Positions 1-64,000 of a stretch of 64,000 bases of DNA are shown here, in pieces. The translations under genes were made by a program, and so were the position numbers. The notes under the pieces are model-generated. The model was not told the DNA's origin, ran no database searches, and saw only the letters and a program-made list of their open reading frames with translations. Where the stretch lies: positions 186,001 through 250,000 of the forward strand of contig NZ_QASA01000001.1 of the NCBI RefSeq assembly GCF_003340495.1, written 5' to 3'. This stretch comes from Adhaeribacter pallidiroseus. Lineage in GTDB: Bacteria > Bacteroidota > Bacteroidia > Cytophagales > Hymenobacteraceae. Every line of letters begins with the position of its first letter. The first letter of the stretch is position 1.

Positions 1-2
1 AG

Positions 3-812
3 CTGAAACAAACCACGCTTACCGGCCAAAATGAAAAGCTCGAATATTATTCAGCTGATGAAATTGGCTTGCTGGTAAGTGAATACAATAACATGTTGCT
101 AAAGCTGGAAGAAAGTAAAAAAGAACTGGCTACCCGTGAGAAAGAAGCCGCTTGGCGCGAAATGGCCCGGCAAGTTGCTCATGAGATAAAAAATCCGCTT
201 ACTCCCATGAAGTTATCTTTGCAGTACCTGCAAAAAGCAATTGCCGAAAAACGCGAAAATACGGAAGCATTAATAAGTAAAATTTCGGGTACTTTAATTA
301 CCCAGATAAATACTCTGAGCGATATTGCTACTTCTTTTTCCAGCTTTACCGCTATGCCAGAGTTAAAGCAGCATGAGATTGATATTGCTGATATATTACA
401 ACAATGCGCCGAATTACACCAAGACGCTCATAACCGTATCCAAATTCATATTCCGGAAGGCCATTATCACGTGATAGCGGATGAAAGTTTGATGGTTAGA
501 ACTTTCAATAACCTACTCATTAATGCTTTACAAGCTATTCCGGCGGGCCGTAAACCTTGTGTTTTAGTTTCGTTGCAAAAAACAACGCCCGACAAGGTGC
601 TTATTTCGGTGCGGGATAATGGCAGCGGTATTCCGGCAGAAATATGTCATAAAGTATTTATTCCTAACTTTAGTACTAAGTTTTCTGGTTCTGGAATTGG
701 TTTGGCTGTCGCTAAACGTGGCATAGAAAGTGCCGGTGGTCGCATTTGGTTTGATACCATTGAGGATCAAGGAACCACCTTTTTTATTGAACTACCAGCA
801 ATGGCAACATGA
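3..812 (+). CDS. Sensor histidine kinase, NtrY-like (C-terminal part; gene enters from the left edge)
   Basis: Reading frame 3 is open from the first bases, so the gene starts outside the window and the TTG at 69 is not its start. The visible part begins in the end of a HAMP linker (DEIGLLVSEYNNML). The HisKA dimerisation helix follows, with phospho-acceptor His in VAHEIKNP. The HATPase_c domain comes next with N box FNNLLINAL, G1 box DNGSGIP and G2 box GSGIGLAVAK. The protein autophosphorylates and signals to a response regulator that is not in view. The extended TPMKLSLQYLQ after the H box resembles NtrY-type kinases. Its stop overlaps the start of the next gene by 4 bases (ATGA), which suggests translational coupling. 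The family is certain; the stimulus is unknown. Confidence 0.93.
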   Translation: MKQTTLTGQNEKLEYYSADEIGLLVSEYNNMLLKLEESKKELATREKEAAWREMARQVAHEIKNPLTPMKLSLQYLQKAIAEKRENTEALISKISGTLITQINTLSDIATSFSSFTAMPELKQHEIDIADILQQCAELHQDAHNRIQIHIPEGHYHVIADESLMVRTFNNLLINALQAIPAGRKPCVLVSLQKTTPDKVLISVRDNGSGIPAEICHKVFIPNFSTKFSGSGIGLAVAKRGIESAGGRIWFDTIEDQGTTFFIELPAMAT

Positions 813-3800
813 ACAAATGGTGGTTGATGGGAATTTTGTGGGGACTTATTTCGTGGTCGGCCCAGGCCCAGTATTCCAACCAACGGTGTAAATGGGTAAT
901 GCTAGCCGATGCACCGATTCAATTAGATTCGCTTACTATTTTGCCGGGTTCTATTGTGCTTCGGGGAGCGGCAGCCGATACGTTGAAGTTTATTTATAAT
1001 CCTAGTTTAAACCAATTTCAGCTGCTGCGTGCACCAGTCCCGGCTATTTTGTTGGATAGTTTAAAAAATGTAAAAACCACCTCTAATTTACCCCGTGATT
1101 CAGTTTTGGTTTGTTACCGGGTTTTGCCATTTAATTTGTCAATGGCACGTTACCGACGAAAAATAACGGCTAACGATTCGGTTTACTTACCCGGTACTAA
1201 ATTATATACCGAAGAAATTGGGGTTAAAAAAGAAGAATTGTTCCGTACACCAGGACTAAACAAAAGTGGAACGATTACCCGCGGCATTTCTTTTGGTAAT
1301 ACACAAAATGTATTCGTTAACTCTGCCTTAAACCTCCAACTGGAAGGTAAATTATCGGAAGACATTGGCATTACCGCTTCTATCTCGGACCAGAACGTTC
1401 CTTTCCAGCCGCAAGGTAATACGCAGCAATTGCAAGAGTTTGACCGCATTTTTATAACATTGCAGCATAAACTTTGGAATGTTACCGCCGGCGATATTGT
1501 ATTGCGCAATAAGCCCGATTATTTTCTACGTTATTACAAAAATGTGCAAGGAGCCGCTTTTGAAGTAAACTATACTCCCAAACCGAACCAAAAAGCCAGT
1601 ACCTCCGCCGTGGCTTCGGTAGCTAAAGGTAAATTTTCTTCTATTCAGGTTAAGCCAATTGAAAACGTGCAGGGGCCTTACCGGCTAACCGGACCCGCAT
1701 CGGAAAAGTACGTTATTGTGCTGGCTAATTCCGAAAAGGTTTACTTGGATGGTAAATTACTGACCCGCGGTTTTGATTACGATTATGTCATTGATTATAA
1801 TCAAGCTGAAATTACCTTTACCACCCGCAATGTAATTATTCAGAGTTCCCGCATCCGTATTGACTTCGAATATTCTGATCGCAATTACAATCGTACGATT
1901 TACCAGGCTAGTCACTATCAGCAAATTAATAAGTTAAATATCCATGCCAACCTGTATAACGAATCGGATAACCCGAATAACTTATTAAACTTAGATTTAA
2001 GGCCGAGCGATAAACAATTACTAAGTGAAATTGGCGACAGTCTGCAGCAGGCATTTACCCCAGGCGTAGAAACGGTACCTTATGATCCGCAACAGGTATT
2101 GTACAAAGATTCTACGGTGATGATTAATAATAACACCCAACCAATTTATGTGTATACCGAAGATTCTACTTTAGCAGCATATTATTCGTTACGTTTTACG
2201 GATGTGGGATCTGGTAAAGGCGACTACGTACCGGTAACTACCACCGTAAACGGACGCTCCTTTAAATGGGTAGCACCTATTGATGGCCGCCCACAAGGCC
2301 GCTATATGCCAGTTCGTATTTTGCCAACGCCTATACAAAAACAAATGGCTACAATAGGCGCTAATTATCAAGTAAACAAAGAAACGAGCGTTTACCTGGA
2401 AGCAGCCGGCTCCAAGTACGATATAAACCGGTTTTCCAGCAAAGATTCCGATAACGACCATGGAAAAGCTATAAAAGTAGGTTATACTGTTCGCGAGAAA
2501 GCTTTACCTATTCTGGGAAAGTACAAGTTGCAAAGTAGTTTTAATTACGAATTTACCGATCGCAACTTTGTGCCCATAGACCGGTACCGGGATGTGGAGT
2601 TCGACCGGGATTGGAGCAATGGAGTTACTGCTAATACCCAGCAAAGTGATAATATTGTAAACTTTTCGGTAGGGTTAATGAAAGATAATACCCATGCCCT
2701 AAACTACCGGATTAGCCGACGATACCGGTCACAGGAGGTAGACGGAGTGCAACATTACCTGGATGTAGCCCAAACGTTTAAAGGATTTTCGTTGAAAGGT
2801 AATTTTTTTACATTATATAGTACCCGGCTCAACCAGGTAAAATCAGCTTGGGTGCGGGGATTAGCCGAAATTTCGTATCCCACCAAAAACTTGGTGCCGG
2901 GTTATACTTACCGGTTCGATAAAAACCGGGAAGATTCGGTTGTAAATCCGGATTCGCTTACCAATTCGGCTATTTACTTTGATGAGCACCTGTTTTTTGT
3001 AAGAAGTAAAGACAGCGCCGCCACGCGTTATGGATTAAGTTACGGCTACCGGGCCGATAGAAGGCCCCGTTCCGGAGAACTCAGCCAACCCGAAAATGCC
3101 CAAACCTACAACGGTTATCTGCAAACCAAAGTAGGCGGAACCCAGGATATTCAGGCCCAGCTTACGTATCGGCAGGTAAGTAGCGTCGACAGTTTGAATA
3201 AGGCTACCGTTTTATCTACTATTAACTGGAACGGTGATTTGCTGCAGCGCCATTTGCGTTCGGAACTAAGTTATACGGTGGCTACCGGCCGGGAAGTAAA
3301 GCGCGAATACGAGTTTATTCAAACGGTACCGGGCCAGGGCACGCATTACCTCATGCCGGGCGGTAATCCCCGCGATTTGAACGATTATTACGAGGCCCAA
3401 ACCCCAGATGCGCAATACCGCACGCACATTAAAGTTTTTTTACCCACCGACCAGTACATTATTGCTTATACCAACCGCTTAAGTTACCGGTTAAATTCCA
3501 GTTTACCCCGCAACTGGCAGCAAGCTGCCTCTAATTTTAAAAAAATGGCTTCCCGCTTAACGGCTATTACTTCTATTACTATTGATAAAAAAACGACGGA
3601 TTCTGATTTAACGAACCGGTTCAATCCCTTCAGCCAAAATATAGAAGATAGTTTGTTGCTTTCCATGATTAATTCTTTCCGAAATACGTTATATTATAAC
3701 CGGAGTAATCCCAAATTTGGTTTAGAGTTTACTATTCAGCAAAATCAGCAAAAAGTATTATTAACCAATGGTACCGAAGCGCGTAATTTGTTGGTTCGCT

Positions 3801-4315
3801 CCTTAGGCGGACGATATAACTTAAATGAATATTTTACCTCCAAGCTCCAGTTAAACCGTACTATCCGGAGTAATACTTCTAACTATTTAAGTACCCGTAA
3901 TTACCGCATTCGTGCCTACGAAGCTTTACCCGAATTAGCTTTTCAGCCGAACAATAAACTCCGTTTTACCAGCACGTACCAATACGCTATTAAAAAGAAT
4001 ATTTATAATTCCGACAATCCGGAAGGAGCTGTATTTAACGATCTAGGCCTGGAAAGCCGTTTAAGCCAAGTAAATAAGCGTACTTTTTCGGGACAATTGC
4101 ATTACACGCATGTTTTTTTTAGAGGTAACGTAAATACTCCCATTGGCTACGAAATGCTAAATGCGCTGCGGCCCGGCAATAATTTTACCTGGAATTTAAA
4201 TTTGCAGCAACGCCTCAGCAATGGTTTAAATTTATCTTTTAACTACGACGGGCGAAAACCAAATAATCTGCGGACTTTTCACTCGGGCCGGATGCAAGTC
4301 TCAGTTTTATTTTAA
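809..4315 (+). CDS. Giant outer-membrane / cell-surface protein, SprA-like beta-rich
   Basis: 1168 residues with a clear signal peptide (WWLMGILWGLISWSAQA, then QYSN). The rest is polar and beta-rich, with alternating aromatic residues and many R/N/Y-rich strands through to the C-terminus, which ends in a strand (MQVSVLF). This is typical of a large outer-membrane barrel. The segment around residues 160-220 (LNLQLEGKLSEDIGITASIS, then QPQGNTQQLQEFDRIFI) resembles, from memory, the repeated domain of SprA/Sov-type surface secretion proteins of gliding Bacteroidota. The length is about half that of SprA, so it is a relative and not SprA itself. It overlaps the kinase gene by 4 bases. The outer-membrane location is well supported; the function is inferred. 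Confidence 0.7.
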   Translation: MNKWWLMGILWGLISWSAQAQYSNQRCKWVMLADAPIQLDSLTILPGSIVLRGAAADTLKFIYNPSLNQFQLLRAPVPAILLDSLKNVKTTSNLPRDSVLVCYRVLPFNLSMARYRRKITANDSVYLPGTKLYTEEIGVKKEELFRTPGLNKSGTITRGISFGNTQNVFVNSALNLQLEGKLSEDIGITASISDQNVPFQPQGNTQQLQEFDRIFITLQHKLWNVTAGDIVLRNKPDYFLRYYKNVQGAAFEVNYTPKPNQKASTSAVASVAKGKFSSIQVKPIENVQGPYRLTGPASEKYVIVLANSEKVYLDGKLLTRGFDYDYVIDYNQAEITFTTRNVIIQSSRIRIDFEYSDRNYNRTIYQASHYQQINKLNIHANLYNESDNPNNLLNLDLRPSDKQLLSEIGDSLQQAFTPGVETVPYDPQQVLYKDSTVMINNNTQPIYVYTEDSTLAAYYSLRFTDVGSGKGDYVPVTTTVNGRSFKWVAPIDGRPQGRYMPVRILPTPIQKQMATIGANYQVNKETSVYLEAAGSKYDINRFSSKDSDNDHGKAIKVGYTVREKALPILGKYKLQSSFNYEFTDRNFVPIDRYRDVEFDRDWSNGVTANTQQSDNIVNFSVGLMKDNTHALNYRISRRYRSQEVDGVQHYLDVAQTFKGFSLKGNFFTLYSTRLNQVKSAWVRGLAEISYPTKNLVPGYTYRFDKNREDSVVNPDSLTNSAIYFDEHLFFVRSKDSAATRYGLSYGYRADRRPRSGELSQPENAQTYNGYLQTKVGGTQDIQAQLTYRQVSSVDSLNKATVLSTINWNGDLLQRHLRSELSYTVATGREVKREYEFIQTVPGQGTHYLMPGGNPRDLNDYYEAQTPDAQYRTHIKVFLPTDQYIIAYTNRLSYRLNSSLPRNWQQAASNFKKMASRLTAITSITIDKKTTDSDLTNRFNPFSQNIEDSLLLSMINSFRNTLYYNRSNPKFGLEFTIQQNQQKVLLTNGTEARNLLVRSLGGRYNLNEYFTSKLQLNRTIRSNTSNYLSTRNYRIRAYEALPELAFQPNNKLRFTSTYQYAIKKNIYNSDNPEGAVFNDLGLESRLSQVNKRTFSGQLHYTHVFFRGNVNTPIGYEMLNALRPGNNFTWNLNLQQRLSNGLNLSFNYDGRKPNNLRTFHSGRMQVSVLF

Positions 4316-4384
4316 AAATTTAAAAATATTCTGGAAGCTACCGCTTAGTGTTTATTATACACCATTTGCGTTGCTGGTTTAGTA

Positions 4385-5107
4385 CTATTTTTTAAGAATT
4401 TCTTGCGCAAGCGGGTAAGCAAGAGCAGCCCATTCCGCGTACATTTTTCCGGAGAAATGAAGATTGTCGGCAGCTACGTAGGAGTCATCCTGAAAAGCTT
4501 TCCGGGAGACCGGGGTGATATCAACAAAAGTAATGTGGGCTTGTACGCATTCTTCCTGGGCTATGGCGTTAAAAGCTTCAATTTCCTGAGTTATTTTAGT
4601 TTGGTTCTGTCCTTGGGCAAAAGGAGTAACCCCCCAATCCGGAATAGAAAGAACTAAAACATGCCCTGGCTTTCCGGCCGCAAAATTTACAGAAGTTTGT
4701 AGTAATTCCCGGAATTCTGATCGGTAAGTTTCTAAACTCTGCCCCCGGTATTGGTTATTTACGCCAATAAGTAAGGTTACCAAGTCGTAAGTAATAGCAG
4801 TGTTACTCTGGCGGATGGCGGCCTGTAACTCGGCGGTAGTCCAACCGGTATGAGCAATGGTAGTTGGGTTTGCAATGTCTACGCCGGCTTGCCGCAAATA
4901 ATTGGCTAAAAAGTAAGTCCAACGGCTTTCGGTAGCTACGCTTTCGCCAATAGTATACGAATCGCCAAGGGCTAAGTACGTATATTGGGCCTTTACCGCC
5001 GGAGAAGCTGGTTCTGGAAACATGAAAGTATCTTTGTTGTTACAGGCTAAACAAACCATTAAAAGTAAAAGGCCGCCTATTCGTCGTGGTAAAAACATTT
5101 TCTGCAT
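4385..5107 (-). CDS. SGNH/GDSL-family hydrolase, probable lipoprotein
   Basis: 240 residues. A hydrophobic N-terminus ends at Cys22 (LLLLMVCLAC), a plausible though not ideal lipobox, so it is probably anchored in an envelope membrane. Block I is LALGDSYT with nucleophile Ser50, and block III is GVNN. Block V is DNLHFSG, giving Asp214 and His217. All catalytic blocks of a SGNH esterase are present and the length is normal. Such enzymes remove acyl groups from lipids, polysaccharides or peptidoglycan; the substrate cannot be read from the sequence. It is transcribed convergently with the large surface protein. An alternative ATG lies three codons downstream. Confidence 0.88.
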   Translation of the reverse strand: MQKMFLPRRIGGLLLLMVCLACNNKDTFMFPEPASPAVKAQYTYLALGDSYTIGESVATESRWTYFLANYLRQAGVDIANPTTIAHTGWTTAELQAAIRQSNTAITYDLVTLLIGVNNQYRGQSLETYRSEFRELLQTSVNFAAGKPGHVLVLSIPDWGVTPFAQGQNQTKITQEIEAFNAIAQEECVQAHITFVDITPVSRKAFQDDSYVAADNLHFSGKMYAEWAALAYPLAQEILKK

Positions 5108-5187
5108 TTTATTTTACTTACGCAGAAAAGAGCGGCTTGTATTTGGTGAGTTCTCCTGATGATTGAAAATTTAAAAATTTGGTGCTG

Positions 5188-5511
5188 CTAGTCGTAAGAC
5201 CGCATGGGGTGAAATACGTCCAGAATATAACAATCTGTGTGGGCCCTGGCGCTATGTACCGCATTTGGAGGAATGGCTCCTACCATACCGGGTTCCAGAA
5301 TTTGTGTTTCGCCGGCTATGGTAATTTCTAACTGACCCGAAAGCACATTGGTAACCTGTTCCTGCGGATGCGCGTGCTCCGGTAGTAGTGTGCCCGCCCG
5401 AACGCGCACGTAAACCAACGTTAAATTTTGACTAGGAGTATGCATAATTTTGGCGATGAAACCCGGAAATATTTCTTTATCCGGAATACTATCTAGGGCA
5501 ATGTAACTCAT
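5188..5511 (-). CDS. Small cupin-domain protein
   Basis: About 107 residues from the internal ATG at 5511. The longer frame back to 5658 is basic and AT-rich and does not look like cupin sequence, so the short start is preferred. Cupin motif 1 is visible as PEHAHPQEQVTNVLSGQLEI (two His and one Glu metal ligands). Motif 2 is reduced to PPNAVHSA with its His. It is a single-domain metal-binding cupin; many act as small dioxygenases, isomerases or sensors, and no substrate can be assigned. It lies downstream of the Rof-like gene on the same strand with a 118-bp gap and may be co-transcribed. Confidence 0.8.
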   Translation of the reverse strand: MSYIALDSIPDKEIFPGFIAKIMHTPSQNLTLVYVRVRAGTLLPEHAHPQEQVTNVLSGQLEITIAGETQILEPGMVGAIPPNAVHSARAHTDCYILDVFHPMRSYD

Positions 5512-5629
5512 TGGATTTTTAAAAATAAGGCTACTTTCTTTATTTAAAGTACTTGTATACTCTAAACTAATTTTTTTGGTATGAAGCAGCGTGTGCTTCG
5601 TAAACTTGTAATAGTAAATTAAATTTTTA

Positions 5630-5896
5630 TTAACAGGCGCAGGCAAAATAATCTTCAAACCCAGGAGCGGGCTTTCCTTCTACCCGTATAATCCGGTCAA
5701 GTCTTATTTCCTCGCCCGTATTCAGTGCCAAGTATTCAACGTTATCACGAGCGTAAACTTCTTTTATTACTGCTTTAGTAGAAAGATATTCCCGAATATC
5801 AGAAAAATACTGCAAACTGATGTAAATCCGTCTTTCAGCGTAACCAACTAATTCCTCGCGGAAGAAAGTTGCTACTGGAGCATACGATTCTTTCAT
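5630..5896 (-). CDS. Rof-like (Rho-binding antiterminator family) small protein
   Basis: 88 residues beginning MKESYAPVATFFREELVGYA. The core YARDNVEYLALNTGEEIRLD followed by RIIRV matches the conserved part of Rof/YaeO (NVEYL, then the LRLDKI type), an Sm-like fold that binds Rho and inhibits termination. The N-terminal Y-x-P followed by an aromatic/acidic helix also fits that family. Bacteroidota members of this fold are usually annotated as hypothetical. The C-terminus ends in CAC, which is not a family feature. The start is the ATG at 5896. A Cys/Gly-rich mini-ORF lies 15 bp upstream (5912-5998). The fold assignment is reasonable; action on Rho is inferred. Confidence 0.55.
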   Translation of the reverse strand: MKESYAPVATFFREELVGYAERRIYISLQYFSDIREYLSTKAVIKEVYARDNVEYLALNTGEEIRLDRIIRVEGKPAPGFEDYFACAC

Positions 5897-5911
5897 TTTT
5901 TAAAAATTTAT

Positions 5912-5998
5912 TTAGGAACGAGTAACAGCACCGCCTGCATGATTACCGAAGCAGCCGAAGCCAGCAAGACAGCCTTCGCACTGGTCTACGGTATGCAC
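5912..5998 (-). other. Possible 28-codon Cys/Gly-rich leader peptide ORF
   Basis: On the minus strand, a GTG-initiated frame ends in TAA 15 bp before the Rof-like gene. It encodes about 28 residues including QCEGCLAGFGCFGNHAGG, with three Cys and seven Gly. The composition is unlike the translation of nearby AT-rich spacer. It could be a small leader peptide, a short metal-binding peptide, or decayed coding sequence. No ribosome-binding site is visible and the start is not ATG, so this is only a candidate. The rest of 5999-6374 is AT-rich spacer without coding signal. Confidence 0.2.
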
Positions 5999-6374
5999 CA
6001 GGTATGTATCTACGGTTCTGGTTTAATTATACCAGCTTGCCAGCAAATAGTTTTTGGGTAGTAAATAAAAAAATACATCGTGTGTAATTCCAGGAAAGCC
6101 TGCATCTAATAGCTAAACAAAATAAAAACTGTTATAAACTCTAAGAAATAAGTAGTTGATAAAAGCGGTTGTATTTAAATAACTATAAACAAGAGGTACT
6201 CTGGTTTTAAGACAAACTAAGCAAGTTTAAATCGATTTCTCTATGATACATAATAAAGATGATACAGAATTATTTATCCGGAATGTGGCTTGCATTTTGC
6301 CATAACAATTCATTATAAAATTTAAAAATTTATTATAAATATTATATTTTAAATATATTTAATTGTTCACTTGT

Positions 6375-6974
6375 ATGAAAAGGATCACTTTTATTTTCGT
6401 TTTATTCCTGACCGTTGGATTTACCGCACAAGCTCAGTTTTCTATTGGTATTAAAGGAGGATTAAGTTCTTCTGGCGTTGATGTAAAAAATGCCAAAAAT
6501 ACGCTTAACCAGTTAAAAGATTCCGATAACATTACGGGTTATCACTTAGGTGCTTTTACTCGGGTGAAAATTAATAATTTCTTTTTGCAACCCGAAGCCT
6601 ATTTTGCTACTTCGGGTGGTAAGCTAAAACAAACCGATATGCAAAATAGCACGGTAAATGAAGTAAAAGCCCGCTTCAATCGCTTAGATGTTCCGTTACT
6701 ACTTGGGGTGAACTTCCTAAAAGTAGGCCGGTTACAAGCTGGCCCAGTAGCTTCGGTGTTAGTAGGGAGTAAAATTGGGGAGCAGCGCATTAAAGATTAT
6801 CTGAATAAAACAGACTGGGGATTTCAGGTAGGCGCCGGAGTAGATATCAGTAATTTAACGTTAGATGTGCGGTACGAAAATGTGAAGCGCAACTATACCA
6901 ACCAGACCAGTTCCTTTGATTTAAGTAACCAACAAGTAATTGTTAGTTTAGGAATTAAATTAATCGGCAAATAA
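6375..6974 (+). CDS. Outer-membrane beta-barrel protein (porin family / PorT-like)
   Basis: 199 residues from the ATG at 6375; the frame opens at a TTG four codons earlier, but the signal peptide begins at MKRITFIFVLFLTVGFTAQAQ. The mature part starts FSIGIKGGLSSSG, a typical first strand of the outer-membrane beta-barrel 2 family. It continues as about eight amphipathic strands and ends VIVSLGIKLIGK. These small barrels are common in Bacteroidota; most have no known ligand. It is preceded by a long AT-rich leader and followed 24 bp later by a stem-loop with a T tract, so it is probably monocistronic. Confidence 0.85.
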   Translation: MKRITFIFVLFLTVGFTAQAQFSIGIKGGLSSSGVDVKNAKNTLNQLKDSDNITGYHLGAFTRVKINNFFLQPEAYFATSGGKLKQTDMQNSTVNEVKARFNRLDVPLLLGVNFLKVGRLQAGPVASVLVGSKIGEQRIKDYLNKTDWGFQVGAGVDISNLTLDVRYENVKRNYTNQTSSFDLSNQQVIVSLGIKLIGK

Positions 6975-6997
6975 AGTAATTAATTTGTATTATTCGT

Positions 6998-7041
6998 AAA
7001 AAGCGTCGGTTCTGGTGTTTAGCAAGAGCTGGCGCTTTTTT
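6998..7041 (+). terminator. Rho-independent terminator after the barrel gene
   Basis: Outer stem AAAAAGCG/CGCTTTTTT with an imperfect inner stem (TCGGTTCTGG against CAAGAGCTGG), ending in a T6 tract. It lies 24 bp after the stop of the 6375-6974 gene. Confidence 0.7.
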
Positions 7042-7348
7042 ATGCGGGATTATTTAGTAGCTTAAAATTAAAAAAATTAAAAAAGTGGCTAAACTCAGGC
7101 TTAAAGTTTAATGTTATATTAATTATAACTGATAAAATTGTTTGTTATTCAAAAAATACAATATAAAATAGCTATTGTGAAGTTATAAATATTGGGATAA
7201 GCGTATAATAATGCATCACAAAGGTAATTTATAGTACTTTTTACCAAACGATAGAGTGCAATTTTAGTTATATTTAGCTGACTTAGAGTTGTCAATAAAG
7301 TTTAATAACTAAATTTTAAAGTTATTAACTGTTTAATAAGAAAAAGCT

Positions 7349-7519
7349 ATGAGAAATACAGTTATAATATTACCTATTGAGCTAACTTTTAATTACCGTT
7401 ATAAAGAACGTTTTAATGGTACTGTTGTTCATAACAAACTTATCCGTACTCCCGAACCACGCACATATCCATACATGATTATACCGGATTTCGGAAAATA
7501 TGAGTATTCTTTAAATTAA
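7349..7519 (+). CDS. Hypothetical 56-residue protein
   Basis: An ATG-to-TAA frame encoding 56 residues (MRNTVIILPIELTFNYRYKE at the N-terminus, GKYEYSLN at the C-terminus). It is basic and rich in Tyr, Arg and Asn, with no signal peptide, Cys or recognisable motif. It stands alone in about 770 bp of AT-rich DNA between the barrel gene and the HTH gene. A stem-loop with a T8 tract follows 23 bp after its stop, as expected for a real short transcript. The sequence AAGAAAAAGCT precedes the ATG, with no strong ribosome-binding site, as is usual in this phylum. No function can be given. It could instead be part of a structured RNA ending in the same terminator. Confidence 0.45.
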   Translation: MRNTVIILPIELTFNYRYKERFNGTVVHNKLIRTPEPRTYPYMIIPDFGKYEYSLN

Positions 7520-7542
7520 GCTTTATGATTAGTATATAGAAG

Positions 7543-7573
7543 ACCAGCAGCAGTATAGTTGTTGGTTTTTTTT
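7543..7573 (+). terminator. Terminator after the 56-codon ORF
   Basis: Stem ACCAGCA/TGTTGGT (one G-T pair) with loop GCAGTATAGT, followed by T8. It lies 23 bp after the small ORF and 170 bp before the HTH gene, so it must end a transcript that starts inside 7042-7542. Confidence 0.65.
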
Positions 7574-7741
7574 ATGTAAGATTTTTTAGCACATACTACT
7601 AAGCATAAGCAATAGTAATTGATTTTAAACAGCCATTTCAGGTTTATTTTAAGAGCTTGTTCCGGAGCCGGAACTTGTTAAATCTGAATTTTGTAGAATT
7701 AGATAGCAGTGAATCTTTAATTTAAAATATTTACGATACAT

Positions 7742-8146
7742 ATGGCAGTTAACTTAGAACAAATCGGAACTCGGCTTGGCTTTTATATGAGAATTAAAGG
7801 CTTAGATATTTTCGCAATGGGGGAACGAACAAATACCTCGGCGGCTTTAATATCTAATATAGTTTCGGGAAAAAACTATTCTATGGATGATTTACTTTCG
7901 GTTCTGAATAAGTTGCCTAACTTAAATTCGCATTGGGTTATTTACGGTGAAGGAAATATTTTTAAAGAAGAAAATATTGCTTTATCAAGTTTAGATGCCG
8001 AGTTAATGCATAAAAACCGGATGAAACATTTAACGGAAATGCAAAAATTGCTGGAAGTGTTGGATGAAATTGAACGGACTAAGAAAAATACTACCAGGGT
8101 AGATGAGTTAAAAGCTCGTATATCAGAATTAACCAAAAAGCTTTAA
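7742..8146 (+). CDS. Small helix-turn-helix (XRE-like) DNA-binding protein with C-terminal coiled coil
   Basis: 134 residues. Residues 5-65 have the pattern of an XRE-type HTH: IGTRLGFYMRIKGLDIFAMG, then TSAALISNIVSGKNYSMDDLLSVL, with the recognition helix around SAALISNI. The WVIYGEGNIF stretch after the HTH is common in phage-repressor-like proteins of Bacteroidota. The last 50 residues are heptad-like and charged (MQKLLEVLDEIERTKK, then VDELKARISELTKKL), suggesting dimerisation through a coiled coil. It is a probable transcription regulator of unknown target; no adjacent operon is obvious. Confidence 0.75.
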   Translation: MAVNLEQIGTRLGFYMRIKGLDIFAMGERTNTSAALISNIVSGKNYSMDDLLSVLNKLPNLNSHWVIYGEGNIFKEENIALSSLDAELMHKNRMKHLTEMQKLLEVLDEIERTKKNTTRVDELKARISELTKKL

Positions 8147-8273
8147 TGCTTCTACAAAAGTCTAAATAATAAAATTTAAAATAATAATCGATGCTTAGTT
8201 AATCTGAGTAAAAAGTAACCAGGTTAATCAAGCATTTTACTTTTACCAGAGTTTTATTCTTAAAGCACGGTTT

Positions 8274-8528
8274 TTACAAAGCCGAACGTCTATAACCTTT
8301 GTTGAGGGAAATTACCCGGGAAATAATAATGCTTATTTTTCGTAATTTTTGAGTAAGCTCCAATAAAGATTGTGCATTATCATTTTTTGGCGAGTTTGGC
8401 AAGTCTAAATGGGCTTGCGTATCGGCCTTTATAATCGTACGTATATCAGCTTCTATCTTACGGCGATACGTGTATAAACTATTATATAAATACCCAAATT
8501 CTGCTAACGGCAACCTCGACTCCTGCAT
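8274..8528 (-). CDS. Hypothetical 84-residue helical protein
   Basis: 84 residues, mostly helical and charged (YNSLYTYRRKIEADIRTIIK, then QSLLELTQKLRKISIIISRV). It has no signal peptide, membrane segment or Cys. It is convergent with the HTH gene, and both encode short coiled-coil-like proteins. Codon usage is similar to its surroundings. No family is recognised. It could be a small regulator or partner protein. Coding status is likely from the length and the amphipathic periodicity, but it is not proven. Confidence 0.45.
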   Translation of the reverse strand: MQESRLPLAEFGYLYNSLYTYRRKIEADIRTIIKADTQAHLDLPNSPKNDNAQSLLELTQKLRKISIIISRVISLNKGYRRSAL

Positions 8529-8886
8529 GAAACTCCTTGTTTACTAACTTACTGCTTGCTTTAATAAGTATTTATACGCTTATTTCTGAATTTCTACGTA
8601 AAAACTATCCGGGAGTTTAGATACACGCTGATTTAAGTACATATTTGTTTATAGTTACCGTTTAAGTAAATAATTTTATTTACAACGTAATTTAAAATTG
8701 GTAACTACTATCTTTTTTAAATATTTAAGCGGTACAGCAACTTTAATTACTGATCTGCCCTTAAACCTATATTGTAATTTCTTAAATTGTTTGTTGCGTT
8801 ATAAACAATAAGGTGGATTTAACAATTTGCTAATTCTAGAACAAACAGTACCGTAACACAAACCAAATCTCTTTAAAAACCATAGT
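8529..8886. other. AT-rich intergenic spacer between divergent genes
   Basis: 358 bp between the starts of two divergently transcribed genes. It must contain both promoters, but no clear TTTG/TAnnTTTG pair, hairpin or ORF was recognised. Confidence 0.5.
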
Positions 8887-9321
8887 ATGAAGGTCATACT
8901 TGTTCCGATAGCACTATTAACAGTGATATCCGCTCTTGTTAGTTGCTCGGTGAATAACAAACGGACTTATCTTTCTAATATATCATTAGAGAGCGGAAAA
9001 TGGGTTTTAATTAATTTAAATGGACAAGAAATTATAAAGCAAAATACAGAACGGCCTATTTATTTAGAGTTTAATGTAACCGACCAAAAAGTAGTTGGCT
9101 TTGCTGGTTGTAACCGGCTATTTGGAGCTTATGTAATGGAAGGAAGCTCCATCGTTTTTTCGCGGGTGGGTTCTACCAAATTAATGTGCCCCGATGCCGA
9201 AATCGAAAATACTTTTGTTACGAGCCTGCAACTAATAAATCGTTATCAAATCGAGGGTGAAAAACTGCTATTATATAATCACACTAATTTGGTAGCAACC
9301 ATGCGTCTATTAACAGACTAA
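8887..9321 (+). CDS. META domain (HslJ-like) lipoprotein
   Basis: 144 residues. A signal sequence ends in ISALVSC with lipidated Cys20. The META domain follows: GKWVLINLNGQEI, then the diagnostic VVGFAGCNRLFGAYVMEG and the Cys in STKLMCPDAEIENTF. This is the layout of HslJ-type proteins, which in Escherichia coli is a heat-inducible outer-membrane protein linked to novobiocin resistance. Here it is probably a periplasm-facing lipoprotein. The length and the conserved Cys pair (CNR and MCP) match the family. It stands alone between spacers. Confidence 0.88.
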   Translation: MKVILVPIALLTVISALVSCSVNNKRTYLSNISLESGKWVLINLNGQEIIKQNTERPIYLEFNVTDQKVVGFAGCNRLFGAYVMEGSSIVFSRVGSTKLMCPDAEIENTFVTSLQLINRYQIEGEKLLLYNHTNLVATMRLLTD

Positions 9322-9506
9322 TACATTTTTATTCAATAATTTCCGAGAACTCCCTGCTGGGCAAAATAAACCTTTTTAGCTCCTGTTTCCACAAATAATA
9401 CAACCAAAAATTAAATTTTAGCAATAAAGCAACTAAATTAGAAGTTCAGGCATCTTATCTGTAATTCCATGATTAAACCAAATGGAAGTGCGCTTGTCTA
9501 ACGATT

Positions 9507-9890
9507 ATGAAAGATTGGATTTTCTCACCGCGATTCTTCTTGTTTGCTTTACTGCTGCCATTTATTCTGGTGCTGCCGGGTTGTACCGGCGAGGAATTGG
9601 AAGTAGCGCCCTATCAAACCTGTGATACGCAAGCTACCGTCCGGAGCCAAAAGGATTGTGGCTTAGTGTTGCAGCTTGAAAACGGGCAATTATTGATGCC
9701 GTTACATGTTACTACTTTACCCCTAGCAGGTTATGATAAGCAGCAATATAAAATCAATAATTTCACGGTAAGCGAAAATCAGCAGGTAATTATAGGCTTT
9801 GTTAAAAAAGGGGAAGCTTCTAACAATTGCTATAATGGAATCCCTCTCGTAGAAGTAACCTGTATAGTTGGTTATCAGATACAATCATAA
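9507..9890 (+). CDS. Hypothetical lipoprotein, 127 residues
   Basis: An N-terminal hydrophobic stretch ends in the strong lipobox VLPGC (Cys26), so it is a lipoprotein. The mature part has four further Cys (QTCDTQ, KDCGLV, NNCYNG, EVTCIV), which suggests two disulfides, and a beta-strand-rich pattern (LVLQLENGQLLMPLHV, then QVIIGFVKKG). Short Cys-paired lipoproteins like this are frequent in Cytophagales and have no assigned role. It is monocistronic; the ATG at 9507 directly precedes the signal sequence. Confidence 0.7.
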   Translation: MKDWIFSPRFFLFALLLPFILVLPGCTGEELEVAPYQTCDTQATVRSQKDCGLVLQLENGQLLMPLHVTTLPLAGYDKQQYKINNFTVSENQQVIIGFVKKGEASNNCYNGIPLVEVTCIVGYQIQS

Positions 9891-10355
9891 AAATTGTTTA
9901 CACAAGCCTGCAAAAAGTAATAAATAATTTTAGCTACTACCTTTATTGAAAGCCTGTTGCGTTGTTTTTACTGCACAGGTTTTTAAATTCTCGCATCTGC
10001 CGGGAAGTAACTTAGTCTGGCACAATACTTGTCTCTAAATAAGTAACTAAGTTTTCTAATTCTCGCTACAAGATAGCGGATGGAGTATTAAAGATAACTT
10101 ATAATTTGAAAAAGAGATGAACTGCCGGAAATGAAATGGCTGGTAGCATAAAATAAAGATTAAAGTTTAGTAGTTTAACTGAAAAGGCTCTGGTAGTTTA
10201 CCAGAGCTTTTTTTATGTCTAATTTTTAACTGACCATTCTGGTTTATTATGTAATCAGGTTATATGCTCCCGAATGGCATGAAAAAACGCAATTGAATAG
10301 CTAAGTAATACTCCCTTGCGTATAGGCAGGCATTACCAATTAGCAACCAAATCAC
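9891..10355. other. Intergenic spacer containing an orphan terminator
   Basis: 465 bp without a supported ORF. The only structure seen is the stem-loop with T tract at 10187-10214, which may end a readthrough transcript of the lipoprotein gene or a small RNA. Confidence 0.4.
10187..10214 (+). terminator. Rho-independent terminator in spacer
   Basis: Perfect stem GCTCTGGTA/TACCAGAGC, separated by GTT, followed by T7. It lies about 300 bp after the lipoprotein stop and 140 bp before the Nudix gene. Confidence 0.75.
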
Positions 10356-10874
10356 ATGAAAATTATAGATAAGCAAATAGCGTACGATGGTTTTTTTAAA
10401 TTGTACAAAGTAAAATTAGAAGACGCGGGCAAAATTTTAGAAAGAGAGCTTTTTGATACCGGCCAGGCCGTGGCGGCTTTAGTATTTGATACGGCCCGGC
10501 AAAAATATATCTTTGTTAAACAATACCGCCTGGCAAACAACAGTAAGGTTTTAGAAGTGGTAGCTGGTTTGCACGATAAACCCAGTGAAAGTTTAGAAGA
10601 AGCTGCCTGCCGCGAAGTAGAAGAAGAAACCGGCTATGCCATAGACCAAATTATTCCGATTGCTGCTTACTACTCTTCACCGGGTGCTTTTGCTGAGAAA
10701 ATAAACTTATTTTATGCCGAAGTAAGCCAGAAAAAGTCAGAAGGTGGCGGGTTAGCCGAAGAACACGAGAACATAGAAATTGTAGAAGTAGCTCCACTGG
10801 ATTTAGCTACGTTGCCCATAGAGGATGGTAAAACTTTAATTGCGGTACAATGGGCTTTGCTGCGTAATAAATAA
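10356..10874 (+). CDS. Nudix hydrolase, ADP-ribose pyrophosphatase-like
   Basis: 172 residues. The Nudix box spans residues 71-94 (GLHDKPSESLEEAACREVEE, then ETGY) with the metal-binding REVEEETG core; the gap between the first Gly and the first Glu is one residue longer than the standard GX5E. The upstream VKQYRLA and the downstream YYSSPGAFAEKINLFYAEV fit the ADP-ribose/GDP-sugar pyrophosphatase branch (NudF/NudK). It would hydrolyse a nucleoside diphosphate sugar in the cytoplasm. A strong stem-loop follows the stop. Family assignment is firm; the exact substrate is inferred. Confidence 0.88.
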   Translation: MKIIDKQIAYDGFFKLYKVKLEDAGKILERELFDTGQAVAALVFDTARQKYIFVKQYRLANNSKVLEVVAGLHDKPSESLEEAACREVEEETGYAIDQIIPIAAYYSSPGAFAEKINLFYAEVSQKKSEGGGLAEEHENIEIVEVAPLDLATLPIEDGKTLIAVQWALLRNK

Positions 10875-10907
10875 TTTTAAAATTTTCAATGATTGCTTCC
10901 TGCAAAA

Positions 10908-10944
10908 ACAAACGGCTGCTTGTAAAAAAGCAGCCGTTTGTTTT
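10908..10944. terminator. Bidirectional terminator between Nudix and DUF4293 genes
   Basis: Perfect 14-bp stem ACAAACGGCTGCTT/AAGCAGCCGTTTGT with T-rich flanks on both sides (TTTTG to the right; the left flank CAAAAA gives T's on the minus strand). It serves the convergent genes on either side. Confidence 0.8.
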
Positions 10945-10964
10945 GCGGTGACTAGCAGCAACAA

Positions 10965-11456
10965 TTACCGCAGCCGGTCTACGGAACGGACTAGTTGCTC
11001 ATCCCGGCGAATAAAACGGTTGGCTAATGCATTTAAAGCTAAAGCTAACAAAGGCAAATAAAATCCGGCCTCATAATCGCCGCGTCCGGCCGCTTTTACC
11101 GTAGCTTCGCCCACGTAAGAAACATAGTAAAAACAACTACCCATTAAACCAGCCAATAATAGAGTGTTTAAAAAGCCTAGTTTCATTTGCGTTAACCGAT
11201 TTTTATATTGAAAAATCTCGTACAGAGCTACCAGTGCAGCTAATATCGCCAACACGGCAATTACAATGGTGGATGTAGAAATACTAGTGGTTGCAGCCCC
11301 CGGAGTGCTTGTGGTACTGGTAGTGGCTAAAGAAAAGGCATTTAATACGTATTCCTGACCATTTGCATCTGTTTTGGACCAAATCGGTAAAAACAAAAAA
11401 CAAAGCATGGCAATAGTTATAAGTAATAGAAAAACAGATTGAATTCTCTGGATCAT
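10965..11456 (-). CDS. DUF4293 family membrane protein
   Basis: 163 residues starting MIQRIQSVFLLLITIAMLCF, the characteristic start of DUF4293 proteins, a family found essentially in Bacteroidota. Four membrane segments are predicted: about residues 5-27, 62-82, 93-115 and 128-147. A Ser/Thr-rich outer loop lies between the first two (TTSTTSTPGAATTSISTST). It ends in a basic tail (RFIRRDEQLVRSVDRLR). The function is unknown. The gene is convergent with the Nudix gene and shares its terminator. Confidence 0.9.
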   Translation of the reverse strand: MIQRIQSVFLLLITIAMLCFLFLPIWSKTDANGQEYVLNAFSLATTSTTSTPGAATTSISTSTIVIAVLAILAALVALYEIFQYKNRLTQMKLGFLNTLLLAGLMGSCFYYVSYVGEATVKAAGRGDYEAGFYLPLLALALNALANRFIRRDEQLVRSVDRLR

Positions 11457-11872
11457 ACTCTGATTTTTTAAATTTTGGTTACAAAAATAGATACTTCTTT
11501 TGCAAAAACCATAGATGCTACTTTTAATATAGGAGTTTCCTGGTTGTTGTGTAAGTTGGGTTTGCTATTTTGTGGTAATTAATCTGTTTACTAACTTACT
11601 AATCTTAAGTAACATGCTGTTGCAATCAGAAGCTGCGAGCGCGGCAAAAATTAGAACTTATTCATAAAAATTTAAAAAAGTAAGTTGGAGCAGTACCCCA
11701 GGGTAGCGTTATAAAACTAATTATTGATTTTTTAAATTTTATCAGCTAAGCCGGTATTTTAAGACCAGGTATTCAGATTTTATAAGTACAGAGCCGCACT
11801 ACCAAAATACCATTATAAGAAATAATCTTCCGGAAACATAAATATGAGCGAATCTATGATATATTTGTTCAT
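11457..11872. other. Spacer between divergent DUF4293 and truA
   Basis: 416 bp, AT-rich, with no ORF or hairpin. A TATATTTG box at 11860-11867 lies directly before the truA start; nothing else was recognised. Confidence 0.5.
11860..11867 (+). promoter_or_regulatory. Possible -7 box of truA, start of transcription at or near the ATG
   Basis: TATATTTG matches the Bacteroidota -7 consensus TAnnTTTG and ends 5 bp before the ATG. Transcription would begin about at the start codon, giving a leaderless mRNA. No good TTTG -33 box was found 17-23 bp upstream. Confidence 0.4.
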
Positions 11873-12619
11873 ATGCGCTATTTCCTTGAAATTGCTTACG
11901 ACGGCACTAATTATCACGGTTGGCAAATACAACCCAATGCTTTAACGGTGCAACAGGTACTCAACGACTGCCTTAGCACGGTTTTGCGCGAGACCATTGA
12001 AACAGTGGGTAGCGGCCGTACGGACACCGGCGTACACGCGGAGCAGCAGTTTGTACACCTGGATGTAACCGGGAAATTAGATAAAGAAGAGGCGTGTTAT
12101 CGCTTTAACCGCATTTTACCCCACGATATCGCCGTTAAAAATGTTTACGAAGTAATGCCGGATGCGCACGCCCGTTTTGATGCAATAGCCCGAACCTATG
12201 AATACCGCATCAGCCTGGTTAATAATCCTTTTATTCACGCCTACAGCCATTTTTTGAGCCGGAAACCCGATGTAAATCTGATGAATGAGGCAGCGGCGGC
12301 TTTGCTAAGCTTCGAGGATTTTACTACTTTTTCCAAGGTAAAAGGCGAAACCAAACACTATCGCTGCCAGATTTTTCGGGCAGATTGGCAACTGCAGGCA
12401 GACCGGTTATTATTTACGATTCGGGCCAACCGGTTTTTGCGCGGCATGGTGCGGCTAGTAGTAGGTACTTTGTTAGATGTAGGCAATGGCAAGTTATCGG
12501 TAGCTGATTTCAAAACAACGGTGGCTAGTCAGAACCGACACCTGGCCAGTGCGGCCGCTCCGGCAGCCGGTTTGTTTTTAACGAAAGTAGAATATCCGCC
12601 AAATTATTTCGGGTTATAA
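11873..12619 (+). CDS. truA: tRNA pseudouridine(38-40) synthase TruA
   Basis: 248 residues. TruA converts uridines 38, 39 and 40 of the tRNA anticodon arm to pseudouridine in the cytoplasm. The diagnostic catalytic motif GSGRTDTGVHAEQQ is present with catalytic Asp51. The N-terminal YFLEIAYDGTNYHGWQIQPN and the C-terminal FLRGMVRLVVGTLLDVG are also characteristic of the family. The length is normal. The next gene, an ABC exporter, follows on the same strand after 127 bp. The assignment is certain. Confidence 0.97.
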   Translation: MRYFLEIAYDGTNYHGWQIQPNALTVQQVLNDCLSTVLRETIETVGSGRTDTGVHAEQQFVHLDVTGKLDKEEACYRFNRILPHDIAVKNVYEVMPDAHARFDAIARTYEYRISLVNNPFIHAYSHFLSRKPDVNLMNEAAAALLSFEDFTTFSKVKGETKHYRCQIFRADWQLQADRLLFTIRANRFLRGMVRLVVGTLLDVGNGKLSVADFKTTVASQNRHLASAAAPAAGLFLTKVEYPPNYFGL

Positions 12620-12746
12620 GGGTTATTACTTTTACGTCTTTGCTCCGGTAAATTTACTTTGCGGCAAAATAAACATTCCTGACCTCGGTCGCGTTGTTAC
12701 AGATATAATTAATTTTACAGCAGCTTGTTCTGGTAGCAATACTTTA

Positions 12747-14552
12747 TTGCGCTGTACCGGCTTGCTTCAAACAATACCCTGCATTTTGGAATCAACTACA
12801 AATACTAAAATAGGGAAGGCCTTTGATTATAATACCCTGCGGCGTTTATACGCGTTCGTGAAGCCTTACCAGAAATTATTTTATTTTCTAATTTTTCTAA
12901 CGGTAGCTTCAGCCTTACTAGCGGCCGTACGGCCTTTTTTAATTCAATACACCGTTGATGAGTACATTATGCTGGACAATTACCCTGGCTTAAACCGCAT
13001 GTTTATTTGGCTGGCGGTTCTGCTGGTGGGGCACTCGGTGGTATCGTACCTGCATACTTATTTTGCCGGTTGGCTCGGGCAACACATTGTGCGCGACATT
13101 CGGGTGGTGCTATACCGCCATATTTTAAAATTACGCCTTAAATTTTACGATCGTACTCCGATTGGTACTCTTGTTACTCGTAATGTATCCGACGTGGAAC
13201 AGTTGTCCGATGTTTTCAGCGAAGGCTTGGCTGCCATGATCGGCGATGTGCTCCAGTTAGTTTTTATTCTGGGTTACATGCTGTACATCGATTGGAAACT
13301 GACCCTGGTAAGTTTATCGATGTTTCCATTGCTTTTTGTGAGTACCTACATTTTTAAGGAAAAAATTAAATCGTCGTTTCAGGAAGTGCGTACCGCGGTG
13401 GCCAGCCTCAATGCTTTTGTACAGGAGCACATCACTGGTATGAGCATCGTACAGATTTTTAACAACGAGGCCCGCGAAATGGAAAAATTTGAAAAAATTA
13501 ACCAGGAACATACCCGGGCGCAGATTAGGTCGGTATTGTATTACTCTATTTATTTTCCGGTGGCCGAGGTAATTGGTGCGGCTGGTACGGGTTTGCTGGT
13601 TTGGTATGGCGCCAAAGGCGTATTAAACCAAGATGTAACCCTGGGCGTGCTCATTGCCTTTATCATGTACATCGCCATGTTTTTCCGGCCCATCCGGCAA
13701 ATTGCCGACCGTTTTAATACCTTGCAATTGGGGGTAGTAAGTACCGATCGTATTTTAAAATTACTCGACAGCAATGAACTGATCTCGGATACCGGGCATT
13801 ACGCTCCCGCCAATCTTAAAGGCGATGTGCAGTTTGATCGGGTGTGGTTTGCCTATAACAACGACGAGTGGGTTTTACGCGATATTTCTTTTGAGGTAAA
13901 AGCCGGGCAAACGGTAGCTTTTGTGGGCGCCACCGGAGCCGGTAAAACGTCTATTATTAATTTACTAAGTCGGTTTTACGAAATAAACAAAGGAATAATT
14001 CGCGTCGATGGGCACGATTTAAAAGAGTACGATTTAAGTGTTTTGCGTCAGCACATTGGCGTAGTTTTGCAGGATGTGTTTTTATTTTCCGGTTCCATCG
14101 CCGATAACATCACCCTAGGAAATAAAGCTATTACTACCGAACAAATCTGGCAAGCTGCCGAACTGGTAGGAGCCGATAGATTTATTCAGCGTTTACCGGG
14201 CGGTTTAGATTATAAAGTAATGGAACGGGGCGCTACCTTATCCGTAGGGCAGCGGCAATTAATTTCGTTCGTGCGGGCCATGGTGTACGATCCTAAAATT
14301 ATTATTCTGGACGAAGCTACTTCGTCGGTTGATTCCGAAACCGAAGAACTGATTCAATATGCCATTCAGCAGTTAATGCAGGGCCGGACGTCTATTGTAA
14401 TTGCGCACCGGCTATCTACCATCCAGAAAGCCGATAAAATAATTGTAATGGATAGAGGTGAAATTAAGGAAGCCGGTACCCACGACGAACTCATGCAACA
14501 CGAAGGCTATTATACGCAACTTTATAAGATGCAGTACAAAGAAGTAATTTAA
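12747..14552 (+). CDS. ABC transporter, fused permease and ATPase (MsbA-like exporter)
   Basis: Up to 601 residues. The N-terminal half is a six-helix exporter domain (about residues 40-330, LYAFVKPYQKLFYFLIFLT onwards). The nucleotide-binding domain has Walker A GATGAGKTS from Gly394, signature LSVGQRQ near 498 and Walker B IIILDEAT (Asp522-Glu523). The H-loop is VIAHRLST. It would act as a homodimer or heterodimer exporting lipid or drug-like substrates. No ATG exists near the N-terminus. The frame opens at TTG 12747, while a second TTG at 12786 (ESTTNTKIGKAFDYN) gives the usual start of Bacteroidota homologues and is equally likely. Confidence 0.92.
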   Translation: MRCTGLLQTIPCILESTTNTKIGKAFDYNTLRRLYAFVKPYQKLFYFLIFLTVASALLAAVRPFLIQYTVDEYIMLDNYPGLNRMFIWLAVLLVGHSVVSYLHTYFAGWLGQHIVRDIRVVLYRHILKLRLKFYDRTPIGTLVTRNVSDVEQLSDVFSEGLAAMIGDVLQLVFILGYMLYIDWKLTLVSLSMFPLLFVSTYIFKEKIKSSFQEVRTAVASLNAFVQEHITGMSIVQIFNNEAREMEKFEKINQEHTRAQIRSVLYYSIYFPVAEVIGAAGTGLLVWYGAKGVLNQDVTLGVLIAFIMYIAMFFRPIRQIADRFNTLQLGVVSTDRILKLLDSNELISDTGHYAPANLKGDVQFDRVWFAYNNDEWVLRDISFEVKAGQTVAFVGATGAGKTSIINLLSRFYEINKGIIRVDGHDLKEYDLSVLRQHIGVVLQDVFLFSGSIADNITLGNKAITTEQIWQAAELVGADRFIQRLPGGLDYKVMERGATLSVGQRQLISFVRAMVYDPKIIILDEATSSVDSETEELIQYAIQQLMQGRTSIVIAHRLSTIQKADKIIVMDRGEIKEAGTHDELMQHEGYYTQLYKMQYKEVI

Positions 14553-14640
14553 TAATAGTGCTGATTGGTGGAGTTAGTTCCTTAGCATTTGCTAGGGCTT
14601 ATTTCTTACCTTTATCTTAAAATGTAAAATTACGGATCTG

Positions 14641-15162
14641 GTGAATAAAAAATTTCTGCTGATTATTTTTTTAATTTTAGCGATTGGCTTTGGCGTGTAT
14701 GGTTATTTGGGTGGTTTTAACCAGGTGCAGGTTATTCGGACTACTTCTAAACCGGTGTTTGTTGCCGGCAAATATTTTGCCGGCAACATGCAAGATAAAG
14801 CCTTGGGTACTTATTTTCAGGAAGCCGCCAAATTAGTCGAAGATAAAAAGGTAGCCGGCTATTTAGGCAATATTTATTACAATAACCCGGAGGAAGCCCA
14901 CGATAGCATTCAGGCGTTTATTGGCATTGTGGTGCCCGATTCAACGGTGCAATTACCGGCAGGTTACGAGTTGCGCCAATGGCCGGGGAGCCAGCCAGTG
15001 GTGCAGGCATCTATAAACGCTCATTTTTTTATTGCTCCCAATAAGCTTTACTCCAGTTTATTCGATTACGCCAACAACAATAAGGTAAATTTAAAAAAAC
15101 GGTATTTAGAAGAATTTCCGGATAAACGCTACGGCCGCGTTCAGGCACAAGTAACAGAGTAG
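14641..15162 (+). CDS. Membrane-anchored GyrI/TEX264-like protein
   Basis: 173 residues from a GTG start. A single N-terminal membrane helix (FLLIIFLILAIGFGVYGYLG) is followed by a domain with the GyrI-like effector-binding pattern: VQVIRTTSKPVFVAGKYFAG, then KVAGYLGNIYYNNPEEAHDS, IGIVVPDS and LPAGYELRQWPG. Membrane-tethered GyrI-like domains of this kind resemble the TEX264 family; bacterial members have no established role. The gene lies 88 bp after the ABC exporter on the same strand and is convergent with the barrel genes, ending one base before the neighbouring stop. The domain call is made from memory of the family. Confidence 0.6.
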   Translation: MNKKFLLIIFLILAIGFGVYGYLGGFNQVQVIRTTSKPVFVAGKYFAGNMQDKALGTYFQEAAKLVEDKKVAGYLGNIYYNNPEEAHDSIQAFIGIVVPDSTVQLPAGYELRQWPGSQPVVQASINAHFFIAPNKLYSSLFDYANNNKVNLKKRYLEEFPDKRYGRVQAQVTE

Positions 15163-15777
15163 TTAACGGCTCAGATAAAAACTTGCCCCAATTTGCGAGC
15201 CATTCATAAAACGCGCCTCTATAAAACTATTGGTAGATTTATTGTTTTCATCTGGTTTGTAAACACCATGGTTATAAGATAAACCACCAATAGTCAGTTC
15301 CAAGCCCACCTTAGAAGATATAAAATAAGTTAATCCCGGAGCCAGATTGGCGTTGATGCCATAATAATCTTTTAATCTATAATTGTGGCTGTAAGTAGCG
15401 GAAGCTTGTCCAAAAAAAGCTAGTTCTGGTGTGGCAAAATGATAATACCTTACAAACGGGCCAGCCTCTAACGTTTGCGATTGTCCTTCTGAGATAATTC
15501 CCTGTTCTACATCCAAGCTGCGGGTTTTGTTATGCTGGTAATTAACTAATACGCCTAGAGCAAAATTATTCTTTAAAAAATAAGCTCCCCGAGGTCCCAG
15601 TTTAAATTTTTTATATTCAATTTGTTTATTGGGGTTATACAGCAAGTCTTCTTTCGAAGCGTCATTCTTGGCAAAACTTACCGTTCCGCCCAAAAGCAAT
15701 GTGCCTTTATTTATCTGGCCAAAGCTGGTAAAGCAGCCGAATGTTAGCAGGAGAACTAAAAATCCAATTATTTTCAT
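15163..15777 (-). CDS. Outer-membrane beta-barrel protein, paralogue 1
   Basis: 204 residues. The signal peptide MKIIGFLVLLLTFGCFTSFGQ precedes a start INKGTLLLGGTVSFAKN, with repeated amphipathic strands and a final LYLSR-like end (IGASFYLSR). It is clearly related to the gene immediately upstream: both have a TKGT/NKGT-type first strand, a YFLKNNFALGVLVNY / YFISDNIALGLAINY strand and a PFVRYYHF / PFGRYYKM strand. The two genes are 12 bp apart and form a tandem-duplicated operon on the minus strand. The role is unknown; they are probably 8-stranded barrels. Confidence 0.8.
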   Translation of the reverse strand: MKIIGFLVLLLTFGCFTSFGQINKGTLLLGGTVSFAKNDASKEDLLYNPNKQIEYKKFKLGPRGAYFLKNNFALGVLVNYQHNKTRSLDVEQGIISEGQSQTLEAGPFVRYYHFATPELAFFGQASATYSHNYRLKDYYGINANLAPGLTYFISSKVGLELTIGGLSYNHGVYKPDENNKSTNSFIEARFMNGSQIGASFYLSR

Positions 15778-15789
15778 CAGACAGCTTAA

Positions 15790-16434
15790 TTAACGACCCA
15801 AATAAAAATTAATACCCAAAAAGATGTTGCTGGCTTCAATGTTAGCTACAAATTGGTTCGAGGTATTCTCGTTGGAGTTGTTCGGGTCTTGAGAAAAATT
15901 CTTATTATCACTATGGTAGAAGCCTAAATTACCTACCGTCGTTTCAATACCAATTTTAGGAGTGGCAAAAAAAACAAACCCTGGAGCTACTCCGGCCCCA
16001 ACAAAAGAGTATTTTTGATAGATAAAGTCATCGGTTTTTATTTGGCCTTTGGTATAGGAAGCGGTAAGTTGACCAAAAAAAGCTGCTCGCTCACCCAACA
16101 TTTTGTAATAACGGCCAAATGGATTTATACCAAATGATTGTTGTTTGTTAACATAAGATTCATTCCCAGGAGTATTTTTAGATTTAGACCTAGATCCAAA
16201 GTAGTTAATGGCTAAACCTAAGGCTATATTATCAGAGATAAAGTAGCCAGCCTTTGGATTGAAGTTAAAGTTAGAACCAGAAGATTTGTAAACAATATCT
16301 GGCCCTTGGTTATACTTGCTAGTTCCTTTAGAGTAAGAACCACTTCCACCAACAAATGATGTACCTTTAGTAATCTGAGCCGAGCAGGTACCAATTACCA
16401 CAAAAGAAAAAAGCAACAACAGGGTTATTTTCAT
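15790..16434 (-). CDS. Outer-membrane beta-barrel protein, paralogue 2
   Basis: 214 residues. The signal peptide ends CSAQ, then ITKGTSFVGGSGSYSKG. It is first in the two-gene barrel operon and paralogous to the downstream gene, with shared strands around GYFISDNIALGLAINYFGSR and FFGQLTASYTKGQ. The C-terminus ends NIFLGINFYLGR, a typical barrel last strand. The Ser/Asn-rich loop NNSENTSNQ is probably extracellular. Immediately upstream is an AT-only palindromic block (16441-16464) of the type that recurs throughout this window. Confidence 0.8.
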   Translation of the reverse strand: MKITLLLLFSFVVIGTCSAQITKGTSFVGGSGSYSKGTSKYNQGPDIVYKSSGSNFNFNPKAGYFISDNIALGLAINYFGSRSKSKNTPGNESYVNKQQSFGINPFGRYYKMLGERAAFFGQLTASYTKGQIKTDDFIYQKYSFVGAGVAPGFVFFATPKIGIETTVGNLGFYHSDNKNFSQDPNNSNENTSNQFVANIEASNIFLGINFYLGR

Positions 16435-16562
16435 ACGTGTAAATTTTAAATTTTTTAAATTTTAGTTGTTGTGGAGGGCCTTTCCAACATTGGAACGTAG
16501 AATATATTTAATTAATATATTCAGATAAAAAATAATTTTGAGGAAACGCAAGCAACTGATTA

Positions 16563-17693
16563 TTACTCCGCGATAAATAAATCCAAAGTAATTTGGTCGG
16601 CTAAAAGCTTGCCGGGGTTGGTTAAAATAAGGGTATGATCTTTTAACTGGGCTAAGCCTTTTTGTATAATTGTAGCCAAGTAATCGCCGTGCAATAACTG
16701 CAGATCAAAGCCATACCTAGCCTTTATTAAATTTAGATTGCATCCCCAAATAGTACGCAGAGTAGTCATCAAATATTCATTCGCCTGATCGGCCAGGCTT
16801 AAAACTTCAACGGTAGCGGGCAAGGTATTCTGGTTAATAGCAGCGAGGTATTGGGTATTATTAGCCACATTATACTGCCGCGACGAACCATTAAAAGAAT
16901 GCGCACTCGGCCCAATACCTACATAAGGAACACCTTTCCAATAATTACTATTATGCCGCGATTCCCAGCCGGGTTTGCAAAAATTAGATATTTCGTACTG
17001 CTCATACCCGTTGGCCTGCATCTGGGCCAGTAAAATCTCGAATTGGGTAGCCACAAACTCATCTTCGCTGGGAGTAAACTTTCCTTTTTTAGTCCAGTTA
17101 CCTAAGGCTGTTTTGGGCTCTATGGTTAAAGCATAACTCGATACATGCGGTACTTGTAAGGCAAATACTTGTTCTAAATCTTGCTCCCAGATAAGGTGAT
17201 TATCAGCCGGAATACCATAAATTAAATCAACAGTAAGGTTGGTAAAACCAGCGTCCTGCGCCATTTTAACGGCTCTAAACGACTCAGCCGCCGAGTGCGC
17301 CCGGTTCATTAAACGCAAGTGCGGCTCGTGAAACGACTGCAGGCCAATACTTAAACGATTTACCGGCGTTTTTTTTAAATTTTGTAATTTGGCAGCAGTT
17401 AAATCGTCGGGGTTAGCTTCCAGGGTTATTTCGGCTTCCGGCGCAATTGTAAAATATTGGGTAAGGGTGTCAAAAATCTGAGCTAATTCTGCCTCGGTTA
17501 GGAGCGAAGGAGTACCGCCACCAAAGTAAATAGTTTGAATAATGTCCCTAGATAAATAATGCTGCTGTAAAACAATCTCGCGACAAATAGCCTGTATAAT
17601 ATCCAGCTTCCGGCGCATCGAAGTACTAAAATGGAAATCGCAGTAATGGCAAGCTTGTTTGCAAAACGGAATGTGAATATAAATACCAGCCAA
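16563..17693 (-). CDS. hemW: Radical SAM haem chaperone HemW
   Basis: 376 residues. The radical SAM cluster motif is CKQACHYC (Cys11, Cys15, Cys18) in IYIHIPFCKQACHYCDFHFS, the hallmark of HemW (formerly annotated as oxygen-independent coproporphyrinogen oxidase). YFGGGTPSLL, IEANPDDLT-like (LEANPDDLT) and RLSIGLQSFHEPHLRLMNRAHS all match. HemW lacks the fourth Cys typical of true HemN and acts as a haem-binding chaperone. Length and C-terminal HemN-C-like region (LLADQITLDLFIAE end) are normal. It is divergent from the TamA/BamA-like gene. Confidence 0.93.
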   Translation of the reverse strand: MAGIYIHIPFCKQACHYCDFHFSTSMRRKLDIIQAICREIVLQQHYLSRDIIQTIYFGGGTPSLLTEAELAQIFDTLTQYFTIAPEAEITLEANPDDLTAAKLQNLKKTPVNRLSIGLQSFHEPHLRLMNRAHSAAESFRAVKMAQDAGFTNLTVDLIYGIPADNHLIWEQDLEQVFALQVPHVSSYALTIEPKTALGNWTKKGKFTPSEDEFVATQFEILLAQMQANGYEQYEISNFCKPGWESRHNSNYWKGVPYVGIGPSAHSFNGSSRQYNVANNTQYLAAINQNTLPATVEVLSLADQANEYLMTTLRTIWGCNLNLIKARYGFDLQLLHGDYLATIIQKGLAQLKDHTLILTNPGKLLADQITLDLFIAE

Positions 17694-17790
17694 TTTTTAA
17701 AATTTTAAAAATAATGTAAGGTGTACTTGATTTTTGTTTGCTTCTTTAAAACAAATACAAGACCTATATTAGTTTGCTATTAAAGGAACA

Positions 17791-17808
17791 ATCGTACAAA
17801 TGTACGAT
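17791..17808. promoter_or_regulatory. Palindrome in the divergent promoter region
   Basis: ATCGTACA-AA-TGTACGAT, a perfect inverted repeat with 8-bp arms, lies between hemW and the barrel assembly-like gene, 56 bp before the latter's ATG. The size suits a dimeric regulator site. Confidence 0.35.
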
Positions 17809-17863
17809 GTTACTACAGCACCTGAATTTATAAAAGCGCACGTAGCTGCTTTCCATCAAGCAA

Positions 17864-19618
17864 ATGTACAAAGCCGGAGCCTGCCTTTTCTACTTATTAC
17901 TAATCAGCTTTACCGGGTGGGCCCAGCGCGAGGTAAATGTAAGTATCAACACCCCGATTGGCAAAGACCGGGAAGTATTGCGGAAATACGTTTATCCAGC
18001 GCGGTTTCCAGATTCGTTGGCGGCCCGCCAAGGTATGCGTAGTTTAATGCAACAACTGCAGCACGACGGTTATTTAACGGCATCCATCGATACTTTTTAT
18101 TTTAAAACTGGCGTATTGTACAGTCAGTTTTTCATCGGCGAAAGGTACCAATGGGCCCGGCTGCGCAATGGCAATGTAGGTAACAGTTTACTCGCGCAAG
18201 CCGGATATAAAGAAAAGCTGTACACCGGCAAACCGTTTCTGCCAGCTGAATGGGCAAAGCTGCAAGAAGCTGTATTAACGCAAGCCGAAAATAATGGGTA
18301 TCCGTTTGCCAGCGTCCGCTTAGATTCTATCGAAATACGAGATAATCAGATAGATGCCGCCGTGCTGGTGGAAAAAGGACCGCTTATTGTTTTCGATTCC
18401 TTACAGATTTCCGGCACTACTAAAACTTCCCGTCGATTTTTGAGCCGTTACCTGCAAATTTATCCCGGGCAGTTGTACGACCAGCAAAAAAATAAAAATA
18501 TTACCAGGTTGCTCAAACAATTGCCCTACTTAGAAGTAACGCAGCCACCTTTATTGCAGTTTGGCCGGAATCAGGTGCGCCTATACTTATTTTTAAATGA
18601 TAAAGAAGCGAATCAGTTTGATGGAATTGTGGGTTTCTTGCCCGACCCGCAAGGTAAAGAACAAAAGCTACTAGTTACCGGCGAATTAAATTTGGATATC
18701 CGCAATGTAAAGGGTAGTGGGAAAGCGCTGGGTTTGCACTGGCGAAAAGTGCAACGTGGCTCGCAACTATTAAACGCCAGTTATAGCCATCCTAACCTTT
18801 TTGGATCACCACTCGAACTAGGATTTACTTTTAACCTGTATAAGCAAGATACCGCTTTTATTACTTTAAAACCCCGGCTGCAGTTCGGTTTTAATACCTT
18901 TAAAGCCGGTAAAGTTACGCTATTCACCGAATTTCAAAATTCTAGATTGTTGCTTTCGCCTGTGGGTTTGCAGGAAAAGCGCGACTCCATCCCGATTGCC
19001 GACTTTACCTACAATGCTTATGGTTGGGAGTATCTTCGCCAAACACTCGATGATCTGTATTTTCCGCGGCAAGGCTACCAATTAGGCGGACAAATAGCGA
19101 TTGGGAATAAAACTATTAAGCGTAATATAAGCCGAGAAGCTAGTTATTACGACACTATTCGCCTGAAAACAACCCAAGTTTCTATGAGCTTGCACGGGGA
19201 ACATTATTTTAAATTAAATCGCACAAGTGTGGTATTAACCCGTTTACGGGGTGAAGCTTTGATTAACCCGCAATTGTTTTATAACGATTTATTTCGGCTG
19301 GGCGGCCTAACCACGCTCCGCGGTTTTCCGGAATACACTTTTTATGCTTCTAGGTATGCCATCGGCACCTTAGAATACCGGCTGTTTACCGGGCAGGATT
19401 CGTACGTTTTGCTTTTCTACGATCAGGGTTATTATCGCCGTAGCATTGGCAAAGACCGGGTGCAGGAATACCCCATTGGGTTGGGTACCGGCATTAGTTT
19501 TAGTACCGGAGCCGGTATATTTCAATTCATTTACTCCGTTGGGCAATCAAAAGCCTTAAATCAACCCATAGGTTTAAATTATTCCCGCATTCATTTTGGT
19601 TTAACCAGCCGATTTTAA
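17864..19618 (+). CDS. TamA/BamA-family outer-membrane protein (POTRA plus surface-antigen barrel)
   Basis: 584 residues. The signal peptide CLFYLLLISFTGWAQ is followed by POTRA-like repeats (about residues 40-220: LMQQLQHDGYLTASID, then YPFASVRLDSIEI, and FDSLQISGTTKTSRRFLSRY). A C-terminal D15-type 16-stranded barrel contains FRLGGLTTLRGFPEYTFYAS, the conserved RGF motif of the lid-locking loop. It ends in a strand with terminal Phe (HFGLTSRF). It would insert or export proteins at the outer membrane. It is shorter than canonical BamA (about 800), closer to TamA-like accessory proteins of Bacteroidota. Confidence 0.88.
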   Translation: MYKAGACLFYLLLISFTGWAQREVNVSINTPIGKDREVLRKYVYPARFPDSLAARQGMRSLMQQLQHDGYLTASIDTFYFKTGVLYSQFFIGERYQWARLRNGNVGNSLLAQAGYKEKLYTGKPFLPAEWAKLQEAVLTQAENNGYPFASVRLDSIEIRDNQIDAAVLVEKGPLIVFDSLQISGTTKTSRRFLSRYLQIYPGQLYDQQKNKNITRLLKQLPYLEVTQPPLLQFGRNQVRLYLFLNDKEANQFDGIVGFLPDPQGKEQKLLVTGELNLDIRNVKGSGKALGLHWRKVQRGSQLLNASYSHPNLFGSPLELGFTFNLYKQDTAFITLKPRLQFGFNTFKAGKVTLFTEFQNSRLLLSPVGLQEKRDSIPIADFTYNAYGWEYLRQTLDDLYFPRQGYQLGGQIAIGNKTIKRNISREASYYDTIRLKTTQVSMSLHGEHYFKLNRTSVVLTRLRGEALINPQLFYNDLFRLGGLTTLRGFPEYTFYASRYAIGTLEYRLFTGQDSYVLLFYDQGYYRRSIGKDRVQEYPIGLGTGISFSTGAGIFQFIYSVGQSKALNQPIGLNYSRIHFGLTSRF

Positions 19619-19687
19619 AAATATAGCAATTAATTAGCTTGATGCTGAACTACTTATTGGCTTATTCCTGCTTAAATTAAGAATTAT

Positions 19688-19718
19688 TTTGTTTTTTAAT
19701 AGAAAGCCACTACTTTTG
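19688..19718 (+). promoter_or_regulatory. Bacteroidota-type promoter of the initiator tRNA
   Basis: -33 box TTTG (19688-19691), 19-bp spacer, -7 box TACTTTTG (19711-19718). The spacing equals the phylum consensus, and the box lies 12 bp before the mature tRNA 5' end. Confidence 0.75.
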
Positions 19719-19730
19719 TATTACAAACAG

Positions 19731-19803
<73 letters not shown>

Positions 19804-19810
19804 CCCAGTA

Positions 19811-19845
19811 AAAGGGCTTTAGCATTTACTGCTAAAGCCCTTTTT
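19811..19845 (+). terminator. Terminator of the initiator tRNA
   Basis: Perfect stem AAAGGGCTTTAGCA/TGCTAAAGCCCTTT with a five-base loop and T5, 7 bp after the tRNA. Confidence 0.9.
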
Positions 19846-20076
19846 ATTTCGGAAGGGGCCAGTGTTTCAGAATTAAAAATCACTTTTTTAAATTTTAGGT
19901 AAGCAAGAAGTTAATATTGTTTAGAATAGGGGAGTTAATTTAAAAATTAAATTAACTCCACAACTGCTGATACAGCAAATTCTATAATCTCACTTGGAAT
20001 TAACCCGAGGTGCTTTTTATTTTTACCTAACTCCTTCTACTGGTAAATCTAGCTACACCTTTTTACTAAATTATTC

Positions 20077-20964
20077 TTAATTCTTGCTGCTAAAGCTGTT
20101 CTGATGCTGGAATTTATACTCTTGCGGGGTTTTGTTGGTTGTGGCTTTGAATTGCTTATTAAAATTAGACAAATTATTAAAACCCGACTCGTAGCAAATC
20201 TGGGAAACCGTTAATTTCTCATCCAGCAAAAGTTTACAGGCATACCCCACCCGGATTTCGTTTAAAAACTGCACAAACGATTTTTGAGTAACCCGCTTAA
20301 AGTACCGGCAAAATGCCGCCGGGTTCATGCTGGCCACATCCGCAGCTTGCTCCAAAGAAATATTCTCCAAAAAATTATTCATAATAAAATTGTATACCTT
20401 ATTAATACGGGCCGTATTGCTGGCCTGATAGGAATGAATAAAGCCCGGACTAGCTAGTAGTTCCAGTTCATCGGAATGAGCTATAATATTTAAAATTTGC
20501 ATTAAAGCGATAACCCGCTCTCCGGCCGTAAGCCGGAATACCTTCTTCATTTTGCGCTGAACAATTTCTCCCGTCCGTCCGAAAATTCGAATACCTTGGG
20601 TAGCCGTGCGCAGTAAATTTTGAATGGGTTGCAGTTCCGGCAATTGAAAAAAATCCTTGCCCGCAAAATCTTCCAGAAAGAAAAAATTCATTAATTCCGC
20701 CTGTAGATCTTCCCGTTCCAGGTAATATTCTTTATCGTTGCGCCAAACGTGCGGCAAGTTAGAACCAACCAGTACTGTATCGCCATCCGAAAAAGCACCT
20801 ACGTGGTCACCGATAAAACGGGTGCCGGTTCCTCTTATAATGGCGTTCAACTCCAATTCCTGGTGATAATGCCAGGTATCGTAAGTATGCGGCACCCGCG
20901 CATGTTGCATCTGAAAAGACTGTTCAAAGCTTTTGGTGTTCTTTTTTAAATAAAGCGGATGCAT
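20077..20964 (-). CDS. AraC-family transcriptional regulator with N-terminal cupin
   Basis: 295 residues. The N-terminal cupin-like sensor (WHYHQELELNAIIRGTGTRF, then DGDTVLVGSNLPHVW) would bind a sugar-type ligand. Two HTH motifs form the C-terminal AraC domain (ISLEQAADVASMNPAAFCRY, then VSQICYESGFNNLSNFNKQF). It is transcribed away from the SusC/SusD operon start and is its likely local regulator. It is a paralogue of the regulator at 44071, with the same order of motifs (IGDH / VGDH, SNLPH / PNLPH, LLASPGF / LLVSPGF, VRVGYACKLLL-like). The family is certain; the ligand is unknown. Confidence 0.92.
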   Translation of the reverse strand: MHPLYLKKNTKSFEQSFQMQHARVPHTYDTWHYHQELELNAIIRGTGTRFIGDHVGAFSDGDTVLVGSNLPHVWRNDKEYYLEREDLQAELMNFFFLEDFAGKDFFQLPELQPIQNLLRTATQGIRIFGRTGEIVQRKMKKVFRLTAGERVIALMQILNIIAHSDELELLASPGFIHSYQASNTARINKVYNFIMNNFLENISLEQAADVASMNPAAFCRYFKRVTQKSFVQFLNEIRVGYACKLLLDEKLTVSQICYESGFNNLSNFNKQFKATTNKTPQEYKFQHQNSFSSKN

Positions 20965-21338
20965 TTTTAAATTTTCTTCTTTATAGATGACCAGTCAACG
21001 ACATTATACCTAAACTTTTCACTCCGCAATTTAAAATCCGATCATAGGACATAACCAGAAGCTCCCATGCGAATCTATTGTTATTATCCGGGCCAACTTC
21101 AACCTAAAATTTGCCATTAAAAATTATCCATGGTTTAAAGATGCAAAAATAGTATCAGTTCTGGCAAATTTTGATAAGGCGAAGCAGCATCAATTACTAT
21201 AATTTTACTAAATACTTAGAAGAAATAGAAGCTTAAATTTAAAATTTATTAATGCTTCGGCTTATTCGCTTCCTGGCAATGCTGATAAAATACTTTTTTA
21301 AATTTTAATACACTATTTAAAATTTTATAGATAAGGCA
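20965..21338. promoter_or_regulatory. Divergent control region of the AraC gene and the SusC operon
   Basis: 374 bp of AT-rich DNA between two start codons. A stretch near 21139-21215 (TGCAAAAATAGTATCAGTTC, then GCAGCATCAATTACTATAAT) partly resembles the shared 38-bp element found at 36400, 45589 and 49773. The match is weak. No hairpin or ORF was seen. Confidence 0.35.
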
Positions 21339-24300
21339 ATGATACAATCTTTATTCAGATACAGTTATTATAGGCTATTGGTGATAGTCTTTTTGCTCGG
21401 ATGGAATTGCTTGCCCGCGTACTCGCAAAGCACGGCAATCTTGATTACCGGAAAAATATCGGACGAAAAAGGCGATGCCTTACCCGGAGTAACGGTTCTG
21501 TTAAAAGGTACTTCTATTGGTACTGCCTCAAACACCGAAGGTAAATACTCGATTAGTGTTCCTAACTCTAGTGGCGTACTGGTGTTTTCCTTTATTGGCA
21601 ACTTAACCAAGGAAGTCTCTTTTAACGGCGCCGGCGTGCAGGATGTAACGCTGCAGGCCGATACGAAGGCTTTGGAAGAGGTAGTGGTAGTGGGCTACGG
21701 CGAGCAAGAGAAAAAAGATTTAACGGGAGCTATTAGTTCGGTAGCCGCCAAAGACATTCAGAAAATTCAGGTCTCCAGCGTGGACCAGGCTTTGCAGGGG
21801 CAAGTAGCCGGGGTGCAGATTTCCACTACTTCGGGCGCACCGGGGGGTAATGTAAACGTATTAATTCGGGGCGTTTCCTCCATTAACGGGGGCGTGCAGC
21901 CTTTGTTTGTGATTGATGGCTATCCGGTAAGTAATGTGGGCATTGGTAATCCTTTAAATACCATTAACCCCAACGATATTGAGTCGGTAGATGTATTGAA
22001 AGATGCTTCGGCTACGGCTATTTACGGATCGCGGGGTTCCAACGGTGTTATCATTATTACGACCAAGCGCGGTAAAACCGGGGCGTCTAAAATTGAACTC
22101 GACAGTTATATGGGTTTTCAGGAGGTAGGAAAAAAACTGGATTTGATGAATGCCCAGGAATTTGCCAGCATGGTAGTAGATGCCCGCAACGCCGGTTACC
22201 TCGATAATTTCCCAAACGGCAATATCAATGATGATAATACCAAAAGGTCCGGCGTTAACTTTGATATATCGGATAAATTTAAAAATCCGGCCGGTCTGCC
22301 CACCACCGATTGGCAAGATGCCATTTTCCGCCGGGCACCTATCCGGAATTACCAGCTTTCGGCTAGTGGTGGTACCGATGCTTTGCGGTACGCGGTTTCC
22401 GGGGGCTACTTCCAGCAGGAAGGTATTATTATTAATTCCGGGTTAAAACGCTATAACTTCCGGGCCAATCTGGATGGGCAGTTGACCAAAAAATTAGCTT
22501 TTGGCGTGAGTTTACTACCCAGCTACACGCAACTCCGCGAAGTGCCGGCCACCGGCCATTACGGAGCTTTAGGTTTAATTGCCTCGGCTACCGGTATGGA
22601 CCCATCAGTGCCCGTGTATAACCCGGACGGCACTTACGGGAACACCATACCCCCCGTGGATGGCAATGCCGCTATTCAAAACCCGGTGAAAATTGCCAAC
22701 GAGCTGCAAAATCCTTCTTCACAGTTCCGGATACTGAGCAATGCTTACCTGGAATATACCCTGGTGCCCAATTTAAAATTACGAACCTCGTTTGGCGTGG
22801 ATTTAAATTATTTTAAATCCAACCTTTGGAATCCATCTACGCTTTCCTCGGCGGCCGCTACGGGTCCGGCTACGGCTCGCGCTTCTAACACCGAAAATAC
22901 CAACTGGCTCACCGAAACCACTTTATCTTATAAAAAAGCTTTTGGGGAAAATCATTTGTTGAATTTTGTGGGTGGCTTTACGGCGCAAAGAGCTTATAAC
23001 AACAGTGTAACCACAACGGCGGGTAACTTTCCGGACGACCTGATTACCAATATCAACGGGGGTATTATAAACGGCGGTAGCCAGAATATCGAGGTAAATA
23101 ACCTGGTTTCTTTACTGGCCCGAGCTAACTATTCTTACCAGGACAAATACCTGCTTACCGCTACGGTGCGCAGCGACGGTTCTTCTAGGTTTGGCCGAAA
23201 TAACCGCTGGGGTACTTTCCCCTCCGCTTCGGTGGGCTGGCGCATTTCCAACGAAGAATTTATGAAAAATATCCGGTTTATAAATGATTTAAAATTACGG
23301 GCCAGTTACGGGGTTACGGGTAATAACGCGATTGGTAATTACCGCGCTATAAGCTTGCTAAGCAGTAACAATTATGTGATCGGCGATGCGGTAGTGCCGG
23401 GTTTAGTTCCGGCTTCCTTATCCAACAATAATTTAAGTTGGGAATCGCAGAGTCAATTGGATATTGGCATAGACTTATCGGTAGCGAATGGGCGGGTAAA
23501 CATTACCAGCGACTTTTACGACAAGCGCAACAAAGACATGCTCTTTAACATCCAGACGCCTTCGGCAACCGGCTTTACCAACGCGTTTGTAAACGTAGGC
23601 GAAGTACAAAACAAAGGCATCGAGCTGGGCATTAATACCCGCAACCTGGTGGGCGAGTTTGGCTGGAGTACTAATTTTAACATTACTTTTAACCAGAATA
23701 AAGTGCTGGCCATGAACGAAGAAACCGCCCGGATCTTTGGCAGCACTGCTCCCCGCGCGAACTCTAACGTAACCCAGGTAGGCGACGCCATCGGGGTATT
23801 TTACGGCCGGCGCGCCATTGGTATTTTTAACTCGGCCCAGGAGATAGTGGAAAGTGGTGCCCAACCAAACGCCAAACCCGGCGACATCCGGTGGAAAGAC
23901 GTGAACCAGGACGGCAAAATTGACGACAACGACCGCGAAGTAATCGGCAATCCTAACCCGGACTTCTTTTTCGGCTTCAATAATTCTTTTTCTTACAAAG
24001 GCTTTTCCCTCGATATAACCACCAGTGGCATGTACGGCCAGGACGTGTATAATGCCATGTTTGCCGTTAATAATTCGGGAGTACAAAATAATTTAAAATT
24101 CATCGACGAAGCCCGGTGGCGTTCTCCCGAAAATCCGGGAAAAAGTCAGGATGGTAAAATGTTTGGCCGGGCTATCCGGGGCGGTTTAAACGGCAATACT
24201 TCGTACAGTTCGCTTTATATTTTCGATGCCTCGTACTGGCGAATCCGCAACGTAACGCTCGGGTATAATTTGCCCAGTGCCTTGTTGAAAAATTGGAAAA

Positions 24301-24473
24301 TACAGAATGCCCGGGTTTACCTGGCGGTTAATAACCTGTACACCTTCACCGATTATATTGGCTACGACCCCGAAGTAGGGATTGCCGATAGTAACCAAAC
24401 CGCTTTAGGCGTGGATTTCGGTACTTATCCGATTAACCGTTCCTTTACCATTGGTATCAACCTGGGCTTTTAG
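21339..24473 (+). CDS. SusC/RagA-family TonB-linked outer-membrane transporter
   Basis: 1044 residues. The signal peptide is followed by a carboxypeptidase D-like regulatory domain (residues 34-110: ITGKISDEKGDALPGVTVLL, then GTSIGTASNTEGKYSI). The TonB box region EEVVVVGYGEQEKKDLTGAI follows, then a plug (VAGVQISTTSGAPGGNVNVL, then RGVSSINGG and VDVLKDASATAIYGSRGSNG). The large barrel ends in INLGF. It imports glycans across the outer membrane in complex with the SusD partner encoded 23 bp downstream. Length and motifs are standard. The downstream uronate genes suggest a uronic acid-containing oligosaccharide as substrate (inference). Confidence 0.97.
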   Translation: MIQSLFRYSYYRLLVIVFLLGWNCLPAYSQSTAILITGKISDEKGDALPGVTVLLKGTSIGTASNTEGKYSISVPNSSGVLVFSFIGNLTKEVSFNGAGVQDVTLQADTKALEEVVVVGYGEQEKKDLTGAISSVAAKDIQKIQVSSVDQALQGQVAGVQISTTSGAPGGNVNVLIRGVSSINGGVQPLFVIDGYPVSNVGIGNPLNTINPNDIESVDVLKDASATAIYGSRGSNGVIIITTKRGKTGASKIELDSYMGFQEVGKKLDLMNAQEFASMVVDARNAGYLDNFPNGNINDDNTKRSGVNFDISDKFKNPAGLPTTDWQDAIFRRAPIRNYQLSASGGTDALRYAVSGGYFQQEGIIINSGLKRYNFRANLDGQLTKKLAFGVSLLPSYTQLREVPATGHYGALGLIASATGMDPSVPVYNPDGTYGNTIPPVDGNAAIQNPVKIANELQNPSSQFRILSNAYLEYTLVPNLKLRTSFGVDLNYFKSNLWNPSTLSSAAATGPATARASNTENTNWLTETTLSYKKAFGENHLLNFVGGFTAQRAYNNSVTTTAGNFPDDLITNINGGIINGGSQNIEVNNLVSLLARANYSYQDKYLLTATVRSDGSSRFGRNNRWGTFPSASVGWRISNEEFMKNIRFINDLKLRASYGVTGNNAIGNYRAISLLSSNNYVIGDAVVPGLVPASLSNNNLSWESQSQLDIGIDLSVANGRVNITSDFYDKRNKDMLFNIQTPSATGFTNAFVNVGEVQNKGIELGINTRNLVGEFGWSTNFNITFNQNKVLAMNEETARIFGSTAPRANSNVTQVGDAIGVFYGRRAIGIFNSAQEIVESGAQPNAKPGDIRWKDVNQDGKIDDNDREVIGNPNPDFFFGFNNSFSYKGFSLDITTSGMYGQDVYNAMFAVNNSGVQNNLKFIDEARWRSPENPGKSQDGKMFGRAIRGGLNGNTSYSSLYIFDASYWRIRNVTLGYNLPSALLKNWKIQNARVYLAVNNLYTFTDYIGYDPEVGIADSNQTALGVDFGTYPINRSFTIGINLGF

Positions 24474-24496
24474 AATTTTAAAAAAATAACCCGATT

Positions 24497-25969
24497 ATGA
24501 AAACCTTACTCGCCAAATATACCTTTTTCCCGAAATACAGCGTCTTTTTCTGCTTGTTGTTCTGGTGCAGCAGTTGCGAAGATTTCCTGAACGAAGTGCC
24601 CCAGACTACCCGCAGCGCCGAAAATTTTTACAAAACGGCAGCCGACTTTAACAATGCGGTAATCGGAGCTTACGGAAATTTTAAAAATCCGGGACTTTAC
24701 GGTAATGGCGGTACCAACGCCAGTATGTTGTGGCTCACCGAAGTAACTTCCGATAATAGTACGCATGGCGCGACTAAAGCCGTTTCTAATTTATCGCAGT
24801 TTGAACTCGATGAATTTAATATTTCCCTTTCCAATACGGTAACTACTGCTGCCTGGACCGGGCATTACATCGGCATTGGTCAGGTAAATACCATTCTGGA
24901 TCAATTGCCACTGGCTACTTTCGAAGAACCTTTAAAAGTTCGTTACGAAGGGGAAGCAAGATTTTTACGAGCTTTTTATTATTTCAATCTGGTTCGTTTG
25001 TTCGGCGATGTGCAATTAATTCAAAATAGCATCGATAATCCCTACGGAGCGAACGGAATACCCCGAACCAATGCGGCGGCGGTCTATGATTTAATCATTA
25101 GCGACCTGACCATAGCGGAAAACAACCTGCCTACTACCATTCCGGCGGCACAAGCAGGTCGTGCTTCCCGTTGGGCCGCTAAAGCTTTATTGGGTAAAGT
25201 ATATCTTACCCGGAACCAACCCGAACTGGCCGCAACCAAACTGAACGAAGTGATTGCTTCGGGTCAGTTTGATTTATCTACCGGTTATGCGGCTACCTTT
25301 AGCCCGGCTACTTCTTTCGCCAACAATAAAGATGTGATATTGGCGGTGCAGTATAAAACCGGTTTAGTGGGGCAGGGCAGCGCCCTTTGGTCCGATCTGA
25401 TTCCCTGGGGGGTACCGGGTGTTTTATTCGGTACCACTGGTTCGGGCGGCGGCTTTATGCAACCCACCGCTGACTTGGAAAATGCTTACGAGCCCGGCGA
25501 TTTACGCAAAGATGCCTCCCTGCAAGCGACTTACCTGGGCGCCAATGGTACACCGGTAAATGTGCGCCACGTCGTGAAATACAAACAGACTGGTCCCCAA
25601 TCCGGAGATGCCGACTCGGACTTTCCGCTCTTGCGCTACGCCGACGTGCTCTTAATGTACGCCGAAGCCCTGAATGCCCAAGGACAAACTGCGGCCGCCG
25701 AACCTTATCTGAATCAGGTGCGGGCTCGGGCCGGTCTGCCGGAAAAAACCGGGTTGCGCCAAGCGGATTTTGCCTTAGCCCTGGAACAGGAACGGCGGGT
25801 AGAACTAGCATTCGAAGGTCATCGTTGGTTTGATTTAGTCCGGACGGATCGCTACGTAGAAGTAATGACCGCTAAGGGTTATCCGGTAAAGGAGTTTCAT
25901 CGCTATTTTCCGGTTCCGCAACGCGAAACCGATTTGAATAGTCAACTCACCCAAAATCCTGGTTATTAG
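24497..25969 (+). CDS. SusD/RagB-family nutrient-binding lipoprotein
   Basis: 490 residues. The signal sequence ends near Cys27 (FWCSSCEDFLNEVPQTT), the usual SusD start. It has SusD-like N-terminal and RagB C-terminal regions: RFLRAFYYFNLVRLFGDVQL, the TPR-like ARASRWAAKALLGKVYL-type helix (GRASRWAAKALLGKVYLTR) and FPLLRYADVLLMYAEALNAQ. It ends LNSQLTQNPGY, the characteristic C-terminus. It caps the SusC barrel outside the cell and binds the glycan. It follows susC-like by 23 bp and precedes the propeller gene by 10 bp; all three are one operon. Confidence 0.96.
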   Translation: MKTLLAKYTFFPKYSVFFCLLFWCSSCEDFLNEVPQTTRSAENFYKTAADFNNAVIGAYGNFKNPGLYGNGGTNASMLWLTEVTSDNSTHGATKAVSNLSQFELDEFNISLSNTVTTAAWTGHYIGIGQVNTILDQLPLATFEEPLKVRYEGEARFLRAFYYFNLVRLFGDVQLIQNSIDNPYGANGIPRTNAAAVYDLIISDLTIAENNLPTTIPAAQAGRASRWAAKALLGKVYLTRNQPELAATKLNEVIASGQFDLSTGYAATFSPATSFANNKDVILAVQYKTGLVGQGSALWSDLIPWGVPGVLFGTTGSGGGFMQPTADLENAYEPGDLRKDASLQATYLGANGTPVNVRHVVKYKQTGPQSGDADSDFPLLRYADVLLMYAEALNAQGQTAAAEPYLNQVRARAGLPEKTGLRQADFALALEQERRVELAFEGHRWFDLVRTDRYVEVMTAKGYPVKEFHRYFPVPQRETDLNSQLTQNPGY

Positions 25970-25979
25970 AATTCGAGCT

Positions 25980-27371
25980 ATGAAATTGCTGCTGCTTGCC
26001 CTGGTATTTCTATGCGCTGGTTTCACCGGAATCAATCTCCAGTCGGAAAGGGAAAATCTTGCTCAAAAGGCCAGCAGGCAAAAGTGGTTAGGGGAGCATC
26101 GCAAACAATTAAGTTTAAAACTTTCCCGGATAGAAGTAGTTGATTCAATTTTTTCCGGAAGAGTAAAGAAAGTAAGTTCCGGGCGGGTTATTCATCGTTT
26201 TTTTGATACTTCGCCTATGAGTCCTTCGGGTAAATATCTGGCTTTATTTCGATTTCCTGCGGAAAATAAATCGCCGAAGCCAGGCGATGCCGGAGAAGTG
26301 ATTTTGGTAGACCTGAAATCCGGAAAAGAGCGGGTGGTAGCGCAGTCGCGTGGTTGGGAAATGCAGTTAGGCGCTAATGTGCAATGGGGCAGTTCCGACA
26401 AAGAACTATATTTTAACGATGTAGATACCACCAACTGGAAAGCTTTTGCGGTACAGCTAAACCCGCTTACCGGCCAAGCCAAACGAATGAGCAATACGGT
26501 TTTTATGGTATCGAACAATGGGAAATACCTGGCCTCTTACAACTTAATAGCCTCGCGGTTGGCGCAGGTAGGCTACGGCGTGGTACTGCCGGATAATCTA
26601 ACGAAGCGCAACATTGGCCCGGTAGAATCGGATGGTTTGGATGTAACTACCGTTGCTACAAATAAAACCAAAAGGCTGGTTACTATCCGGCAAATCTACG
26701 AACAATCGGTACCCAGTATAAAAATTCCGAATCCGGAGGAATATGAATATTACCTTTTCCAGGTAAAATGGAATCCGCAGGGCACCCGGCTATTAACTAC
26801 TATCCAATGGTCGCCGGTAAAAGGCGGTGGCCGACGCCGGGCAGTGATTACCATGCGGGCGGATGGCAGCGATATACGGACAGCGATCACTCCGGAGCAA
26901 TGGGCAAAAGGCGGACATCATGTAAACTGGATGCCCGACGGCGAACATATTTCGATGAACCTGAACGTAGACGACAAACCCGGTTTAGAATTTATCACGG
27001 CCAAATACGACGGTTCCGACCTGAAAGTAGCTTTTACCTCGGGCTCCGGTCATCCCTCTTACCACCCGGCGGGCTTGCCATTGGTTATTACGGATGCTTA
27101 CCCCGATGAACCGATTGCCCCGGGAAAGGGCATCTCCCCCATACGTTTGTTACATACCAGTACTGGCCAGGAAAAAGAAATTTTTAAAATTTTTGTTTCC
27201 GACACACAAGGCGAATTTCGCATTGACCCGCATCCGGCCTGGGATCGCTCCGGTCGCTATGTGATATTTAACGGCTATGAAGGCAATACCCGCAATGTTT
27301 TTATTGCTGATTTAAATGATATAGTGATTAATTATTCTAAAAATAATCTGGTGAAGAAAAAAGGTGATTAA
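25980..27371 (+). CDS. Secreted beta-propeller protein (TolB/WD40-like; possibly oligogalacturonate lyase-like)
   Basis: 463 residues with a signal peptide (MKLLLLALVFLCAGFTG). Propeller blades of the PD40/WD40-like type repeat: SPSGKYLALFRFP, WGSSDKELYFNDV, WNPQGTRLLTTIQW, WMPDGEHISMNLNVDD, HPAWDRSGRYVIFNGYEGNT. The stretch SGSGHPSYHPAGLPLVITDA contains His residues placed as in seven-bladed oligogalacturonate lyases (PL22). That would suit a uronate locus, but the resemblance is from memory and not decisive. It is the third gene of the SusCD operon, so it probably acts on or binds the imported glycan in the periplasm. Confidence 0.6.
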   Translation: MKLLLLALVFLCAGFTGINLQSERENLAQKASRQKWLGEHRKQLSLKLSRIEVVDSIFSGRVKKVSSGRVIHRFFDTSPMSPSGKYLALFRFPAENKSPKPGDAGEVILVDLKSGKERVVAQSRGWEMQLGANVQWGSSDKELYFNDVDTTNWKAFAVQLNPLTGQAKRMSNTVFMVSNNGKYLASYNLIASRLAQVGYGVVLPDNLTKRNIGPVESDGLDVTTVATNKTKRLVTIRQIYEQSVPSIKIPNPEEYEYYLFQVKWNPQGTRLLTTIQWSPVKGGGRRRAVITMRADGSDIRTAITPEQWAKGGHHVNWMPDGEHISMNLNVDDKPGLEFITAKYDGSDLKVAFTSGSGHPSYHPAGLPLVITDAYPDEPIAPGKGISPIRLLHTSTGQEKEIFKIFVSDTQGEFRIDPHPAWDRSGRYVIFNGYEGNTRNVFIADLNDIVINYSKNNLVKKKGD

Positions 27372-27475
27372 TGGCTGCAAATGATAAATTTTAAAAAAGC
27401 TTGAGAGAAAAGAATAGAAAAGAAAAGTCCTTCTTGGAAGTAAAAGTAGTTGAATTTTTAAAATAAGTTGCTGGC

Positions 27476-27608
27476 GCGAGCGTCCTCGCTCGTGTCTATT
27501 ATCGGGTAGGCCTCTGGCCGGGCGAACCGATATACATTAGTTATCAGCAATTAGCCATTTACACCAGCCAGAGGCCGGACGATAATTCTCACGAGCGAAG
27601 ACGCTCGC
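27476..27608. repeat. REP-like inverted repeat, about 41-bp arms
   Basis: The left arm (GCGAGCGTCCTCGCTCGTG onward, ending in GGCCTCTGG near 27516) and the right arm (CCAGAGGCC at 27568 to GACGCTCGC at 27608) are near-perfect reverse complements. The arm itself contains a nested hairpin (GCGAGCG/CGCTCG). It has no ORF and no T tract. Confidence 0.75.
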
Positions 27609-27662
27609 AATAGCAGTAATTAAGAATATAAGTTTTATAAACAGCTTACCCAACTATAAATT

Positions 27663-29096
27663 ATGCTAGCATTATTAACGATTGCCACGCTGCTTTTACA
27701 AATGTTATTTACATCCGGACCCGAAAAACCAACAGAGGCCTTGGTGCCAGCTGACTGGAAAGAGGTAGGCCAGTTAAAAGCCCGGTCCGCGAAAGAAATT
27801 AAAAATTCTACCTGGAGCATTGGGGGCGAAACTCTGGACCGGGATTATACCGATTATCAAGCCTACAAAAAATATTTAGGTCCGTTGGGTGCTACCCGCA
27901 TCCGGTTGCAGGGCGGCTGGGCCAAATGCGAAAAAGTAAAAGGCCAATACGATTTTGCCTGGTTAGATGCCGTGGTAGACGATGCCCTGAGCCAAGGCAT
28001 TAAACCCTGGATTCAAACTTCTTATGGCAATTCCATTTACGAAGGCGGGGGCGAAGCGGCTTTGGCCGGTGGCATCCCGACTTCCGAAGTAGCTCTAAAA
28101 GCCTGGGATGCCTGGGTAGCTGCCTTGGTGAAACATTTTAACGGCCGGGTTACGGAATGGGAAATCTGGAACGAACCTGATTTAAGCAAGAAATTTACGG
28201 CCAGCCAATTTGCCCGTTTTCACGAAAGAACCGCCGGTATCATCCGTCAGGAACAACCCAAAGCCCGGATTATAGGTCTGGCCCTGTGCTGCACGAACTG
28301 GAACGAATACGCCGATACGGTATTAACGCACTTAAGTAAGGTAAACAAGAAAAATTTAATGGATGTGGTCACTTTTCACGGCTATGCCTTGCGCCCCGAA
28401 GACACCTACAAACGCGTAGAGGAACTGCAGAAAGTATTTGCCAAACACGGTATGCAGGTAGAGTACATGCAAGGCGAAAACGGAGCGCCTTCCACGCCCA
28501 AAGCCATTACCATTGGCGCCATGCGGGAACGCGACTGGACGGAGCTTACCCAGGTAAAATGGGACTTACGCCGCATGCTCGGCGACCATGGCCGGGGCAT
28601 CTCTACCAATTTGTTTACCATCAGCGATATCCATTACGCTGCCGGCGACCACATGGAAGGGGTTAATTCCAAAGGTTTGCTTAAAACGAATCCCGATAAA
28701 ACCATTGAGCGGCCCAAAATAGCTTACCAAGCGGCTCAGAATATATTCTCGCTCTTCGATAACCAACTGGAACGCCTCCCGGAAACTAAATTAAAAGTAA
28801 ATCAGGAAAACATTACCACGTTCGGGTACGAGCATACATCAGGCAAAGGAATAGTAGTAACCCTTTGGGCCGACGAAGCTACTCCCGCCGAAACGTATAC
28901 GCCTAAAACAACCACTCTTACCCTTACCGGTACATTTAAATCTCCGGTTTTTATTGATTTAATTTCGGGTAAGGTGTATGGCATTCCGAAGAATGACTGG
29001 AAAAAAGAAGGCAGCACCTACACATTTACCAATATTCCGGTACCCGATTACCCGGTCGCTATTGCCGAAAAATCGATCCTTACCTTAACTAAATGA
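27663..29096 (+). CDS. Secreted clan GH-A glycoside hydrolase (GH39/GH5-like)
   Basis: 477 residues with a short N-terminal hydrophobic segment. A TIM barrel follows. The acid/base Glu171 lies in TEWEIWNEPD at the end of strand 4. The likely nucleophile Glu272 lies in VEYMQGENGAPS. This pair and spacing fit retaining clan-A enzymes. A small beta-sandwich (about 370-477: GKGIVVTLWADEATPAETYT, then GTFKSPVFIDLISGKVYGIP) completes it. Substrate candidates are xylo- or glucurono-oligosaccharides, given uxaC and uxuA downstream; this is inference from context. It lies between two REP-like spacers and starts a new transcription unit. Confidence 0.8.
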   Translation: MLALLTIATLLLQMLFTSGPEKPTEALVPADWKEVGQLKARSAKEIKNSTWSIGGETLDRDYTDYQAYKKYLGPLGATRIRLQGGWAKCEKVKGQYDFAWLDAVVDDALSQGIKPWIQTSYGNSIYEGGGEAALAGGIPTSEVALKAWDAWVAALVKHFNGRVTEWEIWNEPDLSKKFTASQFARFHERTAGIIRQEQPKARIIGLALCCTNWNEYADTVLTHLSKVNKKNLMDVVTFHGYALRPEDTYKRVEELQKVFAKHGMQVEYMQGENGAPSTPKAITIGAMRERDWTELTQVKWDLRRMLGDHGRGISTNLFTISDIHYAAGDHMEGVNSKGLLKTNPDKTIERPKIAYQAAQNIFSLFDNQLERLPETKLKVNQENITTFGYEHTSGKGIVVTLWADEATPAETYTPKTTTLTLTGTFKSPVFIDLISGKVYGIPKNDWKKEGSTYTFTNIPVPDYPVAIAEKSILTLTK

Positions 29097-29655
29097 TTGC
29101 TGTATTTTATGAAATTTTTTAAAAAAACGGATTGTAGGAACGTGCCGCGGCACGTTCCTACAGGGAAGAAGGAGAGCTTAGAGAAGCCTTTAAGCCCCTC
29201 GATGGCGCGAAATTTACTTCCATTTCTCCACATATAAGCAAGGAAAAAGCAGCTACTACCAGGAGAGACCGGGCAAGGCACGGAAGTAACTTCCGCGCCA
29301 TAGTGGAGCCCCAACTACCGGAGTTAAAAGTGTAAAACAAGTAGTTGAATTAATTGGAGGGTCAGGAAGAAAAGCCGTCGCTACCAGTAAACGACATCAG
29401 TTTGGCTCAGGAGGGCCTTCTACGGTTACGGTGCCGAGGCACTGTGAGGAATGAACAAAGAGAGCTTAGACCAGCCCGGAAGAGCCAGACGGGGGCCTGC
29501 CGGCCAGGAGGCAAACTTGAAAGTAGCTAGTTAGATAGCACCATAGTCTGGAGACGGGAACCAGCTCCATAGATAAGCTTTCAAAGCACATAATTTAAGT
29601 TAAGCCAGAATTATAAATTCTATTAAAAAAGTCCGCCAATAGTAAGTTATATTTT
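29097..29655. repeat. Non-coding block of palindromes and REP-like remnants
   Basis: 559 bp with no supported ORF. It includes a perfect 30-bp palindrome at 29133-29162 (TGTAGGAACGTGCCG and its complement) and a 20-bp inverted repeat with two mismatches at 29202-29221 / 29282-29301 (ATGGCGCG, then ACTTCC). A decayed hairpin lies near 29430 (GGTGCCGAGGCACT). It is GC-richer than other spacers. Confidence 0.6.
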
Positions 29656-31365
29656 ATGAAGGATTCGCTGCAATTGTTAGATTACTCGGCCATTGGTATT
29701 TACATGGTTTTAATGGGAACCATTGGGTTGTTTCTGGGCCGTTATGTCAAAAATATTAACGATTATTTTGTCGGCGATAATTCTATTCCGCCATTGGGCG
29801 GGGCCATCAGCAATTTTATGTCGCTGTTTAGTACGTTTGTGTTTGTGGCGTACGCCGGCATTGCTTACGAATACGGTGTAGTTGCCATTCTGGTATTGTG
29901 GAGTTCGGTGCCGCCAGCTTTAATAGCGGCTAAATATTTTGCCCATCGCTGGCGGCGAGCCGGTTTAATTACGCCGGTACAATTTCTGGAAGCCCGTTTT
30001 AATGCGCCCGTGCGGCAAATATTATCGTGGGGCGGTATTGGTTTTAAAATTCTGGATAGTTTAGTAAGGCTTTACTCGATTGGTCTTTTTATTGCGGCCG
30101 CTACCCCGCTTTCCTTAGAAACAGCTATTCTGGTATCGGGCCTGATTGTGGTGCTGTACACGGTGCTTGGTGGTATTTGGGCGGTAGTGGTAACGGATGC
30201 CGTGCAGTTTGTGATTCTGATATTTTCTACGCTGATACTATTGCCACTTTCCATTAAAGCAGTGGGCGGACTGGATAACCTGGCGCTCACCATTCCGGCG
30301 CACTTTAACCTTTTTAACGGACCCAAAGGAACGCCTTTGTTTTTACTGGGGTATTACGTTATGGTGCTGATTAAATACAACGGTAACTGGGCTTTTATTC
30401 AGCGTTTCTATAGCGTGCGCGACGAGGCAGCCGGCGTAAAAATGGGCTTAATTACGGCCGTTTTCTTTTTTGTTTTTCCGGTAGTTTTCCTGATTCCGGC
30501 GATAGCGGCCCGTAGCTATATTCCGGATTTAGCAGACAAAGAAATGGCCTATGTAAGCATGTGTTTGCGGTTGTTGCCCGAAGGAATTATGGGCGTTATG
30601 ATTGCCGCCATGTTTGCCGCGACTATGTCGGCTTTGAGCGCTACGTATAATGTAGTGGCCGGCGTACTCACCGAAGATATTTATAAACGTTTAATTTCTC
30701 CGTATGCCTTAGGTCGAAATTTATTGCTGGTAGCCCGTGGCTCTACGCTCCTGATTGGTATTCTGGTAACTTTCGGGGCTTTGTACATTGGCAATTTTGG
30801 CGGAGCTTTCGAAGCGAACAAACTTTTTACCGGACTTTTTGCTATTCCCATGGCCATTCCGTTGCTCATGGGCATTTTATACCGCCAACCCAAACCCTGG
30901 GGCGCCCTGGTAACCATTGTGGCAGGTATTGCGATAGGCTTAATTTTAAACCAGGATAAAAGCATTTCCTGGGAAGCCGCTACGCTGCTGCAAATAGCTA
31001 TCTGCATTCTCATCATGGTTATTTCGGGTCTGGTACCCAGTAAAGATCCGGCATACGAATTACGGGTAAATCACTTCTTTAAACGCCTGGCTACTCCTAT
31101 TTCGGCTGCCGAAAAACCAATCGTAAATGAGGCTTTTATGCGGTCTTTGAAATATTTGTTTGCCATTGCCATGAGCACCACGGCCGTCTTATTTTTAACC
31201 ATGAGTTTACCTTCTATTGCCCAGCTAAGCGGGCAACTAAGCTTTGGGGCCGGAATTATTTGCTTGCTCGGAGCCGCCATTTTATGGGTACAAGCCAAAA
31301 CAACGGATAAAAACAAAATACCGGTATTACCTAAGCCGGAAACCATGACTTACCAGGAAAACTAA
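29656..31365 (+). CDS. Sodium:solute symporter (SSS/SGLT family)
   Basis: 569 residues with about 13-14 membrane segments and an extracytoplasmic N-terminus (LLDYSAIGIYMVLMGTIGLF, then RYVKNINDYFVGDNSIPPLG, the conserved early SSS pattern). FNLFNGPKG, AAMFAATMSALSATYNVVAG and a GLFAIPMAIPLLMG helix are also typical. It imports sugars or sugar acids with sodium ions across the inner membrane. It precedes uxaC by 133 bp on the same strand, so the probable substrate is a hexuronate or a short uronide released by the preceding hydrolase. The family is certain; the substrate is inferred. Confidence 0.92.
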   Translation: MKDSLQLLDYSAIGIYMVLMGTIGLFLGRYVKNINDYFVGDNSIPPLGGAISNFMSLFSTFVFVAYAGIAYEYGVVAILVLWSSVPPALIAAKYFAHRWRRAGLITPVQFLEARFNAPVRQILSWGGIGFKILDSLVRLYSIGLFIAAATPLSLETAILVSGLIVVLYTVLGGIWAVVVTDAVQFVILIFSTLILLPLSIKAVGGLDNLALTIPAHFNLFNGPKGTPLFLLGYYVMVLIKYNGNWAFIQRFYSVRDEAAGVKMGLITAVFFFVFPVVFLIPAIAARSYIPDLADKEMAYVSMCLRLLPEGIMGVMIAAMFAATMSALSATYNVVAGVLTEDIYKRLISPYALGRNLLLVARGSTLLIGILVTFGALYIGNFGGAFEANKLFTGLFAIPMAIPLLMGILYRQPKPWGALVTIVAGIAIGLILNQDKSISWEAATLLQIAICILIMVISGLVPSKDPAYELRVNHFFKRLATPISAAEKPIVNEAFMRSLKYLFAIAMSTTAVLFLTMSLPSIAQLSGQLSFGAGIICLLGAAILWVQAKTTDKNKIPVLPKPETMTYQEN

Positions 31366-31498
31366 TCAACGCAGAACCAGTCAAAAATTTAAAAATTTTA
31401 AGTACGCCAACGAAATTAGTGAAGAGCATGATTAGTAATATACTGATTACCAAATATTTATTAACGCAATAACGAACGACGTACAACTACCGAGGGGC

Positions 31499-32968
31499 AT
31501 GTATAACAAAGAAGATACTTTAATTACTTACGCTGCCAGGACCATGGCCAAACTACCTACTTCCGGTAGCTTCCTAACGCCCGAATTTTTGTTAGAAAAT
31601 AAAACGGCATCCTGGCTTTACCACGAAGTAGCGGCCGGTTTACCGATCATTGATTATCATAATCACTTAAACCCGCATCATCTGGCAGAAAACCAAAATT
31701 TTAAAAATCTTACTCAACTCTGGATTACCCACGATCCCTACAAGCACCGGGCTATGCGCATCAACGGCATCCCGGAAAAGTACATTACCGGACAATCTAC
31801 GGATAAAGAAAAATTTTTTAAATGGGCCGAAACGCTGCCAAATACGTTAGGTAATCCTTTGTACCACTGGTCCGGTCTGGAACTTAAAACGGTGTTGGGG
31901 ATAGACAAACTGCTAAACCCCGATACCGCCGAAGAAGTCTGGAATACCGGCAACGAACAACTGAAAAGTACAGAATTTGGCACTTTAGCAATTTTAAAAA
32001 AATTTAATGCTGAATTCACCTGTACTTCCGACGATTTACTCGATGATGTAACATTACACCAGGTGGCAACCTGTAAAGCCGATGGCTTGACTATTCTACC
32101 ATCGCTGCGCGCCGATAGTATCGGGAACGTCGGGCAGCCTGCTTTCACGAACTGGGTTAATAAACTGGCAATTAGATGTAACTCCGAGATCAATTCCTTG
32201 CAAACTTACCAGGATGCAGTTCGGATGCGGCTGGCTGCTTTTGACACTGCGGGTTGTTTATTAGCCGACCATGCCCTGAATGCCGGCTTTTGTTTTAAAC
32301 TTCCCACCGTTGCGAAAGCAGAAGATTTATTTCAAAAAGTATTACGGGGTAATAACTTAAACTCGGAAGAAAAAGTGCTGCTGCAATCTTACTTACTGGT
32401 TTTTCTGGGGCAAGAATACCGGCAGCGGGGTTGGGCTATGCAATTGCACATCGGGGCGCAACGCGCTACTAGTACCCGTCTGCGCAAATTGGCTGGTCCG
32501 GCTGGCGGCTACGCTACTATTGGCAAATCTGTAGATATTAGTAGCCTTTGTGGCTTTTTAGATGCATTAGATAGCCATAACAACTTGCCCAAAGTTATTT
32601 TATACACCCTCAATCCTGCTGATAACGATGCGTTGGCGGCTTTAACCGGTTCTTTTTCGGAGGATGGGGTAAAAGCTAAAGTGCAATTTGGGCCGGCCTG
32701 GTGGTACAACGACCATTTAACCGGCATCGAAAACCAATTAATTTCCATGGCCAGCTACGGTTTGCTCCCGCATTTTATCGGCATGACCACCGATTCCCGG
32801 AGTGTGCTTTCTTTTACCCGGCACCACTATTTTCGAAGAATACTTTGCAACCTAATAGGCCAATGGGCCGAAACCGGGCGCATACCGGCCGATAAATCTA
32901 TCCTGGAAGAACTTATCCGCAATATATCTTATCACAACGCAAAAAACTGGCTTATAAAAACGAAGTAA
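31499..32968 (+). CDS. uxaC: Glucuronate isomerase UxaC
   Basis: 489 residues from ATG 31499 (preceded by GAGGGGC, a rare purine-rich site here); 474 from the second ATG at 31544. It isomerises D-glucuronate to D-fructuronate (or galacturonate to tagaturonate) in the cytoplasm. The metal-binding signature PIIDYHNHLNPHHLAENQNF near residues 49-68 and FTCTSDDLLDD are present. MQLHIGAQRATSTRL and GMTTDSRSVLSFTRHHYFRR are strongly conserved in UxaC. The length equals the family norm. The stop overlaps the next start by one base (TAATG), coupling it to the oxidoreductase that uses its product. Confidence 0.96.
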   Translation: MYNKEDTLITYAARTMAKLPTSGSFLTPEFLLENKTASWLYHEVAAGLPIIDYHNHLNPHHLAENQNFKNLTQLWITHDPYKHRAMRINGIPEKYITGQSTDKEKFFKWAETLPNTLGNPLYHWSGLELKTVLGIDKLLNPDTAEEVWNTGNEQLKSTEFGTLAILKKFNAEFTCTSDDLLDDVTLHQVATCKADGLTILPSLRADSIGNVGQPAFTNWVNKLAIRCNSEINSLQTYQDAVRMRLAAFDTAGCLLADHALNAGFCFKLPTVAKAEDLFQKVLRGNNLNSEEKVLLQSYLLVFLGQEYRQRGWAMQLHIGAQRATSTRLRKLAGPAGGYATIGKSVDISSLCGFLDALDSHNNLPKVILYTLNPADNDALAALTGSFSEDGVKAKVQFGPAWWYNDHLTGIENQLISMASYGLLPHFIGMTTDSRSVLSFTRHHYFRRILCNLIGQWAETGRIPADKSILEELIRNISYHNAKNWLIKTK

Positions 32969-33813
32969 TGACAAGCAAAAATTTAAAAAATAAGGTGGCG
33001 GCGGTTACTGGTGCCGGGGGTACGCTTTGTTCCGAAATGGCCCTTTCGCTGGCGGAGCAAGGTGTAAAAGTAGCGCTCATTGGCCGGGATTTAAACAAAC
33101 TATTGCCCGTAGAAGAACAGATCAGGTCAGCGGGTGGTACGGCCATATCGGTTAGTGCCGATGTATCCAACCAGCAAAAAGTAGCAGAAGCCCAAGCAAA
33201 AATTAAAAAAGAACTAGGCATTTGTGAGATCTTAATCAATGGCGCTGGCGGGAATCAATCGGATGCCATTACCACCATTAACGAATTTGAAGAACAGGAA
33301 CTGGATAACAGCGATGCGGAATTTCGGGGTTTTTTCAATCTGGATATGCAGAAGTTCCAAAGTGTGATTCAGGTAAATACCATGGGAACGGTAATCCCCA
33401 GCTTTGTTTTCGGCCAAGACATGGCGCGTACCAAGCACGGCTGCATCATCAATATTGCTTCCATGAACAGCTTCCGGCCGCTTTCCCGAGTGGCGGCTTA
33501 CGGCATTGCCAAAGCGGGCATTGCCAATTTTACCCAATGGCTGGCCGCTTACCTGGCACCCGCCAACATCCGGGTGAATGCCATTGCGCCGGGCTTTTTT
33601 TTAAATGAGCGCAGTAAAAAACTTTTATTAACCCCAGAAGGCTACAGTAGCCGCGGAAGTAACATTATGCAGCATACGCCCATGCGCCGTTTTGGCGAAG
33701 CTACCGAATTAATTGGCTGCATGAACTGGCTCATTAACGACGAGGCCGCGGGTTTTGTAACCGGCACCGTAATTCCCATCGATGGTGGTTTTCTGGCCTC
33801 CTCGGGAGTGTAA
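32968..33813 (+). CDS. SDR-family D-mannonate oxidoreductase (fructuronate reductase)
   Basis: 281 residues, classical short-chain dehydrogenase: cofactor motif TGAGGTLCSEMA, structural NGAGGNQSD and active-site YGIAKAG (YxxxK). It ends VIPIDGGFLASSGV. The insert after NQSD (ITTINEFEEQELDNSDAEFR) is typical of the SDR-type mannonate oxidoreductases of Bacteroidota, which replace the long-chain UxuB. It would reduce D-fructuronate to D-mannonate. It is translationally coupled to uxaC (1-base overlap), and uxuA lies downstream, which strongly supports this role. Confidence 0.88.
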   Translation: MTSKNLKNKVAAVTGAGGTLCSEMALSLAEQGVKVALIGRDLNKLLPVEEQIRSAGGTAISVSADVSNQQKVAEAQAKIKKELGICEILINGAGGNQSDAITTINEFEEQELDNSDAEFRGFFNLDMQKFQSVIQVNTMGTVIPSFVFGQDMARTKHGCIINIASMNSFRPLSRVAAYGIAKAGIANFTQWLAAYLAPANIRVNAIAPGFFLNERSKKLLLTPEGYSSRGSNIMQHTPMRRFGEATELIGCMNWLINDEAAGFVTGTVIPIDGGFLASSGV

Positions 33814-33820
33814 TGGATAT

Positions 33821-33924
33821 AAGTAGCAAGTATCAGGACACCGATATCAAGATGTAAGTATCAGGACACAAGTATCAGGATGTAAGTATCAGGACACAGG
33901 TATCAGGACACAGGTATTAAGATG
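33821..33924. repeat. Short tandem repeat, unit about 15-17 bp (GTATCAGGA core)
   Basis: Five copies of GTATCAGGA followed alternately by CAC or TG (AAGTATCAGGACAC, AAGTATCAGGATGT), with degenerate flanking units. The array lies directly after the mannonate oxidoreductase stop in an otherwise AT-rich 416-bp spacer. Confidence 0.8.
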
Positions 33925-34229
33925 AAAGAATTATAACCGGTATACTCTGCCTCGGCCTGTGTCTTCACAGACCGAAAGAAAGGCTTCAATTAATACTATT
34001 TTAAAAAAATCGAGAAGGCAAAGACTGGGGATTCAGCTTGCTAGATGATAAAAAATTTAAAAAATAAGCGCAAACATTCGATCTCTAGCCTGTAGGAGGT
34101 GCTTATTTCGTTTCGGAACTAACAAGTTTCCTGCTGAATAATAGGCCTTAACTACACTATTAAAAATTGTGTCTTGCCAATAAAGTGTTAGAGTTTCCAA
34201 GATTTATACTTCAACTAAAAAATAAGAAA

Positions 34230-34973
34230 ATGAGTGTCGATCAATATAAAAAAGAAGTGGGCATGATGAACCTGGAAAAGCTGATAGAGAGCCGCGAAGG
34301 TATTTCTATTAAAATTTTCCCGGTATCGGATGCTGAATTATTAAGCCGCTTTGAGCAATTGTATACCGGTGCCGTAAACGATGTATTGCGCGAGTTCTGC
34401 CTACTCAACCAGGCCTTGCCTAACCGCATTATGCCGCTGCGCGAGTACCGTACCGTTGCCGGTTTTGCCTTTACGGTAAAGAGTGCCCCTAATGCCAAAG
34501 TAAGCGGCGAAATGGAATTCCGGACCCAAATGTTGGATGCCATGCACGAAAACGCTTTCATTCTGTGGGACACCAGCAAAGACGAAAAAGCTACTTTATG
34601 GGGCGGCGTAATGACCGCTACGGCCAAAGGCTTAAAAGTAAAAGCCGCCTGCATTGATGGTGGTATCCGGGACACCCACCAGATATTAGAAGCTGATTTC
34701 CCGGTGTTCTATAAGTACCGCACCTCTAACGGTAGCCTGGGCCGTTGCCTAATTACGCATTACCAAATACCCCTGCAAATAGACGATGTTACGATTAAAC
34801 CCGGAGATATTTTATTAGGCGATATCGATGGCGTGTTAGTAGTGCCGCGCGATATTGCTTACGAGGTACTGGTGCGCGCCGAAGAAATTAAAGAAAACGA
34901 AAAGAAGATATTTAGTTGGGTACACGAAGGCCAAAGCATCCACCAGATAACCGAGCAAGGCGGCTATTTTTAA
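34230..34973 (+). CDS. RraA-family protein (aldolase/decarboxylase-like)
   Basis: 247 residues from ATG 34230; the frame is open to 34167 but that extension is not protein-like. The RraA fold signature is clear: TGAVNDVLREFC, then FAFTVKSAPNAK, WGGVMTATAKGLKVKAACID and GGIRDTHQI. GDILLGDIDGVLVVPRDIA also matches. The G-GVMTATAKG and IDGGIRD motifs bind metal and substrate in HMG aldolase/oxaloacetate decarboxylase members, whereas true RraA regulates RNase E. Its place between the mannonate oxidoreductase and uxuA argues for an enzyme of sugar-acid breakdown, perhaps cleavage of a 2-keto acid (inference). Confidence 0.85.
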   Translation: MSVDQYKKEVGMMNLEKLIESREGISIKIFPVSDAELLSRFEQLYTGAVNDVLREFCLLNQALPNRIMPLREYRTVAGFAFTVKSAPNAKVSGEMEFRTQMLDAMHENAFILWDTSKDEKATLWGGVMTATAKGLKVKAACIDGGIRDTHQILEADFPVFYKYRTSNGSLGRCLITHYQIPLQIDDVTIKPGDILLGDIDGVLVVPRDIAYEVLVRAEEIKENEKKIFSWVHEGQSIHQITEQGGYF

Positions 34974-35109
34974 AAATCTGTTGAATTGCTGAATTGCTGA
35001 TTTACTAGATTGATTCTGAATATAAAATTCTATTTCAACTTTACAACCTTCCAACTTTTTAACCTTCCAACCTACAACTTGCAACTTGTAACCTGCAACC
35101 TCATCTCCC

Positions 35110-36105
35110 ATGAAATTGTCCATGCTTTTGCCCCCTAAATACGACGAGCGTAAATGGACGCTGGCCAGACAAATCGGGGTAAATTATGCTATTACCAAAG
35201 CGGCGCCCGAGTTATCGGGCCGTGCAGCTCCTTATGATTTGGCTTCGTTACAAGCCATTAAAGAAGATTTCAACGAAGCTGGTTTTAATTTGTATGGTCT
35301 GGAAGGCGACCAGTTTGATATGTCGGCAATTAAGCTGGGTTTACCCGGCCGGGATGCATTAATTGAAAAATACCAAGCCATGCTCCGGAATATGGGCCGC
35401 CTGGAAATACCCTTGTTGTGTTACAATTTCATGGCGGTAATTGGCTGGTTCCGCACCCGCGTGGATATTCCCGAAAGAGGCGCCGCCATCGTGAGTGAAT
35501 TTAACGTGGTAGATACGGCTGGTCAGGTGGTACCCGCAGAACAGCAAATAAGCGAAGAAAAGCTTTGGGAGAATTTTTTTTACTTTCTAGAGGCCGTTTT
35601 ACCCGTAGCGAAAGAAGCTGGCGTAAAAATGGCCTTGCACCCCGACGATCCACCCATCAGTCCTTTAAAGGGGGTAGCTCGGATACTCACCAGTGCCGCC
35701 GCTTTTGACAAAGTTTGGGAAAAGTTTCCTGTAGAAAGCAACAGCATTACCTTTTGCCAGGCTACGTTTAAAATCATGGGCGAAAATTTAAAAAACATCT
35801 CCCGAAACTGGTTACAGCAAAACCGGATTGCCTTTCTGCATCTTCGCGATGTAGCCGGCGACAAATACCATTTCCGGGAAACCTTTCACGACAACGGCCC
35901 CACCCCCATGGCGGAGCTGTTGAAACACTATGCCGATAACGGCTTCACCGGTCCCTTACGCCCCGACCATGCGCCGGCCATGTACGGCGAAAACCAAAAT
36001 ACCTTTGCGGGTGGGATGTCGGTAGGCTACGAAATTACGGGGAAAATCTTTGCCGTTGGCTGTATCAAAGGCGCTGCAGATGCCTGTAATATCCCGATGG
36101 AATAA
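35110..36105 (+). CDS. uxuA: Mannonate dehydratase UxuA
   Basis: 331 residues. It dehydrates D-mannonate to 2-keto-3-deoxygluconate (KDG) in the cytoplasm. Metal and substrate residues of the family are visible: MALHPDDPP (His177, Asp179-180), ITFCQATFKIMG, FLHLRDVAGDKYHFRETFHD (His244, His260) and PLRPDHAP (Asp286-His287). The starting MKLSMLLPPKYDERKWTLAR is near the family N-terminus. It is about 60 residues shorter than the E. coli enzyme but similar to the shorter bacterial form. With uxaC and the SDR this defines the glucuronate branch rather than galacturonate. Confidence 0.93.
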   Translation: MKLSMLLPPKYDERKWTLARQIGVNYAITKAAPELSGRAAPYDLASLQAIKEDFNEAGFNLYGLEGDQFDMSAIKLGLPGRDALIEKYQAMLRNMGRLEIPLLCYNFMAVIGWFRTRVDIPERGAAIVSEFNVVDTAGQVVPAEQQISEEKLWENFFYFLEAVLPVAKEAGVKMALHPDDPPISPLKGVARILTSAAAFDKVWEKFPVESNSITFCQATFKIMGENLKNISRNWLQQNRIAFLHLRDVAGDKYHFRETFHDNGPTPMAELLKHYADNGFTGPLRPDHAPAMYGENQNTFAGGMSVGYEITGKIFAVGCIKGAADACNIPME

Positions 36106-36180
36106 ATAATCAGGAAAAAGAAACACGGTAGAGTACCGGATACCTGCGGGATAAAACTGCCAGTTTTGCCCATTTTACCA

Positions 36181-36239
36181 AGTTATGTTAAAGCCCCTGC
36201 GCCTCTTATTACCAGAAGCGCAGGGGCTTTAACATAACT
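36181..36239. terminator. Long hairpin after uxuA, probable transcription end
   Basis: Perfect 22-bp arms (AGTTATGTTAAAGCCCCTGC and GC, then the complement) with a 15-base loop. It lies 76 bp after uxuA. There is no strong T tract, so termination rests on the stem alone. Confidence 0.6.
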
Positions 36240-36399
36240 CTTAAAAAAAAGCTAGTCACAATTTTAGAGCAGCGAAGCGCCGGAGCGCATTAGTCAACAA
36301 AAAAGCAACCTGGCTAAATAGCCGGTTAATGTTACCTGCTGGCAAAAGAAACATGGACGAATACTGAGTGCTGGCTAAACGGATACCGTTAAAAATAAA

Positions 36400-36437
36400 G
36401 ATAAAATTTTTGTAAAAACTGATAAAAAAGCATCAAG
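36400..36437 (+). promoter_or_regulatory. Shared upstream element, copy 1
   Basis: GATAAAATTTTTGTAAAAAC, then TGATAAAAAAGCATCAA. It aligns with copies at 45589-45626 and 49773-49810 over 38 bp. Conserved blocks are GATAA-AT-TTTGTA and GCAYCAA. It lies 235 bp before the Gfo/Idh start. Confidence 0.6.
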
Positions 36438-36672
36438 AAGTTCCTGCCAAATATTTGACATTTGTACAAGCTGGTTTATCAAATTAAAGAACAGTAAAGG
36501 GCAGTCGTATAACCGGAAATTTTAAAAATGTTTTACTACTCGCTTTAAATCAAGTTTTAACTAAACCTGCTTAACCGGGTTGCAGGATTACTTGCGGCCA
36601 GTTTTTACTTTAACTGAAGCTTCTAACGGCTAAATACACCAGCTAAAATATTTTGATTCCAAAACAAATATC

Positions 36673-37878
36673 ATGGAAGACAAACCATACAAAATTGCGC
36701 TATTGGGCACTGGTTTAATAGGTACTTTTTATACGACGAGTTTGCACGGGCAACGCCGCATGGATAAGGTGCACACCGTTTATTCGCGTTCGGAAGAACG
36801 GGCAAAAACCTTTGCCCAGCAATGGAATATTCCTAATTACGAAACAGATATGTTACGAGCCATTCAATCGGCGGATATTGATGTGGTAGTAATTGGTTTG
36901 CCTAATAACCTGCATTTAGAGGCAGTACGGGCAGCTGCTGCAGCCGGTAAAGCCATTTTATGTACCAAACCCCTGGGCCGAAATGCCGCCGAGGCTTTGG
37001 AGATGCTTAAAATTGTGGAAGAAGCCGGGGTCTTTCACGGCTATCTGGAAGATTTGGCTTATCCGGCCAAAACGCTGAAAGCGCTAAGTTCTATCCGGAA
37101 CGGGGCTCTGGGAAAAATACTGTGGACCCGTTCCCGGGAAGCCCACCCGGGGCCGCACAGCGATTGGTTCTGGGATGCCCAACTTTCCGGCGGCGGCGCT
37201 ATCATCGATATGGGCTGCCATTGCATTGAAATCGGCCGAAATTACATTGGCAAAGACATCCGACCGGTAGAAGTAATGTGCTGGGCCGATACGTTGGTAA
37301 AGCCGATTGAAGCCGAAGACAATGCCATTGGTTTAGTGCGCTACGCCAGCGGGGCCGTGAGCCAGTTTGAAGTAAGCTGGACCTACCGGGGCGGTATGGA
37401 TTTACGGGACGAAGTGGCGGGCACGGAAGGTACGCTGCGGGTAGATCATTTTTTACGAACCGGTATGGAGTTGTTTACCAGTGTGGGCGAAAAAGGCTAT
37501 GTAGCCGAAAAAGCCGAAAGTGAAACCGGGTGGCTCTTTCCGGTGGGTGACGAAGCCCACGCCTTAGGGTATCCGCAAATGTTTGAAGATATGTTTACCG
37601 CCCTGGATAAAGGCGAATCGCCCATGGAAACTTTTTACGATGGTTATGTGGTGAATGCCATTATGGATGCCTGCTATTTATCGGCGAAAACCAAAAAATG
37701 GGAGCCCGTAAATTTAGAAGTATGGCGCGGCAATGAAGCCGAAGACCAGCAACGCGAATATAAAGAATACGATAACAATCACTACCTGATCAAGGAAGAA
37801 CTCTTACCCGATGGCCGAAAAAAAATAATTCTGAAAGAAAAATCCGGTGGCCAGCTGGTACAACGTGTGCTGGATTAA
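36673..37878 (+). CDS. Gfo/Idh/MocA-family NAD(P)-dependent oxidoreductase
   Basis: 401 residues. The Rossmann start is [15 protein letters not shown] (G12-x-G14-x-x-G17), followed by [20 protein letters not shown], the cofactor Lys in [10 protein letters not shown], and the active-site His region [14 protein letters not shown]. The C-terminal substrate domain ends with a charged tail. It oxidises or reduces a sugar or inositol-type substrate; the exact substrate cannot be told. It is preceded by the shared 38-bp element. A gap of 556 bp with repeat debris separates it from the next SDR gene. Confidence 0.92.
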
Positions 37879-38123
37879 CAACTACAGAAAGCAGGTGTTA
37901 GTTATTTGTTGTTCGTAATTTTAAAATAATGCTATGGCAATCATCAGATTACGATACTATAGAACTTCCGCTAAAAAAACTCAAGAGTCTTTTTGTGAAG
38001 ACACCAACGACGGAAATGCCCGTTAGTGATTTATTGGAAGTAAAAGGACAGATTTCTCTTTTGCTAGTTCTCATTATCTGGTTCAAGTTTGAGCGCAGCG
38101 GTAACTTGGACCGGTAAGTATAG

Positions 38124-38158
38124 GCCAGTTTTCAACTGGCGGGAAGTTGAAAACTTCC
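38124..38158. repeat. Two adjacent hairpins able to refold as one
   Basis: GCCAGTT-TTC-AACTGGC (38124-38140) is followed by GGAAGTT-GAA-AACTTCC (38142-38158). GTTTTCAACT (38128-38137) also pairs perfectly with AGTTGAAAAC (38145-38154), so the two forms exclude each other. It resembles REP units. Confidence 0.6.
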
Positions 38159-38185
38159 TCGTATCATAACCCTCCAGATACAATC

Positions 38186-38364
38186 TGCGGGAGCAAAGGG
38201 ATACAAACAACGGCACCGCCCACAGGCAATGTCCTCACTGCCAACTTTCGGGCAAGTCTTATGCTAAAAATTTAAAAAATGATCTTGACGAAGGTCTTAA
38301 ATTTAAAAAAGTAACATCTGCAGTACTAAAATTTCTTAGTGGTTATTTCTTAAGTAGTAAGTAA
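38186..38364 (+). pseudogene. Possible remnant of an IS1-like transposase zinc ribbon
   Basis: Two frames taken together give CGSKGIQ (TGC at 38186) and, after a shift, NNGTAHRQCPHCQLSGKSYAKN (CxxC at 38230-38241), then a helical tail ending at TAA 38362. The order C-GS-x-I, NG, R-QC-x-x-C resembles the N-terminal zinc ribbon of InsA-type proteins. It is short and frame-disrupted, and no inverted ends were identified. The surrounding 37879-38434 has no other supported gene. It could be fortuitous. Confidence 0.3.
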
Positions 38365-38434
38365 AAACCTTGAAATGTTTATAAACAAAATGATTGCCAC
38401 TATGGACTATCGTCTATGGACCATGGACTAAACT

Positions 38435-39216
38435 ATGCTGCAAAATAAGAATATTGTCATTATTGGGGGTACTTCCGGATTAGGTCTTTCGGCCGCAAAA
38501 GCTTTCTGCCGATTGGGAGCCAAGGTAGTAGCAGTGGGCCGCGATCCGGAAACTGGCCAGCAGGCCCAGCAAGAACTAGGTGCCTCCGCATTGGTCTTCA
38601 CGGGAGATGCAATCCAGGAAAATACCGCTGCTCAGGCCATTGCGTTATGCCTAAAAGAATTTGGGCGGCTGGACGGCTTATACCACGTTGCGGGCGGCAG
38701 TGGCCGGCGAATGGGCGATGGTCCTTTGCACGAAATTACCCTGGAAGGATGGCAAAAAACCTTGGATTTAAATCTGACTTCGGTGATGCTTTCTAATCAG
38801 GCGGCTATCCGGGTTTTTCGGGAAGCGAAACAAGGCGGTACCATTTTAAATATGGGCTCCGTTTTGGGTTATTCACCGGCCCCTACTTATTTTGCCACGC
38901 ACACCTACGCCACCGCTAAAGCCGCTATTATTGGTTTTTCAAAATCCATTGCTTCTTACTATGCCCCGGATAATATCCGGATTAATGTAATAGCACCCGC
39001 ATTAGTAGAAACACCCATGGCCCAGCGGGCGGCCCAGGATGCCAGTATTCAGGACTACATACGAACCAAACAACCCCTGGACGGAGGAAGAATTGGCCGC
39101 CCGGAAGATTTAGACCACGCGGCTGCTTTTTTATGTCCGATGGTTCTGGCTTTACTACCGGGCAAGTATTAGCGATAGACGGCGGTTGGAGTATTAGTGA
39201 TGGTCAGATAACCTAG
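38435..39216 (+). pseudogene. SDR-family oxidoreductase, frameshifted near its 3' end (possible sequence error)
   Basis: Frame 1 gives a classical SDR from 38435: IIGGTSGLGLSAAKAF, then VAGGSGRRM and active-site YATAKAA (YxxxK). It then breaks at HAAAFLC (about 39127-39136) and stops early at 39172. In the next frame the expected ending SDGSGFTTGQVLAIDGGWSI follows immediately and stops at 39216. One missing base (in the T6 run or at TGTCC) explains it. Restored length is about 260 residues, normal for the family. It would oxidise or reduce a sugar alcohol or acid intermediate. The ROK gene starts 6 bp later. Confidence 0.8.
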
Positions 39217-39221
39217 TATTG

Positions 39222-40156
39222 ATGCACATGACAACAGCTATCGGAATTGACTTAGGGGGCACCAATATAAAAGGAGCTCTGATTAATGCGGCTACCGGGG
39301 AGATTTTACACCAGACAGTACAAGCCACAGGATCCAACACCAGCCATAGTAATGGAGCTGGCAGCCATTGGAAAAAAGTTATTTGTCAAATAGTACAGGA
39401 ATTAAAATCCAAGAGCATTTACCCGGTAGATGCTCTTGGATTAGCTGCCCCAGGCTTACCAAATACAAGCAATACCTCTATTATAAACATGCCGGGCCGG
39501 CTCGATGGCCTGGAAAACCTTATTTGGTCAGAGGTATTGCAGGAGAAAGAATTATGGGTGTTAAACGATGCTCACGCTGCCCTGATGGCGGAAGCTACCT
39601 TCGGAGTAGGACAGAATTTTAAAAATATTGTAATGCTAACCCTGGGAACGGGGGTAGGCGGTGGTATATTAATCAATGGCGAATTATACCAGGGTAATTA
39701 CCAGATGGCGGGACACTTAGGCCACATGACCTTGGATGTAGACAGAGAAGACCCCGGCATTACCGGCATGCCCGGAACTTTAGAAAATGCTATGGGCGAT
39801 GCTACTGTCGCCATTCGGTCGTTTAAAAAATTTACCTCTACTAAAAGCCTGGTAGCGGCGCATTTGCAAGGAGATACGTTTGCTACTTATGTATGGCTCA
39901 ATTCCGTGCGGAAGCTGGCTCTGGGAATCTGTTCTATCTGTAATTTACTTTCCCCCGACCTGATTATTCTGGGGGCGGCATAACCAAGGCGGGCGATGCC
40001 TTATACAAACCCCTGGCTGATTTTATAGAGGTGTACGAATGGAAAAATTCCGGTAAAAAAACACCCATTCGGCAAGCCCATTACAGCGATATTGCCGGCG
40101 CCGTGGGGGCTGCCGGTTTTGCCATGAACCGGACATTACAAGGTCAATTACTATAA
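39222..40156 (+). pseudogene. ROK-family sugar kinase-like protein, frameshifted at a G run (possible sequence error)
   Basis: ATG 39222 or 39228 begins TAIGIDLGGTNIKGAL, the ATP-binding ROK start. LTLGTGVGGGILINGELYQG and AGHLGHMTLD follow. The frame ends at 39983 in ILGAA. Adding one G to the G5 run at 39971-39975 restores ILGGGITKAGDALYKPLADF and a normal C-terminus (IAGAVGAAGFAMN, stop at 40156), about 311 residues. The usual zinc motif CxCGxxGCxE is absent; the region reads DPGITGMPGTLENAMG. It would phosphorylate a sugar or be a diverged relative. Clustering with SIS and SDR genes suggests sugar catabolism. Confidence 0.8.
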
Positions 40157-40219
40157 TGATAGATTATTATTAAGTACCAAGCGAAAATCAGTTTTAAGTA
40201 CACAATCATTTATCTATGA

Positions 40220-40279
40220 CTGTCCTTCAGGAGGAAACTATTTGGCTACGTAGCCAAATAGTTTCCTCCTGAAGGACAG
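40220..40279. repeat. Perfect 60-bp palindrome
   Basis: CTGTCCTTCAGGAGGAAACT followed by ATTTGGCTAC, then its exact reverse complement with no spacer. It lies between the ROK and SIS genes. There is no T tract on either side. Confidence 0.9.
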
Positions 40280-40360
40280 AATACTTTAACTGATTTTGTC
40301 TAAATACGCAGTATAAATAGCAGTTTGATTGATAAAATTTAAAATTTTTTAAAAAAGAAC

Positions 40361-41158
40361 ATGGATGTTATTAAGGATTATCTGGATAAGTGCCGCCACA
40401 TTATAGAAGTAGTAGAAAAGCAAACCGAAGGAATAAAGACCGCCGCCGCTTGGTTTGCCCAAACCATTCTGGCCGGTCGTATGGTGCACGTGTTTGGTTC
40501 CGGACACAGCCGGATTATGGTGGAAGAAATGTGGCCCCGGTACGGCTCTTTTCCCGGCTTTAATCCCATTGTAGAGTTATCGCTAACTTTTCATAACCTG
40601 GTAGTAGGCGCTAATGGCCAACGGCAAGCCATGTTTTTAGAAAATGTACCCGGCCTGGCCGAAAGAATTTTACGCAATTTTGATTTGAGTAATCAGGATA
40701 CGGCTTTGGTCATTTCCTCCAGCGGTTGCAACGTGGTACCCATCGAAATGGCCGAAAATTTTCAAAAGCAAGGCCTTAAAGTAGTGGCTTTAATCACTTC
40801 CGAGCATTCGGCCCGCAGCACCAGCAAACGAAAAGATGGCAAAAAGCTGAGTGATTTCGCCGATCTGATATTAGACACGGGGGCTCCGGCCGGTGATGCT
40901 ATGGTATACGTGCCTCATTTAGATACCCCCGTAGCTCCGGGTTCTACGGTAGGCGGAGCCATTCTTATAAACTCTATCAAAGCCGAAGTAGCCCGTTTAT
41001 TAACCGAAGCCGGACAAGCACCTACCGTATTAAGCGGCGCCGTAATAGTAGGTAACGAAAGAGCCGTAGAGTTATTCGAAAATGCCTACGACCAGCATGC
41101 CCACCGCCTGGCCGGCCTGTATAAATCAGTAGGGCTGAATTTGCCGGTTGAATCGTGA
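40361..41158 (+). CDS. SIS-domain sugar isomerase-like protein
   Basis: 265 residues. The SIS fold is recognisable: VHVFGSGHSRIMVEEMWPRY (phosphosugar-binding loop from about residue 43), ALVISSSGCNVVPIEMAENF and VVALITSEHSARSTSKRKDG. DLILDTGAPAGDA and TPVAPGSTVGGAILINSIKA also fit the UPF0309 / SIS_2 group. Members bind phosphosugars, acting as isomerases, etherases or regulators. The neighbouring ROK kinase-like gene would supply a phosphorylated sugar (inference). It starts from ATG 40361 after an AT-only palindromic string. Confidence 0.88.
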   Translation: MDVIKDYLDKCRHIIEVVEKQTEGIKTAAAWFAQTILAGRMVHVFGSGHSRIMVEEMWPRYGSFPGFNPIVELSLTFHNLVVGANGQRQAMFLENVPGLAERILRNFDLSNQDTALVISSSGCNVVPIEMAENFQKQGLKVVALITSEHSARSTSKRKDGKKLSDFADLILDTGAPAGDAMVYVPHLDTPVAPGSTVGGAILINSIKAEVARLLTEAGQAPTVLSGAVIVGNERAVELFENAYDQHAHRLAGLYKSVGLNLPVES

Positions 41159-41276
41159 CAGCAACTTATTTTTTTTAATTATTCTGCTCAAAGTAAGCTG
41201 CTAATCAAAAATTTAAAAAATAAAGCTGTGGGCTGTCGTCTATGGACTGTGGACTCATCGGATTAACTAATAAACC

Positions 41277-42679
41277 ATGCTAAACTTTATCAACCATCAA
41301 CAGATACCATTAGTGGCCGAAATCGATATTTTGGTGATAGGAGCTGGTTCAGCTGGCTGTTTGGCGGCTTTAGCGGCCAGTCAGTCTAAAAAATACCGGG
41401 TGATGCTGGTAGAACGGTATGGCTTCCCGGGGGCACTTCTACCCAAATGCTGGATACCTTTTATGGTTTTTTTACTCCCAGCGAAACTCCTAAAAAAATA
41501 GTGGCCGGTTTACCCGATTTAATTGTAAATGAGCTAGATAAAACCGGTGATATTTTTTTACGCCCGAATACCTACGGCGCCGGCACTGGTGTCAATTACA
41601 ATCCGGAACGTTTAAAACTGGTTTGGGATCAAAAAATAGTACAGGCAGGTATTCGATTTCTGTTGCATACTACCCTGGTAGATGTGGTACGGAAAGAAGG
41701 GGAACCCATTACTTGTATTTTCTGGAATAAAAGTGGTTTTTTTAAAATTATTGCCCAAAGAGTAATTGATGCTTCCGGTGATGCCGATTTTTGCCATCTG
41801 GCCGGTTATGCCTACGAAGTAGCCGGCGAATTGGAGCCTGCCCAAAGCATGACCACCACTTTCCGGATGTGTAACGTAGACCTGGATAAATTTAAACAGG
41901 CCGGCGGCAAACACATGCTGCAAGAAAAAATGATTCAGGCCATCGAAACCGGTAAACACCCCTTGCCGCGTAAAGAAGGTTCGGCCCACGAAATGTGCCA
42001 GCCCGGCTGTATTTCTACGGTGGCGGTAAAAGTAAGTGGTTTACGAGCCTTACAAGCAGAAGAATTAACCCAGGCCGAAATAGAAGGAAGAAAACAGTCT
42101 TTTATTTACGAAGACTTTTTCCGCCAGGAAGTTCCCGGTTATGAGCATTCTAAAATTATCGGGCTATCGCACCAAATTGGCGTTCGGGAAACCCGGCGCG
42201 TATACGGCGAGTACCGCCTCACCAAAGAAGATTGCTTATCAGGCATTATGCCCGCCGACCGTATTTTTCTTTGCGGAGCGCCCATTGAAGACCACCGGCC
42301 CGGCAAAAACGGCGAAGACGAAACTTTCTGGCAATACATTCCGGAAAATGGCGTGTACGGGGTTCCTTACGGTACCATCGTACCCAAACAAAGCGAACGG
42401 GTTTGGGTAGTAGGCCGTTGCTTTTCGGCTACCCACGATGCGCATGCTTCCTGCCGCTCCATGGCCCAGACCATGTCGATGGGGCAAGCCGCGGGTTTAG
42501 CCGCGGTACTCTCTTTAGATACCGATACGGCTGCCAATGCGGTAAATATTCCGCAATTACAGGCAAAGCTGCTACAATTAGGGGCTATTCTGGATAACCC
42601 GGCTACAATAGCCGATACTAGCCGAAACGGTTGGCAAAATAATTTCCGGGTCCAAAACACCCTAGCTCATTCGTTGTAA
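41277..42679 (+). pseudogene. FAD-dependent oxidoreductase, frameshifted at a G run (possible sequence error)
   Basis: The N-terminal frame gives the FAD-binding EIDILVIGAGSAGCLAALAA and VERYGFPG, then breaks at the G5 run 41429-41433. The second frame continues TSTQMLDTFYGFFTPSETPK-like sequence to 42679. One extra G restores ERYGFPGGTSTQMLD, the standard motif of the FAD_oxidored (PF12831) family, and about 468 residues. Other motifs are RVIDASGDADFCHLAG, MCQPGCIS, GVRETRR and ARCFSATHDAHASCRSMAQT-like (GRCFSATHDAHASCRSMAQ). It probably oxidises a sugar or polyol-derived compound. The phosphotriesterase-family gene follows after 11 bp. Confidence 0.85.
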
Positions 42680-42690
42680 TTTCTGAATCC

Positions 42691-43677
42691 ATGGAACCAA
42701 GCCCTAACCAGAAATTTGTGCGTACCGTACTCGGCGATATTTCGCCGGAGGCAATGGGATTAACGTACTCCCACGAGCACATTATTATCGACGAAAGCTA
42801 CCCGACCCTGGGCAATCCTTTGTTTTTGCTGAATGACGTAGAAAAAGTTAGTGAGGAACTGCACCGTTTTTACGCTGCGGGTGGCCGCACCATGGTCGAT
42901 ACCATGCCGGCCGATTGTGGCAGAAATGTGCGCAAGCTGGCCGAAGTGTCCCGGAGAACCGGCGTGCACATTATCGTCCCCACCGGCATTCATTTGGAGC
43001 AATACTATTTGCCTAATCATTGGCGCTACACCTACACCGAAGAGCAATTAACCCGATTATTTGTGGCCGATGTAACAGAAGGCATTGATGCGCATGACTA
43101 TAACGGGCCTTACGTAGAGCGCACCCCGCACAAAGCCGGTATGGTAAAACTGGCTACCGGCGACGAAAAAATTACGGCGCACCAGGAAAAAATCTTTCAC
43201 GCGGTAGTAAATACCCATAAAGAAACCGGGGTTCCCATTTTAACGCATACCAATTTCGGTAAACATGCCCTGGACCAGGTAAACTTGTTTGCCAAACTAG
43301 GCGCTGATTTAACCCACGTGGTGCTCTCGCATGTAGACCGCTACCAAGATATTAACTATAACCGGGAATTGCTGCAAACCGGCGTTAAAGTAGAATACGA
43401 TAGCGCCTTCCGCTGGAAAAACGAACCTAACTGGACCTATAAATTGCTGGAAGCCTTGCTGTCCGAATTTCCGGACCAGATTACCATGGGAATGGATGCC
43501 GCTAAAAGCAGTTACTGGCAATCTTACGGCGGAAACCCAGGCCTAAATTTCCTCATAACTACTTTTAAAGTAGACTTGCAGCAGATGGGTTTAGGAGAGT
43601 ACTACAACCATATATTTTTTAAAAATCCAGCGCGACTGTATGCCTTCTGTAAGAAAATTTTAAATTTTTATAAATGA
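42691..43677 (+). CDS. Phosphotriesterase-family metal hydrolase, probable lactonase
   Basis: 328 residues of amidohydrolase fold. Metal ligands are visible: H28-x-H30 in TYSHEHIIID, bridging Lys153 in AGMVKLATG, His186 in VPILTHTNFG, His214 in VVLSHVDRY and Asp269 in ITMGMDAAK. The ligand set is complete, so it should be active. Family members (COG1735) often open sugar lactones or phosphorylated lactones rather than phosphotriesters. It is last in the SDR-ROK-SIS-FAD oxidoreductase set, so hydrolysis of a lactone made by an upstream dehydrogenase is a reasonable inference. Confidence 0.88.
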   Translation: MEPSPNQKFVRTVLGDISPEAMGLTYSHEHIIIDESYPTLGNPLFLLNDVEKVSEELHRFYAAGGRTMVDTMPADCGRNVRKLAEVSRRTGVHIIVPTGIHLEQYYLPNHWRYTYTEEQLTRLFVADVTEGIDAHDYNGPYVERTPHKAGMVKLATGDEKITAHQEKIFHAVVNTHKETGVPILTHTNFGKHALDQVNLFAKLGADLTHVVLSHVDRYQDINYNRELLQTGVKVEYDSAFRWKNEPNWTYKLLEALLSEFPDQITMGMDAAKSSYWQSYGGNPGLNFLITTFKVDLQQMGLGEYYNHIFFKNPARLYAFCKKILNFYK

Positions 43678-44070
43678 AAGAAGAGAGTTTGTTTCGACTT
43701 AACCATTTACATATTACCAATTACTAATTACCAAGTAGCCATGCAACAAACAGCGTTAGCCAAGTGCAAGTTCTGACGCTAAACTGTTCGAGCGTTCAGC
43801 GAGTTTTTAGCGTCTTGACTTTTTTGGTTCTTTTTGTGTCAAGACAAAAAGAACAAGAAGCGAGCAATGAAACAGTTTCACTTCGAAATTAAAACAAAAA
43901 CTGCCGCTATGCGAACGAATATTTTAATAATTAAACAGTTGTTTGTAATAAAACACAAAGCTTTCCAAAACTATTACTTCATTTAAAAAGTGAATTTCTG
44001 ATTCACAGTACATTTTAAAGCTTTTCAGGAATAATTAGTTAAATTACGTAAGGCCCCAATTATTAGTACG
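43678..44070. repeat. Spacer with low-complexity repeat and an 11-bp-arm hairpin
   Basis: Contains ATTACCAATTACTAATTACC (about 43715-43735) and the inverted repeat GTTCTTTTTGT-GTCAAG-ACAAAAAGAAC (43827-43854), also bracketed by CTTGAC/GTCAAG. No ORF is supported. The hairpin text resembles an element common in Bacteroidota spacers. Confidence 0.55.
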
Positions 44071-44961
44071 ATGAAACCGCGACTGGAAAAACTAACTTTA
44101 GAGCCGAAATATTCTTTTATTCTGCAAAAGGATGTTTATCCCTATTATCCTACTCCCTGGCATTATCATCCGGAGTACGAGTTGGTATTGGTTTTAAAAA
44201 GTTCTGGCCAGCGAACCGTGGGCGACCATACTGATACTTTTACCGACGGCGATTTGGTGTTTTTAGGTCCAAATTTACCGCATGCCTATCAAAATGACCC
44301 AGCTTATTACCAGGGAAACCCAGACCTGACGGCTGAAGCTATTGTGATTCACTTTCGGGAAGAATTTTTGGGTAAAACGTTTTTTAACTTACCCGAAATG
44401 ATTGCCATCAATCAACTTTTCGATAAAGCCAAATTCGGTTTAAAAATTACTGGAAACACCCGGCAGCAGATTGCGGATAAGATGCAGGAAATGCTAACGC
44501 TTAGCGGTTACCGGCGCATTACGCACTTGTTGCATATCCTGGAGCTTCTGTCTTTATCCGACGAATACCAACTTTTGGTAAGTCCCGGATTTGTAGAGCA
44601 ATATGTGCCGGCGGGTACCGATCCTATTACCAAAGTGCATGCCTACATTATTGCCAATTTCCGGAAAGATATATCCCTGGCTAATGCCGCCGAAGTGGCC
44701 AACATGTCCATTCCTTCGTTTTGCCGTTCCTTTAAAGCCTGCACCCGGAAAAGTTTTTCGCACTTTTTAAATGAAGTGAGGGTAGGGTATGCTTGTAAGT
44801 TGCTCCTGGAAGATAAGTTTAATATTTCGCGGGTTTGCTACGAAAGCGGCTTTAATAACATGTCTAATTTTAATCTACAATTTAAAAAAGTTACTGGTAT
44901 TCCGCCTTTAAAGTATAAGAAAATGCGAAACGAGAATCCTTCTTATAGTTCCGGGTCATAA
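44071..44961 (+). CDS. AraC-family transcriptional regulator with N-terminal cupin (paralogue of the one at 20077)
   Basis: 296 residues. The cupin sensor is PWHYHPEYELVLVLKSSGQR, then FTDGDLVFLGPNLPHAYQND. The AraC DNA-binding domain is ISLANAADVANMS-like (ISLANAAEVANMSIPSFCRS) plus ISRVCYESGFNNMSNFNLQF. Motif order and length match the regulator beside the SusC operon. It lies about 950 bp upstream of the PQQ-type dehydrogenase unit, one of the three units bearing the shared 38-bp element, and is a good candidate for its regulator (inference). Confidence 0.92.
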   Translation: MKPRLEKLTLEPKYSFILQKDVYPYYPTPWHYHPEYELVLVLKSSGQRTVGDHTDTFTDGDLVFLGPNLPHAYQNDPAYYQGNPDLTAEAIVIHFREEFLGKTFFNLPEMIAINQLFDKAKFGLKITGNTRQQIADKMQEMLTLSGYRRITHLLHILELLSLSDEYQLLVSPGFVEQYVPAGTDPITKVHAYIIANFRKDISLANAAEVANMSIPSFCRSFKACTRKSFSHFLNEVRVGYACKLLLEDKFNISRVCYESGFNNMSNFNLQFKKVTGIPPLKYKKMRNENPSYSSGS

Positions 44962-45908
44962 AAGCGAAGTACAATTATAAGATTGCTTATGTATTCGCAT
45001 AGTGGCGGCTGTTGCGCTACCTTTTACTAAAGCTGTTTTTTGCTCGGGTATTGATTCTTTTTGCCTGGACACAAGGACTCTTCCGCCCTTTAGGGCGATT
45101 TCCCTAAAAACAGGGAAGGAGATGTGGCTATCCTGAGATTAACAAAAATCAAGCTTGCTAAAAACCTACTGAGCAACGGAATAGTTTAGCGGGGCTACTT
45201 GCACCTGGCCAAAGCAGTTTGTTGCATGACTATCAAAAAAATTAAAATTTTTAAATTTTTTGTAATGCTCCAATCATAAAGCAAACGAAAGAGGGAAAAG
45301 TCCTCCTTCCGAGTGGCTAGGAGAAAAATAAATTCGCGCACAACTATTCTGGTGTTTAATAAATGGTAAATGGAAATTGATAAATGGTAACTATAAAAAA
45401 GCTTCCCTCCTTGAATAAGGAGGGGCAGAGTTGGTTAATTTTGGCGTTAATTTAACGCTGTTATATTCTGACATCCTTCCTCTACGCCCCATTTATTTAA
45501 AAAATCAATTTAAAATACCCTTTTGTTTAAGTAGATATTTCAGCGCTTTTAACTAGCGGTATACAGCGTGAAGAGCCTGTAATTACTCTGATAAAATATT
45601 TGTAGTAAATGGCAAAATAGCACCAATATGGTAGTTTAAGTTGAGGCATATTTGAATAATCATTCAATATAGAATGGTGAGGGTTCAAACACAACTTATT
45701 ACTTTTTGCAGCCTGGCCTAAATCAGAAGTTAGCTTGCCGCACCTTCATAATTAAAAATACTCCGGATCTGGAGGCATAAAGGTGCCTCCGCTGCGGAGC
45801 TGTCGTTTTGTACTAATCAGGCAGAAACAGGCGGTATCGGTATTGATTAACTTATTATTCTGATAGTTGAATAACAGCAATTAAAATGATCAATCGTAAT
45901 TTTTAAAG
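44962..45908. repeat. Long spacer with several hairpins and the shared element
   Basis: 947 bp with no supported ORF. Seen are TTCCCT-AAAAAC-AGGGAA near 45110, an AT-only palindromic string near 45240 and TAAATGGTAAATGG repeats near 45358. A CCCTCCTT-GAAT-AAGGAGGG hairpin lies at 45405-45423. The shared element is at 45589-45626. A nested stem lies at 45761-45799 (CTCCG, GGAGGCA/TGCCTCC, CGGAG). Confidence 0.55.
45589..45626 (+). promoter_or_regulatory. Shared upstream element, copy 2
   Basis: TGATAAAATATTTGTAGTAA, then ATGGCAAAATAGCACCAA. A second conserved box CATATTTGAATA follows at 45647-45658, at the same distance as in copy 3 (49831). It lies 283 bp before the dehydrogenase gene. Confidence 0.6.
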
Positions 45909-48728
45909 ATGTTACACGTACGAATATTTAAGGGAATTTTGGTGGTTCTAAAAAATAAATGGGTTGGTTTTTTTCTAATCGGTATTTCTATAGCCAGTAG
46001 TTTTTACTCCTGTAAAGGCACTGGTAATACTCTTCCTGCGAGTAATAACTCTCCATTGGGTACTTCAGTGCAATCGCCGATTGCTAAACCAGACTCCAAC
46101 CGTTTTCAGAAAATAGAGTTAATTTCTCATTTAAATGAACCCTTGGAGTTGCAGGTTTTGCCGGAGGGCGATGTCTTGTTTATTGAACGAACGGGTGCTT
46201 TAAAGCTTTTTAAGGCAGCTATAAACAAGGTGAAGGTGCTGGCTAATCTTCCGGTATTTCACGATTTAGAAGATGGATTGCTGGGATTAGTGATCGACCC
46301 GGACTTCCCCAGTAACCGTTTTATTTACCTTTTTTATTCGCCGTTGGGTGAAAAAGAAGAACAACGGGTGTCCCGGTTTTATCTGGGACCGGATGCTTTA
46401 GACTTGAAATCTGAAAAAATACTATTAGAAATTCCGACACAACGCAAAGAATGCTGCCATTCGGCGGGTTCGCTGGCTTTTGGGCCCGATAAGAATTTAT
46501 ACATTGCCGTCGGCGATAATACCAACCCGCACAACGCCGGTTATTACAACTCCATCGACGAAAGACCGGGGCGGGCATTCTGGGACGCGCAACGAACAGC
46601 CGGTAATACCAACGATTTGCGGGGAAAAATTCTGCGGATTAAACCCGAACCCGATGGCTCGGTTTCCATTCCGGTGGGCAATTTATTTCCTGTAAATACC
46701 CCAAATACCCGGCCCGAAATTTACGCCATGGGTGCCCGGAACCCGTACCGGATTACCGTTGATTCCCTGACTGGCTGGTTGTATTGGGGCGATGTAGGCC
46801 AAAATACCATTAATAATCCCGCCCGCGGGCCGGTTAGTTACGATGAATTTCACCAGGCCAAAAAGCCGGGCTTTTTTGGGTGGCCTTATTTTGCCGGAGA
46901 TAATCAACCGTATGCCGATTTTGACTTTGCCACCGATCAGATTGGCCCCTTCTTCAACCCTCAAAAGCCCGAAAACAACTCTCCGAATAATACAGGTTTA
47001 GCAACATTGCCACCCGCAGAAAGTGCTTTCATCTGGTACTCTTACGACGAGTCTCAAAATTTTAAAAATTTAGGTACCGGGGGTAAAAGCCCCATTGCTG
47101 GTCCGTTTTTTCATTCTCAATTTTATCAACAGCAGCCCGTTTGGGTAAAGACTCCCCGCAAGTTTCCGGAATATTATAATGGCAAATGGTTTATTGCCGA
47201 ATGGATGCGCGATTGGATAAATGTAGTAACCTTAGACGAAACCGGTAAACTAGTAGACATAGAACGGTTTATGCCTTCCGCTAAGTTTGACCACCCCATT
47301 GATTTAGAGTTTGGACCCGATGGCGCGCTCTACGTTTTAGAATACGGTACGGGTTGGTTTGCCCATAACCAGAATGCCCGCCTGAGCCGGATTGATTATG
47401 TAGCCGGAAACCGACCGCCAGTCGCTAAAATAAACGCCAGTAAAACGGCGGGCGCGGTGCCCTTAACAGTAGCTTTCTCCGCTGCCGAATCTTTTGACTA
47501 CGATAAAAATGACAAACTAACTTACGCCTGGCAACTGGTGAATCCGGAAGAAAAGCTCGCAACGGAGCCCGAAACCAACTACCAGTTTAAGCAGCCAGGC
47601 CTGTATACAATTCGCTTAACCGTAACCGACGACCATGGCCTAAGCGCTACGCAGGATTTAAAAATAGAAACAGGAAACGAAAGGCCGGCCGTAAATATAG
47701 CTTTTGGGGGGAACGAAACTTTTTACTGGAACCAAAAAGCAAAAACTTACCAAGTACAAGTGCAGGATAGAGAAGATGGCAGTTTGGCCACCGGAAAAAT
47801 TGCCCCGCAGGCTGTATTAGTAACCGTAAATTTAGCCGATATGGGTACGGATTTAACGCTCCTGGCCCAGGACCAGGAAAAACAAGCTACCCTTTACCTG
47901 CACCCCGGGCAGCAGCTGATTAAACAAAGCGATTGCTTGGGTTGTCACCAGGAAAAAACCAAATCCATTGGCCCGTCTTGGCAGCAAGTAGCCAGCCGCT
48001 ATCCGGAAAACGAGAAAACCATAGAAACTTTAACCCAAAAAATCAGGCAGGGTGGCAACGGCAACTGGGGCGAAGCCGCTATGTCGGCCCATCCCCAACT
48101 AAAAGCACCGGAAATTTTCCAAATGGTAAAGTACATCTTAAATTTAAAAAAAGAACCCACGGCCAATAACCAGTTGCCGGTAAAAGGCACTTTTGTACCG
48201 GATAGTAAAGCCGAAGGACTCTACGTGTTTCGGGCTGTTTACCAAGATAAAGGGTTTAACGCTGCTCCCGCGCAGGTGGGCCAAACCACGCATGTTTTAC
48301 GTAACGCCCTGGTCAAGGCTATCTCGTGCGAGGAGCTGAGCGGGGTAACGCGCTATAACAATTCCTACATCCGTTTTCCGGCCCAAAAAAGCTTTATCAG
48401 CTTCCAGAATATGGACCTGACCGGCATTGCCAGTTTAAAAGTAGCATTTGATGCTACTTTCCCTTGCACCTTATCCGTTCGGTTAGATCAGCCCGATGGC
48501 GTAGAAATTGGCTCCTTAAAGTTACAACCGGCTGCCAAGCCGGCCGAAAATAAAAACATTACGGCCACCATCAGCACATGGACCGAACAGGAATTAAAAC
48601 TAAAGCCTTTATCAGGAAAGCACCACCTGTACCTGGTAGCTACTGATATTCAAGCAGGCGCTACCGGCAGTAATTATTTGAGCCTGAATACTATTTATTT
48701 TCTTCCCCCTCGGGGTAATAGCCTATAG
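45909..48728 (+). CDS. PQQ-type sugar dehydrogenase propeller with PKD, cytochrome c and C-terminal sugar-binding-like domain
   Basis: 939 residues, lipoprotein start (SIASSFYSCKG). Residues about 70-490 form a soluble glucose/sorbosone dehydrogenase-like propeller: LLGLVIDPDFPSNRFIYLFY, then GRAFWDAQRTAGNTNDLRGK, GARNPYRI and DLEFGPDGALYVLEYGTGW. A PKD domain follows (about 500-590, GAVPLTVAFSAAESFDYD). A cytochrome c domain carries C676-LGC-H680 with a MSAHPQL distal Met region. A C-terminal jelly-roll like CBM6 (about 790-939) completes it. It would oxidise sugars in the periplasm or at the surface and pass electrons to its own haem. The next gene follows after 38 bp. Confidence 0.85.
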   Translation: MLHVRIFKGILVVLKNKWVGFFLIGISIASSFYSCKGTGNTLPASNNSPLGTSVQSPIAKPDSNRFQKIELISHLNEPLELQVLPEGDVLFIERTGALKLFKAAINKVKVLANLPVFHDLEDGLLGLVIDPDFPSNRFIYLFYSPLGEKEEQRVSRFYLGPDALDLKSEKILLEIPTQRKECCHSAGSLAFGPDKNLYIAVGDNTNPHNAGYYNSIDERPGRAFWDAQRTAGNTNDLRGKILRIKPEPDGSVSIPVGNLFPVNTPNTRPEIYAMGARNPYRITVDSLTGWLYWGDVGQNTINNPARGPVSYDEFHQAKKPGFFGWPYFAGDNQPYADFDFATDQIGPFFNPQKPENNSPNNTGLATLPPAESAFIWYSYDESQNFKNLGTGGKSPIAGPFFHSQFYQQQPVWVKTPRKFPEYYNGKWFIAEWMRDWINVVTLDETGKLVDIERFMPSAKFDHPIDLEFGPDGALYVLEYGTGWFAHNQNARLSRIDYVAGNRPPVAKINASKTAGAVPLTVAFSAAESFDYDKNDKLTYAWQLVNPEEKLATEPETNYQFKQPGLYTIRLTVTDDHGLSATQDLKIETGNERPAVNIAFGGNETFYWNQKAKTYQVQVQDREDGSLATGKIAPQAVLVTVNLADMGTDLTLLAQDQEKQATLYLHPGQQLIKQSDCLGCHQEKTKSIGPSWQQVASRYPENEKTIETLTQKIRQGGNGNWGEAAMSAHPQLKAPEIFQMVKYILNLKKEPTANNQLPVKGTFVPDSKAEGLYVFRAVYQDKGFNAAPAQVGQTTHVLRNALVKAISCEELSGVTRYNNSYIRFPAQKSFISFQNMDLTGIASLKVAFDATFPCTLSVRLDQPDGVEIGSLKLQPAAKPAENKNITATISTWTEQELKLKPLSGKHHLYLVATDIQAGATGSNYLSLNTIYFLPPRGNSL

Positions 48729-48766
48729 GGTAAAAGGAAAATTTTAAATTTTTAAAAATAAGATCA

Positions 48767-49750
48767 ATGATCCATAATCGCCGTTCATTTCTGGGTTACC
48801 TGGCCAGCTTTCCCGCTTTTGGTTTGGTCCATAATTTAAAAATTGGGGAAAATCCGTTATCGGCAGAAAAATTACCCTTTGCTACGAATGAATATTCCTG
48901 GATTACTTTTTCCAAACGCCAAGGCCGGGATTGGTTCACCGATTTAGATGCCTCTTTAAGCGAGCTGGCAAAATCGGGTATTAAAGGCTATGAACCCGCA
49001 ATCAAAAAACCGGAAGATCTCCAACAGTTGGCGCCGCTACTGAAGAAACATAAACTGGAAATGCCTTCTATTTATGTTGGCAATACCTTGCATCAAGAAA
49101 AAGAAGCCGCGCAAAGCCTGGCGCAAACGGTAGCTATTGCCAAGGCCGCAAAACCGCTGGGTTTAAAAATAATAGTAACGAATCCCAGCCCCATTCGCTG
49201 GGGCGGACCAGAAAATAAGTCTGATGCAGAATTAACTACGCAGGCTAATTACCTGAATAAAATAGGCGCTGAAGTTCGGAAGCAGGGAGTAACTTTGGCT
49301 TACCACAACCACGATATAGAGATGCGAAATTCGGCGCGGGAGTTTCACCACATGATGCTTGCCACTAATCCCGAAAATGTGTCGTTGTGCCTGGAAGCGC
49401 ATTGGTTATACCGTGGTTCCGGTAATTCGCAATTAGCGATGTTTGATATATTGCGTTTGTACGGTAGTCGGGTGGTGGAAGTACATTTACGGCAATCCAT
49501 TAACGGTACCTGGTCAGAAACTTTTAAAGAAGGCGACATTGATTACCTGAAACTGGCTAAAGAATTAGCCGATTTAAAAATAAATCCGCACTTTGTACTG
49601 GAACAATGCATCGAGAGCCAAACCGCTAACACCCTCGATGCGGTAGCAGCGCATCAAGCAGATTTAAAATACGCTTCTAATGTATTTGCTTCTTTTAAAA
49701 ATGTAAAAAGTTCTGGTGTTTATAAAAAACAAAACGAATCAATGAAATAG
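48767..49750 (+). CDS. Sugar phosphate isomerase/epimerase family TIM barrel, exported (first paralogue)
   Basis: 327 residues. The N-terminus NRRSFLGYLASFPAFGLVHN resembles a Tat-type leader. The AP-endonuclease-2-type TIM barrel has ELAKSGIKGYEPAI, then VTLAYHNHDIEMR (metal-binding His), VSLCLEAHWLYRG, VVEVHLRQSINGTWSETFKE and HFVLEQC. Such proteins act as sugar epimerases, isomerases or inosose dehydratase-like lyases. It lies 38 bp after the PQQ-type dehydrogenase and is surely co-transcribed, so it may act on the oxidised sugar (3-keto or similar; inference). Confidence 0.85.
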   Translation: MIHNRRSFLGYLASFPAFGLVHNLKIGENPLSAEKLPFATNEYSWITFSKRQGRDWFTDLDASLSELAKSGIKGYEPAIKKPEDLQQLAPLLKKHKLEMPSIYVGNTLHQEKEAAQSLAQTVAIAKAAKPLGLKIIVTNPSPIRWGGPENKSDAELTTQANYLNKIGAEVRKQGVTLAYHNHDIEMRNSAREFHHMMLATNPENVSLCLEAHWLYRGSGNSQLAMFDILRLYGSRVVEVHLRQSINGTWSETFKEGDIDYLKLAKELADLKINPHFVLEQCIESQTANTLDAVAAHQADLKYASNVFASFKNVKSSGVYKKQNESMK

Positions 49751-49772
49751 GAGATATTTTAGAGGAGTACCC

Positions 49773-49810
49773 TGATAAGATATTTGTAAAAATCGGTAAA
49801 AAAGCATCAA
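49773..49810 (+). promoter_or_regulatory. Shared upstream element, copy 3
   Basis: TGATAAGATATTTGTAAAAA, then TCGGTAAAAAAGCATCAA, plus the second box CATATTTGAATA at 49831-49842. It lies 89 bp before the next start codon. Confidence 0.65.
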
Positions 49811-49898
49811 TATCTAAGTGTAAGTTTATTCATATTTGAATAGCCGTTCTTGTATTTAACAGGTAAACGGAACGACTAATAAGACCAATTTGCTGCTT

Positions 49899-50783
49899 AT
49901 GCTACCTCAAAACTTGTTTACCCGTCGTCAATTAATAAAGCGGAGTGCTTTAGTAGCCGGACTTGTTACCATTGCACCTTGGTGGACTTTGCTCTCTGCG
50001 GGTAAACTTAAAAAATACAAGATAAGTACCTGCGACTGGTCCATTGATAAGGGTAGTAAAGTAGAAGCTATGGCTTTGGCCAAGAAAATTGGGTTAGATG
50101 GCGTGCAAGTGAGTTTGGGAACCGTAGAAAACAACATGCATCTCCGCCTTCCGGAAATACAAAAAGCCTATAAAGAAGCCGCCAAGAAATATGGCGTGCA
50201 GGTGTCTAGTCTGGCTATTGGCGAATTAAACAATGTACCTTACAAATCGGAACCAATAACAGAAGAATGGGTAAGCGACAGTATTGATGTGGCCCAGGCC
50301 ATGGGGTGTAAAGTAATTTTGCTGGCGTTCTTTCATAAAGGCGACCTCCGGGGCGATAAAGCTGGAGTTCAGGAAGTAATCCGCCGGTTAAAAAAAGTAG
50401 CTCCTAAGGCCGAAAAAGCCGGCATAATACTGGGGATTGAGTCTTGGCTGAGTGCCCAGGAACATCTTGATATTATTCAAGCCGTTGGTTCTAAAAATGT
50501 GCGGGTGTATTACGATGTGGCAAATTCCACGCAAATGGGCTATAATATTTACGAAGAAATGAGCCAATTAGGCAAGGAGTACATCTGTGAAGTGCATGCC
50601 AAGGAAAATGGGTATTTACTAGGTCAGGGAAAAGTAGATTTCGTTCGGGTAAAAAAGATATTGGATGATATGGATTACGAAGGATGGGTGATTATCGAAG
50701 GAGCCGTTCCGGAAGGAGCCGATCCCTTCCAGTCTTATGTGGCTAACAACAAATACCTCCGGTCAGTCTTGAATAAGGCATAG
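49899..50783 (+). CDS. Sugar phosphate isomerase/epimerase family TIM barrel, exported (second paralogue)
   Basis: 294 residues from ATG 49899 (a TTG lies three codons upstream). A Tat-like leader FTRRQLIKRSALVAGLVTIA is present. TIM-barrel motifs are ISTCDWSIDKGSKVEAMALA, GLDGVQVSLG, AGIILGIESWLSAQEHLDII, VRVYYDVANST and CEVHAKENGYLLGQGKVDF. The metal-binding E-D-H-E set is recognisable (ESW, YDVAN, EVHAKE, IEGA). It has its own copy of the shared upstream element, so it starts a new unit that may include the CxxCH gene 132 bp downstream. Confidence 0.88.
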   Translation: MLPQNLFTRRQLIKRSALVAGLVTIAPWWTLLSAGKLKKYKISTCDWSIDKGSKVEAMALAKKIGLDGVQVSLGTVENNMHLRLPEIQKAYKEAAKKYGVQVSSLAIGELNNVPYKSEPITEEWVSDSIDVAQAMGCKVILLAFFHKGDLRGDKAGVQEVIRRLKKVAPKAEKAGIILGIESWLSAQEHLDIIQAVGSKNVRVYYDVANSTQMGYNIYEEMSQLGKEYICEVHAKENGYLLGQGKVDFVRVKKILDDMDYEGWVIIEGAVPEGADPFQSYVANNKYLRSVLNKA

Positions 50784-50915
50784 TTACATTTTTAAAAAAG
50801 GAATTCTTTTGGGTTAATAGCAGCCGGGTAAGGTGGCCACACGCCTCCATTCTAGAAAATAGTAAAAGCAGATTTAAAAAAGCAAAATTTTTAAATTTTT
50901 GATATTTAGCAGGTA

Positions 50916-53798
50916 ATGACAATTTATAGAACAACCGTTTATATTTTATTTTTGGCTTTCCTGACTATCTTTTCCTGCAAACCCGGCAGAGAACAAACGG
51001 AAAAAATTGCTCCCAAACAACCCGCTTTATTCGTTCCGGAGGACTTGGAAGCTACGCTCTGGGCCGAGTCCCCGCAATTATATAATCCTACTAACCTGGA
51101 TGTGGATATCAAAGGCCGCATCTGGGTAACCGAAGCCGTCAATTACCGCGACTTTAACAATGCTAAAGGTCATTTACAGCACCCGGCAGGAGACCGGGTA
51201 ATGATTCTGGAAGATACAAACCAAGATGGAGTGGCCGATTCTTCTAAAGTTTTTGTGCAGGATAAGGATCTGCGTTCGCCCCTGGGTATAGCGGTTTTGG
51301 GTAATAAAATTGTGGTTTCTTGTTCTCCTTCCGTTATTATTTATACCGATGAGAATGGCGATGATAAACCCGACAAAAAAGAAATCTTCCTGAAAGGATT
51401 CGGCGGTTTGGATCATGACCACGGATTACACGCCGGCCTGGCCGGGCCCGACGGGAAGTTGTATTTTATAACGGGCAATGCCGGACCTCATAAAGTAACC
51501 GATAAAAACGGGCAGACCATTCAGGCGGGTAGTGTATACACCGGTGGTACGCCTTATAACGAAAAAAATACTCCTGCCTTAAAAAGCAGTGATGGGCGAA
51601 TCTACACGGGTGGTTTTGCTTTTAGAATAAACCCGGACGGTACCGGTTTGGAAGCCCTAGCCCATAATTTTCGTAATTCTTACGAAATCGGGGTGGATTC
51701 GTACGGTAACTTATGGCAGAATGATAACGACGACCAGGTAGCTACCTGCCGGACCAGTTGGGTGATGGAAGGAAGTAATGCCGGGTATTTTAGCACCACC
51801 GGCGAACGTACCTGGCAGGCCGACCGACGGCCAGGACAAAGTATTGAAACGGCTCACTGGCACCAGGAAGATCCGGGAGTATTACCCGTTGGTGACCTTT
51901 ACGGTTCCGGTTCTCCCACCGGCATTGTATTGAATGAAGATGATGCTTTAGGCAAAAAATACCGCGGACTGCTGTTGAGTGCCGATGCCGGTAGAAATAT
52001 TATTTTTGGCTATTATCCCCAATTAAAAGGTGCTGGTTATCCATTAGCTGGTCGCAGCAACTTTATTTCTTCCGTAGAAACAGACAATACAGATTACCGC
52101 TGGTACCAAATAGAGGAAAATAAAGCCAAATGGTTTCGGCCTAGTGACGTAACTATGGGTACCGATGGCGCTATTTACGTGGCCGATTTTTTCGACCCTG
52201 TGGTAGGTGGGCATCAGATGAATGATAAACAAGGTTATGGCCGTATCTACCGGATTACTCCTAAAAACAAAAAACTAACCCCACCGGTCATTGACCTCAG
52301 CAACACTGAAGGGCAGGTACAAGCCTTGTTAAATCCGGCAATAAATGTTCGGAACCAAGGTTTTGAACTTTTGAAAGTTCAGGGTGAAAAAGCATTGCCC
52401 AGGGTAAAAGCGATTTTAAATTCTGATAATCCGTATCACAGGGCCAGGGCCATTTGGCTGTTGTCGCAATTAAGGGTATCCGGGATTAAAGAAGTAACAA
52501 CATTATTCCGGGATGAGGACCCGAACATCCGAATAACCGCTTTTCGGGCTTTGCGGCAAGCCAATCCGCAAAAAATACTGGATTATGCCGGGCAATTAGC
52601 TCGGGATAAATCTCCGGCGGTACGCCGAGAAGTGATCTTGGCGGTGCGCGAAGTACCCTTAGCGAAAAGCGAACCTATTCTGTTAACTTTAATAGATGGT
52701 TACGACGAGCAGGACCGCTGGTATTTAAACGCCTTAGGAATAGCCCTGGAAAATAAGGCGGAAGCTTTTTATCCGGCCCTATTAAAACATTTTAGTGCCC
52801 AAAATCCAGAGGACTGGCCCCCGCCTGTAGCTAATTTAGTATGGGAATTACATCCGCCCTCGGCGGTTAAAGCCTTACAGGAAAGAGCTTTGTCTCAAAA
52901 ACTATCCGTTAAGGAACGAGAGAAATCTTTGGTAGCTTTAGCTTTTACCCCTACGCAAGCAGCCTCTGATGCTGTCCGACAGATATCCCAGAAAGGAGCC
53001 GCGGACATGGTGCCTTTAGCCCAATATTGGTTGCAATTCCGGAAAACGAACGACTGGCAACCATATCTGAAAGATTGGAAAACGCCGGCTGATCAGTTAC
53101 CGGAAGCTCATCCGGAATTACTGGTTCTCCGGAAAAAAGTAGCTGATCCAAAGTTATCGATTAATCAACGCCAGAATGCCGCCATGGCGTTAGTGAAAAG
53201 CAAAGCCGGTAAATTATACCTGGTAGATTTAGCGGCAAATGAAGCTTTATCCGATACCATTAGGCAAGCGGTAAAAGAGCAGATGCTGCAGGAAGAGGAT
53301 CGCTATATGAAGCCTTTAATTGCCAATTATTTCACTCCTTCCGATTCTGCTGCATATCCAATAAAAGCTTTAAATGATTTACCGGCCGATGTAGCCAAAG
53401 GAAAAAAATTAATGTACGGCAATTGCCTGGTGTGCCATAAAATGGGCAATGCCGGGGGTGAAATAGGACCGGTGCTCACCCATATAAATCAGAAGTATGA
53501 TAAACCAAGCTTGTTTCAGGCCATTGTTCATCCGGAGGCCGGTATTGCTTTTGGCTCCGAACCTTATCTTATATCGTTAAAAAACGGTGGTATTGTTTAT
53601 GGTTTGTTACTTTCGGAGGGACCGGTAGTTACGGTACTGGATATTTACGGACGACGCTACATGATGGAAGCTTCACAGGTGATAAGTAAAAAACAGCTTA
53701 AAACCAGTCCCATGCCATCTCCGAAACACCTGCAATTGAGTCAGCAGGATGTTGCCGATATTACGGCCTTTTTGCTGCAAAAAGACAAGAGCTTATGA
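50916..53798 (+). CDS. Large haem c lipoprotein: propeller, HEAT-like repeats and C-terminal CxxCH domain
   Basis: 960 residues, lipoprotein start (LAFLTIFSCKPG, Cys21). The N-terminal propeller resembles membrane-bound dehydrogenase domains (LDVDIKGRIWVTEAVNYRDF, then GDRVMILEDTNQDGVADSSK, LDHDHGLHAGLAGPDGKLYF and EGSNAGYFSTTGERTW). Helical repeats fill about 470-800 (NPYHRARAIWLLSQLR, then DEDPNIRITAFRALRQANPQ). The cytochrome segment is C837-LVC-H841-KMG, then GGEIGPVLTHINQKYDKPSL, typical of PVC-type haem-binding proteins. It is probably periplasmic and tied to sugar oxidation with the neighbouring epimerases. Confidence 0.88.
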   Translation: MTIYRTTVYILFLAFLTIFSCKPGREQTEKIAPKQPALFVPEDLEATLWAESPQLYNPTNLDVDIKGRIWVTEAVNYRDFNNAKGHLQHPAGDRVMILEDTNQDGVADSSKVFVQDKDLRSPLGIAVLGNKIVVSCSPSVIIYTDENGDDKPDKKEIFLKGFGGLDHDHGLHAGLAGPDGKLYFITGNAGPHKVTDKNGQTIQAGSVYTGGTPYNEKNTPALKSSDGRIYTGGFAFRINPDGTGLEALAHNFRNSYEIGVDSYGNLWQNDNDDQVATCRTSWVMEGSNAGYFSTTGERTWQADRRPGQSIETAHWHQEDPGVLPVGDLYGSGSPTGIVLNEDDALGKKYRGLLLSADAGRNIIFGYYPQLKGAGYPLAGRSNFISSVETDNTDYRWYQIEENKAKWFRPSDVTMGTDGAIYVADFFDPVVGGHQMNDKQGYGRIYRITPKNKKLTPPVIDLSNTEGQVQALLNPAINVRNQGFELLKVQGEKALPRVKAILNSDNPYHRARAIWLLSQLRVSGIKEVTTLFRDEDPNIRITAFRALRQANPQKILDYAGQLARDKSPAVRREVILAVREVPLAKSEPILLTLIDGYDEQDRWYLNALGIALENKAEAFYPALLKHFSAQNPEDWPPPVANLVWELHPPSAVKALQERALSQKLSVKEREKSLVALAFTPTQAASDAVRQISQKGAADMVPLAQYWLQFRKTNDWQPYLKDWKTPADQLPEAHPELLVLRKKVADPKLSINQRQNAAMALVKSKAGKLYLVDLAANEALSDTIRQAVKEQMLQEEDRYMKPLIANYFTPSDSAAYPIKALNDLPADVAKGKKLMYGNCLVCHKMGNAGGEIGPVLTHINQKYDKPSLFQAIVHPEAGIAFGSEPYLISLKNGGIVYGLLLSEGPVVTVLDIYGRRYMMEASQVISKKQLKTSPMPSPKHLQLSQQDVADITAFLLQKDKSL

Positions 53799-53968
53799 TT
53801 TTTCTAGAAACAAGAATTTAAATATGGCGGTGCTTTCAGGAGGCTGCTCATGAATAAAGGCCTACCTTCCGTACAATGGTATGAAGTTAGTCCTATTCTT
53901 AGGTTAGAGTCTTAGCAGAGTATCTTTAAACTGATAAATTAAAAAAGGGTTTAAGATTCTGTTCTCAC

Positions 53969-54023
53969 TTATAAACAATAAAGCCCGGTAAGCATGTAGC
54001 TTACCGGGCTTTATTGTTTATAA
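53969..54023. terminator. Strong bidirectional terminator
   Basis: Perfect 25-bp arms around ATGTA (core AAAGCCCGGTAAGC / GCTTACCGGGCTTT). T- and A-rich outer ends allow use from either side: the haem protein gene (+) and the small gene at 54076 (-). Confidence 0.8.
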
Positions 54024-54075
54024 AATTTATTTATCGAAGTTTGGCTGCAGGAAATTAGAAGTAGCTTAAAAATTT

Positions 54076-54366
54076 TTAAATAATGGCATCGCAATACCAG
54101 TTATCCAAATCAAATCTCATTTCTTTTTGCGCTGGTATTAAATGCTGGATGGCTTCTGTAACCGGGTACGCATATTTCTCGGCATTGTACTTTTTGATGG
54201 GCGTAGCAAAAGTCTTATACGTTTTAAAATTTTCAGCAGCATCCGTATTCTCCGGCGATAAGGCTATAATACGCGGGTAACCCATCATGGTATCAACTGC
54301 TTTACCGAATGCATCGGCTTCCTCCTTTAAATTAAAAATCACGTACTGTATCATGCCTGCCATCAT
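54076..54366 (-). CDS. Hypothetical protein, about 96 residues
   Basis: The frame opens at TTG 54408, but ATG codons at 54366, 54363 and 54354 are better starts. The protein begins MIQYVIFNLKEEADAFGKAV, then DTMMGYPRIIALSPENTDAA and ENFKTYKTFATPIKKYNAEK. It ends RFDLDNWYCDAII. It is a compact alpha/beta-looking cytosolic protein without a recognised family. The strong terminator directly after it supports expression. It is isolated between two long spacers. Confidence 0.5.
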   Translation of the reverse strand: MMAGMIQYVIFNLKEEADAFGKAVDTMMGYPRIIALSPENTDAAENFKTYKTFATPIKKYNAEKYAYPVTEAIQHLIPAQKEMRFDLDNWYCDAII

Positions 54367-54408
54367 CTTATTAATTATATTATAATCTGTATTTCTTGCT
54401 TCTTTCAA

Positions 54409-54868
54409 CCTGAAGCACCTATTTCTAAATTTTAGTTTAAATTTCCATACGCTCCAGCTTACAAATTTGAATCAAGCGTATTTGGTACTAAGTAGTTGTT
54501 CGTTTTTAGTTGTTCGTTGTTCGATCGTTAAGAAATTAATCATCAAGTACTTAAACTTTGGTTTTTATCAACTTAATTTTGGCCAAGTACTTATAAACTT
54601 ATAACCTAAATCCTATTATTAATCCAGATATTCTTTACCCAGACAAAAACAAAGCCAAAACGCGTAACTAACTTTAATTTTGTACAAGAACTAATACGTG
54701 GATAGAACATACTTTTAATAAACAATTGGCATTGTGGTAACCCATGAGCTGCTTTAAAAAAAACTTATTTTTGTTCGTTTTTGATTGAAAGCTGAAAAAC
54801 CAGGAGAAAACTTGTATATTTTGTATCCAAAATCAGGTAATGGCAAGTTCAGGTAGACAATACACGTT
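54409..54868. other. Spacer with GTTGTTCG-type repeats
   Basis: 460 bp, AT-rich. GTTGTTCGTTTTTAGTTGTT, then CGTTGTTCG, lies near 54494-54522. It contains promoters for both flanking genes, but no clear boxes were recognised. No ORF. Confidence 0.4.
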
Positions 54869-56041
54869 ATGAAAAATTCTTCTTTTAATCGCCGCAAGTT
54901 TGTGAAAGATACTTTGGCTGGTGCCGCCAGTATAGCTGGTTTAACTACTTTACCTTTAGATTTACTCGCCAGCTCCGATCGGTTAATACCAGCAGAATCT
55001 GTTAATAAAGACAAAAGTTTGCCGGTTCTACCATCTAAAATTAAATTTTCGGTAATCGGGTTAAACCATGGGCACATCAACTCGCAGGTAGAGGCGGTTA
55101 TTAGAGGAGGAGGCCAGTTTATTTCTTTTTATGCGAAAGAAGAAGATTTAGCTGCCGCTTTTGCCAAAAAATACCCGCAAATAAAACGGGCTCGTTCTGA
55201 AAAAGAAATTCTGGAAGATAAATCCATTCAGCTGGTAGTAAGCGCTTCTATTCCGGATGAGCGGGCCCCGTTAGGCATACGGGTAATGCAGCACGGAAAA
55301 GATTTTATGGTAGATAAACCCGGTATTACCTCTCTGGAACAATTAGCGGAAGTACGGAAGGTACAAAAAGAAACCAAGCGCATATACTCGATTATGTACA
55401 GCGAACGTTTCGAGAATAAAGCTACGGTAAAAGCCGGTGAACTGGTAAAAGCCGGGGCGATTGGCAAAGTAATTCAAACGATTGGCCTTGGTCCGCACCG
55501 CATGAACCCCAAAACGCGCCCGGACTGGTTTTTTGACCGGCAACGGTTTGGCGGCATTATTTGCGACATTGCCTCGCACCAATTTGATCAATATTTATTT
55601 TTTACCGGTTCTACCCAAGCCGATGTGGTTGCGGCCCAGGTGGGCAACGTGAATCATCCGCAATATCCAAAGTTCGAAGATTTTGGCGACGTGATGTTGC
55701 GGGGCAATAAGGGTACCGGTTATATACGTGTCGATTGGTTTACCCCCGACGGCTTAAAAACCTGGGGCGATGGGCGACTCACTGTTTTAGGTACCGAAGG
55801 CTTTATTGAAATCCGGAAGAATATTGACATTGGTGGGCGAGAAGGGGGGAATCACTTATTCCTAACGGATCAGAAAGAAACCCGTTACCTGGACTGTAGC
55901 CAAGAACCTTTGCCTTACGGCGAGCAATTAGTAAATGATATTGTTAATCGTACCGAAACCGCCATGACTCAGGAACATTGCTTTTTGGCCACTGAGTTAG
56001 CGCTTAAAGCCCAGCAACAAGCCAAAACGATTACTATCTAG
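54869..56041 (+). CDS. Gfo/Idh/MocA-family oxidoreductase with Tat-type leader
   Basis: 390 residues. The leader FNRRKFVKDTLAGAASIAGL suggests export through the Tat pathway with bound cofactor. The Rossmann domain is IKFSVIGLNHGHINSQVEAV, where GLNHGH replaces the usual GxGxxG. EKEILEDKSIQLVVSASIPD and the cofactor Lys in DFMVDKPGITS follow. The active-site region is GGIICDIASHQFDQYLFFTG. It probably acts on a sugar in the periplasm, like other Bacteroidota enzymes of this type. The small membrane gene 12 bp downstream may be in the same transcript. Confidence 0.88.
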   Translation: MKNSSFNRRKFVKDTLAGAASIAGLTTLPLDLLASSDRLIPAESVNKDKSLPVLPSKIKFSVIGLNHGHINSQVEAVIRGGGQFISFYAKEEDLAAAFAKKYPQIKRARSEKEILEDKSIQLVVSASIPDERAPLGIRVMQHGKDFMVDKPGITSLEQLAEVRKVQKETKRIYSIMYSERFENKATVKAGELVKAGAIGKVIQTIGLGPHRMNPKTRPDWFFDRQRFGGIICDIASHQFDQYLFFTGSTQADVVAAQVGNVNHPQYPKFEDFGDVMLRGNKGTGYIRVDWFTPDGLKTWGDGRLTVLGTEGFIEIRKNIDIGGREGGNHLFLTDQKETRYLDCSQEPLPYGEQLVNDIVNRTETAMTQEHCFLATELALKAQQQAKTITI

Positions 56042-56053
56042 TTGGTATAAATT

Positions 56054-56740
56054 ATGAAGGAAAGAAAATTTAAAATATTGGCAGGGCTTCTTTCCATACT
56101 ACTGCTTTTTAGCTTGATTATTAAGTTGGTTAATGTGCCAGGTGGAATGATTTTATCTGGTTTAGTTTTAGGCAGCTTTGTCTTAATTGCAATTCTCCTT
56201 GGTTCCTTAATAGTTGCTGCCCTTTTGAGGTTGGTTTTTAAAAAATTTTCCATTTTGACTTTGTATTCAGTCACTACTTCTATTGGCTTTCTTTTACTCC
56301 ATTACAACTTGTATTCACCAACTTTAAGAATTATTGTGCCACCAGGTTTTACAGGAGAAGTTAATCTCATCTTGTCAAATGTTGATGATAACATTCTAGA
56401 AGTTGATAGCAACGGAATTGGGTATGTAAACCAATGGACTTTTGATAAAATATACACTAAACCGATTGTTTTTGAGTCATCTGGGAAAAATATAACAGAA
56501 CGTTGTGTTGGATTTAACCCTTCGACTTTCTGGAGTAAGGGAAAAACATGTTGCCTTCAGGGAAATCAAATCAATACATTGAGCTTTGAAGTTGTCCCAA
56601 TTGGAAAGATTGGTCAAAAACAATATTATTCTAAAGATTTGACAAAACTTGTAGACACATCTTTAGTTTTAGCCACTTTACATGATAGATACACCAAAAT
56701 ACAGACTCAACCTTATGAAGTGGAACTGAATAAAAAATAA
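56054..56740 (+). CDS. Hypothetical membrane protein with periplasmic domain
   Basis: 228 residues. Two or three N-terminal membrane segments (KILAGLLSILLLFSLIIKLV, then MILSGLVLGSFVLIAILLGS and FSILTLYSVTTSIGFLLLHY) are followed by a soluble domain (LRIIVPPGFTGEVNLILSNV, then ITERCVGFN and KTCCLQGNQINTLSF). No family is recognised. It uses more AT-rich codons and fewer GGC/CCG-type codons than the neighbouring catabolic genes, suggesting a separate origin, perhaps acquired. It follows the Gfo/Idh gene by only 12 bp. Confidence 0.6.
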   Translation: MKERKFKILAGLLSILLLFSLIIKLVNVPGGMILSGLVLGSFVLIAILLGSLIVAALLRLVFKKFSILTLYSVTTSIGFLLLHYNLYSPTLRIIVPPGFTGEVNLILSNVDDNILEVDSNGIGYVNQWTFDKIYTKPIVFESSGKNITERCVGFNPSTFWSKGKTCCLQGNQINTLSFEVVPIGKIGQKQYYSKDLTKLVDTSLVLATLHDRYTKIQTQPYEVELNKK

Positions 56741-57061
56741 ATTATGCCAACAAAGTACATAAGTCATGCTACGGCCGATTGCCTTGCACGCCTCAGGTAC
56801 GAGAAGTAAGCCTGACCTGCGAATTTATCGGCAAATGTAAAGTCGTATTGTTAAAAGAAAACGTCTAAGTCGCTGGGCAAACTTATTTAAAAAAACAGGA
56901 CTGCTTACGATTGAAAATTTAAAAATTTGAAGCGTATATGTGGCGTAAAAAAGGTAAGGGAGTAGTTTAAAGATTTAAACTACTCCCTTACCTTTTAATT
57001 TTTAAATTTTTACTTTACCTACTAAGCTATAATGCTTTCAAATACTGCAGATACCCAAAAA
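56741..57061. other. Spacer with strong hairpin
   Basis: 321 bp. The left part (56754-56870) is GC-richer and may be a remnant of lost sequence, but no frame is supported. The right part holds an AAATTTAAAAATTT string (56914-56930) and the terminator at 56949-56996. Confidence 0.45.
56949..56996. terminator. Terminator of the S41 protease gene (minus strand)
   Basis: Perfect 23-bp arms (AAAAGGTAAGGGAGTAGTTT and AAA, then the complement) around GA. Read on the minus strand it is followed by T6. Confidence 0.85.
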
Positions 57062-58729
57062 CTAATCTACCCGGAATTTATTGATGCCGAGCTGCACGTA
57101 CCCTTTACTGAGTTTATTGGCTTGGTCGAATAATTTTAGGGCTTGTTGAAAATCCGGGTCGGTTTCGTGGAAGATCGGATACAGTCCTTCGGGGCCGTAC
57201 ACGCTGCGGGCAATGTAAGCTTTAATATTATTCTTCAGCAGGTTTTTCGATCGTTTAAATTCTTTATCGTTATACGTGATTTTTAAATCTTTGGCTTCCT
57301 TGTTAATAGCTTCCAGCATTTTATCACTTACCTCAAAAGTAGCTTTAAATTTTTCAAACGGTATTTTCTGTAGTTCTGCTTTATGATCCTGGTAGTAATT
57401 TAAAGCAAATTCGCGCACCAGGTTTTTACTATACAGTTCATTTAAATAATTGGTGAGTTCCATGGTATCGCGGGCCACAAATACATCGGGCATAATGCCA
57501 CCTCCACCGTACACGACACGGCCGTGCAAGGTTTTGTATTTCAACGAATCGTTAAACTTAATGCTATCCGGATGAAAAAATTCGCCGCGCTGAAAACGGT
57601 TTAAAATATCCATTTCGTAATCTTCGGCTCCTTCGGTATAAGGTTTTTGAATAGAACGGCCGCTGGGCGTATAATATCGCGAAATAGTTAAGCGGAGCTC
57701 CGAACCGTCATTTAGCGGAATAGGCATCTGCACTAAACCTTTCCCAAACGAACGCCGGCCCACAATTAAAGCACGGTCGTTATCTTGCAGCGCACCCGAA
57801 ACAATTTCGGACGCCGAAGCGCTGCCTTCGTCAATTAATACTATTACGGGACCTTCTTCAAACTCGCCGCGCACATGCGCGTAAGTTTCGTTATCGTACT
57901 TGGTACCTTTGCCGTCGGTATACACAATTTTTTTATTGCCCGCTATAAACTCGTCGGCCATACGGGTAGCCCGGTCCATGTAACCGCCGGGGTTACCGCG
58001 TAAGTCCAGGATAAGCCGGTCCATGCCTTTTTTCTTGAGCTTTACCAGCGCCGATTTAAACTCTTCGTAAGTATTGGCCGCAAAACGGGTTACTTTAATA
58101 TAGCCCGTGTGGTTATCTACCATGTAACCGGTTTCTACCGAAACCGTTGGTATTTTATTACGCGTTACCACAAAATCCATGGGTTTCTTTTCATTACGCC
58201 GCAAAATAGTCAGGTTTACTTTGGTGCCTTTGCTGCCGCGTAATTTTTCAAAAACGCCCTGCGTGGTAATGCCTACCCCGGCTATATTCTTTTTATCCAC
58301 CTGAATAATTTTATCGCCGGCCTGTAAACCAACTGACTCTGAGGGCCCGCCACTGAGCGGGGCCACAATAAACACGGTATCTTTAAAAATATTAAATTCT
58401 ACCCCAATACCATCAAAATCGCCTTCCAGGTACGAGCGGGCTACGTCCATTTCGCTGGCGGGTATATAAGCGGTATGCGGATCCAGTTTTTCCAGCATTT
58501 TGTTAATGGCATAGTCCGATAGCTCTTCCACGTTCACGGTATCCACGTAATCCCGGTCGATGTACGACAGAATATCCCGAAATTTTAAATAGCTTTTAGC
58601 GGTGCTTTGCGGATTATTGCTGGAAGCTTGAAACACATTGGCACCAATTAGGATTCCGGCCGCCATGGCCAGGCCTAAAAATAAAGGTAATCGAACCTGA
58701 AAGGGGGAATTTTTAAATTTTTCGCTCAT
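57062..58729 (-). CDS. S41-family C-terminal processing protease (CtpA/Prc-like)
   Basis: 555 residues. An N-terminal membrane anchor or signal (LPLFLGLAMAAGILIGANVF) is present. A PDZ domain follows (about 105-185, GDFDGIGVEFNIF, then GLQAGDKIIQVDKKNIAGVG). The S41 catalytic core is LDLRGNPGGYMDRATRMADE, then EGSASASEIVSGALQDNDRA and GRRSFGKGLVQ. By family alignment the dyad is Ser305 and Lys330, with Gln334. A C-terminal helical extension of about 150 residues is common in Bacteroidota members. It trims proteins at their C-termini in the periplasm. All catalytic residues are present. Confidence 0.94.
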   Translation of the reverse strand: MSEKFKNSPFQVRLPLFLGLAMAAGILIGANVFQASSNNPQSTAKSYLKFRDILSYIDRDYVDTVNVEELSDYAINKMLEKLDPHTAYIPASEMDVARSYLEGDFDGIGVEFNIFKDTVFIVAPLSGGPSESVGLQAGDKIIQVDKKNIAGVGITTQGVFEKLRGSKGTKVNLTILRRNEKKPMDFVVTRNKIPTVSVETGYMVDNHTGYIKVTRFAANTYEEFKSALVKLKKKGMDRLILDLRGNPGGYMDRATRMADEFIAGNKKIVYTDGKGTKYDNETYAHVRGEFEEGPVIVLIDEGSASASEIVSGALQDNDRALIVGRRSFGKGLVQMPIPLNDGSELRLTISRYYTPSGRSIQKPYTEGAEDYEMDILNRFQRGEFFHPDSIKFNDSLKYKTLHGRVVYGGGGIMPDVFVARDTMELTNYLNELYSKNLVREFALNYYQDHKAELQKIPFEKFKATFEVSDKMLEAINKEAKDLKITYNDKEFKRSKNLLKNNIKAYIARSVYGPEGLYPIFHETDPDFQQALKLFDQANKLSKGYVQLGINKFRVD

Positions 58730-59210
58730 ATAAAATTAATGTATTGCGGCCGGGAATTGGTAAAGATTACCTGCGGGTAAAAGCAACCCAATATATAAAA
58801 AATCAAATTATAAAACTAGTTGTTGGTAGGCTCTGTATTGGGCAATTACCTCTAACATAAAGTTGCACTATTAAATGGGTTTCCTCTGTTTTAAATAAAG
58901 CAATAATATGTCGTTTAAAATTGTAAAGTATTTACAGTGTGGCTACTGGCAATTACCTTTATATAAAAATGCTTTATCAAAGTGTTTACGAAAGTTTACT
59001 ATTACTTAGTTCGGGTAATGCTTTAAAATATGATAGAAATTTAAAAAATTATCGGGCAACTGCCTTTTTAACTTTACAAAATTTAATAGTAAAACAATCT
59101 ATTACTGGTGGTGCTACTCCACTAAAAATAAAGCGTATACAGATGATCAGGCTTTCTCTTTCTAAAAATTACTTACTTTTATAAATCTTAACTAAACTTT
59201 ACTTAATACA
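58730..59210. other. AT-rich spacer between the divergent protease gene and ruvX
   Basis: 481 bp. An open frame at 58939-59184 (GTG start) has no protein-like features and is not called. No clear promoter boxes or hairpins. Confidence 0.4.
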
Positions 59211-59624
59211 ATGGCCCGAATTGTAGCGATTGATTACGGAAATAAACGGGTTGGTATAGCCGTAACCGATCCGTTAAAACTGATTGCTACGCCTTTAGAG
59301 ACCATTCATACCCAGGATATTTTCAGCTATCTAAAAGCGTATACCCAACAGCAGCCAGTAGAAGCAATTGTAGTAGGAATGCCAAAAAAATTAGATAATA
59401 CTCCTACCGATGTAACCAGTGCCGTAATTGGTTTTGTGCGCAAATTGCAAAAAGAGATACCCGGTATACCGGTGCATACCTTAGACGAGCGTTTTACTTC
59501 CCGGATGGCTTTCCAGGCGATGATTGCGGGCGGATTAAAGAAGAAAGACCGGCAAAATAAAGCTACCGTTGATAAAGTAAGTGCCGCTATTATTCTGCAA
59601 TCGTATTTAGAAGCTAATCCCTAG
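59211..59624 (+). CDS. ruvX: Holliday junction resolvase-like protein RuvX (YqgF)
   Basis: 137 residues, full length for the family. RNase H-like fold: first catalytic Asp8 in VAIDYGNKRVGIAVTDPL, second region AIVVGMPKKLDNTPTDVTSA and Glu in VHTLDERFTSRMAF. The third Asp lies in NKATVDKVSAAIILQSYLE. RuvX is an essential conserved nuclease; it has been linked to 16S rRNA 5' processing and to Holliday junction cleavage. The assignment is firm. Confidence 0.95.
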   Translation: MARIVAIDYGNKRVGIAVTDPLKLIATPLETIHTQDIFSYLKAYTQQQPVEAIVVGMPKKLDNTPTDVTSAVIGFVRKLQKEIPGIPVHTLDERFTSRMAFQAMIAGGLKKKDRQNKATVDKVSAAIILQSYLEANP

Positions 59625-59911
59625 CTTTTGTACCTGATAGTAGGTGTTATAATGCTGCCAGTATCTTGTTTGCTTGTATATAAATGCCACGGGAAACCAG
59701 GTAATAATTTTTTATTTCGATCGTTTTTTTCAAACAGGTACCCAGCACCGTAAAACTTCTTTCGGATTTCTTCTTAATTTTGCCGGAAGAATTTGTTGGG
59801 TACGAGGGTAGTTTAGTTTGGTTTGTATGCTACGGCTGAAAAATAGAAGCTGCCTCTAACCCGTGAACTATTGGCGCTAGTATCGTTGAAAGATTTAGTA
59901 TTTAATTTATT

Positions 59912-60478
59912 ATGATATATCCCATTATCGCTTACGGCGACCCCGTTTTACGCACGAAAACCAAAGCTATTCCGCAGGATTACCCGGATTTAAAAAAACT
60001 GGTGGCCGATATGTACGAGACCATGTACCATGCCCATGGAGTTGGGTTAGCCGCGCCGCAGATTAGTAAAGGTCTCCGGTTGTTTGTAATTGATTCGGCT
60101 CCTTTTGAAGAAGACGAGGAAAAGAAAAAATTAGCTGTGAAGCAAGCTTTTATTAATCCGCAGATATTAGAAGAAAACGGCGAGGAGTGGGCTTTTGAAG
60201 AAGGCTGCCTGAGTATTCCGGGTGTTCGCGAAGATGTTATCCGGCCCGAAAAGGTGATTATCCGGTACTTTGATGAAGATTGGAACCAGCACGAAAAAAC
60301 CTTTGACGGCATGGTCGCCCGGATCATTCAGCACGAATACGACCACATCGAAGGCGTACTGTTTACCGATCATTTATCGGGTTTTCGGAAGCGCTTAATT
60401 AAAAGCAAACTTACTAAAATTAGCAAAGGCGATGTAGATGCCGATTACGTGATGCGCTTTTACGGCAATAAAAAGTAA
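59912..60478 (+). CDS. def: Peptide deformylase
   Basis: 188 residues. It removes the formyl group from nascent proteins in the cytoplasm. The three signature motifs are complete: GVGLAAPQ (43-50), EEGCLSIPG with metal ligand Cys99, and QHEYDHIEG with His141, Glu142 and His145. The acidic insert APFEEDEEKKKLA is within normal variation. It starts MIYPIIAYGDPVLRTK, the usual start. ruvX lies 287 bp upstream on the same strand, a common arrangement in Bacteroidota. Confidence 0.97.
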   Translation: MIYPIIAYGDPVLRTKTKAIPQDYPDLKKLVADMYETMYHAHGVGLAAPQISKGLRLFVIDSAPFEEDEEKKKLAVKQAFINPQILEENGEEWAFEEGCLSIPGVREDVIRPEKVIIRYFDEDWNQHEKTFDGMVARIIQHEYDHIEGVLFTDHLSGFRKRLIKSKLTKISKGDVDADYVMRFYGNKK

Positions 60479-60637
60479 TAACAGCTTACTTATATTAAAC
60501 ATTAAAGCTATTCCGGCTTATTTTTAAAAACTCCTTTTGCTAGCAGAAAGAGTTTTTATTTTATATAAATGCCTGGCTGTAATAGATTAATTTAATTCGG
60601 TAGAGTAAAGGTTGGAAAAGTTTTTCTGATCAAATTT

Positions 60638-61459
60638 TTAAATTTTGGAGTCGCTTACCTGCTTTAGTATAGGTTGTAATCTTTTATCGGTAATACAATA
60701 CCGGTGTCCTTCCACCAGCAGGTGCATCACCAAGTTTTCTACTGCAATCGGCGAGCCATAAGCCACCTCATCAATGTTGCAGTACTGAATTTGGCTGCCA
60801 TCAATAATGGTTACTACCCCAGGGCCAAATACTTCTACCAGGCTGCCTTCTTTAATAATTACCCCGGTTTCTTCCCCTAAACCTATACCCAGGTAATCGG
60901 GCCATTTAGCAATCGCTACCGCCAAACGACCAAATCGGCCTCGTTCAGTAAAATGCGAATCAATGTATAATTTTTGTACAAACGAGAGGCCGGAACACGT
61001 TTTGGTTTCGCCTTTTACTAGAGAGTTAGAGCCGTAACCTTCGTAAATCATGCGGTTAGAAATAGCACTGGCCCCGGCACTGGTGCCGGCAATTACAATA
61101 TCTTCGTTTTGGTACCGCTGCTGCATTAATCGCTGTACTTGGGTATCGAGCAGAAATTGGTTGATGCGGCGTTGGTCGCCGCCGGTAAAAAAGAAAACAT
61201 CCGCCCGGTTAATTCGCTCTAAATATTCTGGTTTATCCGCTGCATTTTGTTCATCAATGTGCATCACGTGGGCATTCTTTAAACCCAACTCCACAAAAGC
61301 TTCCTGGTACGCATCACCCGATTCCTGCGGCGAAGGAGCGGCCGTTGTAATTACTTCCACCACGGAATTAGCTTGGCAATAATCTGCCCGGATTAATTGT
61401 AGCAAGCCATCGTCGTCGCCACCACCCAGCGCAATTAAGGTACCTTTAGGTTTTGTCAT
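60638..61459 (-). CDS. Cyanophycinase-like peptidase S51
   Basis: 273 residues. The nucleophile elbow GTSAGASA has Ser127; FTGGDQRRINQFL and the start GTLIALGGGDDDGLL match the cyanophycinase family, and YIDSHFTERGRFGRLAVAIA and GIGLGEETGVIIKEGSLVEV are also diagnostic. Cyanophycinase cleaves multi-L-arginyl-poly-L-aspartate to beta-Asp-Arg dipeptides. No cyanophycin synthetase is in this window, so it may act on external polymer or on another isoaspartyl peptide. It is divergent from the copper ATPase gene. Confidence 0.88.
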   Translation of the reverse strand: MTKPKGTLIALGGGDDDGLLQLIRADYCQANSVVEVITTAAPSPQESGDAYQEAFVELGLKNAHVMHIDEQNAADKPEYLERINRADVFFFTGGDQRRINQFLLDTQVQRLMQQRYQNEDIVIAGTSAGASAISNRMIYEGYGSNSLVKGETKTCSGLSFVQKLYIDSHFTERGRFGRLAVAIAKWPDYLGIGLGEETGVIIKEGSLVEVFGPGVVTIIDGSQIQYCNIDEVAYGSPIAVENLVMHLLVEGHRYCITDKRLQPILKQVSDSKI

Positions 61460-61599
61460 ACAGTTTTATAATTTAAAATTAACTGTGCATACTGTTTAGT
61501 AGGCAAGCAGGTTTTTTAAAATTTTTGTTCCGATAAGTACAGTCTTGATTTTATAAATATGTACTAAAATTGTGTAACGCCTTCTACTGCAGGGTACCT

Positions 61600-61607
61600 T
61601 ACTTTTG
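61600..61607 (+). promoter_or_regulatory. -7 box of the copper ATPase gene
   Basis: TACTTTTG, identical to the -7 box of the initiator tRNA and followed by similar bases (TAGTGTTACAAAC against TATTACAAAC). No perfect TTTG lies 19 bp upstream. It predicts a leader of about 70 bases. Confidence 0.45.
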
Positions 61608-61680
61608 TAGTGTTACAAACCGAAAAGCTGGTAATTAACAACCAGGGTTCCGGTATGTTTAACCTTATAAATTTAAAAAA

Positions 61681-63921
61681 ATGGCCATAAACACCACCGC
61701 AACACTTGCCTCAGATGTAGTTACTGCTACCTATCCCGTGGGCGGTATGACTTGCGCCGCCTGCGCTGCTAGTGTCGAATCGATGCTTCAAGCCCAGCCG
61801 GGCGTAATTTCGGCTTCCGTATCTTACGCCAACCGTTCGGTAGCTATTCACATGCAACCCGGTAAAGTAACTTTTAATCAGTTACAGAAAACGGTAAGAC
61901 AAATTGGTTACGACTTGCTGGCTAATCCCGAAATGGCCGAAGAACTGGAAAAACAGCATTATACAAAACTTAAGAAAAGAACACTAGGTGCTTTTATCTG
62001 CGCGGTGCCGGTTATTATCATCAGCATGTTTTTCCACCACGGTTTTCCCGGATCGAACTGGTTATTACTGGTGCTTACTACCCCGGTAGTTGGTTGGTTT
62101 GGGCGGGATTTTTTTGTAAACGGATTTAAAAAAGCCAAGCACGGTGCAGCTAATATGGATACTTTGGTGGCTCTTAGTACCGGAGTTGCCTACTTATTTA
62201 GTGCTTTTAACACCTTTTATCCGCAATGGATGAACCAACGCGGGTTAGAGCCGCAAGTTTACTTTGAATCGGCGGCAGCCGTTATTGCTTTTATTTTATT
62301 GGGGAAGTTACTCGAAGAACGAGCCCGCAAAGGAACTTCGGCGGCTTTGAAAAAATTAATCGCGCTGCAACCCAAAAAAGTAAAAGTGCTCCAACCCGAC
62401 TCAACCGAAATAGAAATACCCATAGAGGAAGTGCAATCCGGCGACCGCATCCGGATCCGGCCCGGTGAAAAAATACCCGTAGATGGCTTGGTGCAACAAG
62501 GAGAATCGTTCCTGGACGAAAGCATGCTGACGGGGGAACCTATTGCCTTACGCAAAACTATTAACGACCGGGTATTTACCGGAACGCTTAATCAGAAAGG
62601 CAGCCTGGAGATTGTAGCGCAAAAAACCGGTTCCGAAACCATGCTGGCCCAAATTATACAAACGGTACAAAAGGCCCAAGCGAGTAAGCCGCCCGTGCAA
62701 AAATTAGCCGATCAGATTTCGGCGGTTTTTGTACCAATCGTGTTGGGGCTGGCGCTTTTGAGTTTTGGTATTTGGTACCTGGTTGGCCCCGATAATAGCT
62801 TAACTTTTGCTTTGCAGGCTTTTGTTACGGTATTAATTATTGCTTGCCCTTGTGCGCTAGGTTTAGCCACGCCCACGGCTATTATGGTAGCTGTAGGAAA
62901 AGGAGCAGAAAATGGGATCTTGGTGAAAGATGCCCAAAGTTTAGAAATAGCCCACAAAGTAAACGCCATTGTACTGGATAAAACCGGTACTTTAACCAAA
63001 GGTCGTCCCGAAGCCGAAGAGTTTATCTGGGTTAGTAATAAAAGCAATTATTCAGAAGTAAAAGAAGCAGTGTTGGCCATCGAACAACGTTCCGAACACC
63101 CTTTAGCCGAAGCCATTACGCAGAACTTACGTTTAGATGAATTAAAACCAGTAAATATAGAAGAATTTAAAAGTATAACGGGCCAAGGCGTACAAGCCAA
63201 AGTTGGCAATCAGTTATACTCAATTGGTAACCGTACGCTACTTCTGGATTCCGGTATTGTTATTTCAGAGAGAGCCGAACAAATAATGAAGGAGCAAGGC
63301 GAATTAGCCAAAACGCTGATATTCGTAGCCGTCGAACAGGAACTCGTGGCTGTAATTCCGGTAACGGATCAGATAAAAGAAACCTCCGTACACGCCGTCC
63401 GGGAACTGCAAAATTTAGGATTAGCTGTTTACTTACTTACCGGCGATAACCAGCAAGCTGCCGAAGCTATCGCCCGGCAAACAGGTATTGTACATGTAAC
63501 AGCAGGCGTATCGCCAACTGGTAAAGCAGATTACGTGAAGCAACTGCAACAGAATAATTTAACCGTGGCGATGGTAGGCGATGGCATTAATGACTCGCCC
63601 GCTCTGGCCCAGGCCGATTTAGGAATTGCGATGGGACAAGGTACCGATGTGGCTATGGAAACGGCGGGTTTAACGCTGATGCAATCGGACCTGCGTTCTA
63701 TTGCCAAAGCCATAAAACTCTCCCGGGCTACCGTTAGTACTATCCGGCAAAACCTTTTCTGGGCCTTTATCTATAACTTAATCGGTATTCCTATCGCGGC
63801 GGGGGTATTATATCCCATAAACGGCTATTTATTAAATCCCATGCTGGCTGGAGCGGCTATGGCGCTTAGTTCCGTATCGGTGGTGGCCAATAGTTTACGG
63901 CTGCGCCGATTAATGCTGTAG
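61681..63921 (+). CDS. copA: Copper-translocating P1B-type ATPase (CopA)
   Basis: 746 residues. One N-terminal heavy-metal-associated domain has GGMTCAACAASVE (Cys25, Cys28). Eight membrane segments are expected. The transmembrane metal site is C389-P-C391 in IIACPCALGLATPTA. Phosphorylation Asp433 is in DKTGTLTKGRPEAEE, the HP motif is EHPLAEA, and the hinge is GDGINDSPALAQADLGIAMG. The C-terminal helix has the MxxSS-type MALSSVSVVANSLRL of Cu+ exporters. It pumps Cu+ out of the cytoplasm. It begins 21 bp after TATAAATTTAAAAAA-type spacer. Confidence 0.95.
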   Translation: MAINTTATLASDVVTATYPVGGMTCAACAASVESMLQAQPGVISASVSYANRSVAIHMQPGKVTFNQLQKTVRQIGYDLLANPEMAEELEKQHYTKLKKRTLGAFICAVPVIIISMFFHHGFPGSNWLLLVLTTPVVGWFGRDFFVNGFKKAKHGAANMDTLVALSTGVAYLFSAFNTFYPQWMNQRGLEPQVYFESAAAVIAFILLGKLLEERARKGTSAALKKLIALQPKKVKVLQPDSTEIEIPIEEVQSGDRIRIRPGEKIPVDGLVQQGESFLDESMLTGEPIALRKTINDRVFTGTLNQKGSLEIVAQKTGSETMLAQIIQTVQKAQASKPPVQKLADQISAVFVPIVLGLALLSFGIWYLVGPDNSLTFALQAFVTVLIIACPCALGLATPTAIMVAVGKGAENGILVKDAQSLEIAHKVNAIVLDKTGTLTKGRPEAEEFIWVSNKSNYSEVKEAVLAIEQRSEHPLAEAITQNLRLDELKPVNIEEFKSITGQGVQAKVGNQLYSIGNRTLLLDSGIVISERAEQIMKEQGELAKTLIFVAVEQELVAVIPVTDQIKETSVHAVRELQNLGLAVYLLTGDNQQAAEAIARQTGIVHVTAGVSPTGKADYVKQLQQNNLTVAMVGDGINDSPALAQADLGIAMGQGTDVAMETAGLTLMQSDLRSIAKAIKLSRATVSTIRQNLFWAFIYNLIGIPIAAGVLYPINGYLLNPMLAGAAMALSSVSVVANSLRLRRLML

Positions 63922-63950
63922 CACAAAGAGTAAAATTTAAAAAAAACTGA

Positions 63951-63975
63951 AGCTACTGTTATTGGAGCAGTAGCT
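63951..63975 (+). terminator. Probable terminator of copA
   Basis: Stem AGCTACTG/CAGTAGCT with loop TTATTGGAG, followed by CCTTTCT. It lies 29 bp after the stop. Confidence 0.5.
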
Positions 63976-64000
63976 CCTTTCTAGTTTACCTTTGCCTTGT

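Follow-up and report, generated by a model that had tools for sequence, protein, structure and literature searches.

A local operator of three sites in Adhaeribacter pallidiroseus, most likely for the AraC-family regulator AraC_44071

Results

A 38-bp element stands in front of three sugar-enzyme genes

The window (the whole stretch of A. pallidiroseus DNA that was analysed, 64,000 nucleotides) contains three copies of a 38-bp element, each followed by a short promoter-like box and a gene, as well as two genes for AraC-family regulators and one further site of similar layout in front of a SusC gene. The features are as follows.

20077..20964, - strand: AraC_20077, the second AraC-family regulator, divergent from SusC and proposed activator of the SusC site
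21143..21207, + strand: SusC site of the same layout (half-sites 21143-21157 and 21164-21178; box 21200-21207)
36399..36436, + strand: 38-bp element, copy 1 (half-sites 36400-36414 and 36421-36435), before the Gfo/Idh oxidoreductase gene
36457..36464, + strand: candidate -7 box GACATTTG, 20 bp past copy 1, predicted +1 near 36469
36673..37878, + strand: Gfo/Idh/MocA oxidoreductase, putative target of copy 1
44071..44961, + strand: AraC-family regulator AraC_44071, with an N-terminal cupin sensor and HTH_18, proposed activator of the three sites
45589..45626, + strand: 38-bp element, copy 2 (half-sites 45590-45604 and 45611-45625), before the GSDH/PKD/cytochrome c gene
45647..45654, + strand: candidate -7 box CATATTTG, 20 bp past copy 2, predicted +1 near 45659
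45909..48728, + strand: GSDH-type dehydrogenase with PKD and cytochrome c domains, putative target of copy 2
49773..49810, + strand: 38-bp element, copy 3 (half-sites 49774-49788 and 49795-49809), before the TIM-barrel epimerase-like gene
49831..49838, + strand: candidate -7 box CATATTTG, 20 bp past copy 3, predicted +1 near 49843
49890..50783, + strand: xylose-isomerase-like TIM barrel protein, putative target of copy 3

Positions 29656-43677 form a catabolic block that encodes an SSF transporter, a glucuronate isomerase, an SDR, an RraA-like protein, UxuA and a Gfo/Idh protein, and also a further SDR, ROK and SIS proteins, an FAD oxidoreductase and a PTE-like lactonase. The uronate enzymes UxaC and UxuA are encoded just upstream in the window. 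Pfam and NCBIfam matches hint at uronates, sugar lactones and 3-keto-glycosides as substrates; the NCBIfam matches to the enzymes are mostly below their cut-offs.

The initial annotation reported three sequences that align end to end, and that alignment stands, except that copy 1 starts at 36399 rather than 36400 and begins with AGATAA rather than TGATAA. All three copies are intergenic, on the + strand and within one 13.4-kb stretch, and copy 3 starts 23 bp past the last base of the preceding gene's stop codon. Over 38 bp the copies are 76-84% identical in pairs; their flanks are 23-32% identical in the 60 bp before the element and 27-42% in the 60 bp past the box, the 20-bp gap separating element and box is 30-65% identical and the 8-bp box 75-100%. 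The best gapless triple of 38-mers across the three intergenic regions reaches a sum-of-pairs score of 91/114, versus 59-65 in 12 dinucleotide shuffles. Each copy is built of two half-sites, with consensus sequences of about GATAAAAtATTTGTA (upstream) and about GATAAAAAAGyATCA (downstream); in copy 1 they read GATAAAATTTTTGTA and GATAAAAAAGCATCA, and their starts are 21 bp apart. A short hairpin-like repeat, CCCTCCTTGAATAAGGAGGGG, lies upstream of copy 2 at 45405-45425. It occurs at 7 places in the genome at two or fewer mismatches (0 for the control) and looks unrelated to copy 2.

The element is confined to three sites in the genome

A 37-base consensus, allowed up to three mismatches, matched the 6,425,974-base genome at exactly these three places, with 0 matches on the other strand and 0 for the reversed control. 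The pattern was derived from the copies and recovers them by construction, so the informative part of this result is the absence of a fourth match. A profile built from 13 sites outside this genome likewise ranked the copies as the top matches of the genome (41.4, 29.6 and 23.2 bits) and gave no fourth site, the next match having 14.8 bits (E 0.15; 150 of 7198 first-look candidates scored). With a matrix from seven non-window sites the copies scored 49.7, 43.8 and 33.8, and the next match in the window 0.6; for a ten-site matrix, the highest score in 20 column permutations, run over 1,670,255 bases, was 15.4. The duplicate loci L001-L008 were left out before both matrix scans.

In 97 other genomes a slightly looser pattern at three mismatches had no match. 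Such patterns are strict, missing even the sites of the congener (G006), and profiles were used instead. A profile search of 247 genomes found sites above 43 bits only in the A. pallidiroseus genome (G000; three sites) and the congener (two), both of which belong to its training set, and the next site had 24.3 bits; at E <= 0.05, 80 genomes gave a match of some kind, E-values being rough, filters stricter and 20 candidates scored per genome. Two weak matches lie near other AraC paralogs: one in the same genome (G000:C1:67701-67732, E 3.6), 116 bp from the matched end of a paralog at G000:C1:66818-67585, and one at G005:C1:825438-825476 (21.4 bits).

The expectation that the element would be enriched before many sugar genes was not borne out, as there are three sites only, all of them local, and a large genome-wide regulon was not found, own-genome scores falling after these to the fourth-ranked value given above. 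Nor did either of the outcomes named beforehand as counting against the element, matches at background rate or membership of a dispersed repeat, occur. The clustering of all three copies in one short stretch is what might be expected if the element were left over from a dispersed repeat or a local duplication and had no regulatory role. Such an origin is nonetheless barely credible, since the flanks are unrelated (23-42% identity), the genome searches gave no further copies, and related genes in other genera have kept the site in front of them; chance is rejected together with the dispersed repeat, given the distance between the observed triple and its shuffles.

The element travels with relatives of AraC_44071

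AraC_44071 has an N-terminal cupin domain and matches to HTH_18 (E=2.3e-19) and HTH_AraC (E=4.6e-6). Two AraC genes had been described as flanking the island, but the gene at 44071 sits between copies 1 and 2. Literature searches found no paper on this regulator.

The congener encodes a relative with 88% identity, and the nearest of the matches listed from the other 57 genomes searched was 48% identical. An AraC_44071 search at E <= 1e-88 gave matches in 0 of 394 other genomes of an evenly drawn sample of the class, which evidently lacked the congener and was uninformative on co-occurrence at that level. The best 80 of 564 confirmed relatives supplied the named and the paralog loci. The named loci, with 54-70% identity, come from Agriterribacter, two Pedobacter, two Parapedobacter and five MAG loci; the 70 paralog loci have at most 49%. 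Orthology was judged from identity and gene neighbourhood, and the relatives with 54-88% identity adjoin subsets of Gfo, SDR, ROK, SIS, FAD, PTE, TIM barrel and DUF7133 genes. In several genera, relatives of AraC_44071 have parts of the Gfo-SDR-ROK-SIS-FAD-PTE set around them.

In nine of the ten named loci, a 69-bp site-plus-box lies just upstream of the regulator gene and reads away from it, scoring 22.8-56.7 within 600 bp upstream when each locus's own and kin sites are removed from training and the strand directed away from the regulator gene is scored. The tenth, L028, has no convincing site upstream of its regulator (score -0.4). Nothing as strong was found upstream of the regulator in the 70 paralog loci, where the maximum was 12.2 and the top four scores all belong to Emticicia loci.

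The genes behind these sites resemble those of the window. Relatives of the Gfo gene have the site upstream in the congener, L029, L030 and L032, with no convincing site upstream of the L028 relative, and relatives of the TIM-barrel gene have it directly upstream in the congener, L026 and L027. In both L026 and L027 a second site precedes an SDR gene, and in L023 the site stands directly before DUF7133. Altogether, the site lies directly before a relative of a window gene in six named loci among the best 80 of 564 relatives. The two sites of the congener precede its TIM-barrel gene and Gfo; its 71% homolog of the 45909 gene sits in another context and has no site before it. The gene right after the site is not among the window's genes in L024, L025 and L031. 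Domain scans covered L024, L031 and the first gene of L025. Directly behind the site, L024 and L025 have a gene for a PhyH-family protein, which leads a tightly packed series with genes of the Gfo and TIM-barrel types, a relative of the 49890 gene among them. In L031 (L031:6894-9871), beside the AraC_44071 relative, the site is followed by a pair of 3-keto-disaccharide hydrolase genes and then a gene of the Gfo type. The L031 neighbours are a hint that 3-keto-glycosides may be processed by the regulon.

A box at fixed distance and the layout of the promoter

The initial annotation saw a second box in two of the copies only and no standard promoter in any. The box is in fact present in all three at the same distance, xAnnTTTG beginning 20 bp past the final CAA, and would serve as a -7 box; the part of the claim that stands is that a -33 TTTG is missing. 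A -7 box TAnnTTTG of the main sigma factor has been described for flavobacteria and B. fragilis, and PMC9723704 places it at -12 to -5. With the box of each copy in that position, the half-sites would lie at about -69/-55 and -48/-34. Such a placement is the class II layout of AraC-family activators.

Sixteen sites (three from the window, two from the congener and 11 from the nine named loci) align without gaps over 69 columns that include the box, so that the distance to the box is constant. All 16 have the A of the box and 13 of them an exact TTTG, with TATATTCG in both Pedobacter sites and GATATTGG in L032; the first T of the consensus is absent from all three window boxes, which have C or G instead. 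As judged from these letters, the xAnnTTTG box fits the -7 box of the Bacteroidota main sigma factor. The downstream half-site ends 21 bp before the box in 16/16 sites, at about -34, and where a -33 TTTG would stand the aligned sites have the end of this half-site (e.g., TCAA).

Conserved blocks at a fixed 20-bp distance with no -33 TTTG are also what would be seen if an alternative (ECF) sigma factor read the element's downstream box as -35 and xAnnTTTG as -10. We consider this very unlikely, because the downstream box is of the standard main-sigma type just described for flavobacteria and B. fragilis, the conserved block reaches to about -69, and the same design recurs beside other AraC paralogs with different half-site letters. 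A sigma factor reads less far upstream than about -69. A new sigma promoter is thus disfavoured.

Half-sites repeat at 21 bp in the sites and in the paralog family

Within the 16 sites, an offset of 21 scores best among offsets 8-30, although narrowly (0.483, with 22 at 0.463, 24 at 0.458 and 11 at 0.446); for the three window copies the value at 21 is 0.511, versus 0.422 for the runners-up. The repeat is clear in the paralog family. Removal of 10 near duplicates from the 70 paralog loci left 60 non-redundant ones (from the best 80 of 564 relatives), and upstream of their 37 divergent-strand TAnnTTTG boxes the period is 21, with 6.55/15 matches, as against 4.37/15 for control boxes from the same loci (n=688). 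At no period did any of 5000 control draws equal the divergent boxes. A slight peak at 21 is seen for the control boxes too (3.80-4.13 at other periods), and the divergent boxes are also elevated at 18, 19, 22 and 24. In the 70 loci before deduplication, the divergent strand (48 boxes) peaks at 21 and the AraC strand (14 boxes) does not.

Individual paralog loci show the same design in different letters. The Emticicia loci L091, L092 and L094 (about 9802-9872, - strand) have half-sites GTCAAAAAAATATTA / GACTAAATTTTAGTG before TAATTTTG, adjoining AraC paralogs. The Larkinella loci L033, L036 and L040 have half-sites GAAAAATAGTATCAG / GGATAAAAGTAACAG, 21 bp apart, before TACTTTTG and upstream of an AraC paralog; the first half-site, which is GAAGAATAGTATCAG in L033, resembles the SusC half-site of the window.

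A SusC site of the same layout probably belongs to AraC_20077

A weaker match before the SusC gene had been suggested, and it shares the layout of the three copies but differs in its letters. The half-sites, GCAAAAATAGTATCA and GCAAATTTTGATAAG, are 21 bp apart, and the box TAATTTTA at 21200-21207 keeps the spacing seen in the three copies. With matrices built from the three copies, the SusC site is not among the best matches in the window. The congener has a SusC-type site, with TAAATTTA, before its own SusC and adjoining an AraC_20077 relative; a pattern made from the two SusC sites has one match in each of these genomes and 0 in the other 37 searched. Since the window site has the same layout with different letters and lies between SusC and the divergent gene for AraC_20077, a paralog with 46% identity to AraC_44071, this paralog is its likelier regulator. 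AraC_20077 probably runs SusCD in the same manner from this site, a weaker reading, based on two related genomes.

That degree of kinship, together with the common spacing, raises the possibility that the 38-bp element is itself bound by AraC_20077 or another AraC paralog, or is common to several, rather than belonging to AraC_44071 alone. By eye, the upstream SusC half-site GCAAAAATAGTATCA matches the downstream consensus GATAAAAAAGTATCA at 12/15 positions. The distribution of the sites makes this unlikely: among the best 80 of 564 relatives, the 38-bp type adjoins close AraC_44071 relatives from other genera in nine of ten loci and nothing of such strength lies upstream of the regulator in the 70 paralog loci, while SusC has a distinct version that is kept in the congener beside the AraC_20077 relative.

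Discussion

The 38-bp element is most likely a real, local operator of three sites for AraC_44071. The initial annotation had left the choice between an operator and a new promoter class. The operator part is supported, with AraC_44071 as the best candidate to bind it, and a new class is needless, as a -7 box is present and a half-site fills the -33 position. We are confident, though from sequence comparison, that the three copies are class-II activation sites of AraC_44071, with half-sites near -69/-55 and -48/-34 that replace the -33 box.

Under this mechanism, each element would take two AraC_44071 subunits, on half-sites that, at 21 bp apart, would present the same face of the DNA, and the downstream half-site would end at about -34, in a promoter with the xAnnTTTG -7 box and no -33 TTTG. 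The cupin domain would sense a ligand, presumably a sugar or sugar derivative, whereupon AraC_44071 would recruit RNA polymerase at the promoters at 36.5, 45.7 and 49.8 kb. The diverged paralog AraC_20077 would probably act on SusCD by the same means. Binding, the ligand, the start sites and the role of AraC_44071 as an activator rather than a repressor are what we infer.

It is also somewhat better than an even bet that the cupin-AraC subfamily across Bacteroidota uses one fixed promoter design, in which half-sites spaced by 21 bp, the downstream one replacing the -33 element, precede a lone -7 TAnnTTTG, and in which paralogs differ mainly in half-site letters. If true, the fixed design would allow regulon and regulator to be paired by sequence at many uncharacterised sugar loci. 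For this locus, an uncharacterised AraC regulator can be linked to a defined operator and three promoters, and to sugar-oxidising enzymes that form a conserved set in environmental Bacteroidota, and the spacing rule may aid in finding activator sites in a phylum where the -33 box is often unrecognisable.

That the element belongs to a known, ordinary kind of gene switch is well supported. At E. coli AraC araI1-I2 and at class II sites of RhaS, two tandem half-sites are used, the downstream one extending into the -35 region. The window sites share this tandem layout, and differ in belonging to another phylum and in having xAnnTTTG as the core promoter. Closer to the window, motifs of the AraC-family regulator RhaR, whose sites were studied in Bacteroides, Bacillales and Enterococcus groups, have a 21-bp periodicity in Bacteroides (PMC3870299); the likeness is one of spacing, half-site letters aside, and unlike the RhaR targets, those in the window are not rhamnose genes by Pfam and NCBIfam scans. 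Although the window regulators are cupin-AraC proteins of 295-296 aa without a kinase or receiver domain match, unlike the HTCS of Bacteroides thetaiotaomicron, the HTCS motifs, as described in PMC3878776, are direct repeats at an average distance of 21 bp and lie beside SusC/D and sugar genes, as do the sites in the window.
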